Made by a program: the position numbers and the translations under genes. A stretch of DNA of 45,936 bases from an uncultured Prevotellaceae bacterium (GTDB lineage: Bacteria > Bacteroidota > Bacteroidia > Bacteroidales > Muribaculaceae). Positions 1 to 45,936 of the stretch are shown here, in pieces (the stretch's first letter is position 1; the number at the start of each line of letters is the position of its first letter). The stretch spans positions 1 to 45,936 of the forward strand of contig CAMJJG010000017.1 in assembly GCA_946406035.1 (NCBI GenBank). Reading direction: 5' to 3'. The notes under the pieces are model-generated. The model made no database searches. It had not been told where the DNA came from and saw only the letters and a list, made by a program, of their open reading frames with translations.

Positions 1-150
1 AGGCGGTTGATTTGCAAAGAGGGTGAGCCATAACTGAATTATGACACACCCCTTTGTTACTTCTTTTCCAGACTCGCTGTCTGTTTGACATGTGGATATC
101 GTGTATTTGTTAAATGAATATAAAAATCTCGGTTGCCAATTTTGGTGCAC

Positions 151-190
151 AAGAAAAAGCCAAACAACTCATAATGAATTGTTTGGCTTT
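151..190 (-). terminator. Rho-independent terminator of tRNA-Lys
   Basis: A perfect 12-bp inverted repeat (156-167 with 179-190, 11-nt loop) lies just past the 3' end of the minus-strand tRNA. It is followed on the minus strand by a run of five T (151-155 region). The remaining bases 1-150 show no gene I can recognise. Confidence 0.85.
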
Positions 191-195
191 CCTTT

Positions 196-271
196 TGGTG
201 ACCCCGGTGGGACTCGAACCCACGACCCATTGATTAAGAGTCAATTGCTCTACCAACTGAGCTACGGAGTC
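196..271 (-). tRNA. tRNA-Lys (anticodon CTT)
   Basis: Read on the minus strand, the acceptor arm GACTCCG (from 271) pairs with CGGGGTC (one G-T pair), followed by discriminator A and an encoded CCA (196-198). The anticodon stem ATTGA/TCAAT closes the loop CTCTTAA, giving anticodon CTT (Lys). The T arm has the usual GGTTCGAGTCC core. A TACCTTTG promoter box lies about 20 nt upstream and a hairpin terminator follows, so this is a stand-alone transcription unit. Confidence 0.95.
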
Positions 272-292
272 ATCGCTCATTCAATTGCGGTG

Positions 293-323
293 CAAAGGTA
301 CTGCTTTTTTTGGAACCACCAAC
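293..323 (-). promoter_or_regulatory. Bacteroidota-type promoter of tRNA-Lys
   Basis: On the minus strand the -7 box TACCTTTG (293-300) is preceded after 19 nt by GTTG (320-323), a near match to the TTTG -33 box. The spacing and position fit the tRNA that starts at 271. Confidence 0.7.
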
Positions 324-437
324 AATTATGAGGGATTTTTTTAAAAAAAAGTGATTTTTTTTGTTTTTACTATTTGTGGAAAATAATATATTTTGCTCAT
401 TATCAACTTTTTAATTAGTTTGGTCGTTTTGGGCATC

Positions 438-469
438 TTTGGTGGTTTGGGACATAAATGCTACCTTTG
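438..469 (+). promoter_or_regulatory. Promoter of the patB-type gene
   Basis: TTTG (438-441) and TACCTTTG (462-469) are separated by 20 nt, matching the -33/-7 pattern of the Bacteroidota primary sigma factor. The expected transcript starts near 476 and gives a leader of under 30 nt before the ATG at 504. Confidence 0.75.
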
Positions 470-503
470 TGAGGTCAACACCTTAAATATATAATAGTAG
501 ATT

Positions 504-1700
504 ATGAATAAGAAATATGATTTTGACCAGTTGATCGACCGCCAGGGCAGCGGTAGCGTGATGTATGACATGCGACAGGCAATGTTCGGACGCGATGACG
601 TGCTACCCTTGTGGGTCGCCGACATGGGATTTGCCGCTTGTCCCGAAATCACTCAGTCTCTCGCCGAACGCGTCACGGGGCACCCCATCTATGGCTACAG
701 CGTGCCGCTCGAGGACTACTGGCAGTCGATCATCGACTGGCAGCGCGAGCGCAACGGGCTAGAGTTCACCATCGACGAGGCTTGTTTCATCGGCGGCATT
801 GTCCACGGCTTTGCGCTGGCCATCAACCACTTCACGCGCCCGGGCGACAAAGTGGTGATCCAGGAACCAGTCTATCACCCATTCAGGAACGTCATCACGG
901 GCAATAACCGTCTGGTGGTTAACAATGCGCTCAAGCGCACTGGGGACGGCTTCTATGAGATGGATCTCGAGGACCTGGAGCGCATCTTTGAAACCCAGCG
1001 TCCCCGCATGATGGTGCTGTGCAACCCTCACAATCCCATCGGCATCGCGTGGCCCGCCGACGTTCAGCGCCAGGTTGCCGCGCTGGCTCGCCGTTATGGT
1101 GTAATCGTCTTCAGCGACGAGATCCACGGCGACCTCGTTCTCAAGGGACACCGCCACACCTCATTTCTGACTGTGAGCGACGACGCACGTGAGGTTGGCG
1201 TGATCATGGGCGCCCCCAGCAAGACGTTCAACATCGCCGGTATCGTCAGCTCGTGGTGCGTGATCAAGAATCCCGACCTGCGCCGACCATTCTTTAACTG
1301 GCTGGTTATCAATGACGAGTGCTCGCCCAATTTTCTTGCTATGACTGCTACTCGCGCGGCCTATCGTCACGGCGCCGAGTGGCTTGGCCAGTGCCTGGAG
1401 TACATCGAGGGCAACATCGACATGGTGGCGGACTACTGCCGCGAGCACATCCCGGGCATCAGGGCCATCAAGCCACAGGCATCGTTCCTCGTGTGGCTCG
1501 ATTGCTCAGCGCTTGGGCTTGAACACGACGCATTGATCGACCTGTTTGTCAACAAGGCGCGCATCGGACTGAACGACGGCGCCATGTTCGGCAAGGCCGG
1601 CAACGGCTTCATGCGCCTGAACGTCGCCGTGCCTCGCGCCACCCTGCGCCAGGCCATGCAGCAACTGGCCGATGCCGTCTTGACGCTGTCCAACCCTTAA
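504..1700 (+). CDS. patB: PatB/MalY-type PLP-dependent C-S lyase or aminotransferase
   Basis: A 398-residue cytoplasmic fold-type I PLP enzyme of the MalY/PatB class. Members split cystathionine or cysteine-type C-S bonds or act as aminotransferases. The N-terminus has the family-typical LPLWVADMGF segment (residues 34-43). NPHNPIG (174-180) and SDEIHGD (204-210) form the PLP pocket, and the Schiff-base lysine is K240 in the SKTFN motif. Length is normal for the family. The ATG at 504 lies just downstream of a good promoter with an AT-rich leader. The next gene is another fold-type I enzyme with its own promoter, so the two are probably transcribed separately. Beta-lyase (methionine metabolism, sulfide release) is my preferred activity, but substrate specificity cannot be read from sequence. 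Confidence 0.88.
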   Translation: MNKKYDFDQLIDRQGSGSVMYDMRQAMFGRDDVLPLWVADMGFAACPEITQSLAERVTGHPIYGYSVPLEDYWQSIIDWQRERNGLEFTIDEACFIGGIVHGFALAINHFTRPGDKVVIQEPVYHPFRNVITGNNRLVVNNALKRTGDGFYEMDLEDLERIFETQRPRMMVLCNPHNPIGIAWPADVQRQVAALARRYGVIVFSDEIHGDLVLKGHRHTSFLTVSDDAREVGVIMGAPSKTFNIAGIVSSWCVIKNPDLRRPFFNWLVINDECSPNFLAMTATRAAYRHGAEWLGQCLEYIEGNIDMVADYCREHIPGIRAIKPQASFLVWLDCSALGLEHDALIDLFVNKARIGLNDGAMFGKAGNGFMRLNVAVPRATLRQAMQQLADAVLTLSNP

Positions 1701-1747
1701 TGCGGCAGGCAAGCGAGGTAAGAGGGCACTGCTTTTTAGGTTTTAAA

Positions 1748-1779
1748 TTTGGCACATTGCCTAACTTGCACTAACTTTG
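1748..1779 (+). promoter_or_regulatory. Promoter of the AspC-family aminotransferase gene
   Basis: TTTG (1748-1751) and TAACTTTG (1772-1779) with 20-nt spacing. The box overlaps an in-frame upstream ATG at 1777, which therefore cannot be the translation start. The ATG at 1837 is the right one. Confidence 0.8.
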
Positions 1780-1836
1780 TCGGCTGGAAACAATACTTCA
1801 ATATCATTAATATCAACAAACAAAGAAAACGACATT

Positions 1837-3030
1837 ATGCCTAAGATTTCACAACGCAGCGTTGACATGCCCGCTTCGCCCATTAGGAAGCTGGCTCCCT
1901 ATGCAGCCGACGCCAAGAAACGCGGTATTAAAGTGTATCACCTCAACATCGGCCAGCCCGACCTGCCCACCCCCGAGGAAGGCTTGGAGGCCCTCAAGCA
2001 TGTTGACCGCAAGGTGCTCGAGTACAGCCCCTCGCAGGGTTATCCCCAGTATCTGGAGAAACTCGTAGGGTATTACAAGCGCTACGACATCGACCTGAGC
2101 GTTGACGACATCATCGTGACCTGCGGCGGCAGTGAGGCCGTGCAGATGGCATTTATGGTATGCCTCAACCCTGGTGACGAGATCATCATCCCCGAGCCTG
2201 CCTATGCCAATTATATGGGCTTTGCCTGCGAGACCGGTGCTGTGGTGCGCACCATCACCACCCACATCGAGGACGGTTTTGCATTGCCTCCCGTCGAGGA
2301 GTTTGAGAAGGTGATCAACGAGCGCACGCGCGCCATCATGATCTGTAACCCCAACAACCCCACTGGCACGCTCTACAGCCGCGAGGAGCTCATGCGCCTG
2401 CGCGACCTGGTCAAGAAATATGACCTGTTCCTGTTTGCCGACGAGGTGTACCGCGAGTTCATCTACAGCGACGCTCCCTACACCAGCGCCATGCATCTGG
2501 AGGGCATCGAGGACAACGTCATCATGATTGATAGCGTGTCCAAGCGCTATAGCGAGTGCGGCATCCGCATCGGCGCCTTCATCACCCGCAACAAGGAAGT
2601 GCGCACCGCCGCTATGAAACTCGCCCAGGCTCGCCTGAGTCCTCCCCTGCTGGGCCAGATTGTCGCCGAGGCCTCGCTCGATGCCCCGCAAGCCTACCAC
2701 AAGGCCGTGTATGACGAGTACATTGCCCGCCGCAACTGCCTGGTCGAGGGTCTGAACAAGATTCCCGGCGTCTATAGCCCGATGCCCATGGGTGCCTTCT
2801 ACACCGTCGCCAAGTTGCCGGTGAAGGACATCGACGACTTCTGCCGCTGGTGTCTTGAGGAGTTCAACTATGAGGGCGAGACCGTGATGATGGCACCTGC
2901 CAGCGGTTTCTATGCCACCAAGGGCCTGGGTAAGGACGAAGTGCGCATGGCCTATGTGCTCAAGATCGACGACTTGAAGCGCGCCCTCGTGGTGCTCGAG
3001 AAAGCCCTCGAGGCCTACAACGCCCGCTAA
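1837..3030 (+). CDS. AspC-family PLP-dependent aminotransferase
   Basis: A 397-residue class I/II aminotransferase of the aspartate-aminotransferase superfamily. It moves amino groups between amino and 2-oxo acids with pyridoxal phosphate in the cytoplasm. Visible motifs: HLNIGQPDLPTP (35-46) at the substrate-binding N-terminus, NPNNPTG (171-177), ADEVYREF (201-208) and the PLP lysine K236 in SVSKRYS. The in-frame ATG at 1777 is rejected because it sits inside the -7 promoter box. The start at 1837 follows a normal AT-rich leader and gives the usual N-terminus. A 14-bp hairpin follows the stop codon. The exact amino acid used is unknown. Confidence 0.88.
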   Translation: MPKISQRSVDMPASPIRKLAPYAADAKKRGIKVYHLNIGQPDLPTPEEGLEALKHVDRKVLEYSPSQGYPQYLEKLVGYYKRYDIDLSVDDIIVTCGGSEAVQMAFMVCLNPGDEIIIPEPAYANYMGFACETGAVVRTITTHIEDGFALPPVEEFEKVINERTRAIMICNPNNPTGTLYSREELMRLRDLVKKYDLFLFADEVYREFIYSDAPYTSAMHLEGIEDNVIMIDSVSKRYSECGIRIGAFITRNKEVRTAAMKLAQARLSPPLLGQIVAEASLDAPQAYHKAVYDEYIARRNCLVEGLNKIPGVYSPMPMGAFYTVAKLPVKDIDDFCRWCLEEFNYEGETVMMAPASGFYATKGLGKDEVRMAYVLKIDDLKRALVVLEKALEAYNAR

Positions 3031-3063
3031 GTCACGTCATCCCCTTTACAAGACCTAATCATC

Positions 3064-3101
3064 TACCGCTGGTTCCCAATCACACACGGGAACCAGCGGT
3101 A
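3064..3101 (+). terminator. Terminator hairpin after the aminotransferase
   Basis: A perfect 14-bp inverted repeat (3064-3077 with 3088-3101, 10-nt loop), 33 bases after the stop codon. The following T tract is weak, so termination efficiency is uncertain. Confidence 0.7.
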
Positions 3102-3115
3102 TTATACAGTGTGTG

Positions 3116-3147
3116 CTTGGTGGATCCAGGTTTTTATGGTAATTTTG
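3116..3147 (+). promoter_or_regulatory. Promoter of the 3161-6034 operon
   Basis: CTTG (3116-3119) and a TAATTTTG -7 box (3140-3147), spaced 20 nt. The transcript would start near 3154, a few bases before the ATG at 3161. Confidence 0.65.
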
Positions 3148-3160
3148 CTGATGGAATTGA

Positions 3161-3454
3161 ATGGAGAACGTTAACAGACATATTGATGACGAAGGGCGGC
3201 GGCTGGTGACGGTTGTCATTCCGCTTTATACCTTGAAACTAAGCGACATCGAATTGCTATCGTTGCGACAGTGCTTCAAGGTGCTGGAACGCCACGCCAT
3301 CTACCTGATGCGCCGCGGCCTGGGCAAGTTCTCGATAGAATCCCACCCCAGCATGGCCATGCAACTCACTGGCGGTGAACAGCCGATGGCAACCCACACG
3401 TTTGCCCGCCACCGCAACCGTTCCTACTGGAAACAATACATTACTGAACTGTAA
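3161..3454 (+). CDS. Short protein resembling the N-terminus of DUF5672 glycosyltransferase-like proteins, probably truncated
   Basis: 97 residues. Positions 16-51 (VTVVIPLYTLKLSDIELLSL followed by RQCFKVLERHAIYLM) read like the first strand-helix-strand of DUF5672 proteins, which are glycosyltransferase-like and normally about 250-300 residues. After residue 51 the family similarity stops, and the rest has no recognisable domain. No membrane segment or signal peptide. It has a good promoter and an intact start, and lies 14 bp before the next gene. I infer a decayed or truncated gene that may still be transcribed as the leader of the downstream operon. A genuine small protein is possible. Confidence 0.45.
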   Translation: MENVNRHIDDEGRRLVTVVIPLYTLKLSDIELLSLRQCFKVLERHAIYLMRRGLGKFSIESHPSMAMQLTGGEQPMATHTFARHRNRSYWKQYITEL

Positions 3455-3468
3455 TTCCCTGACGACTC

Positions 3469-4311
3469 ATGATGAAACAATTACATACCACTCACCGAGG
3501 GCAAATGCTCCTGTATGTCATCCTGCTAGCCATTGTAGTGGCCTGCATGGTGGCCCTAAGCCTGTGTGACCGTCCCAAGGAAACCGCCGGGATGCTTCCC
3601 AGCGGCGGCGACACGCTCGACATTGCCATCGAGTACTCACCGGTGACCTATTACACCTATGACGACACGCTGGGGGGCTACAATTATGACCTGTTGAGGC
3701 TCATGTCCCGCAATGCCGGCTGCCCCATGAAGTTTCACCCAGTGGTCACCCTCGAGAAATCCCTTGCCGGACTGGATGATGGCCGATATGACGTCGTAGT
3801 GGCCCAGTTCCCCATGACTGCCGGCGACACGGCGCGATATGCCTTCACTCAGCCCATCTACATCGACCAGCAGGTGCTCGTGCAGCGCCGGGACAGCCGC
3901 GCGATCCACTCCCAGCTGGACCTTGCGCGCGACACCGTGTGGGTCGTCAAGGGCTCACCCATGATACAGCGCATCGCCAGCTTGAGCCGCGAGATTGGCG
4001 ACACCATCTATGTCCACGTCGATGAGGTGTATGGTCCGGAGCAACTGATGATGATGGTATCGGCAGGCGAGATACGCTATGCCGTCGTCAACCGTTCCAT
4101 CGCCCGCGCCATGGCATCACGCCTTCCCAACCTGGACCGCTCGGTAGCCATCAGCCTCTCGCAGTTCCAGTCGTGGATCGTGGCCAAGGGGCGCCAGAGC
4201 CTGTGTGACAGCCTCAACCGCTGGCACATGCAGGCTAAGCGCGACACGGCGGCCTATCTGGGGCTGCAACGGCGCTACTTTGGCGGCACATTTCCCACGT
4301 TGGCACGATAA
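3469..4311 (+). CDS. Membrane-anchored extracellular solute-binding protein, family 3
   Basis: 280 residues. An N-terminal hydrophobic segment (about residues 14-32, LYVILLAIVVACMVALSL) acts as signal or anchor. The rest is a type 2 periplasmic binding fold: DIAIEYSPVTYYTYDD (51-66), GYNYDLLRLM, then YDVVVAQFPMT and a mid-domain hinge with VWVVKGSPM. This matches the N-terminal domain of MltF-type lytic transglycosylases or amino-acid ABC binding proteins, but there is no transglycosylase domain and no permease or ATPase nearby. It is probably a sensing or scavenging protein on the periplasmic face of the inner membrane. The ligand is unknown. Start: ATG ATG at 3469/3472, either possible. Confidence 0.72.
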   Translation: MMKQLHTTHRGQMLLYVILLAIVVACMVALSLCDRPKETAGMLPSGGDTLDIAIEYSPVTYYTYDDTLGGYNYDLLRLMSRNAGCPMKFHPVVTLEKSLAGLDDGRYDVVVAQFPMTAGDTARYAFTQPIYIDQQVLVQRRDSRAIHSQLDLARDTVWVVKGSPMIQRIASLSREIGDTIYVHVDEVYGPEQLMMMVSAGEIRYAVVNRSIARAMASRLPNLDRSVAISLSQFQSWIVAKGRQSLCDSLNRWHMQAKRDTAAYLGLQRRYFGGTFPTLAR

Positions 4312-4360
4312 TTGCAGTGTTTAGATACATTTTTACCCATTCAACACATCTATCACTACT

Positions 4361-6034
4361 ATGCTCATCAGGAAGAAAATCTCAATAACAGCCGACTTTG
4401 AAAAATTCCTCAAGCAATACAACTGCAAACACGACATCGAGCATGAGGACAGTGCCACTATCTATAACTTTGAGTTTCAGGCAGCACACTTTGTCGCAGC
4501 CATACGCAAGCAAGACGACTGCGTCGAGGTGACCTACCCCACTATGGCCTCGGCACCCATCAGCCAGCTGGAACTGGTGCGCAGCAAGTGCAATGAGCGC
4601 AATAACGGCAACATCCTGTTCAAGTACAGCTACTCCATTGACCATGAAGACAATGAGATAAGGATTCACCTGTCGTTCTACAATAATCAGGTAACGCCAG
4701 AGGGCATGGCCCACCAGCTGAGCGCGGCATTCCACTTCCAGCGCGAGTGGTATCGCGACTATGACGAGGCCGTGGCCATCGCCAAGGACAATGACACCTA
4801 CGACCTGGAGAGTGAGCTCTACAAGCATCAACGGGAGATGTTCCTGTTGCGACGGGTGGAACTCAAGCACCAGCTCGACAGCTGTGCCGCCAGCATTGCT
4901 ACCGGAACCCAGCCGCTGACCCTGTGGCAGATGCTGGAGACCGTAGCTCCCCTGCCCGAGTGTCAGCTACTGTTCATGACTGTCAATACCGTCAGCGGGC
5001 AGCAACGCATCGACGATGAGCAAGAAATGCGAGACTACGACCTGCGCCGAGCCCTTGTCGAGGGCGAGGGTAAGCAGGCACGGCTCACCCGGGACTATGC
5101 CGTGCTTGACCTGCACTACAAGCAGGGCCACGACGAGCAACCGCGCATGACCACCATCACCCTCACTGCCGAGGGCGAGGACGACCAAAGCATCTACACG
5201 CGCGTGACCGTCACCCATGTGCCCCGCAATGCCAGCCGCATGAACTCGCTGAGCAACGAAGGCCGCCAGCCCCACAGCGTGAGCCTGCTCATCGCCCTTG
5301 ACCGTAGCGATGATAAGAAGCGTCAGCAGGAGTTTGACTACATGTGGAGCGACGCCCAGCTCAAGGCGCGCAACGGCGAGAAAGACAGCCTTACCGAAGA
5401 CCAGCTGCTGCTGGGCCAAGTCAGGGTCGCCGATGTGGCCTACAACATGTACTGGGGTGTGCAGGCGTTCAACAGCAGTCGCTACTATGAGGCGATACTG
5501 TATCTGGAGAATGTGTTCAACAGCTACCGCTGCGACTTCTTTGAGATGGGTTCCGAGGGCAAGCGCATGTTCATGGAAACGGCCTACAAACTGGGCTTCT
5601 GCTACAATGAGTTGGGGTTGCACAAGCAGGCTTTCTACTATCTTGACCTCATGGCCAGTGACGGCAACATCCGCCACACGATGGAACTGGTCAATGCCAT
5701 GGCCAACAGTAAGGACCTGCGCCTGTTCAGTTACACCGAGGAAGTGATGGACGAGGTGAAACGCAATTTCAACGAGGATGACGAACTGCCCGACAACATC
5801 AAGGATTTCATCAACTTCTTGAGACGCAGGCGCGGATATGCCTACATCGACTTCAACCAACTGGACAAGGCCGAGAAAATCTTCACCCAGATGCTCGACG
5901 AGGAAGACAATGCCGACTATGCCATCAACGAACTGGCCTACATCAAGAGACTGCGCCAGGAGCGCGGGGAGGAACCCACCGACCAAGGCAACGACCTGCC
6001 TCAAGACGGCCCCACCAACGACCACCCATTCTAA
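4361..6034 (+). CDS. TPR-repeat protein of unknown function
   Basis: 557 residues, no signal peptide, acidic. The N-terminal part (about 1-160) is an alpha/beta region I cannot name; its EWYRDYDEAVAIAKD stretch is helical. The C-terminal third (about 355-545) holds degenerate tetratricopeptide-like helices: VAYNMYWGVQAFNSSRYYEA, AYKLGFCYNELGLHKQAFYY and GYAYIDFNQLDKAEKIFTQM. It is probably a cytoplasmic protein-protein interaction scaffold. It lies 49 bp after the solute-binding protein gene, with no clear promoter between, so the two are likely cotranscribed. It ends at a strong bidirectional terminator. Confidence 0.65.
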   Translation: MLIRKKISITADFEKFLKQYNCKHDIEHEDSATIYNFEFQAAHFVAAIRKQDDCVEVTYPTMASAPISQLELVRSKCNERNNGNILFKYSYSIDHEDNEIRIHLSFYNNQVTPEGMAHQLSAAFHFQREWYRDYDEAVAIAKDNDTYDLESELYKHQREMFLLRRVELKHQLDSCAASIATGTQPLTLWQMLETVAPLPECQLLFMTVNTVSGQQRIDDEQEMRDYDLRRALVEGEGKQARLTRDYAVLDLHYKQGHDEQPRMTTITLTAEGEDDQSIYTRVTVTHVPRNASRMNSLSNEGRQPHSVSLLIALDRSDDKKRQQEFDYMWSDAQLKARNGEKDSLTEDQLLLGQVRVADVAYNMYWGVQAFNSSRYYEAILYLENVFNSYRCDFFEMGSEGKRMFMETAYKLGFCYNELGLHKQAFYYLDLMASDGNIRHTMELVNAMANSKDLRLFSYTEEVMDEVKRNFNEDDELPDNIKDFINFLRRRRGYAYIDFNQLDKAEKIFTQMLDEEDNADYAINELAYIKRLRQERGEEPTDQGNDLPQDGPTNDHPF

Positions 6035-6049
6035 TCCACACGCCAATAA

Positions 6050-6122
6050 GGAAGACAATAAGTACAATAAACACAAATTACTGATTCTCAATAGATTGTG
6101 TTTATTGTACTTATTGTTTTCC
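6050..6122. terminator. Bidirectional terminator between convergent genes
   Basis: A 27-nt inverted repeat with one mismatch (6050-6076 with 6096-6122, 19-nt loop), rich in A/T and flanked by T-rich tails. It lies between the plus-strand TPR gene and the minus-strand pseudouridine synthase gene and can serve both. Confidence 0.85.
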
Positions 6123-6150
6123 TTTTATTAGTCACCAGGCGGAATTGTTG

Positions 6151-7068
6151 TTAGGACGTGTGGTGGAGGACGGTGCCAAAGTAGCGCGGGATGGGAGTCT
6201 CGAAGTAGAGCGGCTCGCCAGTCACCGGATGATGGAATGCCAGGCGGAAGGCGTGCAGGCACATGCGGCTGCCAGGGTCGTCCTGACGGCCATACTTGCC
6301 ATCACCCACCACAGGGTGCCCCACGTCGGCCATGTGGACACGTATCTGGTTCTTGCGACCCGTCAGCAGGTGCAGGTAGAGCAACGCGCGTTCGGGTGCC
6401 TGCTCGGCGACTTCCCACTCGGTAGCGGCCCACTTGCCACCATCGTCAACGGGACTGCTGACGACCACCATGCGGTCGGTATCGTGCAGCCAACTCTCCA
6501 CCCTGCCCTGCGGCTCTTCCATGACACCCTCGACCACGGCGACATAGCGGCGGTCGATGATCGTCTCATGCCAGTCGGCAGTCATCTGCTGCTGGATGTC
6601 CACACTCTTGGCATACACCATGAGGCCCGAGGTGCGGCAATCCAGGCGGTGCACCACATGGGCCGTGCAACGCTGGTGAGTCTCGGCAAAATGACGGTCC
6701 AGCAGGGATTTCATGTTCAGGCTGCCAGCGCCCACGGGCATCGACAATACCCCCTGTTGCTTGTCCACAACCACAATCCACCGGTCCTCATAGACGATGC
6801 TGTAGTGGGGATTGTTGGCCGATGAGGGTCGGGCATGGCGCCTGATCTGCACCACGCATCCCGGGACGAGCGGGTAATCGACATGGGACTGCACCTGGCC
6901 ATCGACGGTGACACCGCCATGGGCCAGAATGGACTTGGCCTTGTTGCGGCTGATGCCGTCAAGGGCCCGCATAACAAAGTCGAGCAGCGTGCTGGACTCT
7001 TTCACCTCGCGAGTGACGGCCTTGTCGCTACTGCGCGGCACTCGATGGTCATGACGTCGGTTGGACAT
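6151..7068 (-). CDS. RluA-family 23S rRNA/tRNA pseudouridine synthase
   Basis: 305 residues. An N-terminal S4 RNA-binding domain (about 25-75, SRNKAKSILAHGGVTVDGQV) is followed by the pseudouridine synthase domain. The catalytic motif HRLDCRTSGL has the nucleophilic aspartate D143, and LLTGRKNQIRVHMADVGHPV is the second conserved block. The enzyme isomerises specific uridines in structured RNA. The target (RluC/RluD-like) cannot be decided here. The gene starts 37 bp after dnaJ and is probably the last gene of grpE-dnaJ-rluA. Confidence 0.88.
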   Translation of the reverse strand: MSNRRHDHRVPRSSDKAVTREVKESSTLLDFVMRALDGISRNKAKSILAHGGVTVDGQVQSHVDYPLVPGCVVQIRRHARPSSANNPHYSIVYEDRWIVVVDKQQGVLSMPVGAGSLNMKSLLDRHFAETHQRCTAHVVHRLDCRTSGLMVYAKSVDIQQQMTADWHETIIDRRYVAVVEGVMEEPQGRVESWLHDTDRMVVVSSPVDDGGKWAATEWEVAEQAPERALLYLHLLTGRKNQIRVHMADVGHPVVGDGKYGRQDDPGSRMCLHAFRLAFHHPVTGEPLYFETPIPRYFGTVLHHTS

Positions 7069-7105
7069 GCTGTTGAAGTGTTGCTTTATCGGTTATATTC
7101 TTGTT

Positions 7106-8281
7106 CTAATCAAAGATGTGACGCAGGCGCGAGAAGATGCGGTTCTTGTCGCCATCGCTGGGCTTGACGTGCTCGCCGCTGTTCTGCAGCATCATGATGG
7201 CCTCTTTCTCCTTGTCGTTGAGTTTCTCGGGCATATAGACCATGACATTGATGAGCAGGTCGCCAGTGCCATATCGCTCGGGAGAGGGCAAGCCTTTTCC
7301 GCGCAGGCGCAGGATGCTGCCAGGCTGGGTACCCGGTTTGATGGTGACTCGGGCCTTGCCGTCAACAGTGGGCACATCGACCTTGCCGCCGAGCACAGCC
7401 GTGGGAATGTCGAGCATCAGGTTGTAGATGAGGTCGTTGCCATCGCGGGTCAGCTGGGCGTCACGCACCTCCTCGATCACCACAAGCAGGTCTCCAGGCA
7501 CGCCACCACCAGGAGCATCGTTGCCCTGGCGACCCATCCTCAGGGTCATGCCGTCGGCTACACCAGCGGGAATGCTGATGCTCACCACTTCTTCCTTGCG
7601 CACGAGGCCCTTACCGCCACAGTGGGGGCAGGTCTCCTTGATGCGCTTGCCGCTGCCGCCACAGGTGTGGCACACGCTTTGGGACTGCATGGTGCCAAAC
7701 ATCGTTCGCTGCATGCGCACTTCCACGCCGCTGCCCTTGCAGGTGGGGCAGGTCTCCAGGGCGGTGCCGTCCTTGGCGCCCGTGCCATGGCAATGATCAC
7801 ACGACTTCATGCGCGGGATGCGCAATTTCTTCTCGGCTCCCTTGGAAATCTCGTTGAGCGTCATCTTGACGCGAACGCGCAAGTCGGTGCCGCGATTCAC
7901 ACGCTGGGACTGACCGCCGCCTCCACCAAAGAAATCACCAAAACCGCCAAAGCCGCCAAAGCCGCCGCCAAACAGGTCTCCGAACTGCCGCAGGATGTCC
8001 TCCATCGACATTCCGCCGCTATAACCGCCGCCACCCATCTGCTCGCCAGCAAAGCCAAACTGGTCATAACGGGCGCGCTTGTCAGGGTCGCTGAGGACGT
8101 TATAGGCCTCGGCCGCCTCCTTGAATTTCTCCTCAGCAGCCTTTTTCTCGGCATCGCTCTTGCCCTGCTGCTTGTCGGGATGGTACTGGATAGCCAGCTT
8201 GCGGTAGGCCTTCTTCAGGTCATCGGCAGTGGCGTTCTTCTCGACACCCAATACCTCATAGTAATCTCTTTTCTGAGCCAT
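7106..8281 (-). CDS. dnaJ: Chaperone protein DnaJ
   Basis: 391 residues, full length. The J domain has the HPD triad (34-36) that stimulates DnaK ATPase. It is followed by a glycine/phenylalanine-rich linker, then the zinc-binding domain with four CxxCxGxG repeats ([32 protein letters not shown]) and the two C-terminal substrate-binding beta domains. It delivers unfolded clients to DnaK. It lies 56 bp downstream of grpE in the same direction, the common grpE-dnaJ arrangement of Bacteroidota. dnaK itself is not in the window. Confidence 0.97.
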
Positions 8282-8337
8282 TGTATTCTAGTCCTTTTTG
8301 TCGTTTGTGATCCTTTGTTGTTGTTTGTGGTCCTCGG

Positions 8338-8916
8338 TTAGCTGCCCACGACCACCTTGGCATGACGCAGCACCTTGTCGTTGATCATGTAGCCCTTGAT
8401 GGTCGTGTCGATGACCTTACCCTTCATCGAGGGGTCAGGGGCGGGGAACATGGTCACCGCCTCGTGCACGTCTGTATCAAAGTCCTTGCCCGTCGAGTCG
8501 ATGGCAGTGACATGCTGGCTCGCAAGGTACTTCACAAATTTATTGTAGATCAAGTCAACGCCCTGCTTGAGGCTCTCCAGGTCACCACCCTTGTTGATGG
8601 CATCCAACGCGCGCTCCAGGTCATCGACAACGGGCAACAGGTCGCGCATCGCGCTCTCGGCACCGTTCTTGATCAGGTCGGCCTTCTCCTTTTGCGTGCG
8701 ACGCCTGAAGTTCTCAAAGTCGGCCATCAAGAAGAGGTATTCCTTCTTTTCATGCTCGATGGCGGCCTCGAGATCGGCTATCTGCTGGGAGGGGTCCGGG
8801 GTCTCGTTCTCTTGCTCTTGCTCTTGAGGCTGCTGCTCAACGGTTTTCTCGTTGATGGCCTCGTCTTTTACGGGCTTGGTCTCTTCGTTTTGATTCTTTT
8901 TGTTCTTTTTAGACAT
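8338..8916 (-). CDS. grpE: Nucleotide exchange factor GrpE
   Basis: 192 residues. A charged, low-complexity N-terminus (K/N/E/Q-rich, about 1-45) leads into the long dimerising helix (about 46-100, with FENFRRRTQKEKADLIKNGA) and the C-terminal beta wing (MFPAPDPSMKGKVIDTTIKG). It releases ADP from DnaK. First gene of grpE-dnaJ. The 125-bp gap upstream to ispE probably holds a promoter, but I find no clean TAnnTTTG box and no CIRCE-like repeat in it. Confidence 0.95.
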   Translation of the reverse strand: MSKKNKKNQNEETKPVKDEAINEKTVEQQPQEQEQENETPDPSQQIADLEAAIEHEKKEYLFLMADFENFRRRTQKEKADLIKNGAESAMRDLLPVVDDLERALDAINKGGDLESLKQGVDLIYNKFVKYLASQHVTAIDSTGKDFDTDVHEAVTMFPAPDPSMKGKVIDTTIKGYMINDKVLRHAKVVVGS

Positions 8917-9041
8917 ATCGCGTAGTTGTGTTAAAATCAGTTTTACCTGTTGAGATGTTGCAAAAACCAGTCCAAGGCCATGCCTCGGTCAACAAATGCA
9001 GACAAACATCACATTTCTGGGCCCCTGTCAACGATTATGCG

Positions 9042-9863
9042 CTACAGTCGCAGCACAAATGTGGCATAATCGGCAAATGTGTCAGCAGCGGCCTCTGCCA
9101 GTTTGTCACTATCAAAAATGCCGAAAACCGTGGAACCCGAGCCCGACATGGCGGCATACAACGCTCCAGCGTCCATCAACTGGGCCTTGATGACCCACAG
9201 TTGCGGCAAGGCGGCAAACACGCTGGGCTCAAAGTCGTTGACCAGCAGGCCGTCCCACGCCATGACGGGCAGCTTGATGATTTCGGGCAAGGGAGTGACC
9301 GATGGCCTTGGCGTCACCCGGCTGTAGGCTGTACGGGTATCAACACCCTCGCGCGGCTTGACCAGCAGCAGGGTCTTGCCGTTGAGGTCCACCTCGATGG
9401 CCGACAACTCGTCTCCAATTCCTGTCGCCATCATGGGGCGATTATATACAAAGAAGGCACAATCGGCTCCCAGCGTTGCCGCCATCGACGCCAACTCGTC
9501 GTCGGCAACATGCAGGTCAAACATCTTGTTGAGCATCACCATCGCGTGGGCGGCGTCACTCGAGCCCCCACCCAATCCGGCTCCGTCGGGTATGTGCTTG
9601 TACAGGTGCATCTCGACGGAGGGCAACCCATAGCGGTCGCCCATGAGCCTGTAAGCCTTCATCACTAGGTTTTTATCGGCTGGACAGTCAACGGGGTTGC
9701 CATGACAGGTCAATGTCGTCTCGCCAGCAACGGCAGGAACGATTTCAAGCACGTCGGTGAGCGGGACGGGATAGAAGATGGTCTCGATATTGTGGTAGCC
9801 GTCTGGACGGCGCTCCACGATATTCAAGCCCAGGTTGATTTTAGCGTTAGGAAATGTGATCAT
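9042..9863 (-). CDS. ispE: 4-diphosphocytidyl-2-C-methyl-D-erythritol kinase (IspE)
   Basis: 273 residues. A GHMP-family kinase of the MEP isoprenoid pathway that phosphorylates CDP-methylerythritol. The N-terminus (FPNAKINLGLNI, with K8) and the glycine-rich ATP motif GAGLGGGSSDAAHA (94-107) are typical, and the C-terminal GSGSTVFGIF is the GHMP C-domain signature. Its ATG is 2 bp past the cls stop codon, so the two are translationally linked in a cls-ispE operon. Confidence 0.95.
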   Translation of the reverse strand: MITFPNAKINLGLNIVERRPDGYHNIETIFYPVPLTDVLEIVPAVAGETTLTCHGNPVDCPADKNLVMKAYRLMGDRYGLPSVEMHLYKHIPDGAGLGGGSSDAAHAMVMLNKMFDLHVADDELASMAATLGADCAFFVYNRPMMATGIGDELSAIEVDLNGKTLLLVKPREGVDTRTAYSRVTPRPSVTPLPEIIKLPVMAWDGLLVNDFEPSVFAALPQLWVIKAQLMDAGALYAAMSGSGSTVFGIFDSDKLAEAAADTFADYATFVLRL

Positions 9864-9865
9864 AA

Positions 9866-11326
9866 TTACAATATGGGACTGATCAGGCGCACGACCGACT
9901 CCATAGCCTTCTCAAGGAGCGGGCGCTGTTTCCACTTGCCCATGCTCAACCGGGTGCACCGATTCAAGTCTTGGTTGAAAATCTCCTTCATCTGCTGGTT
10001 GAACGGCTTGCTGTAGATCAATGCGTTACACTCAAAGTTATGCTCAAAGCTGCGGAAGTCAAAATTGGTCGAACCGGCTGTGACAAACTCGTCATCGATG
10101 ATGACCACCTTGGCGTGCATGACCGTCGGCTCATAGAAATAGATCTTGATGCCGGCCTGCAGGCACTCCTTGATGTAGGAGCCGGTTGCCAGCCGCAGCA
10201 TCAGCGAGTCGGGTTTGCGTGGAATCATCAGGCGCACGTCAATGCCAGCCAGTGCCGCGCTCTGCAACGCCTTGAGCAGCGCGTCACTCGGCAAGAAGTA
10301 GGGCGACTGGATATAGACACTGCGCTTGGCCAGAGAGATGGCCTTCAAGAAGACAAACGAGACGTTGTTCCACCGGTCGGTGGGGCCGCTGGTCATCATC
10401 TGCATGACATAGCTGTTGCCCGTATCGCTAGGTGGCGTGGCGCGTTCCTCAAACTTGGTCTCATCGATGAGCAGTGTGCGGGTCGTGAAGTTCCAGTCGA
10501 TGGCAAACGAGTATTGCAGCGCTGCCACGGCATCGCCGGTGATGCGCAGGTGGGTATCGCGCCACGGCGACCACTTCTTGTCGCCTGTCACATAGCGGTC
10601 GGCTATATTCATGCCGCCCATATAGCCCACGTTGCCGTCGATGACAACAATCTTGCGGTGATTGCGCCAGTTGACCCTGAATGCAAACTGGGTAAACGTC
10701 AACTCCAGGAACGGGTGCACCACGATTCCGGCAGCACGCATCATCTTGAGCACACTGGGCTTGAAATAGAACGAGCCCACGTAGTCATAGAGCACCCTCA
10801 CCTTCACGCCCTGTCGCGCCTTCTCCATCAGTAATTGGATCAGCTCAGAGCCCGTCAAGTCGTTCTCAATAATGAAGTATTGCACATGGATGTAGCTGGT
10901 GGCGGCCTCGATATCGCGCTTTAACGATTCAAACTTATCCAGCCCCGTGGTGAACACCTCGACACCGTTATTGAAAAACAGGTGTGGCGCGGTGAGCTTG
11001 TTGACAAGAGAGATGAGCTGGCGGGAATCGTCGCTCAGGTCACACTTCTTGTCGGGATGATCTTGGAAATGATTCAAGTGATGCAATTCTCGCAGATCTG
11101 ATCGCGAGATCAGCCGCATTCCTTTCAGACTGCGACCGAATATCAAATAAACTATCAGCCCCACCACCGGCAGCAACACGAGCACAAGCACCCACGCCAT
11201 CGACTTCACGGGATTGCGGTTCTCGCTCAGGACCACCACTACCAGCGTCAGCACGGTGATCACATACAGCACCATGAGGATGTTGTAAACGACATTGGCA
11301 TATGGAAACAACTCGGCCAGTATCAT
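9866..11326 (-). CDS. cls: Cardiolipin synthase
   Basis: 486 residues. Two N-terminal transmembrane helices (about 12-33 and 42-63) are followed by two phospholipase D domains with HKD motifs: H223/K225/D230 (NHRKIVVID) and H404/K406/D411 (MHAKVVIID). It condenses phosphatidylglycerol molecules into cardiolipin at the inner membrane. First gene of an operon with ispE. Upstream DNA holds two small palindromes but no clean TAnnTTTG box. Confidence 0.93.
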   Translation of the reverse strand: MILAELFPYANVVYNILMVLYVITVLTLVVVVLSENRNPVKSMAWVLVLVLLPVVGLIVYLIFGRSLKGMRLISRSDLRELHHLNHFQDHPDKKCDLSDDSRQLISLVNKLTAPHLFFNNGVEVFTTGLDKFESLKRDIEAATSYIHVQYFIIENDLTGSELIQLLMEKARQGVKVRVLYDYVGSFYFKPSVLKMMRAAGIVVHPFLELTFTQFAFRVNWRNHRKIVVIDGNVGYMGGMNIADRYVTGDKKWSPWRDTHLRITGDAVAALQYSFAIDWNFTTRTLLIDETKFEERATPPSDTGNSYVMQMMTSGPTDRWNNVSFVFLKAISLAKRSVYIQSPYFLPSDALLKALQSAALAGIDVRLMIPRKPDSLMLRLATGSYIKECLQAGIKIYFYEPTVMHAKVVIIDDEFVTAGSTNFDFRSFEHNFECNALIYSKPFNQQMKEIFNQDLNRCTRLSMGKWKQRPLLEKAMESVVRLISPIL

Positions 11327-11388
11327 CAGGTGGGGGTTAGTTAATTTTTACTCAACATTCTTGTTTCCGCCTTTGAGCGGTAGGTTTT

Positions 11389-11439
11389 CTCATGTCATGA
11401 GGTCTACTTTTAAGCAATAACGGACGTGACAGTGTCACG
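11389..11439. promoter_or_regulatory. Two short palindromes upstream of cls
   Basis: CTCATG-T-CATGAG (11389-11401) and CGTGACA-G-TGTCACG (11425-11439) lie in the 163-bp gap between cls and the small secreted protein gene. They have operator-like symmetry, but no protein can be assigned. The second could also act as a short hairpin at the end of the upstream transcript. Confidence 0.35.
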
Positions 11440-11489
11440 CCCATCCAACTCAATCATTTAAATACAGCAAGACGGCTGGTGCCCTGACA

Positions 11490-11801
11490 TCAACGCACCA
11501 CCACCTTGCGCGACCACTGGTTACTGCACTTGACGATGTAGAACCCCTTGGGGAAATCCACCGATGCGCGCTGATCGGCTGCCACTCGCACAACCTTGAC
11601 CAGCTGACCAGTGATGGAATAAACATTGAACGTAGCGTCGGTGCTACCTGCAATAAAGACGATACGGCCCTCGGCGCCCTGTGCGGCAGGCCCCGTCACA
11701 ACGCTCTCGACGCGTTGCGGCAAGAAGCTGTCGGGCACGGGAACGGCGTTCATTCCTGCCATTGCCAGCAAGCAGATCAATATGTGTATAGACCGCTTCA
11801 T
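11490..11801 (-). CDS. Small secreted protein consisting mainly of a type IX-like C-terminal sorting domain
   Basis: 103 residues. A signal peptide (about 1-19, SIHILICLLAMAGMNA) is followed by roughly 30 linker residues and then a complete T9SS type A-like tail (about 48-103): FNVYSITGQLVKVV, FPKGFYIVK and a terminal basic KVVVR. Such tails normally sit at the end of large proteins and are recognised by the PorU sortase system for surface attachment. Here almost no cargo remains. It has its own TAATTTTG promoter. It may be a remnant left by an internal deletion of a larger gene, or a real mini-protein. It sits directly beside the peptidase array. Confidence 0.6.
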   Translation of the reverse strand: MKRSIHILICLLAMAGMNAVPVPDSFLPQRVESVVTGPAAQGAEGRIVFIAGSTDATFNVYSITGQLVKVVRVAADQRASVDFPKGFYIVKCSNQWSRKVVVR

Positions 11802-11826
11802 CTCGTCTTCTCTCTATTTCAATCTG

Positions 11827-11858
11827 CAAAATTACTGCAATATTCACAAACATTCAAG
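11827..11858 (-). promoter_or_regulatory. Promoter of the small secreted protein
   Basis: The minus-strand -7 box TAATTTTG (11827-11834) is preceded after 20 nt by CTTG (11855-11858). The rest of the 328-bp gap 11802-12129 holds only the terminator of the next peptidase gene (12058-12093). Confidence 0.65.
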
Positions 11859-12057
11859 CATTTTGCCCATTTTTTTATCTTTTAGACCTCGGCACAGGCC
11901 CAAGGTTACATCACAACTGCCACTTTTAACAAGATTTAATAGCATCACGCACTGCCTTAATCGTCCGGCCAAACGTCCATCAACATCTCACGCCCCAGGT
12001 CGCTAACATTCTAATTCCAGGCATGTGATGACAGCCATGCCCACCTATATCGACACT

Positions 12058-12093
12058 CAAAAAAAAGCCGGCCCGCATAAGGCGAACCGGCTT
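12058..12093 (-). terminator. Terminator of peptidase gene A
   Basis: Inverted repeat AAGCCGG/CCGGCTT (12065-12071 with 12087-12093) followed on the minus strand by a run of T. Confidence 0.8.
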
Positions 12094-12129
12094 CCTTTAT
12101 CAGGCCTTTTCTTAATGGTCGATGAGCAA

Positions 12130-14550
12130 TCACATGGTGCCCTTCAACAAGTAGTCGATGAGTGTCACAACATCATCAATCGTGATTCTGCCATTACCAT
12201 CAAGGTCGGCACAATCATAATTGATGGTTCCTTCACCCTTCAACAAGTAGTCGATCAATGCTACAACGTCGTCGATGCTAACCTTGCCGTCACCATCCAC
12301 ATCGCCCATGATGGTAGCACCCTGCTTGAGGACGACCTCCCTGGTGTTACTCCAGGCGCTCTCGGTGTTGTTGACATAGAGCGACTTCACGCGATACAGG
12401 TAAGGCTCGCCCTGGAGCAGGCCGGTAACCGTGTAGAACCTGTCGGGGGTAATACCCTCGATCAAGCGGTACTCGGCATCGCCACTCTCGCTGGCACCCC
12501 TGATGGCATAGGGCCCTGGATTCTCGATCTCGCCACCATAGACCATAATCTTCTGAATCTCGGGATAATAACCGGTAGTGATCTTGACTTCGGGGTGTGC
12601 GCCCAGATCCAGCACTACCATGCAGGTATCCACTTCCCTGTAGAGCGTGATAGTCTGGGTATCGACATCGGTCGATACTTCGACAGTGCTCGACGTGCTG
12701 CGGCTGTAAGCCTTGCCCACGATGATCACGCTGACCTTGTTGTAGCCCACAGGGTCACAATGGGTATCAAACACACAATTACGGTTGGCCGACACAAAGC
12801 CGCCGTCCAGATAGAAATAATTACCCGTGAAGGTCCAGCCCTCGGGCAGGTAGTTGGCTACGTCACCAGCATGGTTGACGGGATCGCTGGGGACATCGCT
12901 CCAGTCGGCATGGGTAAGCAGAGTTATTTCGGGTTTAAGTCTCACCTCAAGCGTGTAGCTGCTCACGTTCTCGGCAGGGGTGTTGTCGTTCCAGTCGGCG
13001 CGGAACGATGTGGCCTGCACATAATCCTCATTGGCGGGCTGCATCACAGGGCGATACAGCTCATAGTCGGACTGGCCATGCAACGTGATCACAAAGTCCT
13101 CAACACCAGGAGCGCTCACGGTAATGGTTGCCGTGTATTCGCCCTCGGCCTTGGGGGCATAGGTCACATTGATCGTCTGAGCTACCCGGCCTTCGGCATC
13201 GGGAGCCACAGTGTTATTATCGATGCTGAACACGCCGTTCTCGTCGTTAAGGGTGAGCTGGGCAGCACCCTCCAGGTTGCGGCCCGTGAGGGTGAACTGG
13301 GCTGTAGCGGTCTGGTTCTTGTAGCAAGTCATCGACAACTCGCTCTTGTCGGTCTTGAGGCGAGGGGTGGTAAGAGGCGGCTGGATGCCAATCACCATCT
13401 GCTGGTAGATGTTGAATACCGAGCCACCGCCGTTAAAGGCATTCAAGGCATAGTAGTTGTTGCTTTCTCCACTCCAGCCGAAGTTGAGGTGATACTTGTT
13501 AGTCGTGGCATCATATCCGTCAATGTTAAACGCATGGCCACCACCAAAGAAGCCACCAGCAACTGCACAGAAGACGATGGGACGCTCCTCGGCAAGCTCT
13601 GTCTGGATGAGCTCGGCCCACTCGGCGTCGGTATAGAGCGTCGTTCCACCGCTATAGGCGCTGGTCTTCTTCACAACGCGAACAGTCTCCTCGTCATAGC
13701 CAAAGAACTTGAACGCATCGGCAATCAAGGAGACGCTATCAACGTTGACACCGCTTCCTCCAGCGGCGCTCGTTCCATACTCCATGTGCTCGGCCTGTCC
13801 CACATAGCGCATCAGCGTAGCTACCGCGTTGGCCTGGGCTGCACTGTAACCACTGGTGTACTTGTCAAGCATGTTATCCCAGTCAAAGGTCACTGGAGGC
13901 AGGGCGGCAACATTGACATAATTACCACTGGAATAACCCGTTGCCAGGTAGCACTTGTAAGCGGGAACCTCGGGGGTCTCAAAGTCGGGATATTTCCAGT
14001 AGTGGAACACCATCGCAGCCGACGTCGCGGGGCAACCTGTCAAGCACTGGTAACCATTGATCTTACACTGGTTCCAGTAGGGGGACTCCTGGTCCCACAG
14101 GGCGGTCAACAGTGGCTCGACACTGGCCATGCGCAGCGAGGGGGCCATCATCGATGGCGTCTCGACAACGAGCTCTTCATGGGCCTGCAAGTACTCAATC
14201 TGAGCCTTGTAAGTTGCCAGCCATGCCTTCATGTTGCACGGGATGGTGTTGATGTCGAGCTGGGTGTCGCCATAACCCAGGATTTGCTCGGCACGATCGT
14301 CACCCGACACAATCACATAGCCATTGCTCGCATTGAAGATGTAGTAAACAGCACGATCAAGCATCTTGGAGTTCATCTCGGCATGAACCAGCTGCAGTTT
14401 TCCTGACAGCGGAGCCATAAGACGACCCGAATAGCTTTTCTCAGACACAAACCGCTGTGCTGTAGCGACAGCGGTATTGACATCGACAGGAGCTGCCGAC
14501 AACTGAATAGCCGCCATCATCAAAGCGGCAAAAAATAGGATTCTTCTCAT
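12130..14550 (-). CDS. C10-family cysteine peptidase with C-terminal dockerin (paralogue A)
   Basis: 806 residues. Signal peptide (1-19); propeptide (about 22-130) with the VSGDDRAEQILGYGD motif shared by all paralogues; C10 (streptopain) catalytic domain with nucleophile C173 in LTGCPATS, H339 in GGGHAFNIDGY and the N356-F-G-W359 block; Ig-like domain (about 396-492); Fn3 domain (about 499 onward) interrupted by a jelly-roll-like insert; and a type I dockerin (748-806) whose two loops keep Asp/Asn at the calcium positions. It is a secreted protease, probably activated by propeptide removal. No type IX tail. It has its own promoter and terminator and is divergent from paralogue B. The second Trp of NWGW is kept, the first is Phe. 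Confidence 0.9.
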   Translation of the reverse strand: MRRILFFAALMMAAIQLSAAPVDVNTAVATAQRFVSEKSYSGRLMAPLSGKLQLVHAEMNSKMLDRAVYYIFNASNGYVIVSGDDRAEQILGYGDTQLDINTIPCNMKAWLATYKAQIEYLQAHEELVVETPSMMAPSLRMASVEPLLTALWDQESPYWNQCKINGYQCLTGCPATSAAMVFHYWKYPDFETPEVPAYKCYLATGYSSGNYVNVAALPPVTFDWDNMLDKYTSGYSAAQANAVATLMRYVGQAEHMEYGTSAAGGSGVNVDSVSLIADAFKFFGYDEETVRVVKKTSAYSGGTTLYTDAEWAELIQTELAEERPIVFCAVAGGFFGGGHAFNIDGYDATTNKYHLNFGWSGESNNYYALNAFNGGGSVFNIYQQMVIGIQPPLTTPRLKTDKSELSMTCYKNQTATAQFTLTGRNLEGAAQLTLNDENGVFSIDNNTVAPDAEGRVAQTINVTYAPKAEGEYTATITVSAPGVEDFVITLHGQSDYELYRPVMQPANEDYVQATSFRADWNDNTPAENVSSYTLEVRLKPEITLLTHADWSDVPSDPVNHAGDVANYLPEGWTFTGNYFYLDGGFVSANRNCVFDTHCDPVGYNKVSVIIVGKAYSRSTSSTVEVSTDVDTQTITLYREVDTCMVVLDLGAHPEVKITTGYYPEIQKIMVYGGEIENPGPYAIRGASESGDAEYRLIEGITPDRFYTVTGLLQGEPYLYRVKSLYVNNTESAWSNTREVVLKQGATIMGDVDGDGKVSIDDVVALIDYLLKGEGTINYDCADLDGNGRITIDDVVTLIDYLLKGTM

Positions 14551-14647
14551 AAATAACTGGTTATTACGTTAATGATTCTTCTGCTTCAGTTTAAAAATGT
14601 TGATTAAAAAATAGCCCTAACGGGCTCTCGCCCGCTTAATGATTTTG

Positions 14648-14679
14648 CAAAATTACACCATATTCTGCAAAAAAACAAC
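14648..14679 (-). promoter_or_regulatory. Promoter of peptidase gene A
   Basis: The minus-strand -7 box TAATTTTG (14648-14655) with GTTG (14676-14679) 20 nt upstream. It implies a leader of about 90 nt before the ATG at 14550. Confidence 0.65.
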
Positions 14680-14847
14680 ATACTGCTAAAAAAGCAGCCA
14701 AAAAACTATCACCATGCCTGCATTATATTGAATATCCGTAACAATAAACAAAAAGGCGCCAGACTGCCGTAAAACTATCATTTTCAGTCATTTTCTCTAT
14801 CAGTCGCTAATAAATTGCAAGCCTTATTGTATATTTTGGGTCATATT

Positions 14848-14880
14848 TTTGGCATTTCCCCCAAAAAGTATTTACCTTTG
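14848..14880 (+). promoter_or_regulatory. Promoter of peptidase gene B
   Basis: TTTG (14848-14851) and TACCTTTG (14873-14880), spaced 21 nt. The transcript would start near 14887, about 200 nt before the ATG at 15091. Confidence 0.75.
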
Positions 14881-14902
14881 CAGGGTGAAAAGAAATGAGA
14901 AT

Positions 14903-14988
14903 CAGTGATACTACTTTCAACTTAAAGGTCTCTTACAACCAGTGATACTACTCTTTTAAGATGACTTTCCACATGAGGTCAAAGTCAT
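14903..14988 (+). promoter_or_regulatory. Repeats and hairpin in the long leader of peptidase gene B
   Basis: The 13-mer CAGTGATACTACT occurs twice (14903-14915 and 14940-14952), exactly 37 nt apart, each followed by a CTTAAAG- or CTTTTAAG-like element. An 8-bp hairpin ATGACTTT/AAAGTCAT (14961-14968 with 14981-14988) follows. All lie downstream of the predicted start of transcription. They could bind a regulator or act in the mRNA. They match no riboswitch class I know. Confidence 0.5.
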
Positions 14989-15090
14989 GGTATATTTAGA
15001 TGGAAATAATGTGCGCTCATCATGCCTTTTCACGTGCAATTGGATATTATTTTAAGTATTATTAATGTTATATTTCTTATAAACTTTACT

Positions 15091-16845
15091 ATGAGGAAGT
15101 TTTTATTAGCAGTATCAATGCTTGCGCTCTTCACGCAAGGTGTTGACTCAAAAAGTGTTACCGTAGAGCAGGCCAAGGCTGTTGCTCAGCAGTACACATC
15201 ATCCCATCGGATGCTCATGAACGGCAGCAATGCCGATATGAAGTTAACCCATGTTGGAAGAAACTTGAAGGGTATGAACGACTACTACGTGTTCAACCGT
15301 GAAGGCAACCAGGGCTTTGTCATCGTTGCCGGTGATGATCTGTCGACCCCCATTCTGGGTTATAGCACCTCGGGGTCGTTTGACATGAACAACGCGCCCG
15401 AGACCTTGAAACTCATTCTCGAGGAATATCAGCGCGCTCTGGACTGGAAGAGACTTCACCCCCAGGCAAACCAGGCAGCCCAGGCACCCCGCCTGACCTA
15501 CGACCTGCAGCCCTATGGCGTGCTGCCCATCTGTGGTGATGTGCACTGGCACCAGTTTCCCCCCTACAACAACAACTGCCCGGCGTCGACCCATGCTTTG
15601 ACCTCCAACGGACGTTGCTATGCCGGTTGTGTTCCCGTCGCTTTCTCGACGATCATGAAGGGTCTCAGGTACCCATCGCGCGGTGCTGGTGAGAACAGCT
15701 ACAGCTTCATGCTCGACGGCAATGAGGTAACGGTTTCGGCCAATTTTGGCGACTGGCCCTACAACTACTCTCAAATGAAGAACGGTTATGGCGAAACTGC
15801 CTATAACGCCCAAGCCGTTTCCGAGTTGGTTTATGAGGTCGGTGTTGCTTTCCACACCATCTATTCCGGTGAGAGCAGTGATGCCCTTCTCAGGAATGTG
15901 TTCCGTGGAATAATCGCCTTCTTTAACTATAACGCCAACATCCAGTACGTCCAGAAGTCCAGCTACGCTTACAACGAGCAGGCTTGGTATGACATGATGT
16001 ACAACGAGATCGACAATGGTCGTCCCATCTACTACATGGGCTACAGGACCATCGACAACAATGGTAATGATTGCAATGTAGGCCACGCCTTCGTCATGGA
16101 CGGTTATGACAGCAACGGTAAGGTACACATCAACTGGGGTTTCCAGCCCGAGGAGTACAATACCTATTTTGACTGGGAACTGTTGTCACCGAGGAACAAC
16201 TACGACTACGACCCCTACAAGTCGGGCTTTAACGCCAACCAGGCAGCCATCATCGGCCTGTGCCCCGACACTACCGGCATTGGCGGCGTTGTCGTTAAGA
16301 ACGTCAATCTCGTGGCCGACACCATGCCCGCCAGCGACGTGCGCGCCAGCATCGACATTCAGTCACTGAGTGGCACTTGGAACGGCACCTTGAGGTATGG
16401 TATCGTTTCCAAGAGCGTTTCGGGCACAACCGTTACCTACAACCCTGTATATTCCAACACTACCACCGTCGACATTACCGAGGACGGCGGCATTGCCAAC
16501 ATCGACCTGTCGGGCGCTTATCCCAGCCTGCGCGAGGGCCAGACCTATTACATCGTTGTGTGGACGCCTTACTTCAACTACAGCTATGACTGGATGTGGT
16601 TCCTGGATGATCCCGTGCCCTTCACCGTCGGTGACTGGGTAACTCCTCCCGATCCCCAGTTCCTCCTGGGCGACGTGAACAATGATGGCTTTGTCAACAT
16701 CGCCGACGTGACCGCCCTGATCGACGCCCTGCTTGATGGCAGCGACTTCATCATTGCAGCCGACATGGATAGCGATGGCGCGATGAACATCAAGGACGTG
16801 ACCATGCTCATCGATTACCTGCTGACCAGCGAGCCGGCTCAGTAA
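15091..16845 (+). CDS. C10-family cysteine peptidase with C-terminal dockerin (paralogue B)
   Basis: 584 residues from the ATG at 15091. This start is chosen over the in-frame 15022 because it begins a clean signal peptide, MRKFLLAVSMLALFTQG. Propeptide about 22-135 (FVIVAGDDLSTPILGYS); C10 domain with C180 in YAGCVPVAFSTIM, H332 in GHAFVMDGY and N348-W-G-F351; then a beta-rich region (about 400-525) unlike the Ig-like/Fn3 pair of the others; and a dockerin (526-584) with two good calcium loops. It is the only plus-strand member and the most diverged. Its catalytic region is closest to the common gut Bacteroidales streptopain form. Long structured leader; bidirectional terminator shared with C. 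Confidence 0.9.
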   Translation: MRKFLLAVSMLALFTQGVDSKSVTVEQAKAVAQQYTSSHRMLMNGSNADMKLTHVGRNLKGMNDYYVFNREGNQGFVIVAGDDLSTPILGYSTSGSFDMNNAPETLKLILEEYQRALDWKRLHPQANQAAQAPRLTYDLQPYGVLPICGDVHWHQFPPYNNNCPASTHALTSNGRCYAGCVPVAFSTIMKGLRYPSRGAGENSYSFMLDGNEVTVSANFGDWPYNYSQMKNGYGETAYNAQAVSELVYEVGVAFHTIYSGESSDALLRNVFRGIIAFFNYNANIQYVQKSSYAYNEQAWYDMMYNEIDNGRPIYYMGYRTIDNNGNDCNVGHAFVMDGYDSNGKVHINWGFQPEEYNTYFDWELLSPRNNYDYDPYKSGFNANQAAIIGLCPDTTGIGGVVVKNVNLVADTMPASDVRASIDIQSLSGTWNGTLRYGIVSKSVSGTTVTYNPVYSNTTTVDITEDGGIANIDLSGAYPSLREGQTYYIVVWTPYFNYSYDWMWFLDDPVPFTVGDWVTPPDPQFLLGDVNNDGFVNIADVTALIDALLDGSDFIIAADMDSDGAMNIKDVTMLIDYLLTSEPAQ

Positions 16846-16886
16846 TCCAGCATCACAAAGACGTCTCTCAACGTCTATTAAAACGG

Positions 16887-16918
16887 CTGTGCCGAGGGTG
16901 GTAGCACCCTCGGCACAG
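16887..16918. terminator. Bidirectional terminator between peptidase genes B and C
   Basis: A perfect 14-bp GC-rich inverted repeat (16887-16900 with 16905-16918, 4-nt loop) between the convergent genes. The better T-rich tail is on the minus side. Confidence 0.85.
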
Positions 16919-16939
16919 TTGCGTTATAGAGATGTGTCA

Positions 16940-19303
16940 TCAGTTACCCGAGAGCAACTTGTCGATAAGACTCGTCACATCGGCAATGTTGACAGCACCG
17001 TCGCTATTCACGTCGGCACAGATGCTGCATCCCTCAGCGCCGCCACTCAGCAACATGTCGATCAGGGCGGTCACGTCGGCGATGTTCACCCCAGCGTCGT
17101 GGTTCACATCTCCCACCTGATAGCCATGGCCACCGTTGTCGGCGAGCGTTACAAGCTGGCTCTCGCTCCAATCACTCTCGGTGCCATCGATATAGAGCGC
17201 CTTGACCTGATAGAAGAACGAGCCGCCGGCAGCCAGATTATTGACGGTATAGGACTTGCCGGTGATGCCGGTAATCAAGCGGTAATTCTCGTCACCACTC
17301 TCGCTCGAGCGGAACGATGCGCCAGTGGCATCGCCTGCATAGATCTGGATCTTCTGGATCATGGGATAATATCCGGCCTTGAAGGTAATCTGGTCACCCT
17401 CGGCACAATCCAGCACGACCGATGTCGTGGCATAGCTGAACGGCAACTCGATAGTCTGGCTAGCCAGGCTGGTCGAGATGGTGATTTCTGACGGGTCACC
17501 CCAGTAACCGTAGCTGCGGGCTGTCACGACCACAGTCACCTTGTCATAACCCTTGAGATTCAGGGCATCGGTGGTGATGACGCTATTGCGACGGGGCACT
17601 ACACAGCCTCCCTCGAGGTTAAACTCGCTTCCCGTGAAGCCCCAGCCCTCGGGCAGATAGTCGGTGGCATGAGAAGACTGGTTGGTCGGCGACATGGCAG
17701 GCAGCGAGCTGAAGTCGGCCTCCTCAAGCAAGAGATAATCGGGCTTGGCGCTCACCTCGAGCGTATAGCTGGCGACATTGGCCGCGGGCGTCTCGTCGGT
17801 CCAGTCGGCACCAAACGAGGTCAACGTGATCCTTGACTCGTCGGCCGGCAACATCACCGGGCAATAAATCTCGAGCGGAGTCACGCCATTGAGCAGGATT
17901 GTCAAGTCATCGGCCCCCTGTGAGCGGCACACGATAGTGGCGGTATGGTTTCCCACAGCATTGGGAGTATAGGTAACGGTAATGTCTTGTCCACCCTCGG
18001 CGAGAGTTTGGCCAACAGTCGCAGCGTCGATAGCAAACACGCCATCAGGGTCATTCAACGTCAATGTCACATCGCCAGTCAGATTGGTGCCCTTGAGGCT
18101 GAAGGTAGCGGTAGCTGGTTTGCCCAAATAGGCCTGCATGTCAATCACGCTGGGATAGGCCTGCAAGCGAGGATTCTGGTAGCCCTCGGGCGGCTGGATG
18201 CCAATGACCATCTGTTGGCCGGTCCCAAAGGTCATATCATTATAGCTGAATGCGTTCAAGGCAAAATTGCCGTTTCCGCGACCATTCCAGCCCCAGTTGA
18301 CGTGGTAAGTGCCATCGGTCGCGTCATAGCCATCGACATTGAAGGCGTGGCCCGATCCCGTGTAATTGTCATAAGCGCAATAGACGATGGGACGGCCAGC
18401 CACGAGCTCGTCCTGAATCATGCTGCCCCACTGCTCATCGCTGAAATTGGCAGATCCCAGGTCATCGGTCTTGAACAGGAGCTGGGCATTCTGGTCATAC
18501 TCAAAGTACTGGACTGCCCTGAGGACATCCTTCCCATAGGCGCCACTACCGCTGATGGTGTAGTCCATCTCCTCGACCTGACCGATATAGCGCATCAGGT
18601 GGGCAACAGCGGCTGCTTGGGTTTCATTATAGCCATGGGTGTAGTCATCGAGCATATTAGCCCAGTCAAAAGTCGTGGGCGGCAGTTCAGGGAGCACCGT
18701 GCCATAGGTCGGCATCATGTAGGACGGTGCCGCGGGCGTCTGCTGCTGGGGATACTTCCAGTAGTGGAACACCATCGACAACGAGGTGGCGGGGCAGCCC
18801 GTGTAGCACGTGTCGGTGCCAAAGACGGGACACTCGTTCCAGTAGGGGGCTGCCTGGCTCCAGTTGGCCGTGAGCAGCGGAGCAACCGATGTGCCGGCGC
18901 GCAATGGTGTGCTCACCTTGATGCCTGGATTGAATTGCAGGTACTCGATCTGCCGCTTGTAATGGGACAGCCAGAATAACATGTTATCGGGCAGGGCACT
19001 CATGTCTAGGGCCTGGTCGCCATAGGCCAGAATCTCCTGGGCCCGGTCCTCTCCAGCCACCACTACAAAGGCATCGCCACAATTATAGATGTAAAAAACA
19101 GGAAGCGACTTCACCGTCGAGTTCATCTCGACATGAGTCAACTTGAGGCCACCTTGCACGGGGACCATCAAGCGGCCTGCCGTTGCCTGGCCATGTAAGA
19201 ACCGTTGAGCCTTGGCCTGGGCGGCTGCCTCATCGACGTTGGCAGCCTCGACATGTGTTAGCGCCAGCATCAATGCCGCAATACAAAACAAAAATTTTCT
19301 CAT
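16940..19303 (-). CDS. C10-family cysteine peptidase with C-terminal dockerin (paralogue C)
   Basis: 787 residues. Signal peptide (1-20); propeptide (about 22-130, FVVVAGEDRAQEILAYGD); C10 domain with C170 in YTGCPATS, H319 in GSGHAFNVDGY and the canonical NWGWNG block (about 336-341); Ig-like domain; Fn3 interrupted by a jelly-roll-like insert (WGFTGSEFNLEGG through IQKIQIYAG); dockerin at 730-787. The first dockerin loop reads DVNHDAGVNIAD, with Ala in place of the usual Gly. The second, DVNSDGAVNIAD, is canonical. A CxxC pair (CSIC) sits between them. It has a TACCTTTG promoter box upstream. All catalytic residues are present, so it is likely an active secreted protease. Confidence 0.9.
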   Translation of the reverse strand: MRKFLFCIAALMLALTHVEAANVDEAAAQAKAQRFLHGQATAGRLMVPVQGGLKLTHVEMNSTVKSLPVFYIYNCGDAFVVVAGEDRAQEILAYGDQALDMSALPDNMLFWLSHYKRQIEYLQFNPGIKVSTPLRAGTSVAPLLTANWSQAAPYWNECPVFGTDTCYTGCPATSLSMVFHYWKYPQQQTPAAPSYMMPTYGTVLPELPPTTFDWANMLDDYTHGYNETQAAAVAHLMRYIGQVEEMDYTISGSGAYGKDVLRAVQYFEYDQNAQLLFKTDDLGSANFSDEQWGSMIQDELVAGRPIVYCAYDNYTGSGHAFNVDGYDATDGTYHVNWGWNGRGNGNFALNAFSYNDMTFGTGQQMVIGIQPPEGYQNPRLQAYPSVIDMQAYLGKPATATFSLKGTNLTGDVTLTLNDPDGVFAIDAATVGQTLAEGGQDITVTYTPNAVGNHTATIVCRSQGADDLTILLNGVTPLEIYCPVMLPADESRITLTSFGADWTDETPAANVASYTLEVSAKPDYLLLEEADFSSLPAMSPTNQSSHATDYLPEGWGFTGSEFNLEGGCVVPRRNSVITTDALNLKGYDKVTVVVTARSYGYWGDPSEITISTSLASQTIELPFSYATTSVVLDCAEGDQITFKAGYYPMIQKIQIYAGDATGASFRSSESGDENYRLITGITGKSYTVNNLAAGGSFFYQVKALYIDGTESDWSESQLVTLADNGGHGYQVGDVNHDAGVNIADVTALIDMLLSGGAEGCSICADVNSDGAVNIADVTSLIDKLLSGN

Positions 19304-19360
19304 CTAGTCTGTTTCTTTTAAAAGTGTTATTGGGTTACAATTAATCATATTAAGCGGGTG

Positions 19361-19368
19361 CAAAGGTA
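19361..19368 (-). promoter_or_regulatory. -7 promoter box of peptidase gene C
   Basis: TACCTTTG on the minus strand, about 58 nt upstream of the ATG. No good -33 box at the expected distance. Confidence 0.55.
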
Positions 19369-19410
19369 ATACATTCCCTCGCGTTTTACAGCCTGTAGCG
19401 CCGCCAAAAT

Positions 19411-19449
19411 GCCAAAATAGTGGCAAGGCGCGTTGCACCTTGCCACTAT
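19411..19449 (-). terminator. Terminator of peptidase gene D
   Basis: A perfect 12-bp inverted repeat (19417-19428 with 19438-19449) followed on the minus strand by TTTT. Confidence 0.85.
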
Positions 19450-19475
19450 GGTCGTGCATGATTGGAGTACCTGTA

Positions 19476-21608
19476 TCAGTTTCCTCCCAGCAGTAGATCG
19501 ATGAGGGCTGTCACATCAGCAATATTGACCGTACCGTCAACCTTGACGTCGGCACAGGTCTGGCAAACGCCCTCGCCGCCGCTCAACAGGTTATCAATCA
19601 AGTCGGTCACGTCCTTGATGTTGACACTACCGTCATGGTTCACGTCACCCAGGTCAAAACCGTGGGGTGCGGGGCCGTTATCAAACAATGTCACTTCCTC
19701 GATGTTGCTCCAGGCGCTCTCGGTGCCGTTCACATAGTGGGCCTTTACCTTGAAGTTAAAGGTTCCGCCTGCCGTCAGGCCTTGAACGGTGTAGAACTTG
19801 TCGGTAATATCGGTAATGACACGCGAGGTGCTATCGCCCGTCTCTACAGGGATTGAGAACACCCTGGGCCCGGCATCAATAGTCGAGCTGTAGATATCCA
19901 CTTGGGTAATGATCACCCGCTTGCCGCTCTCGGTAGTCGAGAAGGTAACCTTCTGATTCTCATCGGCTACACACTCCAGGACAACAGTCTGCATGCCATC
20001 GGCACCAACGGTGACATCCACCATGCTGGCGCCACATGAGATCCTCACGGGCACATTGGTATCGCTGCTGTAAGGCTTCATGGTTGCCACCACAGTCATC
20101 TTGCCGCCGCTCTGGGTCATGTTCAGGGCAGGAGTGGTGATTGATCCGTTACGGGAAGAGGAGCCCAAGCGCAAGCCATGATTGGCTTCATACACATAGG
20201 AGCCCGTCCAGCCCTTGTTGGCACAATAGTTATCCAACATGGAGATAGCAGTGCTGCCGCTGCTGGTGCAATTGGGGAACGACTCACTGAACACCTTCTC
20301 ATACACCCCGGGGTCGCTAGCTGCACCAGCGTTGACCTCGAGGGTATAATGGCTCACATTCTGGGCTGGGGTCTCGTCGGTCCAGTCGGCACGGAACGAG
20401 GTGAGCGTGATGTAGTCGCTGTCGGCAGGCTGCATCACGGGGTCATAGGCCTCGACAGGAGCGGGAGGCTCAATGCCCATAATCATCAGCTGGTTCAGAT
20501 TATAGGTGTAACCCTGGTTGGCAAACGCATTTAGGGCAAAATATCCGTTTCCAGTACCACTCCAGCCCCAGTTGATCGAGAACAATCCCGTCGTCGCGTC
20601 ATAGCCATCGACATTGAAGGCATGACCATAATAGTCATCATAGGCCGAACTGTAGCTCACGGCGCAATACACCACTGGGCGCCCAGCATAGAGTTCACCC
20701 TTGATCATCTCGGTCCACTCAGCGTCATCAATATAGACACTATCGACATCGTTGGCATACAGGATTGACTTATAGGCAATATGGGCATTCACATAGCCAA
20801 AAGTCTTACAGGCCCTGAGTATGTCTTCCTCATTGGCCTCACCCCACTCGTTGGTGTAATCCATCTGCTCGGCCTGACCGATGTAACGCATCAATTGGGC
20901 AACGGCATTCTTATTGGTGTCGTTATAGTAGCCAAAGTTATAGGTGGGCAACATATTATCCCAGTCAAATCTTACCGAGGGTAATGCCTCGAGAGTAATG
21001 CCCCACGTGTCGGTGGTGTATCCGGGAATGACGGGAGTCGGTTGGGCAGGATACTTCCACTTATAGAACACCTGGGCCAGCGAGGTGGCGGCACAGCCGG
21101 TCTGGGCACGCACGTCGCCGGTCATCGGGCACTGCGCATAATAGGGAGAGCCCTGGTTCCACATGGCCTCGAGCATGGGCGCGACGCTCTGGTCGCGGCT
21201 TCCCTTCAATACGGTTTTCTCGACAACCATGCCAGGGCGGGATTGCAGCAGTTCAATCTGTGTCTTGTAATAGTCCAGCCAGAACCGCATGTTCTGGGGC
21301 AGGGACTGCATGTTCTCAAGGGGGCGGTCGCCATAGGCCAAAATATCGCGGGCACGGTCATCGCCGGCAACAACAACAAAGCCGTTGTCGGTATTGATGA
21401 CATAATAGGCCGCCTGGCTGGCACTAGAGGAGTTCTTCTCCTGATGTACCCACTTGACACTGGGCGACGAAGCATTCAAGCGACCAGTAGCCGCACGATT
21501 CAGCAAGAAGCCACACGCCTTGTCACGAGCTGCAGCCACATCGACCGGAGCAGCCCAGGCATGAAGGGCCACCGTCAACAGGGTGGCAAGAGTAAGCATT
21601 TTCTTCAT
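19476..21608 (-). CDS. C10-family cysteine peptidase with C-terminal dockerin, lacking the Ig-like domain (paralogue D)
   Basis: 710 residues. Signal peptide (1-19); propeptide (FVVVAGDDRARDILAYGD); C10 domain with C172 in QTGCAATSLAQV, H329 in YYGHAFNVDGY and the canonical NWGWSG. The catalytic domain passes straight into the Fn3 start (PVMQPADSDYITLTSF) after only IEPPAPVEAYD, so the Ig-like domain found in A, C, E and F is missing. The insert in Fn3 is the most typical Bacteroidota jelly-roll (RLGSSSRNGSITTPALNM). Its dockerin (653-710) is 52/58 identical to that of E. The second loop has Lys at the third calcium position. No clear promoter: the short upstream gap is filled by E's terminator. 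Confidence 0.9.
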   Translation of the reverse strand: MKKMLTLATLLTVALHAWAAPVDVAAARDKACGFLLNRAATGRLNASSPSVKWVHQEKNSSSASQAAYYVINTDNGFVVVAGDDRARDILAYGDRPLENMQSLPQNMRFWLDYYKTQIELLQSRPGMVVEKTVLKGSRDQSVAPMLEAMWNQGSPYYAQCPMTGDVRAQTGCAATSLAQVFYKWKYPAQPTPVIPGYTTDTWGITLEALPSVRFDWDNMLPTYNFGYYNDTNKNAVAQLMRYIGQAEQMDYTNEWGEANEEDILRACKTFGYVNAHIAYKSILYANDVDSVYIDDAEWTEMIKGELYAGRPVVYCAVSYSSAYDDYYGHAFNVDGYDATTGLFSINWGWSGTGNGYFALNAFANQGYTYNLNQLMIMGIEPPAPVEAYDPVMQPADSDYITLTSFRADWTDETPAQNVSHYTLEVNAGAASDPGVYEKVFSESFPNCTSSGSTAISMLDNYCANKGWTGSYVYEANHGLRLGSSSRNGSITTPALNMTQSGGKMTVVATMKPYSSDTNVPVRISCGASMVDVTVGADGMQTVVLECVADENQKVTFSTTESGKRVIITQVDIYSSTIDAGPRVFSIPVETGDSTSRVITDITDKFYTVQGLTAGGTFNFKVKAHYVNGTESAWSNIEEVTLFDNGPAPHGFDLGDVNHDGSVNIKDVTDLIDNLLSGGEGVCQTCADVKVDGTVNIADVTALIDLLLGGN
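19479..19652 (-). repeat. Dockerin-coding repeat, copy in D (near-identical copy in E at 21747-21920)
   Basis: The dockerin-coding DNA of D and E differs at only a few positions over long stretches (for example 19615-19670 against 21883-21938), well above the similarity of the rest of the two genes. It is a 2.3-kb-spaced direct repeat that could recombine. Confidence 0.75.
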
Positions 21609-21677
21609 GTTGTCAGGTTTTAAAAAGTGTTATTAGTTTACAGTTATGTCTTCAACCACTAGGTAATCTGTTTTTTT

Positions 21678-21720
21678 AAAAAAGCGTGACAAGAAAATGG
21701 TGCTCTTGCCACGCTTTTTT
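21678..21720 (-). terminator. Terminator of peptidase gene E
   Basis: Inverted repeat AAAAAAGCGTG..CAAG against CTTG..CACGCTTTTTT (21678-21694 with 21705-21720), symmetrical with A/T runs at both ends, immediately downstream of the E stop codon on the minus strand. Confidence 0.85.
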
Positions 21721-21743
21721 TTAGGGGGGAGTTTGTTTATAGA

Positions 21744-24149
21744 TCAATTGCCGCCCAGCAGCACATCGATCAATGCCGTCACGTCGGCAATATTGACCGC
21801 GCCGTCAACCCTGACATCGGCACAGGTCTGGCATATGCCATCGCCGCCGCTCAGCAGGTAATCGATCAAGTCGGTCACGTCTTTGATGTTGACGCTACCG
21901 TCATGGTTCACATCACCCAGGTCAAAACCGTGGCCATTGGCAAACAGGGTTACCTGCTGCGTGTTGCTCCAGGCGCTCTCGGTACCGTCGGCATACAGGG
22001 CCTTTACCTTGTACAGGTAGGTACCCTCGGCAGTAAGGTCGTTAACAGTATAGAACTTGTCGGTGATGCCGGTAATCAGGCGATAGGCGGCGTCGCCGGT
22101 CTCCTGGGCGCGCAGCTGCGGAGCCGTTAACTCGCCAGCATAGACCTTGACGCTCTGGAGCACAGGATAGTAGGACTCGGAATAGATCTCAATCCTCTCG
22201 CTGTCACCGCAATTCAGGACAAAGGTATAGTCGGCAAAGTCGGTGGCAAACTCCTGATACTTGCTGTCAACGCTGGTCTTGACGGTAACGGCCGATGCGG
22301 TCCAGCTATACTGGTTTCTGGCCCTTATCACAACGGTCACCTTGTCAAAGCCCGTGAGATCAAGCGTGTTAGTAAAGAGGCTATAGGTGCTCGAGATCTC
22401 GATGCATCCTCCCGCGAGGTAAACACCACCGTCATAGGTCCAGCCCTCAGGCATATAGTTGGCGGCATCGCCCGACGAGGGCACCTCGCTCCAGTCGGCC
22501 TCGGCAATGAGTCCACTGGTGGGTTTCTCTTTTACCTCGAGGGTGTAGCTGGTCACATTCTCGAGCACGGTCTGATCGGTCCAGTCGGCGCGGAACGAGG
22601 TCAAGTTGATTGCGCTGCTATCAGCGGGCTGCATCACGGGATCATAGACCACCAGGGGTGCGGCGGTTGCAGTACCCTTGAGGGTTACAACCTTGTCGGC
22701 AGCACCTGCACTGGTAAGGGTGATGGTGGCGGTGTGAGTGCCCACGGCCTGGGGAGCATAGGTCACCACAATCGAGGCGTTGCCCACCTGGTCAAGCGCA
22801 ATCGAGGTAACATCGATGGCAAACGCTCCGTTCTCGTCGTTGAGTGCCACGGCAATGCCCTCGGTCAGGTACTGACCCTTAACGGTGAGGGTATCGGTAA
22901 CGGTCTCACCGGTGTAGCATGACATCGACAGCTCCTGAACATCGGTCAGGATGCGGGGATCGGTCGACAGGCCGGGAGGCTGTACCCCGGCAAAGAAGAT
23001 GGGCCAGAAGTCATAAATGGTGATGAAATCGATCTGGAAGGCGTTGAGGGCATAGTAGGCGTTCAAATCAGAGCGCATACCGAAGTTCACATGATACAGG
23101 TCATTCTCGGCATCATAACCGTCGACATTGAAGGCATGGCCACCCAGGCCGGTCGAGTCGCTCGACATGTCATAGGCGCAATACACCAGCGGACGGCCGG
23201 CAAGCAGCTCGGCCTGGATGAGTTCACCCCACTGCTCGTCGGTGTAGAACTCGTGACCGTCGTGATTCTCGTAGTCGCCGTCGTAGTCGGGCGAGTCATA
23301 CTTCTTGGCGATGTACACGCCCTCGTCGTAGCCGAAGGTGCGGATGGCGTTCAGAATCTGGTAGTTCTGAGTGCCGCTCTTGTCGGTGTTGTAGTCAATC
23401 GTCTCGGCTTGACCCACATAGCGCATGAGCCATGCCACGGCATCCTTGTTCACATCAGGCAACTGGTCGGTGTTGTTGCTGTAGGCCTCATAGGTGTCCC
23501 ACATGTTGTCCCAGTCAAAGGTGTACTCGGGCAGCGCCGGCACGTTGATCTTGGAGTCGGGGCACTGGTAAGCGGGCAGCGCGGGAGCTACCTCGGGGTA
23601 CTCCCAGAACTTCATCACCTGGGCCAGCGAGGTGGCGGTGCAGCCCACCATGCAGTAATCACGACCCACCCGCGGGCACTGCATGTTGTAGGGCTTGCCC
23701 TGAGCCCAAGCGGTCTTGAGCAGCGGCTCTACCGAGACACCTCCGCGGTTAACATGCTTGTTGACCACCAGTCCGGGATGTGCCTGCAGGTACTCCATCT
23801 CGGCCTTGTACAGCCTCAGGAAGAACTGCACGCCATCGGGCAGGTCATTGAGATCGGCTAGAGGCTGGTCGCCATACACGAGCACGTCACGGGCACGGTC
23901 GTCACCGGCGACGATGGCATAGCCACGGTCGGTGTTGACGATGTAATAAGCCGTCTGGGCTACATTGCTTGAGTTTTTCACCTCATGAGTCCACTTGACG
24001 GTGGGCTTCGAGGCCATCAGTCGGCCTTGAGGAGTCTTTTTAAGCAAGAAATCTGCAGCCTTGGTCTGGGCTGCCGCCAAATCGACATTTCCAGCCACCG
24101 CCTGCGTTGCCGCAAGCAAGAGTGCGGCAAGAAACAGCATTTTTTTCAT
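21744..24149 (-). CDS. C10-family cysteine peptidase-like protein with dockerin and altered active-site motif (paralogue E)
   Basis: 801 residues. Signal peptide (1-19); propeptide (AIVAGDDRARDVLVYGD); C10 domain keeping nucleophile C170 (MVGCTATSLAQV) and H338 (GGHAFNVDGY), but the canonical NWGWNG block is N355-F-G-M358-R-S, so both tryptophans are lost. A longer, acidic surface insertion precedes the His (KKYDSPDYDGDYENHDGHE, about 282-300). Then Ig-like domain, Fn3 with jelly-roll insert and dockerin (744-801) with a CQTC pair; its second loop has Arg at the third calcium position. It may be an active enzyme with changed specificity or a pseudo-peptidase. A degenerate -7 box (TAATTTAG, 24217-24224) lies upstream. 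Confidence 0.88.
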   Translation of the reverse strand: MKKMLFLAALLLAATQAVAGNVDLAAAQTKAADFLLKKTPQGRLMASKPTVKWTHEVKNSSNVAQTAYYIVNTDRGYAIVAGDDRARDVLVYGDQPLADLNDLPDGVQFFLRLYKAEMEYLQAHPGLVVNKHVNRGGVSVEPLLKTAWAQGKPYNMQCPRVGRDYCMVGCTATSLAQVMKFWEYPEVAPALPAYQCPDSKINVPALPEYTFDWDNMWDTYEAYSNNTDQLPDVNKDAVAWLMRYVGQAETIDYNTDKSGTQNYQILNAIRTFGYDEGVYIAKKYDSPDYDGDYENHDGHEFYTDEQWGELIQAELLAGRPLVYCAYDMSSDSTGLGGHAFNVDGYDAENDLYHVNFGMRSDLNAYYALNAFQIDFITIYDFWPIFFAGVQPPGLSTDPRILTDVQELSMSCYTGETVTDTLTVKGQYLTEGIAVALNDENGAFAIDVTSIALDQVGNASIVVTYAPQAVGTHTATITLTSAGAADKVVTLKGTATAAPLVVYDPVMQPADSSAINLTSFRADWTDQTVLENVTSYTLEVKEKPTSGLIAEADWSEVPSSGDAANYMPEGWTYDGGVYLAGGCIEISSTYSLFTNTLDLTGFDKVTVVIRARNQYSWTASAVTVKTSVDSKYQEFATDFADYTFVLNCGDSERIEIYSESYYPVLQSVKVYAGELTAPQLRAQETGDAAYRLITGITDKFYTVNDLTAEGTYLYKVKALYADGTESAWSNTQQVTLFANGHGFDLGDVNHDGSVNIKDVTDLIDYLLSGGDGICQTCADVRVDGAVNIADVTALIDVLLGGN

Positions 24150-24302
24150 AAATAGCTTGTTAATGGTTAATAATGATTATTTAAAGTGTTGTAGTATCCT
24201 TTTGCTTTTCAGGGCGCTAAATTACTATTAAAATATGGTATTATGAACTTTTTTATTAACAAAATGCAGAAAAAAACAACAAATCACACAATAGCTGGCA
24301 TC

Positions 24303-24341
24303 AAAAAAAGGCCCAGGCCCTAAATCACAGAGCCCGAGCCT
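24303..24341 (-). terminator. Terminator of peptidase gene F
   Basis: A 12-bp GC-rich stem including three G-T pairs (24309-24320 with 24330-24341), followed on the minus strand by a run of T. Confidence 0.8.
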
Positions 24342-24360
24342 CTACTCAATCGGCTATTCA

Positions 24361-26766
24361 TCAATTGCCGCCCGTGAGCAACAGGTCAATAAGCCATGTC
24401 ACATCAGCAATATTAACCAGGCCATCGGGCTTGACGTCGGCGCAGATGGGACAAATCTCAACATCGCTAAGCAGGGAGTCTATCAACAAGGTAATATCCT
24501 TAATGTTGACAACGCCATCGTGGTTGACATCGCCCAGATCATAACCATGACCGTTCTCATAGAGCGTAATCGACTGTGTGTTGCTCCAGGCGCTCTCGGT
24601 GCCATCGATATATACAGCCTTCACCTTGTAATAGAATGTGCCAGCGGCTTCCAGGTCCTTAACCAGATAGGACTTGCCGGTGATGCCGGTAATGAGGCGC
24701 TGGGTTGCGTCACCCTCCTCAACAATATCCCTAATCGTAACCGCATCGAGTTCACCGGCATAAATCATGATCTTCTGGATCATGGGATAGTAGCCGGCAG
24801 TAAAGACGATACTCTCGTTCTCGCCACAGTCGAGCACCGCAGTGTAATCGGTAAACGAGGCGGTTCCGGTAAATGTCTCGCTGGCCTTGCTGGTAGCGAT
24901 AGTCAAGTCGGCTGTCATGCTCGAGCTCCAACTCTTGAAGGTTACCACGACAGTTACCTTGTCATAGCCGCTCAAGTCAAACGCAGGTGTGGTGAGCGTA
25001 CTGCCACTGGAGGGTTCAATGCTGGCACCATCCAACCACAGGCCTGACCCATTAAAGGTCCACCCCTCGGGAATCAACTCACTCGCCCGACCAGCCTGAT
25101 TGCCGTTCTGGGTGGGATAGTCGCTGAAGTCTGACGCCGAAATGAGCCGAGTGGCGGGCTTGGTGTTGACCATCAACGTATAGCTCGACACATACTTGCT
25201 ATCGGTCTGGTCGGTCCAATCGGCCTGGAACTGCGTCAGGTTCACCGATGCGCTGTCGGCGGGCAACATCTCGGGCTCGGTGGCATCGATGCTGGCCACG
25301 CCGTTGATGGTGATGACCTTGTCCTGGGCATCGGGATTGCTCAGCTTAATGGTCGCAGTGTGGTGGCCACTGGCCTGGGGTGCATAGGTCACGGTAATGA
25401 CCTTGCCGCCGTCGAGATCATCGACAGCCACATTGCCGGCATCTATCGAGAAGTAGCCACTGTCATCGTCGAGGGTGAGCGTCACGCCGCTGCTAAGTTC
25501 CTGTCCCTTAACAGTAAAGGTGGCCGTCGCCGTCTGGTCAACGTGGGCTTCCATATCCAGCCTGGAGGTTGACACCCTGATTGTGGGACCGTCAACGGGT
25601 GGTTGGATACCGATTATCATCTGTTGCTCGATATTAAACGTGTAGCCACTAGACGAGAACGCATTGAGGGCAAAATCGCCGTTACCGTCACCGCTCCAGC
25701 CCCAGTTCACGTGATAGGTATTGTTTGCAGCATCATAGCCGTCAACGTTAAAGGCGTGACCACTCCAGCCGTACCAGTCGGAGTAGTCATAACCGCAATA
25801 TACCACGGGACGCCCTTCGGCAAGTTCGTTCTGGAGCAAGGCAGCCCACTCGTCATCGCTGTAATACACTGCCGTGTCGTTTCCGTCATCATCGGTTCTG
25901 GTCTTATATAGTAACTGAGCGCTCTCCTGGTCATACCCGAAGAATGTCACGGCGCGCAGGATGTCTTCGCCCATCGCACCACTACCGCTAGGAGCATAAT
26001 CCATGTGCTCTTCCTGCCCCACATAGCGCATCAACCATGCCACGGCATCGGCCTGGGCGGTATTGTAGTTGCCACTCGTGTAGGTGTCGAGCATATTGTC
26101 CCAGTCAAAGGTGATTGAGGGCAATGCGGGCACATCAAAGCCGTAGCTCTCATTAACATATCCCTCGACAGCGGGTGTCGGGGCGGTGGGGTACTTCCAG
26201 TAGTAGAACACCATCGAGAGCGACGTAGCCGGACAGCCAGTCAAGCAACGCGAGCCATTGTAGGTGGGGCATTGATTATAGTATGGAGCACCCTGGTCCC
26301 ACAGGGCCGTCAGCAGCGGGGCCACGGTCGCCGCACGCGACGACCGGCTCATGCGGGCGGTTTTATTCTCGACCTGCAATCCTGGATGGTCCTGGAGATA
26401 CTCGATCTGCTTCTTGTAGGTGCCCAGCCAGAACCTCATGTTGTCGGGCATACGCTTCAAGTCCAGGGGCTTGTCGCCATAGGCTAGAATCTCTTGAGCG
26501 CGATCGTCACCGGCAACAATCACAAAGCTCCGGTCAGTATTAAAGATGTAATAAACCACTTGGTCGGCACGCCTGGAATTGGCCTCGGCACTGACTAGCT
26601 TCAAGCCAGTAGTGGAATTGCCGTTAAAACGCTGGTAGCCATTGTTGCCCAACAGGAAACGCTGGGCCGAAGCCTGGGCTTGAGCAAAATCGACATCGGC
26701 TGCCGAGACCTGTACCTGTAGTGCTGCAAGCAGCAGGGCTGTAAAAAGAAATAATAATTTTTTCAT
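24361..26766 (-). CDS. C10-family cysteine peptidase with C-terminal dockerin (paralogue F)
   Basis: 801 residues from the ATG at 26766. The in-frame TTG at 26793 is rejected because the signal peptide starts at MKKLLFLFTALLLAAL. Propeptide about 24-135 (FVIVAGDDRAQEILAYGD); C10 domain with C178 in LTGCPATSLSMV, H337 in WSGHAFNVDGY and canonical NWGWSG; Ig-like domain (ISTSRLDMEAHVDQT-like start); Fn3 interrupted by a jelly-roll-like insert; dockerin (744-801) with a CPIC pair between repeats and Lys at the third calcium position of loop two. Closest in layout to C. Likely an active secreted protease with its own promoter and terminator. Confidence 0.9.
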   Translation of the reverse strand: MKKLLFLFTALLLAALQVQVSAADVDFAQAQASAQRFLLGNNGYQRFNGNSTTGLKLVSAEANSRRADQVVYYIFNTDRSFVIVAGDDRAQEILAYGDKPLDLKRMPDNMRFWLGTYKKQIEYLQDHPGLQVENKTARMSRSSRAATVAPLLTALWDQGAPYYNQCPTYNGSRCLTGCPATSLSMVFYYWKYPTAPTPAVEGYVNESYGFDVPALPSITFDWDNMLDTYTSGNYNTAQADAVAWLMRYVGQEEHMDYAPSGSGAMGEDILRAVTFFGYDQESAQLLYKTRTDDDGNDTAVYYSDDEWAALLQNELAEGRPVVYCGYDYSDWYGWSGHAFNVDGYDAANNTYHVNWGWSGDGNGDFALNAFSSSGYTFNIEQQMIIGIQPPVDGPTIRVSTSRLDMEAHVDQTATATFTVKGQELSSGVTLTLDDDSGYFSIDAGNVAVDDLDGGKVITVTYAPQASGHHTATIKLSNPDAQDKVITINGVASIDATEPEMLPADSASVNLTQFQADWTDQTDSKYVSSYTLMVNTKPATRLISASDFSDYPTQNGNQAGRASELIPEGWTFNGSGLWLDGASIEPSSGSTLTTPAFDLSGYDKVTVVVTFKSWSSSMTADLTIATSKASETFTGTASFTDYTAVLDCGENESIVFTAGYYPMIQKIMIYAGELDAVTIRDIVEEGDATQRLITGITGKSYLVKDLEAAGTFYYKVKAVYIDGTESAWSNTQSITLYENGHGYDLGDVNHDGVVNIKDITLLIDSLLSDVEICPICADVKPDGLVNIADVTWLIDLLLTGGN

Positions 26767-26821
26767 CACTAATTGATCTAAAAGTTTTTCCAATGATTAT
26801 AAATAGCCGGAATGGAATATG

Positions 26822-26853
26822 CAAAATAACACAATCTTTAGTTAACTTGCAAC
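26822..26853 (-). promoter_or_regulatory. Probable promoter of peptidase gene F
   Basis: The minus-strand TTATTTTG (26822-26829) with GTTG (26850-26853) 20 nt upstream, the same arrangement as the promoter of A. The -7 box is imperfect. Confidence 0.5.
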
Positions 26854-26905
26854 TATTTTTTACAATTTATTACTTTTTTATTTCTTGGGACAATAACCAA
26901 CAAGA

Positions 26906-26927
26906 AAACCGCCCTTGAAGGCGGTTT
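26906..26927 (-). terminator. Terminator of the TonB-domain gene
   Basis: A perfect 8-bp stem AAACCGCC/GGCGGTTT with a 6-nt loop, followed by TTTTCTTG on the minus strand. Confidence 0.8.
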
Positions 26928-26978
26928 CACATTGCACTATTGTTGCTAAATGGTTTGTTCTATATGTGAATCTGAATC

Positions 26979-27425
26979 TTATAACCTGAAGTTGACAGGC
27001 AAAACCACCCTCACTGGCACGGCATGCTTGCCAACCTTGCCCACACTCCACTTGGGCATCTTCTCAATCACGCGTATTGCCTCACGATTCAGGCTATCGT
27101 CGCCAGCACCGCGCAGGACGCGCACGTCGCTCACCCTGCCATTGGTGCCCACGATGAAACTGCACAGGACTCGGCCCTGAATACCTTTCTTGTAAGCATG
27201 ATAGGGGTACTCGCGTGTCTTATTGATATAATTGATGAGCCCTCGCTCGCCACCGGGAAACTGGGGCTGGATATCCACGTAGTCAAACTCATAAACCTCC
27301 ATGTAGGACTGCTTGGACTGAGGGTTGACCGTCGTGACGTGACGCACCTGTGCTGCCATCGGCAACACGAAACCCAACGTCATCAATGTCAATAATCCTA
27401 AGCGTAAAAGTTTGAACATAGGCAT
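26979..27425 (-). CDS. Secreted TonB C-terminal domain protein
   Basis: 148 residues. Signal peptide (about 1-25, LLTLMTLGFVLPMAAQ), then a TonB C-terminal domain (about 55-147): PQFPGGERGLINYINKT, KKGIQGRVLCSFIVGTNGRV and a terminal VPVRVVLPVNFRL. In full-length TonB this domain touches outer-membrane receptors. Here the membrane anchor and proline-rich spacer are missing and a cleavable signal replaces them, so the protein is probably free in the periplasm or surface-linked and is not a classical energy transducer. ATGs at 27425 and 27419 are both possible. It has its own promoter and terminator. Confidence 0.8.
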   Translation of the reverse strand: MPMFKLLRLGLLTLMTLGFVLPMAAQVRHVTTVNPQSKQSYMEVYEFDYVDIQPQFPGGERGLINYINKTREYPYHAYKKGIQGRVLCSFIVGTNGRVSDVRVLRGAGDDSLNREAIRVIEKMPKWSVGKVGKHAVPVRVVLPVNFRL

Positions 27426-27481
27426 CTTGTTTCTTAATCGGTAATAGTATAATCGATAGTTTTTACCTACCTTTTATGGCG

Positions 27482-27512
27482 CAAATATAGAGTTACAATT
27501 GCAAACCACAAA
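27482..27512 (-). promoter_or_regulatory. Promoter of the TonB-domain gene
   Basis: The minus-strand -7 box TATATTTG (27482-27489) with TTTG (27509-27512) 19 nt upstream. The rest of the 220-bp gap to 27645 shows nothing else I can name. Confidence 0.75.
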
Positions 27513-27645
27513 ATGATTTAATTTAATTTTGCAAACAATTAGCATTGTTTCAGTCTTTTTGGCTAAAACACGCACATTTCAAAAAAAATGTAAATTCTTT
27601 TCATTCCACCAGCGCTAGGGGGGCTCTCACGGCTGGATTGAATGA

Positions 27646-29274
27646 CTAGAACGGAAGGGGGCTGTCAAGTTCCAGTGACTGTCCTGTCACCGGATGGGTA
27701 AAAGCAATAGCGCGGGCATGGAGCATCAGGCGGGTGGCAGCGATGCCATAGAGGCGATCGCCCACGATGGGGCAGTTGAGCCCCTGGGGATGGGAGCAGT
27801 GGACGCGCAACTGGTGGGTGCGTCCAGTCATCGGCTCCAGGGCAATTCGGGTCTTGCCGCCCTTGCGTTCAAGCACACGGTAGCGGGTCACAGCTGCCTT
27901 GCCGTGCTTACAATCCACCCGCTGTCGCGGGCGGTCATCCACATCAGGGCGCAAGGGCAAGTCGATGATGCCCTCATCACACGTCACACTGCCGTCTAGC
28001 AGGGCAATGTATTGTTTCTTTACACGATGTGACTCAAACTGCTGTTGCAGAGCCTTGTGAGTAGCCTTGTCCTTGGCAAAGATGACCAGGCCCGACGTTT
28101 CCTGATCCAAGCGATGCACCACGATGGGGCCGACTGCCTCGGGGTGGGATTGACGATAGCGGGTATAGAGCGAGTCCTCGAGTGCTTTTCCCGGCACCGT
28201 GAGCAGTCCTGAAGGCTTATTCAATACCGTGAGCCACTGGTCGTCATACATCACTTCCAACTCATCGGCGCCTATCACCGGTCTCTCTAACGGGTTATCC
28301 TCGACATCAAGGCCTTGTAACATGAAATCGAGAATGGGCTTGCACTTGCTGCGACAGGCGGGATAGAAATGGCCGTGATGACGCACCTCGCCAACAGGCG
28401 ACACGCCCCACCAGAACTCGGCCATGCACACGGGCCGCAAGCCGTTATTGTAGGCATGGTTGAGAAGGCGTGGCGCACAGCACTCTCCGGCTCCAGCAGG
28501 AGGCAAGGTGCCCAACGGACGGAACACCTCGACAAGGTCGCGGCGCTCACCACGGGCATTGCTCACGACAAACAGTCGGAAGATGCGCGCTTGCAGCGCC
28601 TCGCTCATCATCTTGCGGCGCGCCTTCATCTCATCGATGCGCTGGCCGAAAACCGCGATTTCATCGGCGATTTCCCGCATGATGGCCTCATGACGCAGGC
28701 GGATGCGGCGCAACTCGGCTTTTTCATAACGGCTCTCGTTCAAGAGTGCCTCTTGCTGCTCGGCAGTCAGATTTCCAGCCGCCCTGCGCTCATCCCGCTC
28801 ACGCTTGTGGCGGGCCATGAGCGCCTTGAAAGTGGCAATTTCATCGACTTTTTTCTGGTTTTCGGCAGCTTCACGTGCCATCAGGTCGGCCAGTTCGGGC
28901 GATTGTTCCAAGCGCTCTACCTCATGGTTGATGGCCGTGATCTGAGCCTCGCCTTGCTTGAACTCACCGAGCGGATTGAGCAAGTCATAGACTGGGGGCA
29001 CAAAGTAGTCATGATGCACGCTTCCAGCCAGATTGCCCGAGAAAGCGGCCAAATAGCCCAAACATCCATCCTGGCTGCGCACCACGAGTACCCCCAGCAT
29101 CTTTCCGGCCGCCATTTCATCGGCCCAGTCGGTCCTCGAGGCGACATAGCGTTGCACCTGCTTGACCGCCTTGAGTGCCAGCGGGTGAGGCTCATAGCAG
29201 AATGGGCATGTGAAACGCTGCGGCAGCTCCATGGCCGCCGCCTCTAGATTCATGGGATGGAATTTGTCGATCAT
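27646..29274 (-). CDS. Long RluA-family pseudouridine synthase with coiled-coil N-terminal extension
   Basis: 542 residues from the ATG at 29274. The upstream in-frame ATG at 29346 lies before the promoter box. ATG 29253 is an alternative. The N-terminal part carries a CPFC pair (23-26), a short alpha/beta region and a long charged coiled coil (about 115-230). A conserved block follows (GECCAPRLLNHAY, AEFWWG, HGHFYPACRSKC), then the synthase domain with catalytic D390 in HRLDQETSGLVIFAK and LEPMTGRTHQLRVH. There is no S4 domain. This long architecture is a known Bacteroidota form. The RNA target is unknown. Divergent from xth. Confidence 0.85.
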   Translation of the reverse strand: MIDKFHPMNLEAAAMELPQRFTCPFCYEPHPLALKAVKQVQRYVASRTDWADEMAAGKMLGVLVVRSQDGCLGYLAAFSGNLAGSVHHDYFVPPVYDLLNPLGEFKQGEAQITAINHEVERLEQSPELADLMAREAAENQKKVDEIATFKALMARHKRERDERRAAGNLTAEQQEALLNESRYEKAELRRIRLRHEAIMREIADEIAVFGQRIDEMKARRKMMSEALQARIFRLFVVSNARGERRDLVEVFRPLGTLPPAGAGECCAPRLLNHAYNNGLRPVCMAEFWWGVSPVGEVRHHGHFYPACRSKCKPILDFMLQGLDVEDNPLERPVIGADELEVMYDDQWLTVLNKPSGLLTVPGKALEDSLYTRYRQSHPEAVGPIVVHRLDQETSGLVIFAKDKATHKALQQQFESHRVKKQYIALLDGSVTCDEGIIDLPLRPDVDDRPRQRVDCKHGKAAVTRYRVLERKGGKTRIALEPMTGRTHQLRVHCSHPQGLNCPIVGDRLYGIAATRLMLHARAIAFTHPVTGQSLELDSPLPF

Positions 29275-29279
29275 CACCA

Positions 29280-29329
29280 CAAAATTACAGTTTTTTATTT
29301 TCAAGATTGCACTTTTAGTATTAAATTTG
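29280..29329. promoter_or_regulatory. Back-to-back promoters of the rluA paralogue and xth
   Basis: Minus-strand TAATTTTG (29280-29287) points to the RluA gene, and plus-strand TAAATTTG (29322-29329) to xth. The two -7 boxes are only 34 bp apart, so the polymerases would compete. With this box the RluA start at 29274 would be almost leaderless, while 29253 would have a leader of about 20 nt. Confidence 0.55.
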
Positions 29330-29429
29330 CAGGTTAATGAAATCATGTGGAGTGAAATCTATCATCAATGCACTCATTATGGAGACTCCACCATCAACCA
29401 ATTCGTTTTACAACATCACACCTATCATC

Positions 29430-30185
29430 ATGAAGTTTATCTCGTGGAACGTGAACGGCTTGAGGGCCGTGGTGGGTAAGGGATTCGGCGACATCTTCAG
29501 GGAATTGGATGCCGACTTCTTCTGCCTGCAGGAGACCAAGATGCAAGAGGGGCAACTCGACCTGGAATTTGAGGGTTACCACTCCTACTGGAACTATGCC
29601 GAGAAGAAAGGCTACTCGGGCACAGCGATTTACAGCCGCCATGAGCCATTGAGCGTGAGATACGGCATGGGCATTGAGGAGCATGACCACGAGGGACGCG
29701 TGATTACCCTGGAGATGCCTGAGTTCTACCTCGTGACCTGTTACACCCCCAACAGCCAGGACGGATTGCGACGCCTGGACTACCGCATGACATGGGAAGA
29801 CGCCTTCAGGGCCTATCTGCTGGAGCTGGACAAGAAGAAACCTGTCGTTGTCTGCGGTGACCTGAATGTCGCCCATCAGGAGATTGACCTGAAGAATCCC
29901 AAGACCAACCGCAAGAATGCCGGCTTTACCGACGAGGAGCGCGAGAAAATGACCACATTGCTCGACGCCGGCTTCACCGACACATGGCGATTCTTTAACC
30001 CTGATGTGACCGACGTGTACTCGTGGTGGAGCTACCGCTTCAAGGCCCGAGAGAAGAATGCGGGCTGGCGCATCGACTACTTCATCGTGAGCAACCGCTT
30101 GCAGGAGCGCCTCACCGACGCTAAAATCCACACATCAATCCAGGGCAGCGACCACTGTCCTGTCGAGGTTGACATTAACTTTTAA
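29430..30185 (+). CDS. xth: Exodeoxyribonuclease III / AP endonuclease
   Basis: 251 residues from the ATG at 29430, which gives the classic start [13 protein letters not shown]. The in-frame ATG at 29337 adds 31 residues with no family similarity. Endonuclease/exonuclease/phosphatase fold with LQETKMQ (metal-binding Glu), [18 protein letters not shown] and the terminal [10 protein letters not shown] (Asp-His pair). It cuts DNA at abasic sites and degrades 3' ends in base-excision repair. First gene of an operon with the AI-2E transporter-like gene 23 bp downstream and then miaA. Confidence 0.95.
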
Positions 30186-30208
30186 TCTTTTTTCCCGAAC
30201 AACCAGTT

Positions 30209-31396
30209 ATGTCTCAAGCAACATCCAAGAAATATGACTTTGACCGAGTGGTCAGAATGGTGCTGACCCTCATTAGCGTGGTGGTGGGCGTGTGGCTCGT
30301 CAACTACCTGAGCCCGGTGCTCATGCCGTTTGTCGTGGGCTTTATCCTGGCCTACCTCATCGAGCCGCTTGTCGAGTGGCTGCAACACAAGGTTCACATC
30401 AAGGCACGAGGTGTAGCTGTGATCGTGGCACTGCTCATCGTCATCGCTGTCATTACAGGGCTGTGCTGGCTCGTCATCCCTTATCTGGTTGAAGAGTTTG
30501 GCGTGATGTCCAAGCAACTGGCCGCCTATGCCAAATCATCGCTCAACATTCCCTATATTCCTGCCGAAATCAATGAGTTTATACAGCGCTACATCGACTT
30601 GAACAAGATCAACGAGCTATTCAGCAAGCAGCAGTGGATGGAGCTCATCAACAAGGCGGCTTCAGGTGCGTGGTCGGTAGTGGGCGGTACCATGAGCGTG
30701 ATATTCAGCATCCTGTCGTGGTTCATCGTGCTGCTATACATGTTCTTTATCCTGCTCGACTTCCACAAGCTGTCGCGCGCCTTCAAGGCCGCGATTCCGG
30801 CCAAGTATCGCCGCATGTCGTTACGCGTCTTTAACGACGTGGCCGACACGATGAGCCGTTACTTCCGCGGTCAAGCGGCTGTCTCATTCTTTGTGGGAGT
30901 GATTTTTGCCATCGAGTTCTATATCATTGGGTTGCCCCTAGCCATCGCCTTCGGCATGTTTGTGGGGCTGCTCAACATGGTACCCTACCTGCAACTCATA
31001 TCCATACCCATTGCGGCATTCCTGTGCTTGGTTGCCACGGCGGCGACAGGTGGTAGTTTTTGGGTGATGTTTGCCTGGGTAATTGTTGCCTATATCATCT
31101 GCCAGATCATTCAAGACATGGTGCTTATACCCATTATCATGAAGTCACAGATGGGCCTCAACCCCGCCATCATTTTCCTGTCGTTGTCGCTGTGGGTCTA
31201 TGTGATGGGCTTTATCGGCTTAATCATCGGGTTGCCGCTGACGACACTGATTATCTCATACTATTGCGAATTTGTGTTGCATCAGCCCAACCCTCTGCAC
31301 AAGGGCCAGAAAAAGGAAGTCAAGGATAGCAAAACACCTCTCACGCTCAGTTCGTCACTCCTATCCAGTTACCGCAACAGCGAGAAAAAGCGGTAA
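30209..31396 (+). CDS. AI-2E transporter (PerM/UPF0118) family membrane protein
   Basis: 395 residues. Multiple membrane helices: an N-terminal pair (about 14-48), one near 70-95, one near 165-185 and four to five more between 225 and 350, with the family stretch of GLLNMVPYLQLISIPIAA followed later by LIIGLPLTTLIISYYCEF. The family includes putative autoinducer-2 exporters and Na+/H+ antiporters, so the substrate is uncertain. Charged C-terminal tail. Cotranscribed with xth and miaA (gaps of 23 and 21 bp). Confidence 0.85.
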   Translation: MSQATSKKYDFDRVVRMVLTLISVVVGVWLVNYLSPVLMPFVVGFILAYLIEPLVEWLQHKVHIKARGVAVIVALLIVIAVITGLCWLVIPYLVEEFGVMSKQLAAYAKSSLNIPYIPAEINEFIQRYIDLNKINELFSKQQWMELINKAASGAWSVVGGTMSVIFSILSWFIVLLYMFFILLDFHKLSRAFKAAIPAKYRRMSLRVFNDVADTMSRYFRGQAAVSFFVGVIFAIEFYIIGLPLAIAFGMFVGLLNMVPYLQLISIPIAAFLCLVATAATGGSFWVMFAWVIVAYIICQIIQDMVLIPIIMKSQMGLNPAIIFLSLSLWVYVMGFIGLIIGLPLTTLIISYYCEFVLHQPNPLHKGQKKEVKDSKTPLTLSSSLLSSYRNSEKKR

Positions 31397-31417
31397 CCAC
31401 CTGCCACAGTTGCCCAG

Positions 31418-32317
31418 ATGAGCAAGACGTTGATTGTCATAACGGGTCCCACAGGTGTCGGCAAGACGGCCACAGCCATAGAGCTGGCTCAACGGCTCGA
31501 CTGTGACATCATTAATGCCGACTCGCGCCAGATCTACCGCGGCATACCCATCTGCACCGCTGCACCGACGCCCCAGGAGCTGGCAGCAGCACGCCACCAT
31601 TTTGTCGCCATCAAGGACCTGGAGGAAAGCTACAGTGCCGCCCAATTCGAGACCGATGTGATGGCTTTATTGCCCTCATTGTGGCAGCAAGGGGACTATG
31701 CTGTCATGTGCGGAGGCTCGATGCTGTATGTCGATGCCGTGTGTCGCGGCATCGACCAGTTACCCGACATCACACCCGCCGTCCGCTCGGCTGTCAAGGA
31801 AAAACTGGCCCTCGAGGGTCTGGAAAGTCTTGTCAAGGAGCTGGAGAGCCTCGATCCAGAGTATGCCGCTACTATCGACCAGCGCAACACGAGCCGAGTG
31901 TGCCACGCTGTTGAAATCTGCCGCCAAGCGGGTGTCCCCTACTCCACATTGCGCACTGGCACGGCCAAGCGACGCGACTTCAACATCATCAAACTCGCAC
32001 TCAATATCGAGCGCGAGCAGTTGTTCGACCGCATCAACAGGCGCGTGGACCTCATGATTGAGTCGGGACTGGAACAAGAAGCCCGCGCGGTCTACCACCT
32101 GCGGCACCTCAACTCATTAAACACTGTGGGAATGAAAGAAATGTTCGCCATGTTTGACGGCACAATGGACCGCCACACCGCTATCGAGCGAATGAAAAAG
32201 AACACTCGCGTCTATGCCAAGAAACAACTCACCTGGTATCGCCGCGACCAGGCCATCACTTGGGTCACCCCCGATCAGGCAGTCTCCACCGCCCTGCTCC
32301 TGGCATCAGCCCAATAA
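31418..32317 (+). CDS. miaA: tRNA dimethylallyltransferase MiaA
   Basis: 299 residues. P-loop GPTGVGKT (10-17), substrate-binding DSRQIYRG, CGGSMLYVDAVCRG, and KKNTRVYAKKQLTWYRRD near the end. It transfers a dimethylallyl group to A37 of tRNAs reading UNN codons, using DMAPP. That DMAPP comes from the MEP pathway to which ispE in this window belongs. Its 3' end overlaps the convergent cutC gene by 12 bp. Confidence 0.95.
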   Translation: MSKTLIVITGPTGVGKTATAIELAQRLDCDIINADSRQIYRGIPICTAAPTPQELAAARHHFVAIKDLEESYSAAQFETDVMALLPSLWQQGDYAVMCGGSMLYVDAVCRGIDQLPDITPAVRSAVKEKLALEGLESLVKELESLDPEYAATIDQRNTSRVCHAVEICRQAGVPYSTLRTGTAKRRDFNIIKLALNIEREQLFDRINRRVDLMIESGLEQEARAVYHLRHLNSLNTVGMKEMFAMFDGTMDRHTAIERMKKNTRVYAKKQLTWYRRDQAITWVTPDQAVSTALLLASAQ

Positions 32318-33067
32318 CTGGGATATGGTGGCCGCGACCCGCCGGGCTGTAGTGTAGTCGAGCGATGCCTCGTTAGCACCAGGACGGCCCATATACAGGT
32401 TGGGATTGACATATCGCATTCCGCTCTGGCAGGACTCGCGGGCCGAGAAGTGGAATTCCCTCAAACCTGTTTTCTCATGAATTTCGCGGATATTCTTCTC
32501 GGTCACCCCACTGCCGGCCATCAGGATGATGCGGCCCGCCGCTTGACGATGGAGACGGGCTAGCAGGTCAATGCCTTGAACGGCCTTAGGTTGCTGCCCC
32601 GAGGTGAGAATGCGGTCAAAACCCAACGCGATGACATCCTCGAGCGCCTGCTCGGGATGGAGTGCCCGGTCAAACGCACGATGCAGGGTCACACTCATTC
32701 CACGGGCCTGCTCCAGCAGGTAGCGATTACGGTCCATGTCGATAGTGCCGTCGGCATTCAGGCAACCAAACACCACGCCATCCACACCCAATTCACGACA
32801 CACTGCAATGTCGGCCGCCATGCGCTCCACCTCCAGGTCTGAGTAAAGGAAATCGCCACCCCTGGGCCTGACGATCACATGCAGCCGTGTAGTGGTCAAC
32901 ACGCGCCGCGCCACCTTGATTTCTCCATAACTGGGAGTCGTCCCCCCCTCAGGTATGGCCGCACACAGCTCCACACGGTCGGCACCACCCTCTTGAGCGG
33001 CCAAACAGGACTCCACCCCGTTAGCACACACCTCGAACATCAACTCTTCTCGTTTCATCATCGGCAT
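32306..33067 (-). CDS. cutC: CutC family protein
   Basis: 253 residues. TIM-barrel CutC family: FEVCANGVESCLAAQEGGAD near the start, VELCAAIPEGGTTPS, VIVRPRGGDFLYSD, GVVFGCLNADGTIDM and ILMAGSGV. Historically linked to copper homeostasis, but its biochemical role is unsettled. Candidate starts at 33067, 33061, 33058 and 33040; most homologues begin near the last. Last gene of a seven-gene minus-strand run, 4 bp after ansA. Overlaps the 3' end of miaA. Confidence 0.9.
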   Translation of the reverse strand: MPMMKREELMFEVCANGVESCLAAQEGGADRVELCAAIPEGGTTPSYGEIKVARRVLTTTRLHVIVRPRGGDFLYSDLEVERMAADIAVCRELGVDGVVFGCLNADGTIDMDRNRYLLEQARGMSVTLHRAFDRALHPEQALEDVIALGFDRILTSGQQPKAVQGIDLLARLHRQAAGRIILMAGSGVTEKNIREIHEKTGLREFHFSARESCQSGMRYVNPNLYMGRPGANEASLDYTTARRVAATISQLLG

Positions 33068-33071
33068 CGGT

Positions 33072-34106
33072 TCAGGGCAGGGTGAGTTCGCCGCAGAGGT
33101 CGCTCACCATGTATTTCTTGACCATGCTGGGAGAGTAGCGCATGCCAAAGAGGAACATCATCTTGGTAATCGCGGCCTCGCTGGTCATGTCGGCACCACC
33201 GATGACGCCGGCGTCGAGTAAAGTCTTGCCCGTCTCGTAGAGGGAGCAGTTCACGCCACCATTGACACACTGGGTCACATTGACGATAACCACGCCGCGT
33301 TCCACGGCTTCGCGAATGCGCTCGATAAACCAAGGATGGCTAGGGGTGTTACCAGCGCCATAGGTCTTGAGCACGATGCCCTTGATGCCTGGGGTGTGCA
33401 ACAGGTAGTCGAGTGTCTGCTCGGTCATGCCGGGGTTCAGCTCCAGGAACATCACCCCCTGGTCCATATCGGTGCACACGCGCAGCGGACGGGGCGGCAT
33501 TTTCCTCAAGCTGGCCTCGTTATACTCGATATCCAGCCCAATCTCGGCCAGCTCGGGATAGTTGAAGCTCTTGAAGGCGTTGAAGTTGTCGGCGCTCATC
33601 TTGGTCGCGCGGTTTCCGCGCCACAGGTAGTTCTCAAACAGGATGGCCACTTCCTGCACGCGTGGGCGCCCCTTCTCATCGATGGCGGCAGCCACTTGCA
33701 GTGCAGTGATGAGGTTCTCCTCGCCGTCGGTGCGCACCTCGCCGATGGGCAGTTGCGAGCCCGTGATGATGACGGGTTTGCTCAGGTTCTCGAGCATGAA
33801 GCTCAGCGCCGATGCCGTAAAGGCCATCGTGTCGGTGCCGTGCAGCACGACAAAGCCGTCGTAGCGGTCATAGTGCTCCTCGATAGACAGCGCGATGTCG
33901 CGCCAGTGGGTAGGATCCATGTTCGAGCTGTCGATGGGCGGATCGAACTGTATATTATCTATATCATACTGTAATTTCTTGACCTTCGGCACATTATCCA
34001 TCAAGTGGGAAAAGTCAAACGGCTGCAAGGCACGAGTCTCGGGGTTCTCTATCATGCCGATGGTGCCGCCAGTATAGATAATCAATATCTTGGGTCGGGT
34101 TTTCAT
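33072..34106 (-). CDS. ansA: Type I L-asparaginase
   Basis: 344 residues, no signal peptide, therefore cytoplasmic. N-terminal TGGTIGMIE with the nucleophilic Thr, and VLHGTDTMAFTASALSFML with the second catalytic Thr-Asp pair. C-terminal half IKGIVLKTYGAGNTPS and CVNGGVNCSLYETG. It hydrolyses asparagine to aspartate and ammonia. It lies between the esterase (27 bp) and cutC (4 bp). Confidence 0.93.
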   Translation of the reverse strand: MKTRPKILIIYTGGTIGMIENPETRALQPFDFSHLMDNVPKVKKLQYDIDNIQFDPPIDSSNMDPTHWRDIALSIEEHYDRYDGFVVLHGTDTMAFTASALSFMLENLSKPVIITGSQLPIGEVRTDGEENLITALQVAAAIDEKGRPRVQEVAILFENYLWRGNRATKMSADNFNAFKSFNYPELAEIGLDIEYNEASLRKMPPRPLRVCTDMDQGVMFLELNPGMTEQTLDYLLHTPGIKGIVLKTYGAGNTPSHPWFIERIREAVERGVVIVNVTQCVNGGVNCSLYETGKTLLDAGVIGGADMTSEAAITKMMFLFGMRYSPSMVKKYMVSDLCGELTLP

Positions 34107-34133
34107 AGCAGTTAATGGTTGTGTGGTTGATAG

Positions 34134-35045
34134 TTATTGTTTCATGAGCTCGGCTCCACGGTCAAATGCCTTGGAAAAGAAGACCATGTGATAGTCCAGT
34201 GAATTCACCCAGTAGTCCCAACTGTGACGTCCGGGGCGAACAGTAAATTCGTGCTCGATGCCTTTCTCGACCAGTTGTTCATGCAGGGCGATATTGTTCT
34301 TGATAAAGATGTCGTTCAAGCCATCGTCGATGATAATGTTCTGGGCTGGCTGGAGCGGACAGGCCTTTAACTGGTCAACAAGGTTGCACACAGCATGGTC
34401 GTGCCAGCGCTGCTGGTTGCTCTCGTAGTCGCCCAGACGGGCCCTGATGTGCCACCTGTCGGTAAACTGCGTGATGTCCATATTGCCGCTCATGCTACCG
34501 CAGGACCAGAAGACGTCGGGGTGACGCCAAGCCAGGAACAGGGCACCATGACCACCCATGCTCAGGCCTGTGATAGCGCGCATATAACGGTTGGCAAACG
34601 TGCGGTAGTGGATGTCGATGTACTGTACCAGCTCCTTGCTCACATAGGTCTCGAACTGCATCGTCGGATCTATCGGGGAGTCGAAATACCAGCTGTCCTG
34701 ACCGTCGGGACACACAATGATGACACCATACTCAGTGGCCAGAGCTTCCAGATCGGCCTTGCGCGACCAGTCGCTGTAGCAACCCGAAGCGCCATGCAGC
34801 AAGTACACCACGGGATAGTGCATCAGCAGGAATCGCACGTTACCATAGCTCTCGGGCATAACGACCACATTCTTGATCGTTCGGCCCATTGCCATACTCA
34901 TCACAGAAACCGTATCCACCTGGCTGAAAGTCTTAACCCTAGGCGGGAATTGCGTTGCCTGGGGGGCCGGATGAGCACATGCACCAAATGCCATCAACAA
35001 CACAGTGATGACCAAAAATAGCGGTTTCAAGAGCGTTCTATTCAT
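34134..35045 (-). CDS. Exported esterase-family alpha/beta hydrolase, probable lipoprotein
   Basis: 303 residues. An N-terminal signal ending in LLMAFGAC gives a plausible lipobox (Cys near 23). Esterase-D-like hydrolase: VVYLLHGASGCYSDW oxyanion region, GLSMGGHGALFLAW with the nucleophilic Ser, IIDDGLND acid loop and RPGRHSWDYW with the catalytic His. It is likely a surface or periplasmic carbohydrate or feruloyl-type esterase. The substrate is not evident. Its start overlaps the tadA stop by 4 bp, so the two are translationally coupled. Confidence 0.85.
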   Translation of the reverse strand: MNRTLLKPLFLVITVLLMAFGACAHPAPQATQFPPRVKTFSQVDTVSVMSMAMGRTIKNVVVMPESYGNVRFLLMHYPVVYLLHGASGCYSDWSRKADLEALATEYGVIIVCPDGQDSWYFDSPIDPTMQFETYVSKELVQYIDIHYRTFANRYMRAITGLSMGGHGALFLAWRHPDVFWSCGSMSGNMDITQFTDRWHIRARLGDYESNQQRWHDHAVCNLVDQLKACPLQPAQNIIIDDGLNDIFIKNNIALHEQLVEKGIEHEFTVRPGRHSWDYWVNSLDYHMVFFSKAFDRGAELMKQ

Positions 35046-35509
35046 TTTTCCTTGATTTTAAGAGGTCTTTTTTTCTTAAAAAAATCTGTCATTAGCCGGC
35101 TGCACTCGTCGGCGAGTATTCCACCTGTAACCACGGTTTTGGGATGGAACGGGGACACGCACTGGGTGTGGTAGCCCCGCTTGTCGTCGCTCGCGCCATA
35201 CACGATGCGCGAGATTTGGCTCCAGGCCAAGGCTCCAGCACACATCAGGCAAGGCTCAACAGTCACATACAGCGTGCAGTCGGTCAAGTACTTGCCTCCC
35301 AGCGTAGCGGCTGCGGCGGTAATGGCCTGCATCTCGGCATGGGCCGTAACGTCGGTCAAGGCCTCGGTCAAGTTGTGACCTCGCCCAATGACACGCCCCT
35401 TGCAGACGATGACCGCCCCAATGGGCACCTCGTCGCGCTCGAGCGCCTTGTGGGCCTCGTCCAGGGCCATGCCCATATACTTGATGTCGATTTCCTCGTT
35501 TTTCAGCAT
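35042..35509 (-). CDS. tadA: tRNA-specific adenosine deaminase-type protein
   Basis: 155 residues. Zinc-dependent cytidine/adenosine deaminase fold: HAEMQAI supplies one zinc ligand and the proton-shuttle Glu, and PCLMCAGAL the two Cys ligands. RIVYGASDDKRGY is typical of TadA, which converts A34 to inosine in tRNA-Arg. Start ATG at 35509 overlaps the stop of the LRR gene by one base (TGATG), and its own stop overlaps the esterase start. Confidence 0.9.
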   Translation of the reverse strand: MLKNEEIDIKYMGMALDEAHKALERDEVPIGAVIVCKGRVIGRGHNLTEALTDVTAHAEMQAITAAAATLGGKYLTDCTLYVTVEPCLMCAGALAWSQISRIVYGASDDKRGYHTQCVSPFHPKTVVTGGILADECSRLMTDFFKKKRPLKIKEK

Positions 35510-36675
35510 CAGTTCAAGAATATTTTGCGGACCGTGTTGCCCACCTTGACAATATATACCCGTTGTCCAGGCAAACTGATCCAGTTATTCACGGCTGGCC
35601 GCTCATACCACAGGTTGCCGTACACGTCATAGATGAACGTCCACAGCCCGTGGGTGTCTCCACCAATATATATGGTGCCGTCAAGTCCCACGATGGTCAA
35701 CTGCGGCTCATTATCGGCAGGTATTTCCTCGATTGCCGTCGGCTGGACGGTAGCCACCAATTGCAGGGCCTCCTCGTCATACATCAACGTGGTGGGCACA
35801 ACCAGATACTCGGCGCTCATAGCTCCGGCGGGCAAGAAATAACGGTCGGCTGCCGTAACAGCCTGCAGATAGCCATCGGGGCCATAAATCTTGTAGGCAA
35901 AGCCTTTACCCAACGACAATACCGTCCAGTTTCCGCCCTGGCTTTCCTGTTGCATCTCGGGCATCACGGCGAGGCCCTCATCAATCCATAGCGAGAACAT
36001 ATCCTCATCGCCCCAAAACGGGTCGTCCTGGTAACGACGGGTCACACTGTTGCTGTTCAGCATCACACTGATGCCCGTAATCCCTTCAAAGGCATCATCA
36101 CCCATCAACAAGGGTGGATGAGTGGCATCGCTATAAATTTCCTTTAGGCTCACGCAGTAGCCGAAGGCTCTGTCGCCGATGCGCCTTAACGAGGCTGGCA
36201 GGAAAACCGTCTGCAAGTAGGCGCAATCCTCAAACGCGCCCTTGCCGATATCAGTAACGCCCTCGGGCAGCACCACGCTAGTGACAGCGGTGCCGGCAAG
36301 CATATATCGGGTCACTGCCGTCAGCCCCAAGGGCAAGGTAATACTGGTCAAGTGCTCGGCGTCGGCAAATGCAGCCTCGCCTATCATGGTGATGCTGTTA
36401 GGTATCTGCACCTCGGTCACTGCCGACCGCCAAAAAGCACGGGGCGCGATTGCTGTGACCTCATAGTTCACGCCATCGCAGTACACCCTCTCGGGCAAAA
36501 TGATGCACCCCTGGTAATGGTTCACTCCGTCACGATAGGCCGACGACACCTCCACCTGGTGGTCACCGATGATGTGATAGAAAATGCCATTGGCCTCGAT
36601 GTCCTGTGCATGGGCATTCAAGGCAACGATCAGCATGACGGCCAGGGTCAATATTTGATTAATGGGTCTTCTCAT
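35509..36675 (-). CDS. Secreted BspA-like leucine-rich repeat protein with type IX-like tail
   Basis: 388 residues. Signal peptide (1-23, LTLAVMLIVALNAHA). Five or so LRR_5 (BspA) repeats between about 55 and 200: FWRSAVTEVQIPNSITMIGE, FADAEHLTSITLPLGLTAV, FEDCAYLQTVFLPASLRRIG. A linker follows, then a type IX-like C-terminal tail (TIYIGG..WTFIYDVYGNLWYE..LPGQRVYIVKVGNTVRKIFLN). BspA repeats often mediate adhesion to host or other bacteria. Unusually, it is wedged between murF-alr (6 bp) and tadA (1-bp overlap) within a housekeeping run. Confidence 0.82.
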   Translation of the reverse strand: MRRPINQILTLAVMLIVALNAHAQDIEANGIFYHIIGDHQVEVSSAYRDGVNHYQGCIILPERVYCDGVNYEVTAIAPRAFWRSAVTEVQIPNSITMIGEAAFADAEHLTSITLPLGLTAVTRYMLAGTAVTSVVLPEGVTDIGKGAFEDCAYLQTVFLPASLRRIGDRAFGYCVSLKEIYSDATHPPLLMGDDAFEGITGISVMLNSNSVTRRYQDDPFWGDEDMFSLWIDEGLAVMPEMQQESQGGNWTVLSLGKGFAYKIYGPDGYLQAVTAADRYFLPAGAMSAEYLVVPTTLMYDEEALQLVATVQPTAIEEIPADNEPQLTIVGLDGTIYIGGDTHGLWTFIYDVYGNLWYERPAVNNWISLPGQRVYIVKVGNTVRKIFLN

Positions 36676-36681
36676 TGAATC

Positions 36682-39171
36682 CTATTCACGATAATATACT
36701 CGCTTGACACGCGGTGACACGCTAGTGAGGATTTCATAGGGGATGGTTCCGCGAGCTTCACTCAACTGCTCCACGGGCACATGTTCACCAAAAATCTCCA
36801 CCGTGTCGCCCACCTTGCAAGGCACATCGGTGACATCGATCATCACGGCATCCATGCACACGTTGCCAACGGTGGGACACAGTTTGCCACTCACCCACAG
36901 ACTGACACGGCCATTGCCAAAGTGACGGTCAAAGCCGTCGGCATAGCCGATGTTTACCGTCGCGATGCGGCTATCGCGCTCCAACAAGCCCTGCCTGCCG
37001 TAACCGATAGTTGTTCCGGCCGGCCATTCCTTAATACTGATGATGATTGAACGCAGTGCCGACACGGGCTTCAATGCATCTTCACTGCCATCAAACAGGG
37101 TGCGGATACCATACAGGCCAATGCCGATGCGCACCATGTCGTACTGCCGCTCGGGGAAACGCACGATACCGCTGGTATTGAGCACATGCCGCATGATGGG
37201 ATAGTCAAAAGATTGCTCCATCAACTCGCTGCAAGCATCAAAGTAATCAAACTGCGCTTGGGTATAAGCGTCCTGGTCCGGCTCATCGGCAACACTCAGA
37301 TGAGTGAACACCGACGCGGGCTTGATGATATCCTGGCCCTTGAACAATTCAATGAGCGACGGTAATTGTTCGCGGGTAAATCCCAGTCGGTGCATGCCGC
37401 TGTCAATCTTGACATGTACGGGAAATCCCTTGACATCATACCGCCGGCCCTCCTTGATGAGGTCATGTGCCATTTCCAGGCTATACAACTCGGGCTCGAG
37501 ACGATACTGGAACATCGCCTTGTAGTTCACGCCATTGGGGTTGAGCACAATGATGGGCATGGTGATGCTTGCCTTGCGCAGGTCAACACCCTCGTCGTGC
37601 ACCGCCACTGCAAGGTAGTCACAGCCACAATCCTGCAGGGTCTTGGCGATCTCATAGCTGCCGGCGCCATAGCCGCTCGCCTTGACCATGCCGATGGTCT
37701 TGGTGCCGGGCCTGATCAACGACTTGAAGAACTTGAAGTTATGGGCCAGCGCATTGAGGTCGACTTCCATGACCGTAATGTGCTGTTTGGCCTCGAGCAA
37801 ATCGATGATTTGGCTGAATCCAAAACTCGGATCGCCCTTGATGAGCACCGTCTCGTCATCAAAGTCGCCCTTAGCGACATCGTTGATGAAATCCTGCGTG
37901 TCATCATAGAACCGCCCATGGGGCAGGTCATCAAAGTAGTGGCGGTAACGGCACATGTCCTTGCCGATGCCGATAAGCCTATCGACCCGCTTGGTCTTGA
38001 GCAACTCGCTGACGCGGATGTAAAGCTCATCACCACTGTAACTCTCGGTGGCCAGGTCGCTCAAGATGACCGTGCAGGGCCGGTTGCCGGCTCGGCGTGT
38101 CATGAAGTTGAGAGCCGGCGTGAGGGAATTGTAATCGCTGGTGTAACTGTCGACGATGACCGTGCAGTCGTTCACACCCTCTATCACATTGAGGCGCGTT
38201 CCCACAGGGGTGAGCGCCGCCATGCGCTGGGCAATCGTGTCACGCTCCACGCCCAGGTGCAGCAGCACGGACAGGCAGGTGATGGCATTGTCAAGGTCAC
38301 GGTCGGCAGTAAACGGTATCGTGATGGTTGACGATATATCATCAAACGTGTAACGCAGGGTCGTCACGCTCTCGGTGCGGTCAGCTCCATCGACCTGCAA
38401 GGGGGCTTCACAGTGGTTGCGCGACCATGACATGCCCAGCGCCACATCGCTCTCGACGAGGGGGGCGATAGTGTGGGTCACCAGGGGATCGTCGGCACAA
38501 TAGACGATGCACTCACAGTTGAAGAGGATTTTGGCTTTTTCCTGAGCCTTCTGCTCCATTGACGAGAAACCGTCGTTGTGCTCGCTACCCAGATTGGTAA
38601 TGATACCTATCGTGGGGCGAATCATCGCCTGCAGGTTGTCCATCTCGCCCGTGGTCGAGATACCTGCCTCGATAATCGCCAGATCGGTGTTATTATCAAT
38701 ATCCCACAACGACAGGGGTACACCTATCTGGGAATTATAGCTGCGTGGTGAGCGCACGATGCGATAATCATCCTTGAGCAACTGGTAGAGCCATTCCTTG
38801 ACGGTGGTCTTGCCTCTACTGCCTGTTATACCGATAACCGGCAACTCGCGGAAACGTCGACGATGGAACGTGGCCAGCGCCTGCAGGGCATCGAGCGGCG
38901 ACTCGACTGCGATATAATTGGCCCCAGAGCACTCGGGCAACGGGTAATAGTCACTGGCTACCACAAAATTGCGCACACCCTTGTCATAGAGGTCGGGAAT
39001 ATAATTGTGGCCATCACCACCATCGGTGCGGAGGGCAAAAAAGATGGTCTCCTCGGGCACGGTGAGCGAGCGGGAGTCGGTGAGCAGTTGGCTCACGATA
39101 GCTTCCTCATCGACAATCCTGCCGCCGGTGATTTCCAGCACATTGCATATTTCTGTTATAGAGTAATTCAT
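36682..39171 (-). CDS. MurF-alanine racemase fusion
   Basis: 829 residues from the ATG at 39171 (TTG at 39177 is the alternative). N-terminal half (1-460) is a Mur ligase of the MurF type: ATP loop GITGSRGKTT (114-123), IIEAGIS, TNLGSEHNDGF. C-terminal half (about 465-829) is alanine racemase: EVDLNALAHN, PLP lysine K497 in MVKASGYGAGS, GIGLYG, and VNIGYADGFDR. The fusion couples D-Ala production to D-Ala-D-Ala use in peptidoglycan synthesis and is known in Bacteroidota. Whether the MurF half is catalytically active in such fusions is uncertain. Starts 2 bp after the GSCFA stop. Confidence 0.93.
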   Translation of the reverse strand: MNYSITEICNVLEITGGRIVDEEAIVSQLLTDSRSLTVPEETIFFALRTDGGDGHNYIPDLYDKGVRNFVVASDYYPLPECSGANYIAVESPLDALQALATFHRRRFRELPVIGITGSRGKTTVKEWLYQLLKDDYRIVRSPRSYNSQIGVPLSLWDIDNNTDLAIIEAGISTTGEMDNLQAMIRPTIGIITNLGSEHNDGFSSMEQKAQEKAKILFNCECIVYCADDPLVTHTIAPLVESDVALGMSWSRNHCEAPLQVDGADRTESVTTLRYTFDDISSTITIPFTADRDLDNAITCLSVLLHLGVERDTIAQRMAALTPVGTRLNVIEGVNDCTVIVDSYTSDYNSLTPALNFMTRRAGNRPCTVILSDLATESYSGDELYIRVSELLKTKRVDRLIGIGKDMCRYRHYFDDLPHGRFYDDTQDFINDVAKGDFDDETVLIKGDPSFGFSQIIDLLEAKQHITVMEVDLNALAHNFKFFKSLIRPGTKTIGMVKASGYGAGSYEIAKTLQDCGCDYLAVAVHDEGVDLRKASITMPIIVLNPNGVNYKAMFQYRLEPELYSLEMAHDLIKEGRRYDVKGFPVHVKIDSGMHRLGFTREQLPSLIELFKGQDIIKPASVFTHLSVADEPDQDAYTQAQFDYFDACSELMEQSFDYPIMRHVLNTSGIVRFPERQYDMVRIGIGLYGIRTLFDGSEDALKPVSALRSIIISIKEWPAGTTIGYGRQGLLERDSRIATVNIGYADGFDRHFGNGRVSLWVSGKLCPTVGNVCMDAVMIDVTDVPCKVGDTVEIFGEHVPVEQLSEARGTIPYEILTSVSPRVKRVYYRE

Positions 39172-39173
39172 TG

Positions 39174-40151
39174 TCAACCAAGTACTTTTTGAAGTTCGGG
39201 ATGGTGTGTTAGATACGGGTATTCCTTCATCAGGTTGCGCACTACAATGGCAGTGTCGGCATTGAAGCGGTCAACCGTCTCGCGGTTGCTACTCATGGGA
39301 CGGTGCTGCAGGCGCCGGTAAACACGTTCACAACGGGCAACCGCTAGCGCGCTGCGGTCATCGAGATAGGTAGCCTGGAAGGCCTGCCAGATGTACTCTA
39401 TCGCCACATCGCTGGGGTGGACCATGTCGCTGGCATAGAACCGGTAGTCGCGCAGGTCGTCCATCATGATCTCAAACGCCGGGAAATAGTCACAATAATC
39501 GCTATGGCCGGCTATTGCCTCACTAACGGCAATGCGCAATGCGGCCTTGCTCAACGAGTTGGTGCCCAAGCCATCGGCTATGTGGCGAATGGGGCTTACC
39601 GTGAAGATAATCTGCATTGCGGGATTGAACTGGTGCAATCGTGAGAGCATGTCATCGAGCTCCTGGACCATCTCGGGGACAGTGGCCATTTTACGCTCAA
39701 ACTCGTGCTGCGGCACCTTGTGGCAATTGGCTACAACCTGCCCTGTGGCCTTCAAGCGATATACCATTGCCGTTCCCAGCGTGATGGTGAGCATCTGGGC
39801 CCCTTGCAACGCCTCATGCCCCATGACAATGCGCTGGTTCATGCGGTCGATTGCCGCTTGTTTATCGGGCATCGAGTAGCGGGAATGGAACTCATAGCTG
39901 TTCCACACGCCTCCTTGCATAAACAAGTCCTGCCCAGCGATGGGAGAGCAGTCGATGAGGCGCTTGACCGCACGAGCGATGCTCATGGGGTTGTATAGCG
40001 TCCCCATGGGGTTGACTGTGGCATTAATGAGCGCTCCGTTCATCTTGGCGCCTATATTGTCGCTGAAGCACGACCCCAGCAGCAACACCTTGTCGCTGTG
40101 GTGCAGCCAACCGCGATTCTCGCCCGTCTTGACTATCGTCCTAAACTCCAT
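39174..40151 (-). CDS. GSCFA domain protein
   Basis: 325 residues. The N-terminus contains the motif that names the family, LLLGSCFSDNIG (about 24-35), followed by NPMGTLYNP. TFTVSPIRHIADG-like stretches and a His near HPSDVAIEYI suggest an SGNH-hydrolase-like fold. Function is not established for the family; association with cell-envelope genes is common. First gene of the seven-gene minus-strand run. A TAACTTTG -7 box lies 30 nt upstream. Confidence 0.85.
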   Translation of the reverse strand: MEFRTIVKTGENRGWLHHSDKVLLLGSCFSDNIGAKMNGALINATVNPMGTLYNPMSIARAVKRLIDCSPIAGQDLFMQGGVWNSYEFHSRYSMPDKQAAIDRMNQRIVMGHEALQGAQMLTITLGTAMVYRLKATGQVVANCHKVPQHEFERKMATVPEMVQELDDMLSRLHQFNPAMQIIFTVSPIRHIADGLGTNSLSKAALRIAVSEAIAGHSDYCDYFPAFEIMMDDLRDYRFYASDMVHPSDVAIEYIWQAFQATYLDDRSALAVARCERVYRRLQHRPMSSNRETVDRFNADTAIVVRNLMKEYPYLTHHPELQKVLG

Positions 40152-40180
40152 CGATATCTCAATAAAAATGATTTAACTAG

Positions 40181-40188
40181 CAAAGTTA
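40181..40188 (-). promoter_or_regulatory. -7 promoter box of the GSCFA-to-cutC operon
   Basis: TAACTTTG on the minus strand, 30 nt upstream of the GSCFA start. No convincing -33 box at the expected spacing. Confidence 0.55.
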
Positions 40189-40269
40189 ATCGTTTTTTTG
40201 TTAATCAGCCCCTTCTCGCTCACATAATTTATAATTTCAATCATTTTGGCCACTTTTACCGGCAACTGG

Positions 40270-41790
40270 TCAATGTAAACGCTTTTTCACTGCCGAGAAC
40301 AACTTATCGCGTTGTGATCGGGTCAATAATAGCATTGAAATGAGATAGGTCGCAGCAAGCGACGTGGTGCCGCCAATGAAAATGAGTTTCGGCCAGGTAT
40401 CGGTGACAAACAATTGATTAACAATCATACAGATAATCACACACATCGCCAGGCAGCCATAGGACTTGAACATCTCGGGCCATAATGCCGTGTAACCCTT
40501 GCGGGCACATATTGCACCCAGGGGGCCGTTAAAGAAGATGTTGCGCACCAAGCCCATCACCGCGCTCACTCCCACAATGGCAAACATGCCTAGGGTGGTC
40601 GTCTTGAGTAGCACAAAGACAAGGAGGACATTTAACAGTCCGGCGGCAATCAGTACCAGGGCCTGCCATTTAACCTTGTCGGCTACAGTATACAGATAAT
40701 TGGTTGAACTGATGGTGCCTCCCGAAACCAGTGGCAAGAGCACAAGCAAGGAGAGGTAATAAACCGACTTGACATCGGTCGTGGGTATCCACAATTGATA
40801 GAATGACAGCCCGAAAGCGATAAAAAATCCCACGGGAATGCTTGTGATGACAGTGAGGAACTTGATGCTGTTCTTGAGGTCACTGAACAGGGCGTCAAAC
40901 TGATTGAGGGAGTATAAGTTCAAGAAGCGTGGAGTGAACACATTGGCCAGAGAAAATATCGTGGTGGAAATCACTCCAGGGATAATTCCGGCAACCGATA
41001 TCAGTCCCATCGCCGCCGCACTGACAAAGAGATTGGCAATCAGCAAGTCCAAGCCATGCAGCAAAACGATGCTCAACTGGTTAAGGGAATTCCATATTCC
41101 CGACGAAACAATGGTCTTGACTGACTTGAACGAGGAATACCCATAGCGCAGCTTTAATTCCGGGGTGATTCTCCTGGTGAAATAGACGTTAGAGACAGCG
41201 ATAAATATCGTGGCACACAGTGTGGCCGTACCCAGATAAACGATTGATGCCGAGAAGTTCCAATACAATATCACCAGCAGAACGGCCTTCATGATGCTGG
41301 AGATAATCCCCAGGGTAGAAGAGATGTCCAGCCTGTTCTTGATAATGAACGTGCATCCAAACACGGCAAAAATGATATTGCAGCACATGTTGGCAAACAC
41401 GATATAGAACAACGTCTTGACCTCAGCCAGAATATCGGGCGGAACCGTAACAAGCCTATCGATATAGAAGATCGCAATGCAACTGGGCAACAGGATGATC
41501 AGCGCAAATAACAGGTCGGCTACAAAGACCGAGGAATAATATCCACTTGCCTGGCGCATGTTACCCCGATGGTAATCAATGCCGATGTACCGGGCAGCCA
41601 TCGAGTTGAGCGCTGTTGTGATAATCAGAGCGTAATTAACAATGCTGTTTGCCAATCCCCAAAAGCCAAAGGTAGTAGATCCCACCGTCCTGACAAGATA
41701 AGAAGTGAGAAAAAAATTAATACCAAACTGAATCACAAGATTCAATGCGGTGGCAATTGTATTGACAGCAAATTGATGTTTGTTTTGCAT
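40270..41790 (-). CDS. Polysaccharide/oligosaccharide flippase family protein (Wzx-like)
   Basis: 506 residues with about 12-14 membrane helices, from VIQFGINFFLTSYLV at the N-terminus to LIFIGGTTSLAATYLISMLLL at the C-terminus. MATE/MOP-superfamily polysaccharide exporter type (NTIATALNLVIQFGINFFLT, FGFWGLANSIVNYA). It probably moves a lipid-linked glycan across the inner membrane. No glycosyltransferase genes flank it, so its glycan is unknown. It has its own promoter box (TACTTTTG). Confidence 0.85.
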   Translation of the reverse strand: MQNKHQFAVNTIATALNLVIQFGINFFLTSYLVRTVGSTTFGFWGLANSIVNYALIITTALNSMAARYIGIDYHRGNMRQASGYYSSVFVADLLFALIILLPSCIAIFYIDRLVTVPPDILAEVKTLFYIVFANMCCNIIFAVFGCTFIIKNRLDISSTLGIISSIMKAVLLVILYWNFSASIVYLGTATLCATIFIAVSNVYFTRRITPELKLRYGYSSFKSVKTIVSSGIWNSLNQLSIVLLHGLDLLIANLFVSAAAMGLISVAGIIPGVISTTIFSLANVFTPRFLNLYSLNQFDALFSDLKNSIKFLTVITSIPVGFFIAFGLSFYQLWIPTTDVKSVYYLSLLVLLPLVSGGTISSTNYLYTVADKVKWQALVLIAAGLLNVLLVFVLLKTTTLGMFAIVGVSAVMGLVRNIFFNGPLGAICARKGYTALWPEMFKSYGCLAMCVIICMIVNQLFVTDTWPKLIFIGGTTSLAATYLISMLLLTRSQRDKLFSAVKKRLH

Positions 41791-41832
41791 CTCAGCAATA
41801 ATTAACTATGGCATGATCATAAAACAACGTGG

Positions 41833-41840
41833 CAAAAGTA
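41833..41840 (-). promoter_or_regulatory. -7 promoter box of the flippase gene
   Basis: TACTTTTG on the minus strand, 43 nt upstream of the ATG at 41790. Confidence 0.55.
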
Positions 41841-41894
41841 AATAAAAAGTATCAATTATCACGTGTTGGGGCAAAAAGAAACTCCCACAGGGGT

Positions 41895-41943
41895 TAAAAA
41901 AGATGGTGCGCCAAAAAGTCATTCTTTTTTGACACACCATCTT
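41895..41943 (-). terminator. Terminator of tRNA-Ser
   Basis: Inverted repeat AAGATGGTG/CACCATCTT (41900-41908 with 41935-41943), extended inward by a CAAAAAG/CTTTTTTG pairing, followed on the minus strand by a T run. Confidence 0.85.
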
Positions 41944-41951
41944 GGGGGTTG

Positions 41952-42039
41952 CGGAGTGACCGAGATTCGAACTCGGGATACGCTTTTGACGTATACACGC
42001 TTTCCAGGCGTGCCTCTTCAGCCACTCGAGCATCACTCC
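41952..42039 (-). tRNA. tRNA-Ser (anticodon GGA)
   Basis: On the minus strand GGAGTGA (from 42039) pairs with TCACTCC, with discriminator G at 41952 and no encoded CCA. Anticodon stem CACGC/GCGTG encloses CTGGAAA, giving GGA (Ser, UCC/UCU codons). The long variable arm (TACGTCAAAAGCGTA) is as expected for class II tRNA-Ser. A TACCTTTG promoter box (42057-42064) and a terminator flank it. Confidence 0.95.
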
Positions 42040-42056
42040 TGTCGCTAAATGCGGGG

Positions 42057-42115
42057 CAAAGGTAATACAATTTGCTGGATATTTCCAATAAATCCCTATT
42101 TTTTTCATATTTTTG
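42057..42115. promoter_or_regulatory. Divergent promoter boxes of tRNA-Ser and the helicase gene
   Basis: Minus-strand TACCTTTG (42057-42064) serves tRNA-Ser. Plus-strand TATTTTTG (42108-42115) ends only five bases before the helicase ATG at 42121. Confidence 0.6.
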
Positions 42116-42120
42116 TCGCC

Positions 42121-43593
42121 ATGAATGATCACAACCGACTGCAAAATTTCAACCACACTGGCGTTACCCATCGCGAGGACCCGCGCGTGAAGCAACTGGC
42201 CATGGATGTACTGGCATGGTTGCCTTATGACCCGAACGAAGACCAGATGATGGTCATTGTTGCGCTGGCCCATTTCCTGTTGTATGCGCCTGAGCGGTCG
42301 GTGTTCATCTTGGGCGGTTATGCGGGCACGGGCAAGACGTCGCTCACCGGCGCCATCGTCAAGGCTTTGCACCAGCAGGGGATCAAGTCGGTACTGATGG
42401 CTCCCACGGGCCGCGCGGCACACATCTTTGCCGATTACTCCGGCCATCCGGCTTACACCATCCACCGCAGGATCTACCGCCAGCAGGGTTACGGCATCGA
42501 TAGTTTCGGCCTCGCCGAGAACAAGCAGTCGGGAACCGTCTTTTTTGTCGACGAGGCTTCGATGATCAGCAATGCGAGCGACGGGTCCATGTTCGGTAGC
42601 GGGCGGTTGCTCGAGGACCTCATCGGGTATGTCTATAACGGACTGGGCTGCAAACTGGTGCTCATGGGAGACAACGCGCAGCTGCCGCCCGTCGGACAAC
42701 TGGTCAGCCCCGCTCTTGACGATGAAATACTGCGCTCGCTGGGGCTCACGACCTATGGCATATTCCTGCGGCAGATCGCACGCCAGGCCGAGGAGAGTGG
42801 CATCTTGCACAACGCCACGCTGTTGCGACAGGCCATGGAGAACGGCGTGCTGGGTCGACCCCGATTTGAACTCGACGGCATGGAGGATATCGCCGCCGTG
42901 TCGAGCGAGTACCTGCTCGAGACGATAGGCGACTGTTATGACCGCGACGGCATGGCCGAGACCATCATCGTGACCCGCAGCAACAAGCGCGCAACATTAT
43001 TTAATATGGGTGTGCGCAATAGCATCCTGTATCGCGAGGACCTGCTCGTGGGCGATGACATGCTGCTGGTTGCCAAGAACAACTACTACTGGGCGCGCGA
43101 CTATGAGCACCTGGATTTCATCGCCAACGGCGACGTGTGCCGTGTCAAACGAGTGTGGGGCGATATCGAGCACCGGTACGGGTTGCGGTTTGCCGACGTC
43201 ACGGTCGAGTTTCCCGACCACGACGGCATCGAGATGGACTGCAAGATTGTGATCGACTGCCTGTTGAGCGACACCCCTGCGCTCGACCGCGAGCACAGCG
43301 AGCGCCTGTTCAACGAGGTGTATAACGAACTAACTGGCGATAAGCGAGAGCGCTATAAGGCACTGAAAGAGCATCCCTATTTCAACGCCCTGCAGGTCAA
43401 GTTTGCCTATGCCGTGACATGCCACAAGGCTCAGGGCGGCCAATGGCGCAACGTGTTCATCGACATGGGAGGCATCATGCCCGAGGCCATGCTCTCGATG
43501 GACTTCTACCGCTGGCTATATACCGCGATGACCCGTGCCCGCGACCGCGTTTATCTCATCAACTGGATCAATGACCCGGAAAACCATGATTGA
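42121..43593 (+). CDS. RecD-like superfamily 1 DNA helicase
   Basis: 490 residues from the ATG at 42121. The in-frame start at 42049 runs back through the promoter. Walker A GYAGTGKTS (66-74), APTGRAAH motif Ia, VDEASMIS (Walker B, about 143), GDNAQLPPVG motif III, VTCHKAQGGQW (about 437) and YTAMTRARDRVYLI (motif VI) near the end. A compact RecD/Dda-type 5'-3' helicase without RecB or RecC partners nearby, common in Bacteroidota. It probably works in replication or repair restart. The transcript appears almost leaderless. Confidence 0.87.
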   Translation: MNDHNRLQNFNHTGVTHREDPRVKQLAMDVLAWLPYDPNEDQMMVIVALAHFLLYAPERSVFILGGYAGTGKTSLTGAIVKALHQQGIKSVLMAPTGRAAHIFADYSGHPAYTIHRRIYRQQGYGIDSFGLAENKQSGTVFFVDEASMISNASDGSMFGSGRLLEDLIGYVYNGLGCKLVLMGDNAQLPPVGQLVSPALDDEILRSLGLTTYGIFLRQIARQAEESGILHNATLLRQAMENGVLGRPRFELDGMEDIAAVSSEYLLETIGDCYDRDGMAETIIVTRSNKRATLFNMGVRNSILYREDLLVGDDMLLVAKNNYYWARDYEHLDFIANGDVCRVKRVWGDIEHRYGLRFADVTVEFPDHDGIEMDCKIVIDCLLSDTPALDREHSERLFNEVYNELTGDKRERYKALKEHPYFNALQVKFAYAVTCHKAQGGQWRNVFIDMGGIMPEAMLSMDFYRWLYTAMTRARDRVYLINWINDPENHD

Positions 43594-43639
43594 CAGGCAA
43601 AAAACAGAATCCCATAATCGGTAAATAAAATCTTTTTAC

Positions 43640-43647
43640 TAATTTTG
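43640..43647 (+). promoter_or_regulatory. -7 promoter box of the endonuclease gene
   Basis: TAATTTTG at 43640-43647. The in-frame upstream start at 43645 lies inside it, so translation starts at 43681 or 43684. Confidence 0.65.
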
Positions 43648-43680
43648 CCGACCAATAACCATCCATATTTTTTTCAAGCA

Positions 43681-45387
43681 ATGATGTCAAACAGATTATA
43701 TCGACTTGTCATCGCCCTAGTGACCATGGGCGCATGGCTGGTCGCCGGAGCTTCTATACCCCCTGGTTATTACAGTTCTCTCGACGGCAAGAGCGGCGAG
43801 GCATTAAAGAACGCCGTCCACGAGCTGACGCTGCGCCACACCGTGCTGAGCTACTACAGCCTGTGGAACTATTTTCCCGAGACCGACTGCTATCCCGACA
43901 ACACGAGCAAGGTGTGGGACATGTACAGTGACCACAACTACTACTTTGGCAACACTTGGGGCATGAACAGGGAGCACTCCCTGCCCAAGAGCTGGTGGGC
44001 ACCCAGTGGAGAGAACGAGAACACCACGCTATATCCCAGCTACACCGACCTGATGCACCTCTACCCCGCCGACGCCGAGGCTAACGCGGCCAAGTACTAC
44101 TGGCCCCTGGGCGAGGTATCATCGACAACCTATAACAACGGAGTGACCAAGGTGGGCACACCCTTGACCGGCCAGGGAGGCGGCTGCAGCCAGGTGTTTG
44201 AGCCTGACAACCGATACAAGGGCGACTTTGCCCGCACCTATTTCTACATGGCGTGCACCTACCAGCACTACACCTGGCGCCACACCTACATGCTCACCAA
44301 CAACAACTGGAAGACCCTCAACGAGTGGTCTATCGAGCTGCTGTGCCGATGGGCGCGCAACGACGCCGTGAGCGACAAGGAGGTGGCACGCAACGACGCC
44401 GTGCAGAAGTGCCAGAACAACCGCAACCCCTTTATCGACATCCCCGAGCTGTTTGAATACATCTGGGGTGACCGACAGGGCCAGGTATTCAACTTGAGCG
44501 AGGCCGGCATGAGCAACGACACCACCAGCTATAGCGGCGATCCCGAGCTCATCGCTCCCATCCAGGACACAGTACTCGACTTCGGCGAGGTGGCCCTGGG
44601 CAAGTCGCTCGACTACACGCTTTACATCAAGGGGAGCGCCTTGAACAACCCCTTGTCCGTCCAGATCTATCGCTATGACTACGAGATGTTCAGCATTCCC
44701 GTCAGCTCGGTGAGCCGCACGATCGCCAATAGCCCCGAGGGCTATCCACTGAAGATCACCTACACCCCCACCACCACTGGCGAGCACACGGCTCGACTGC
44801 TCATCTCGGACGGTGGCCTGGTGGGCAGCGTGGGAGTGGAATTACGAGCCCGCTGCCTGCCTGTTCCCTCGCTCACAACGCTCGAGGCCCTGCCCGCAAC
44901 GGGCATCACCGGCAACAGCTATACCGCCAACTGGCGCTCCAGCAACCAGGATGTTGACTATTACGTCATCACACGCACCATCTATAACAACGAAACCGGT
45001 GAGACCCGCACCGAGACCACCGACACCGACAACGCCAACACCACGAGTTACACCTTCAACGACCGCTTGCCCGGCGAGACCCACACCTACTGCGTGCAAG
45101 CCTACCGCCTGGGCTACATGAGCGCCCCGTCTAACGTCGTGACCATCGATGCCAGCGGCATTACAGGCATCATGGCCAGCAAGCCGTTGCAGCTCCTCAC
45201 GATGGAAGGCGCCATCGTCATCAAGTGCAGCGAGAGCATGGGCTCAGCCACCATCTACAACATGGCCGGCCAGGTCGTGCGCCACATCAGCGACCTGCAC
45301 AACGACATGATCATCGAACTGCCCCGCGGCATCTATCTGCTGACGACATCCTCCAGCCGCGAGGCATGGAAAGTGGCTGTGCGCTGA
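43681..45387 (+). CDS. Secreted endonuclease I with Ig-like, Fn3 and type IX-like tail domains
   Basis: 568 residues from the ATG at 43681. Signal peptide (about 1-24, LVIALVTMGAWLVAGA). Endonuclease I (EndA/NucM/Vvn) domain about 28-265: catalytic NREHSLPKSWW (H99), TDLMHLYPAD, and NNRNPFIDIPELFEYIWG (246-263). An Ig-like domain follows (LDFGEVALGKSLDYTLYIKG), then Fn3 (about 415-500), then a type IX-like tail (ATIYNMAGQVVRHIS..LPRGIYLL..WKVAVR). An extracellular nuclease degrading DNA or RNA, probably surface-attached through the type IX system, for nutrient uptake or escape from DNA traps. Confidence 0.9.
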   Translation: MMSNRLYRLVIALVTMGAWLVAGASIPPGYYSSLDGKSGEALKNAVHELTLRHTVLSYYSLWNYFPETDCYPDNTSKVWDMYSDHNYYFGNTWGMNREHSLPKSWWAPSGENENTTLYPSYTDLMHLYPADAEANAAKYYWPLGEVSSTTYNNGVTKVGTPLTGQGGGCSQVFEPDNRYKGDFARTYFYMACTYQHYTWRHTYMLTNNNWKTLNEWSIELLCRWARNDAVSDKEVARNDAVQKCQNNRNPFIDIPELFEYIWGDRQGQVFNLSEAGMSNDTTSYSGDPELIAPIQDTVLDFGEVALGKSLDYTLYIKGSALNNPLSVQIYRYDYEMFSIPVSSVSRTIANSPEGYPLKITYTPTTTGEHTARLLISDGGLVGSVGVELRARCLPVPSLTTLEALPATGITGNSYTANWRSSNQDVDYYVITRTIYNNETGETRTETTDTDNANTTSYTFNDRLPGETHTYCVQAYRLGYMSAPSNVVTIDASGITGIMASKPLQLLTMEGAIVIKCSESMGSATIYNMAGQVVRHISDLHNDMIIELPRGIYLLTTSSSREAWKVAVR

Positions 45388-45413
45388 TGGCATCAAGCAG
45401 GGCACGGCCCTCG

Positions 45414-45839
45414 TTATTCGCCCCACTGGCTCTGTAGCCAAGCTACCTTCTTGCCAAGGCAAGGTTTATAGAAACCGTTGATGCGGGCCGTGAAATTGTC
45501 GCTGGGATTTTGCGGCCAGCGCTTGTGGTCATAGTTACCAGCTGTCTCCACCCTAGCGACAAACTTATCGATATAGGCATCTATCATGGGATAGACGTCC
45601 CGCACAAAACGTTGCCAGTGGTGCCTCACACGTTGCTGGAAGTGCGGGTACTTGGCAATCTCGCCTATCCACCTCGCCATGAAGCGAGCGTCATAGCGAT
45701 GTGGGTTATCGCACCCCGTGACCGCAGCCACGAGCAGCGCCATGAGAAATCCTATGACCAGGGGAAGCCACTTCGTGATTGCAAAGTTAGCATTTTTCCC
45801 AAAGAACTGTTTTCGCCCTGGCCCTAAAAGACTCTTCAA
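45414..45839 (-). pseudogene. Truncated CotH-like lipoprotein remnant
   Basis: An open frame of 141 residues whose only upstream start is TTG at 45839. The first ATG is 45743. A hydrophobic segment with a lipobox-like AAVTGC (about 38-43) is followed directly by a stretch resembling the extreme C-terminus of CotH-family proteins (FMARWIGEIAKYPHFQQRV..HHW, IDAYIDKFVARVETAGNYDHKRWP, VAWLQSQWG). Full CotH kinases are about 400 residues or more; the catalytic part is missing. A TAACTTTG box at 45782-45789 lies inside the frame and would exclude the TTG start. I infer an internal deletion that joined a lipoprotein leader to a CotH tail. A real small lipoprotein starting at 45743 remains possible. 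Confidence 0.5.
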
Positions 45840-45936
45840 TGCTTATTTTTACCATAAAGTATGAGCCCGCCCGATGTAGATTCCTGTTTTCCGCGGTCTT
45901 TGATTTTTGAAAAAATGGGGACTGATAATCAGCGAC

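What the first reader, a model, noticed from the sequence alone, without database searches (positions are those of the whole stretch)
12130..26793. Array of six C10 cysteine peptidases, all ending in dockerin modules
Six paralogous streptopain-type proteases occupy about 14.7 kb, and every one ends with a two-repeat type I dockerin at the extreme C-terminus (12133-12309, 16666-16842, 16943-17116, 19479-19652, 21747-21920, 24364-24537). Other secreted proteins in the window use type IX-like tails; none of the six does. Dockerins are known to bind cohesins on scaffold proteins. The arrangement suggests a docked multi-protease surface complex, a protease analogue of a cellulosome, with the cohesin partner encoded elsewhere. 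No cohesin and no separate Spi-type inhibitor gene is in the window.
Basis: partly seen in the sequence, partly recalled or inferred. Interest (0 to 1): 0.8.

Follow-up and report, generated by a model that had tools for sequence, protein, structure and literature searches.

The report
Bacteroidales protease cluster with cellulosome-like docking
A bacterium with relatives in ruminant stomachs carries six neighbouring protein-cutting enzymes that each end in a docking plug, and its genome also encodes distant versions of the matching sockets that the standard search misses, so these enzymes probably clip onto a scaffold much as plant-digesting enzymes do in the cellulosome.

Summary
All six ORFs at 12130-26793 are I69 propeptide + C10 peptidase + spacer + C-terminal two-repeat type I dockerin; models match interpain A and cellulosomal dockerins. 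They belong to a larger set: the 75%-complete genome has 88 dockerin ORFs, including all 14 C10 peptidases found. The Pfam cohesin model finds nothing here but finds scaffoldin-like proteins in relatives. A profile from those finds four divergent cohesin modules on two ORFs here and matches 61 of 61 sampled genomes of the genus. In 15 of 18 relatives' loci that I fetched, a cohesin protein with a type IX-like tail precedes a protein with 1-6 cohesins and a terminal, in four cases half, dockerin. Best reading: cohesin-dockerin assembly in a Gram-negative, with C10 proteases the commonest recognised enzyme cargo. Binding, surface location and the route across the outer membrane are not shown. 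A published survey says dockerin-rich Muribaculaceae C941 lacks cohesin (PMC9863278); if this genus is C941, which I could not verify, that may reflect the search model.

The parts
12130..14550 (-). C10 peptidase P1 (806 aa): signal-peptide-like start, I69 propeptide, C10, Ig-like and fn3-like regions (weak matches), C-terminal dockerin with 'IDDVVALIDYLL' repeats
15022..16845 (+). C10 peptidase P2 (607 aa, divergent, opposite strand), C-terminal dockerin; true start probably the internal ATG at codon 24
16940..19303 (-). C10 peptidase P3 (787 aa), C-terminal dockerin
19476..21608 (-). C10 peptidase P4 (710 aa), C-terminal dockerin
21744..24149 (-). C10 peptidase P5 (801 aa), C-terminal dockerin
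24361..26793 (-). C10 peptidase P6 (810 aa from TTG; probable start the ATG at codon 10), C-terminal dockerin; modelled with AlphaFold2
12145..12306 (-). dockerin of P1
16666..16824 (+). dockerin of P2
16952..17113 (-). dockerin of P3
19488..19652 (-). dockerin of P4
21759..21920 (-). dockerin of P5
24376..24537 (-). dockerin of P6

Best explanation
The six genes are a tandem expansion of secreted cysteine proteases made as zymogens (I69 propeptide). Their dockerins are docking modules that plug into divergent cohesins encoded elsewhere in the same genome, so that the proteases are held, with other dockerin-bearing proteins (CotH-like, LRR, sulfatase-modifying-like, amylase, nuclease, SusD-like), on scaffold proteins. 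In relatives the scaffold set looks two-tiered: a protein with one or two cohesins, an internal dockerin and a type IX-like tail, and beside it a secreted protein with 1-6 cohesins and a C-terminal dockerin (whole or half) that could link to it. SHOWN by sequence: the module anatomy, the set of 88 dockerin ORFs, cohesin modules in this genome and profile matches in every sampled genome of the genus, the scaffold gene pairs in relatives. INFERRED: binding, surface display through type IX secretion, calcium dependence, protein digestion as the purpose.
For: Pfam and solved-structure matches for C10, I69 and dockerin. Cohesin profile A1: its five best solved-structure matches are cohesin or scaffoldin chains (5n5p E 3.7e-6, 4uyp, 2xdh, 6kgc, 6kg8), and 27 of 40 members match PF00963 on their own at E <= 0.01. 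Own genome: 3 modules in a 927-aa ORF with two dockerins, 1 in a 194-aa ORF. Genus: 61 of 61 sampled genomes match at E <= 0.001 (5 of the 61 contributed rows to A1; two match only weakly, 6e-6 and 1.9e-4), including a single-contig 98%-complete genome that PF00963 misses (G464). Six-cohesin + dockerin proteins in six relatives. Tails of 19 cohesin proteins of relatives resemble 6 of this genome's own TIGR04183 tails (hhalign 98%, E 2.6e-13); SprA is present. Outside the genus, cohesin and dockerin co-occur: 36 of 45 A1-positive against 31 of 137 A1-negative genomes have a dockerin (OR 13.7). Position 14 agrees between the two repeats of one dockerin in 0.91 of ORFs against 0.46 after shuffling, as a two-fold symmetric binding face with partner classes would give.
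Against: No binding test. Only 4 cohesin modules were found for 88 dockerin ORFs (assembly 74.7% complete). The own cohesin ORFs do not match PF00963, and the best own module alone found no cohesin in the PDB. The two own cohesin ORFs have no TIGR04183 match. The six proteases have only a signal-peptide-like N-terminus, so how they cross the outer membrane is unexplained. G295 (another genus, 85% complete) has at least 30 dockerin places but no A1 match, and nine A1-positive genomes have no dockerin match. Co-occurrence was not corrected for shared descent. Agreement between repeats could also come from recent duplication of the repeat. In four of the 15 scaffold pairs the terminal dockerin is a single repeat at 16-17 bits.
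Confidence: 0.66

Rival explanations
1. The dockerin is itself an export or sorting tail, functionally replacing the type IX tail, with no docking on a scaffold.
For: Tails look interchangeable on C10 proteins: of 145 C10 ORFs with a complete C-terminus in relatives' loci, 129 end in a dockerin and 15 of the other 16 in a type IX-like tail by inspection. In this genome three Endonuclease I proteins have a dockerin and one has a type IX tail instead (window 43645-45384). Dockerin ORFs (88) far outnumber TIGR04183 tails (9) here.
Against: Dockerins also sit near the N-terminus (16 of 88) and inside proteins (2), where an end tail could not work. One protein has a dockerin followed by a type IX tail (C32). 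Cohesins are present. The genus keeps 7-17 TIGR04183 tails per genome, so the type IX route was not replaced.
Confidence: 0.12
2. The modules are calcium-binding structural caps that stabilise secreted proteins; the cohesin-like modules are Ig-like domains that do something else.
For: Dockerins are EF-hand-like; the cohesin modules of this genome are remote (no Pfam cohesin match); the cohesin:dockerin ratio is low; some genomes have one module without the other.
Against: A cap needs no matched recognition classes, yet position 14 mostly agrees in the two repeats of one dockerin. Co-occurrence with cohesins outside the genus. Six-cohesin + dockerin proteins next to tailed cohesin proteins are scaffold architecture.
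Confidence: 0.12
3. The dockerins bind cohesins of other bacteria of the same habitat (for example ruminococci), not their own.
For: Few own cohesins; rumen neighbours build cellulosomes (general knowledge).
Against: Every sampled genome of the genus has a match to the cohesin profile (61 of 61).
Confidence: 0.05

Closest known systems
Cellulosome of Clostridium thermocellum and Ruminococcus flavefaciens (knowledge; solved complexes seen as hits)
   Same: Enzymes with C-terminal type I dockerins; multi-cohesin proteins that themselves end in a dockerin; anchoring proteins.
   Different: Gram-negative host; type IX-like tail instead of SLH or sortase anchoring (relatives); part of the set has N-terminal dockerins; C10 proteases are the commonest recognised enzymes; few cohesins; cohesins here not seen by Pfam.
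Amylosome of Ruminococcus bromii (PMC9112005, PMC5814915: start of abstract in listings only)
   Same: Cohesin-dockerin system not aimed at cellulose.
   Different: Starch enzymes in a Gram-positive; here 5 of 88 dockerin ORFs are alpha-amylases and 14 are C10 proteases.
Mucinolysome of Limousia (PMC12997984: start of abstract only)
   Same: Cellulosome-like complex predicted from genomes for a non-cellulose substrate.
   Different: Different organism and cargo.
Cellulosome-related papain-like peptidase module of R. flavefaciens (PMC3573020: start of abstract only)
   Same: Peptidase-like module in a cellulosome-related protein.
   Different: One multi-modular protein; not a C10 array.
Interpain A of Prevotella intermedia (3bb7, best fold match) and other C10 peptidases
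   Same: Propeptide plus C10 fold, catalytic Cys and His.
   Different: No dockerin in the solved fragment; here an Ig/fn3-like spacer and a dockerin are added.

Membership tests
Peptidase family C10 | C10 catalytic domain with Cys and His | tested here: met
   PF01640 in 6 of 6. Cys187 and His346 of P6 are invariant over the 46 proteins of A4, P1, P3 and P5 among them; in P2 and P4 both were found by motif (that motif script missed the Cys of P5).
Peptidase family C10 | Fold of streptopain/interpain zymogen | tested here: met
   P6 model against PDB: ranks 1-14 are interpain A and SpeB/streptopain entries.
Type I dockerin | Two calcium-loop repeats D-x-[ND]-x-D-G-(x5)-D and the dockerin fold | tested here: met
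   ranks 1-34 of 36 fold matches are dockerin chains by their titles (best E 0.018, none under 0.001 at 79 residues); sequence profile best E 1.8e-12.
Cohesin (PF00963), own-genome modules | Passes the Pfam cohesin model | tested here: not met
   0 matches in this genome and none for its two cohesin ORFs.
Cohesin (PF00963), own-genome modules | Homologous to accepted cohesins through an intermediate profile | tested here: met
   Profile without own modules: 88, 85, 48, 13 bits; profile A1 finds solved cohesins, best E 3.7e-6.
Cellulosome-type complex | Scaffold protein with several cohesins | tested here: met
   927-aa ORF with 3 modules here (the first weak, 13 bits); 913-917-aa proteins with 6 in six relatives.
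Cellulosome-type complex | Specific cohesin-dockerin binding | not testable with these tools
   No complex prediction or assay available.
Cellulosome-type complex | Cell-surface or substrate anchoring of the scaffold | tested here: inconclusive
   Type IX-like tail on 19 cohesin proteins of relatives; no TIGR04183 match on the two own cohesin ORFs.
Cellulosome (strict sense) | Cellulases among dockerin enzymes | tested here: not met
   No cellulase family at E <= 1e-5 in the complete lists for 69 of 88 dockerin ORFs; for the other 19 none among the 25 of 28 families listed, the 3 unlisted being single matches weaker than 1.4e-8. The GH53 protein has a weak PF00150 match.
Type IX secretion cargo (type A tail), the six proteases | C-terminal TIGR04183-type tail | tested here: not met
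   None of the 9 TIGR04183 places lies in a C10 ORF; one search lists none for the six at E <= 0.1.

The most novel reading that the evidence does not exclude
Docking doubles as an export or retention route: dockerin proteins, most of which have only a signal-peptide-like N-terminus, are captured by cohesin proteins that carry the type IX tail and are carried to, or held at, the outer surface through them, so that one tailed scaffold serves dozens of untailed enzymes. Two SusD-family proteins, a family normally held by a lipid, here lack a recognised lipobox and carry a dockerin close behind the signal peptide, as if docking had replaced the lipid anchor.
Probability: 0.25. Interest if true: 0.92.

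Novelty: new variant of a known kind. Interest (0 to 1): 0.74.

Why it matters
Dockerins have been counted in rumen Bacteroidetes with their role 'not defined yet' (PMC7480376, passage), and one survey states that dockerin-rich Muribaculaceae C941 has no cohesin (PMC9863278, passage). Here candidate partner modules are found in every sampled genome of one genus, mostly missed by the Pfam model. This makes the question directly testable with recombinant modules. If binding is shown, it extends cellulosome-like assembly to a Gram-negative with proteases as a major cargo, relevant to protein breakdown in ruminant stomachs, and supplies a new set of cohesin-dockerin pairs.

Tried and rejected
PF00963 alone: taken at face value it would have refuted the finding; rejected as insensitive after relatives' matches. 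Dockerins as a wholesale replacement of type IX tails: the 16 genomes of the genus have 7-17 TIGR04183 tails (median 10), inside the family's range of 0 to at least 27 (27 is the scoring cap), so rejected. Non-dockerin C10 tails as a proven type IX tail: TIGR04183 did not match the two scanned and hhalign of 14 of the 16 with known tails gave only 50%, although they resemble the scaffold tails (94.7%); left as 'type IX-like by inspection'. A SusC neighbour for the two dockerin SusD proteins: the ORF upstream of each is a branching-enzyme-like and an ABC protein; downstream was not scanned. Cohesins in the flanks of the 74 named relatives' loci: none at the threshold used. A single own cohesin module against the PDB: only PCNA chains. 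The plasmid collection gave C10 relatives under 60% identity, none covering 80% of the query.

Full report
WHAT WAS CHECKED. Pfam finds, in 6 of 6, an Inhibitor_I69 (Spi-like) domain at the N-terminus, a Peptidase_C10 domain, and a Dockerin_1 domain ending 3-6 residues before the stop. Between peptidase and dockerin lie stretches with weak Ig-like or fn3-like matches. Five genes lie on the minus strand; the sixth (15022-16845) is on the plus strand and only 24.6-27.4% identical to the rest. A model of P6 from an alignment of 46 window and relatives' proteins (mean pLDDT 84, pTM 0.47) matches prointerpain A and SpeB entries at ranks 1-14 of the PDB search. A separate model of its last 79 residues matches dockerin chains at ranks 1-34 of 36, TM-score by query length 0.57-0.68 in the first 27, although the best E-value is only 0.018 at this size. 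The sequence profile of the tails finds cellulosomal dockerins, best E 1.8e-12; of 28 sequences at E <= 0.001, two are other calcium-binding proteins. The Spi domain is fused as a propeptide, so the missing 'separate inhibitor gene' is no puzzle.

THE REST OF THE GENOME. The window is one contig of a 2.23 Mb, 69-contig assembly, 74.7% complete. The genome has 91 Dockerin_1 places. In the stretches fetched around them, a dockerin profile of this genome finds 88 distinct ORFs of at least 60 aa: 68 with the dockerin at the C-terminus, 16 near the N-terminus, 2 internal, 2 cut by the end of the stretch (a 42-aa fragment on C26 was left out). Pfam at E <= 1e-5 confirms a dockerin in 81 of the 88 (44 of 46 and 37 of 42). 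All 14 C10 peptidase places of the genome are matched by 14 C10 ORFs among the 88 (11 and 3). Other families by number of ORFs: LRR_5 10, CotH 9, FGE-sulfatase-like 7, alpha-amylase 5, M6 peptidase at least 3, Endonuclease I 3, and single subtilase, GH53, GHL10 and peptidyl-arginine-deiminase-like proteins. No cellulase family appears in the complete lists for 69 of the 88; for the other 19 the list shows 25 of 28 families, none a cellulase. Two N-terminal dockerins sit on SusD-family proteins, for which a simple motif test finds a signal peptide but no lipobox (this is not SignalP). Only 9 TIGR04183 type IX tails were found. SprA, the type IX translocon protein, is present.

COHESINS. PF00963 gives nothing in this genome. 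In a sample of 198 genomes of the family all 16 of the genus reach the dockerin scoring cap of about 30 places, while other genera mostly have 0-4 (exceptions G295 with 30 and G333 with 9). PF00963 matches 7 of these 16 at E <= 0.001, 6 over the cut-off. The ORFs behind those matches include proteins with repeated cohesin modules and a C-terminal dockerin: 914 aa with six modules in two relatives, and four modules plus dockerin in a third (in the third the signal peptide is in a different frame from the modules). Profile A1 of 40 modules finds cohesin or scaffoldin chains as its top five PDB matches, best E 3.7e-6; of 20 matches at E <= 0.1 the weaker ones include sialidases and other unrelated chains. 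27 of the 40 members match PF00963 alone at E <= 0.01. A1 finds in this genome three modules in a 927-aa ORF on C41, one in a 194-aa ORF on C10, and a fifth weak, partial match at E 0.001 that I do not count. Because A1 contains three of these modules, I rebuilt a profile without them and searched 1828 ORFs of the stretches held: 88, 85 and 13 bits on C41 and 48 on C10, with 0 of 3656 reversed or shuffled ORFs matching. The C41 protein reads signal-peptide-like start - Coh - four Big_2 - Coh - Doc - Coh - Doc. Against this, Pfam does not call the own modules cohesins, and the best of them alone found only PCNA chains in the PDB.

THE GENUS. A1 matches 61 of 61 sampled genomes of the genus at E <= 0.001, among them all 31 that are at least 90% complete and at most 5% contaminated. 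Five of the 61 contributed rows to A1 (G000, G309, G426, G437, G484), and two match only weakly (G499, G520). G464, one contig and 98% complete, has no PF00963 match but five A1 matches. In 15 of the 18 relatives' loci fetched (chosen by hand from the hits, so not a random sample) a cohesin protein with a tail lies directly before, on the same strand, a protein of the form signal-peptide-like start - Coh (1, 2 or 6 modules) - Doc; in four of the 15 this last dockerin is a single repeat scoring 16-17 bits. Nineteen tails of the first kind match 6 of this genome's 9 TIGR04183 tails in a profile comparison (98%, E 2.6e-13 for a single comparison), although single scans with TIGR04183 were weak or empty. 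The two own cohesin ORFs do not show this pair or this tail.

CO-OCCURRENCE. Outside the genus, 36 of 45 A1-positive genomes have a dockerin, against 31 of 137 A1-negative ones (odds ratio 13.7, Fisher p 8e-12). This is not corrected for shared descent. G295 (85% complete) has at least 30 dockerin places and no A1 match, and nine A1-positive genomes have no dockerin match. In the wider order 104 of 295 genomes have a dockerin match, several at the scoring cap; cohesins were not searched there.

DOCKERIN CLASSES. By the residue two after the last calcium-loop Asp (position 14), 62 of 93 segments are T-class, 23 N-class, 8 other; five of the six window dockerins are T-class and P1 is V-class. 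In the 74 of 88 ORFs with two clean repeats, position 14 is the same in both repeats in 91% (46% after shuffling); positions 11 and 22 also exceed shuffles (0.57 against 0.32, 0.41 against 0.22), positions 10, 17, 18 and 21 only slightly. A pseudo-symmetric binding face with more than one partner class would give this; recent duplication of the repeat would too. The role of positions 10, 11, 18 and 22 in clostridial dockerins is recalled, not tested.

THE ARRAY. In 74 loci of named relatives (labels Prevotellaceae, Prevotella, Muribaculaceae, Porphyromonadaceae, Bacteroidaceae or Bacteroidales; several titles name ruminant stomach compartments; closest 78% identical), 158 C10 ORFs were found. 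Of 145 with a complete C-terminus 129 end in a dockerin and 16 do not (15 end in a type IX-like tail by inspection, one looks truncated); 13 are cut. Twenty loci hold four or more C10 ORFs on one strand; L143 has a further one on the other strand. So arrays of such proteases are widespread in the group.

MECHANISM. Most likely the proteases enter the periplasm by a signal peptide, cross or are displayed on the outer membrane by an unknown step, and are held by cohesin proteins; the propeptide keeps them inactive until then. Only the anatomy is shown; binding, location and activity are inferred. The boldest reading left open is that the tailed cohesin proteins themselves bring the dockerin proteins out or hold them there.

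LITERATURE (10 of 10 searches). PMC9863278 (passages): Muribaculaceae C941 has many dockerins and GH13 'but without cohesion'. PMC7480376 (passages): the role of dockerins in Bacteroidetes PULs 'is not defined yet'. [quoted passage not shown] PMC5830445 (section 7 and passages): one Prevotellaceae bin, RUG606, with a two-cohesin protein. PMC6071333 (passages): dockerins and some cohesins in Bacteroidetes bins of camel rumen. PMC9177762 (passages): cohesins only in Firmicutes_A bins. PMC9763041 (passages): 9 of 25 dockerin- or cohesin-bearing bins have dockerins only. So pieces are in print as domain counts; in these searches, of open-licence papers only, I saw no paper that describes a cohesin-dockerin system with C10 proteases or with type IX-tailed cohesin proteins. 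Whether this genus is C941 was not established; the taxonomy tool holds only an unclassified Bacteroidales bacterium C941.

VERDICT.

Noticed in passing
own genome C7:58501-61278 + (L244) and C19:35156-37270 - (L246): Two SusD-family proteins with a signal peptide but no lipobox found and a dockerin near the N-terminus; the ORF upstream of each is not a SusC.
   Followed up: partly
own genome C32:3953-6274 + (L098): Endonuclease I protein that has a dockerin followed by a type IX/DUF6383-like tail, both in one protein.
   Followed up: partly
window 43645-45387 +: Endonuclease I plus fn3 with a type IX tail instead of a dockerin: the same enzyme family bears either tail in this genome.
   Followed up: partly
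window dockerins of P3-P6 (16952-17113, 19488-19652, 21759-21920, 24376-24537) and other C10 dockerins of the genome: A CxxC motif (CSIC, CQTC, CQTC, CPIC) sits between the two repeats; it is common in the relatives' C10 dockerins shown and could form a disulfide.
   Followed up: no
G295 (genus g185 of the same family): At least 30 dockerin places but no match to the cohesin profile in an 85%-complete genome; a more divergent partner or none.
   Followed up: no
other families of the order (for example G003, G048, G094, G196, G215): Dockerin-rich genomes at the scoring cap outside this family; their cohesins were not searched.
   Followed up: no
L195 (relative G484 C7): Four-cohesin plus dockerin gene whose signal peptide lies in another frame than the cohesins (assembly error or frameshift); described only.
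   Followed up: no
L231-L234 (relatives G510, G491, G426, G498): Two-cohesin proteins that end in what looks like half a dockerin (a single repeat, 16-17 bits).
   Followed up: no
own genome, 16 of 88 dockerin ORFs (for example C5:24754, C28:4348, C49:10321): Dockerins near the N-terminus, on CotH, FGE-sulfatase-like, GH53, SusD-like and carbohydrate-binding proteins.
   Followed up: partly
window 11496-11666 -: Small ORF (107 aa frame) that consists largely of a signal-peptide-like start and a type IX tail; possibly a remnant or a short secreted peptide.
   Followed up: no
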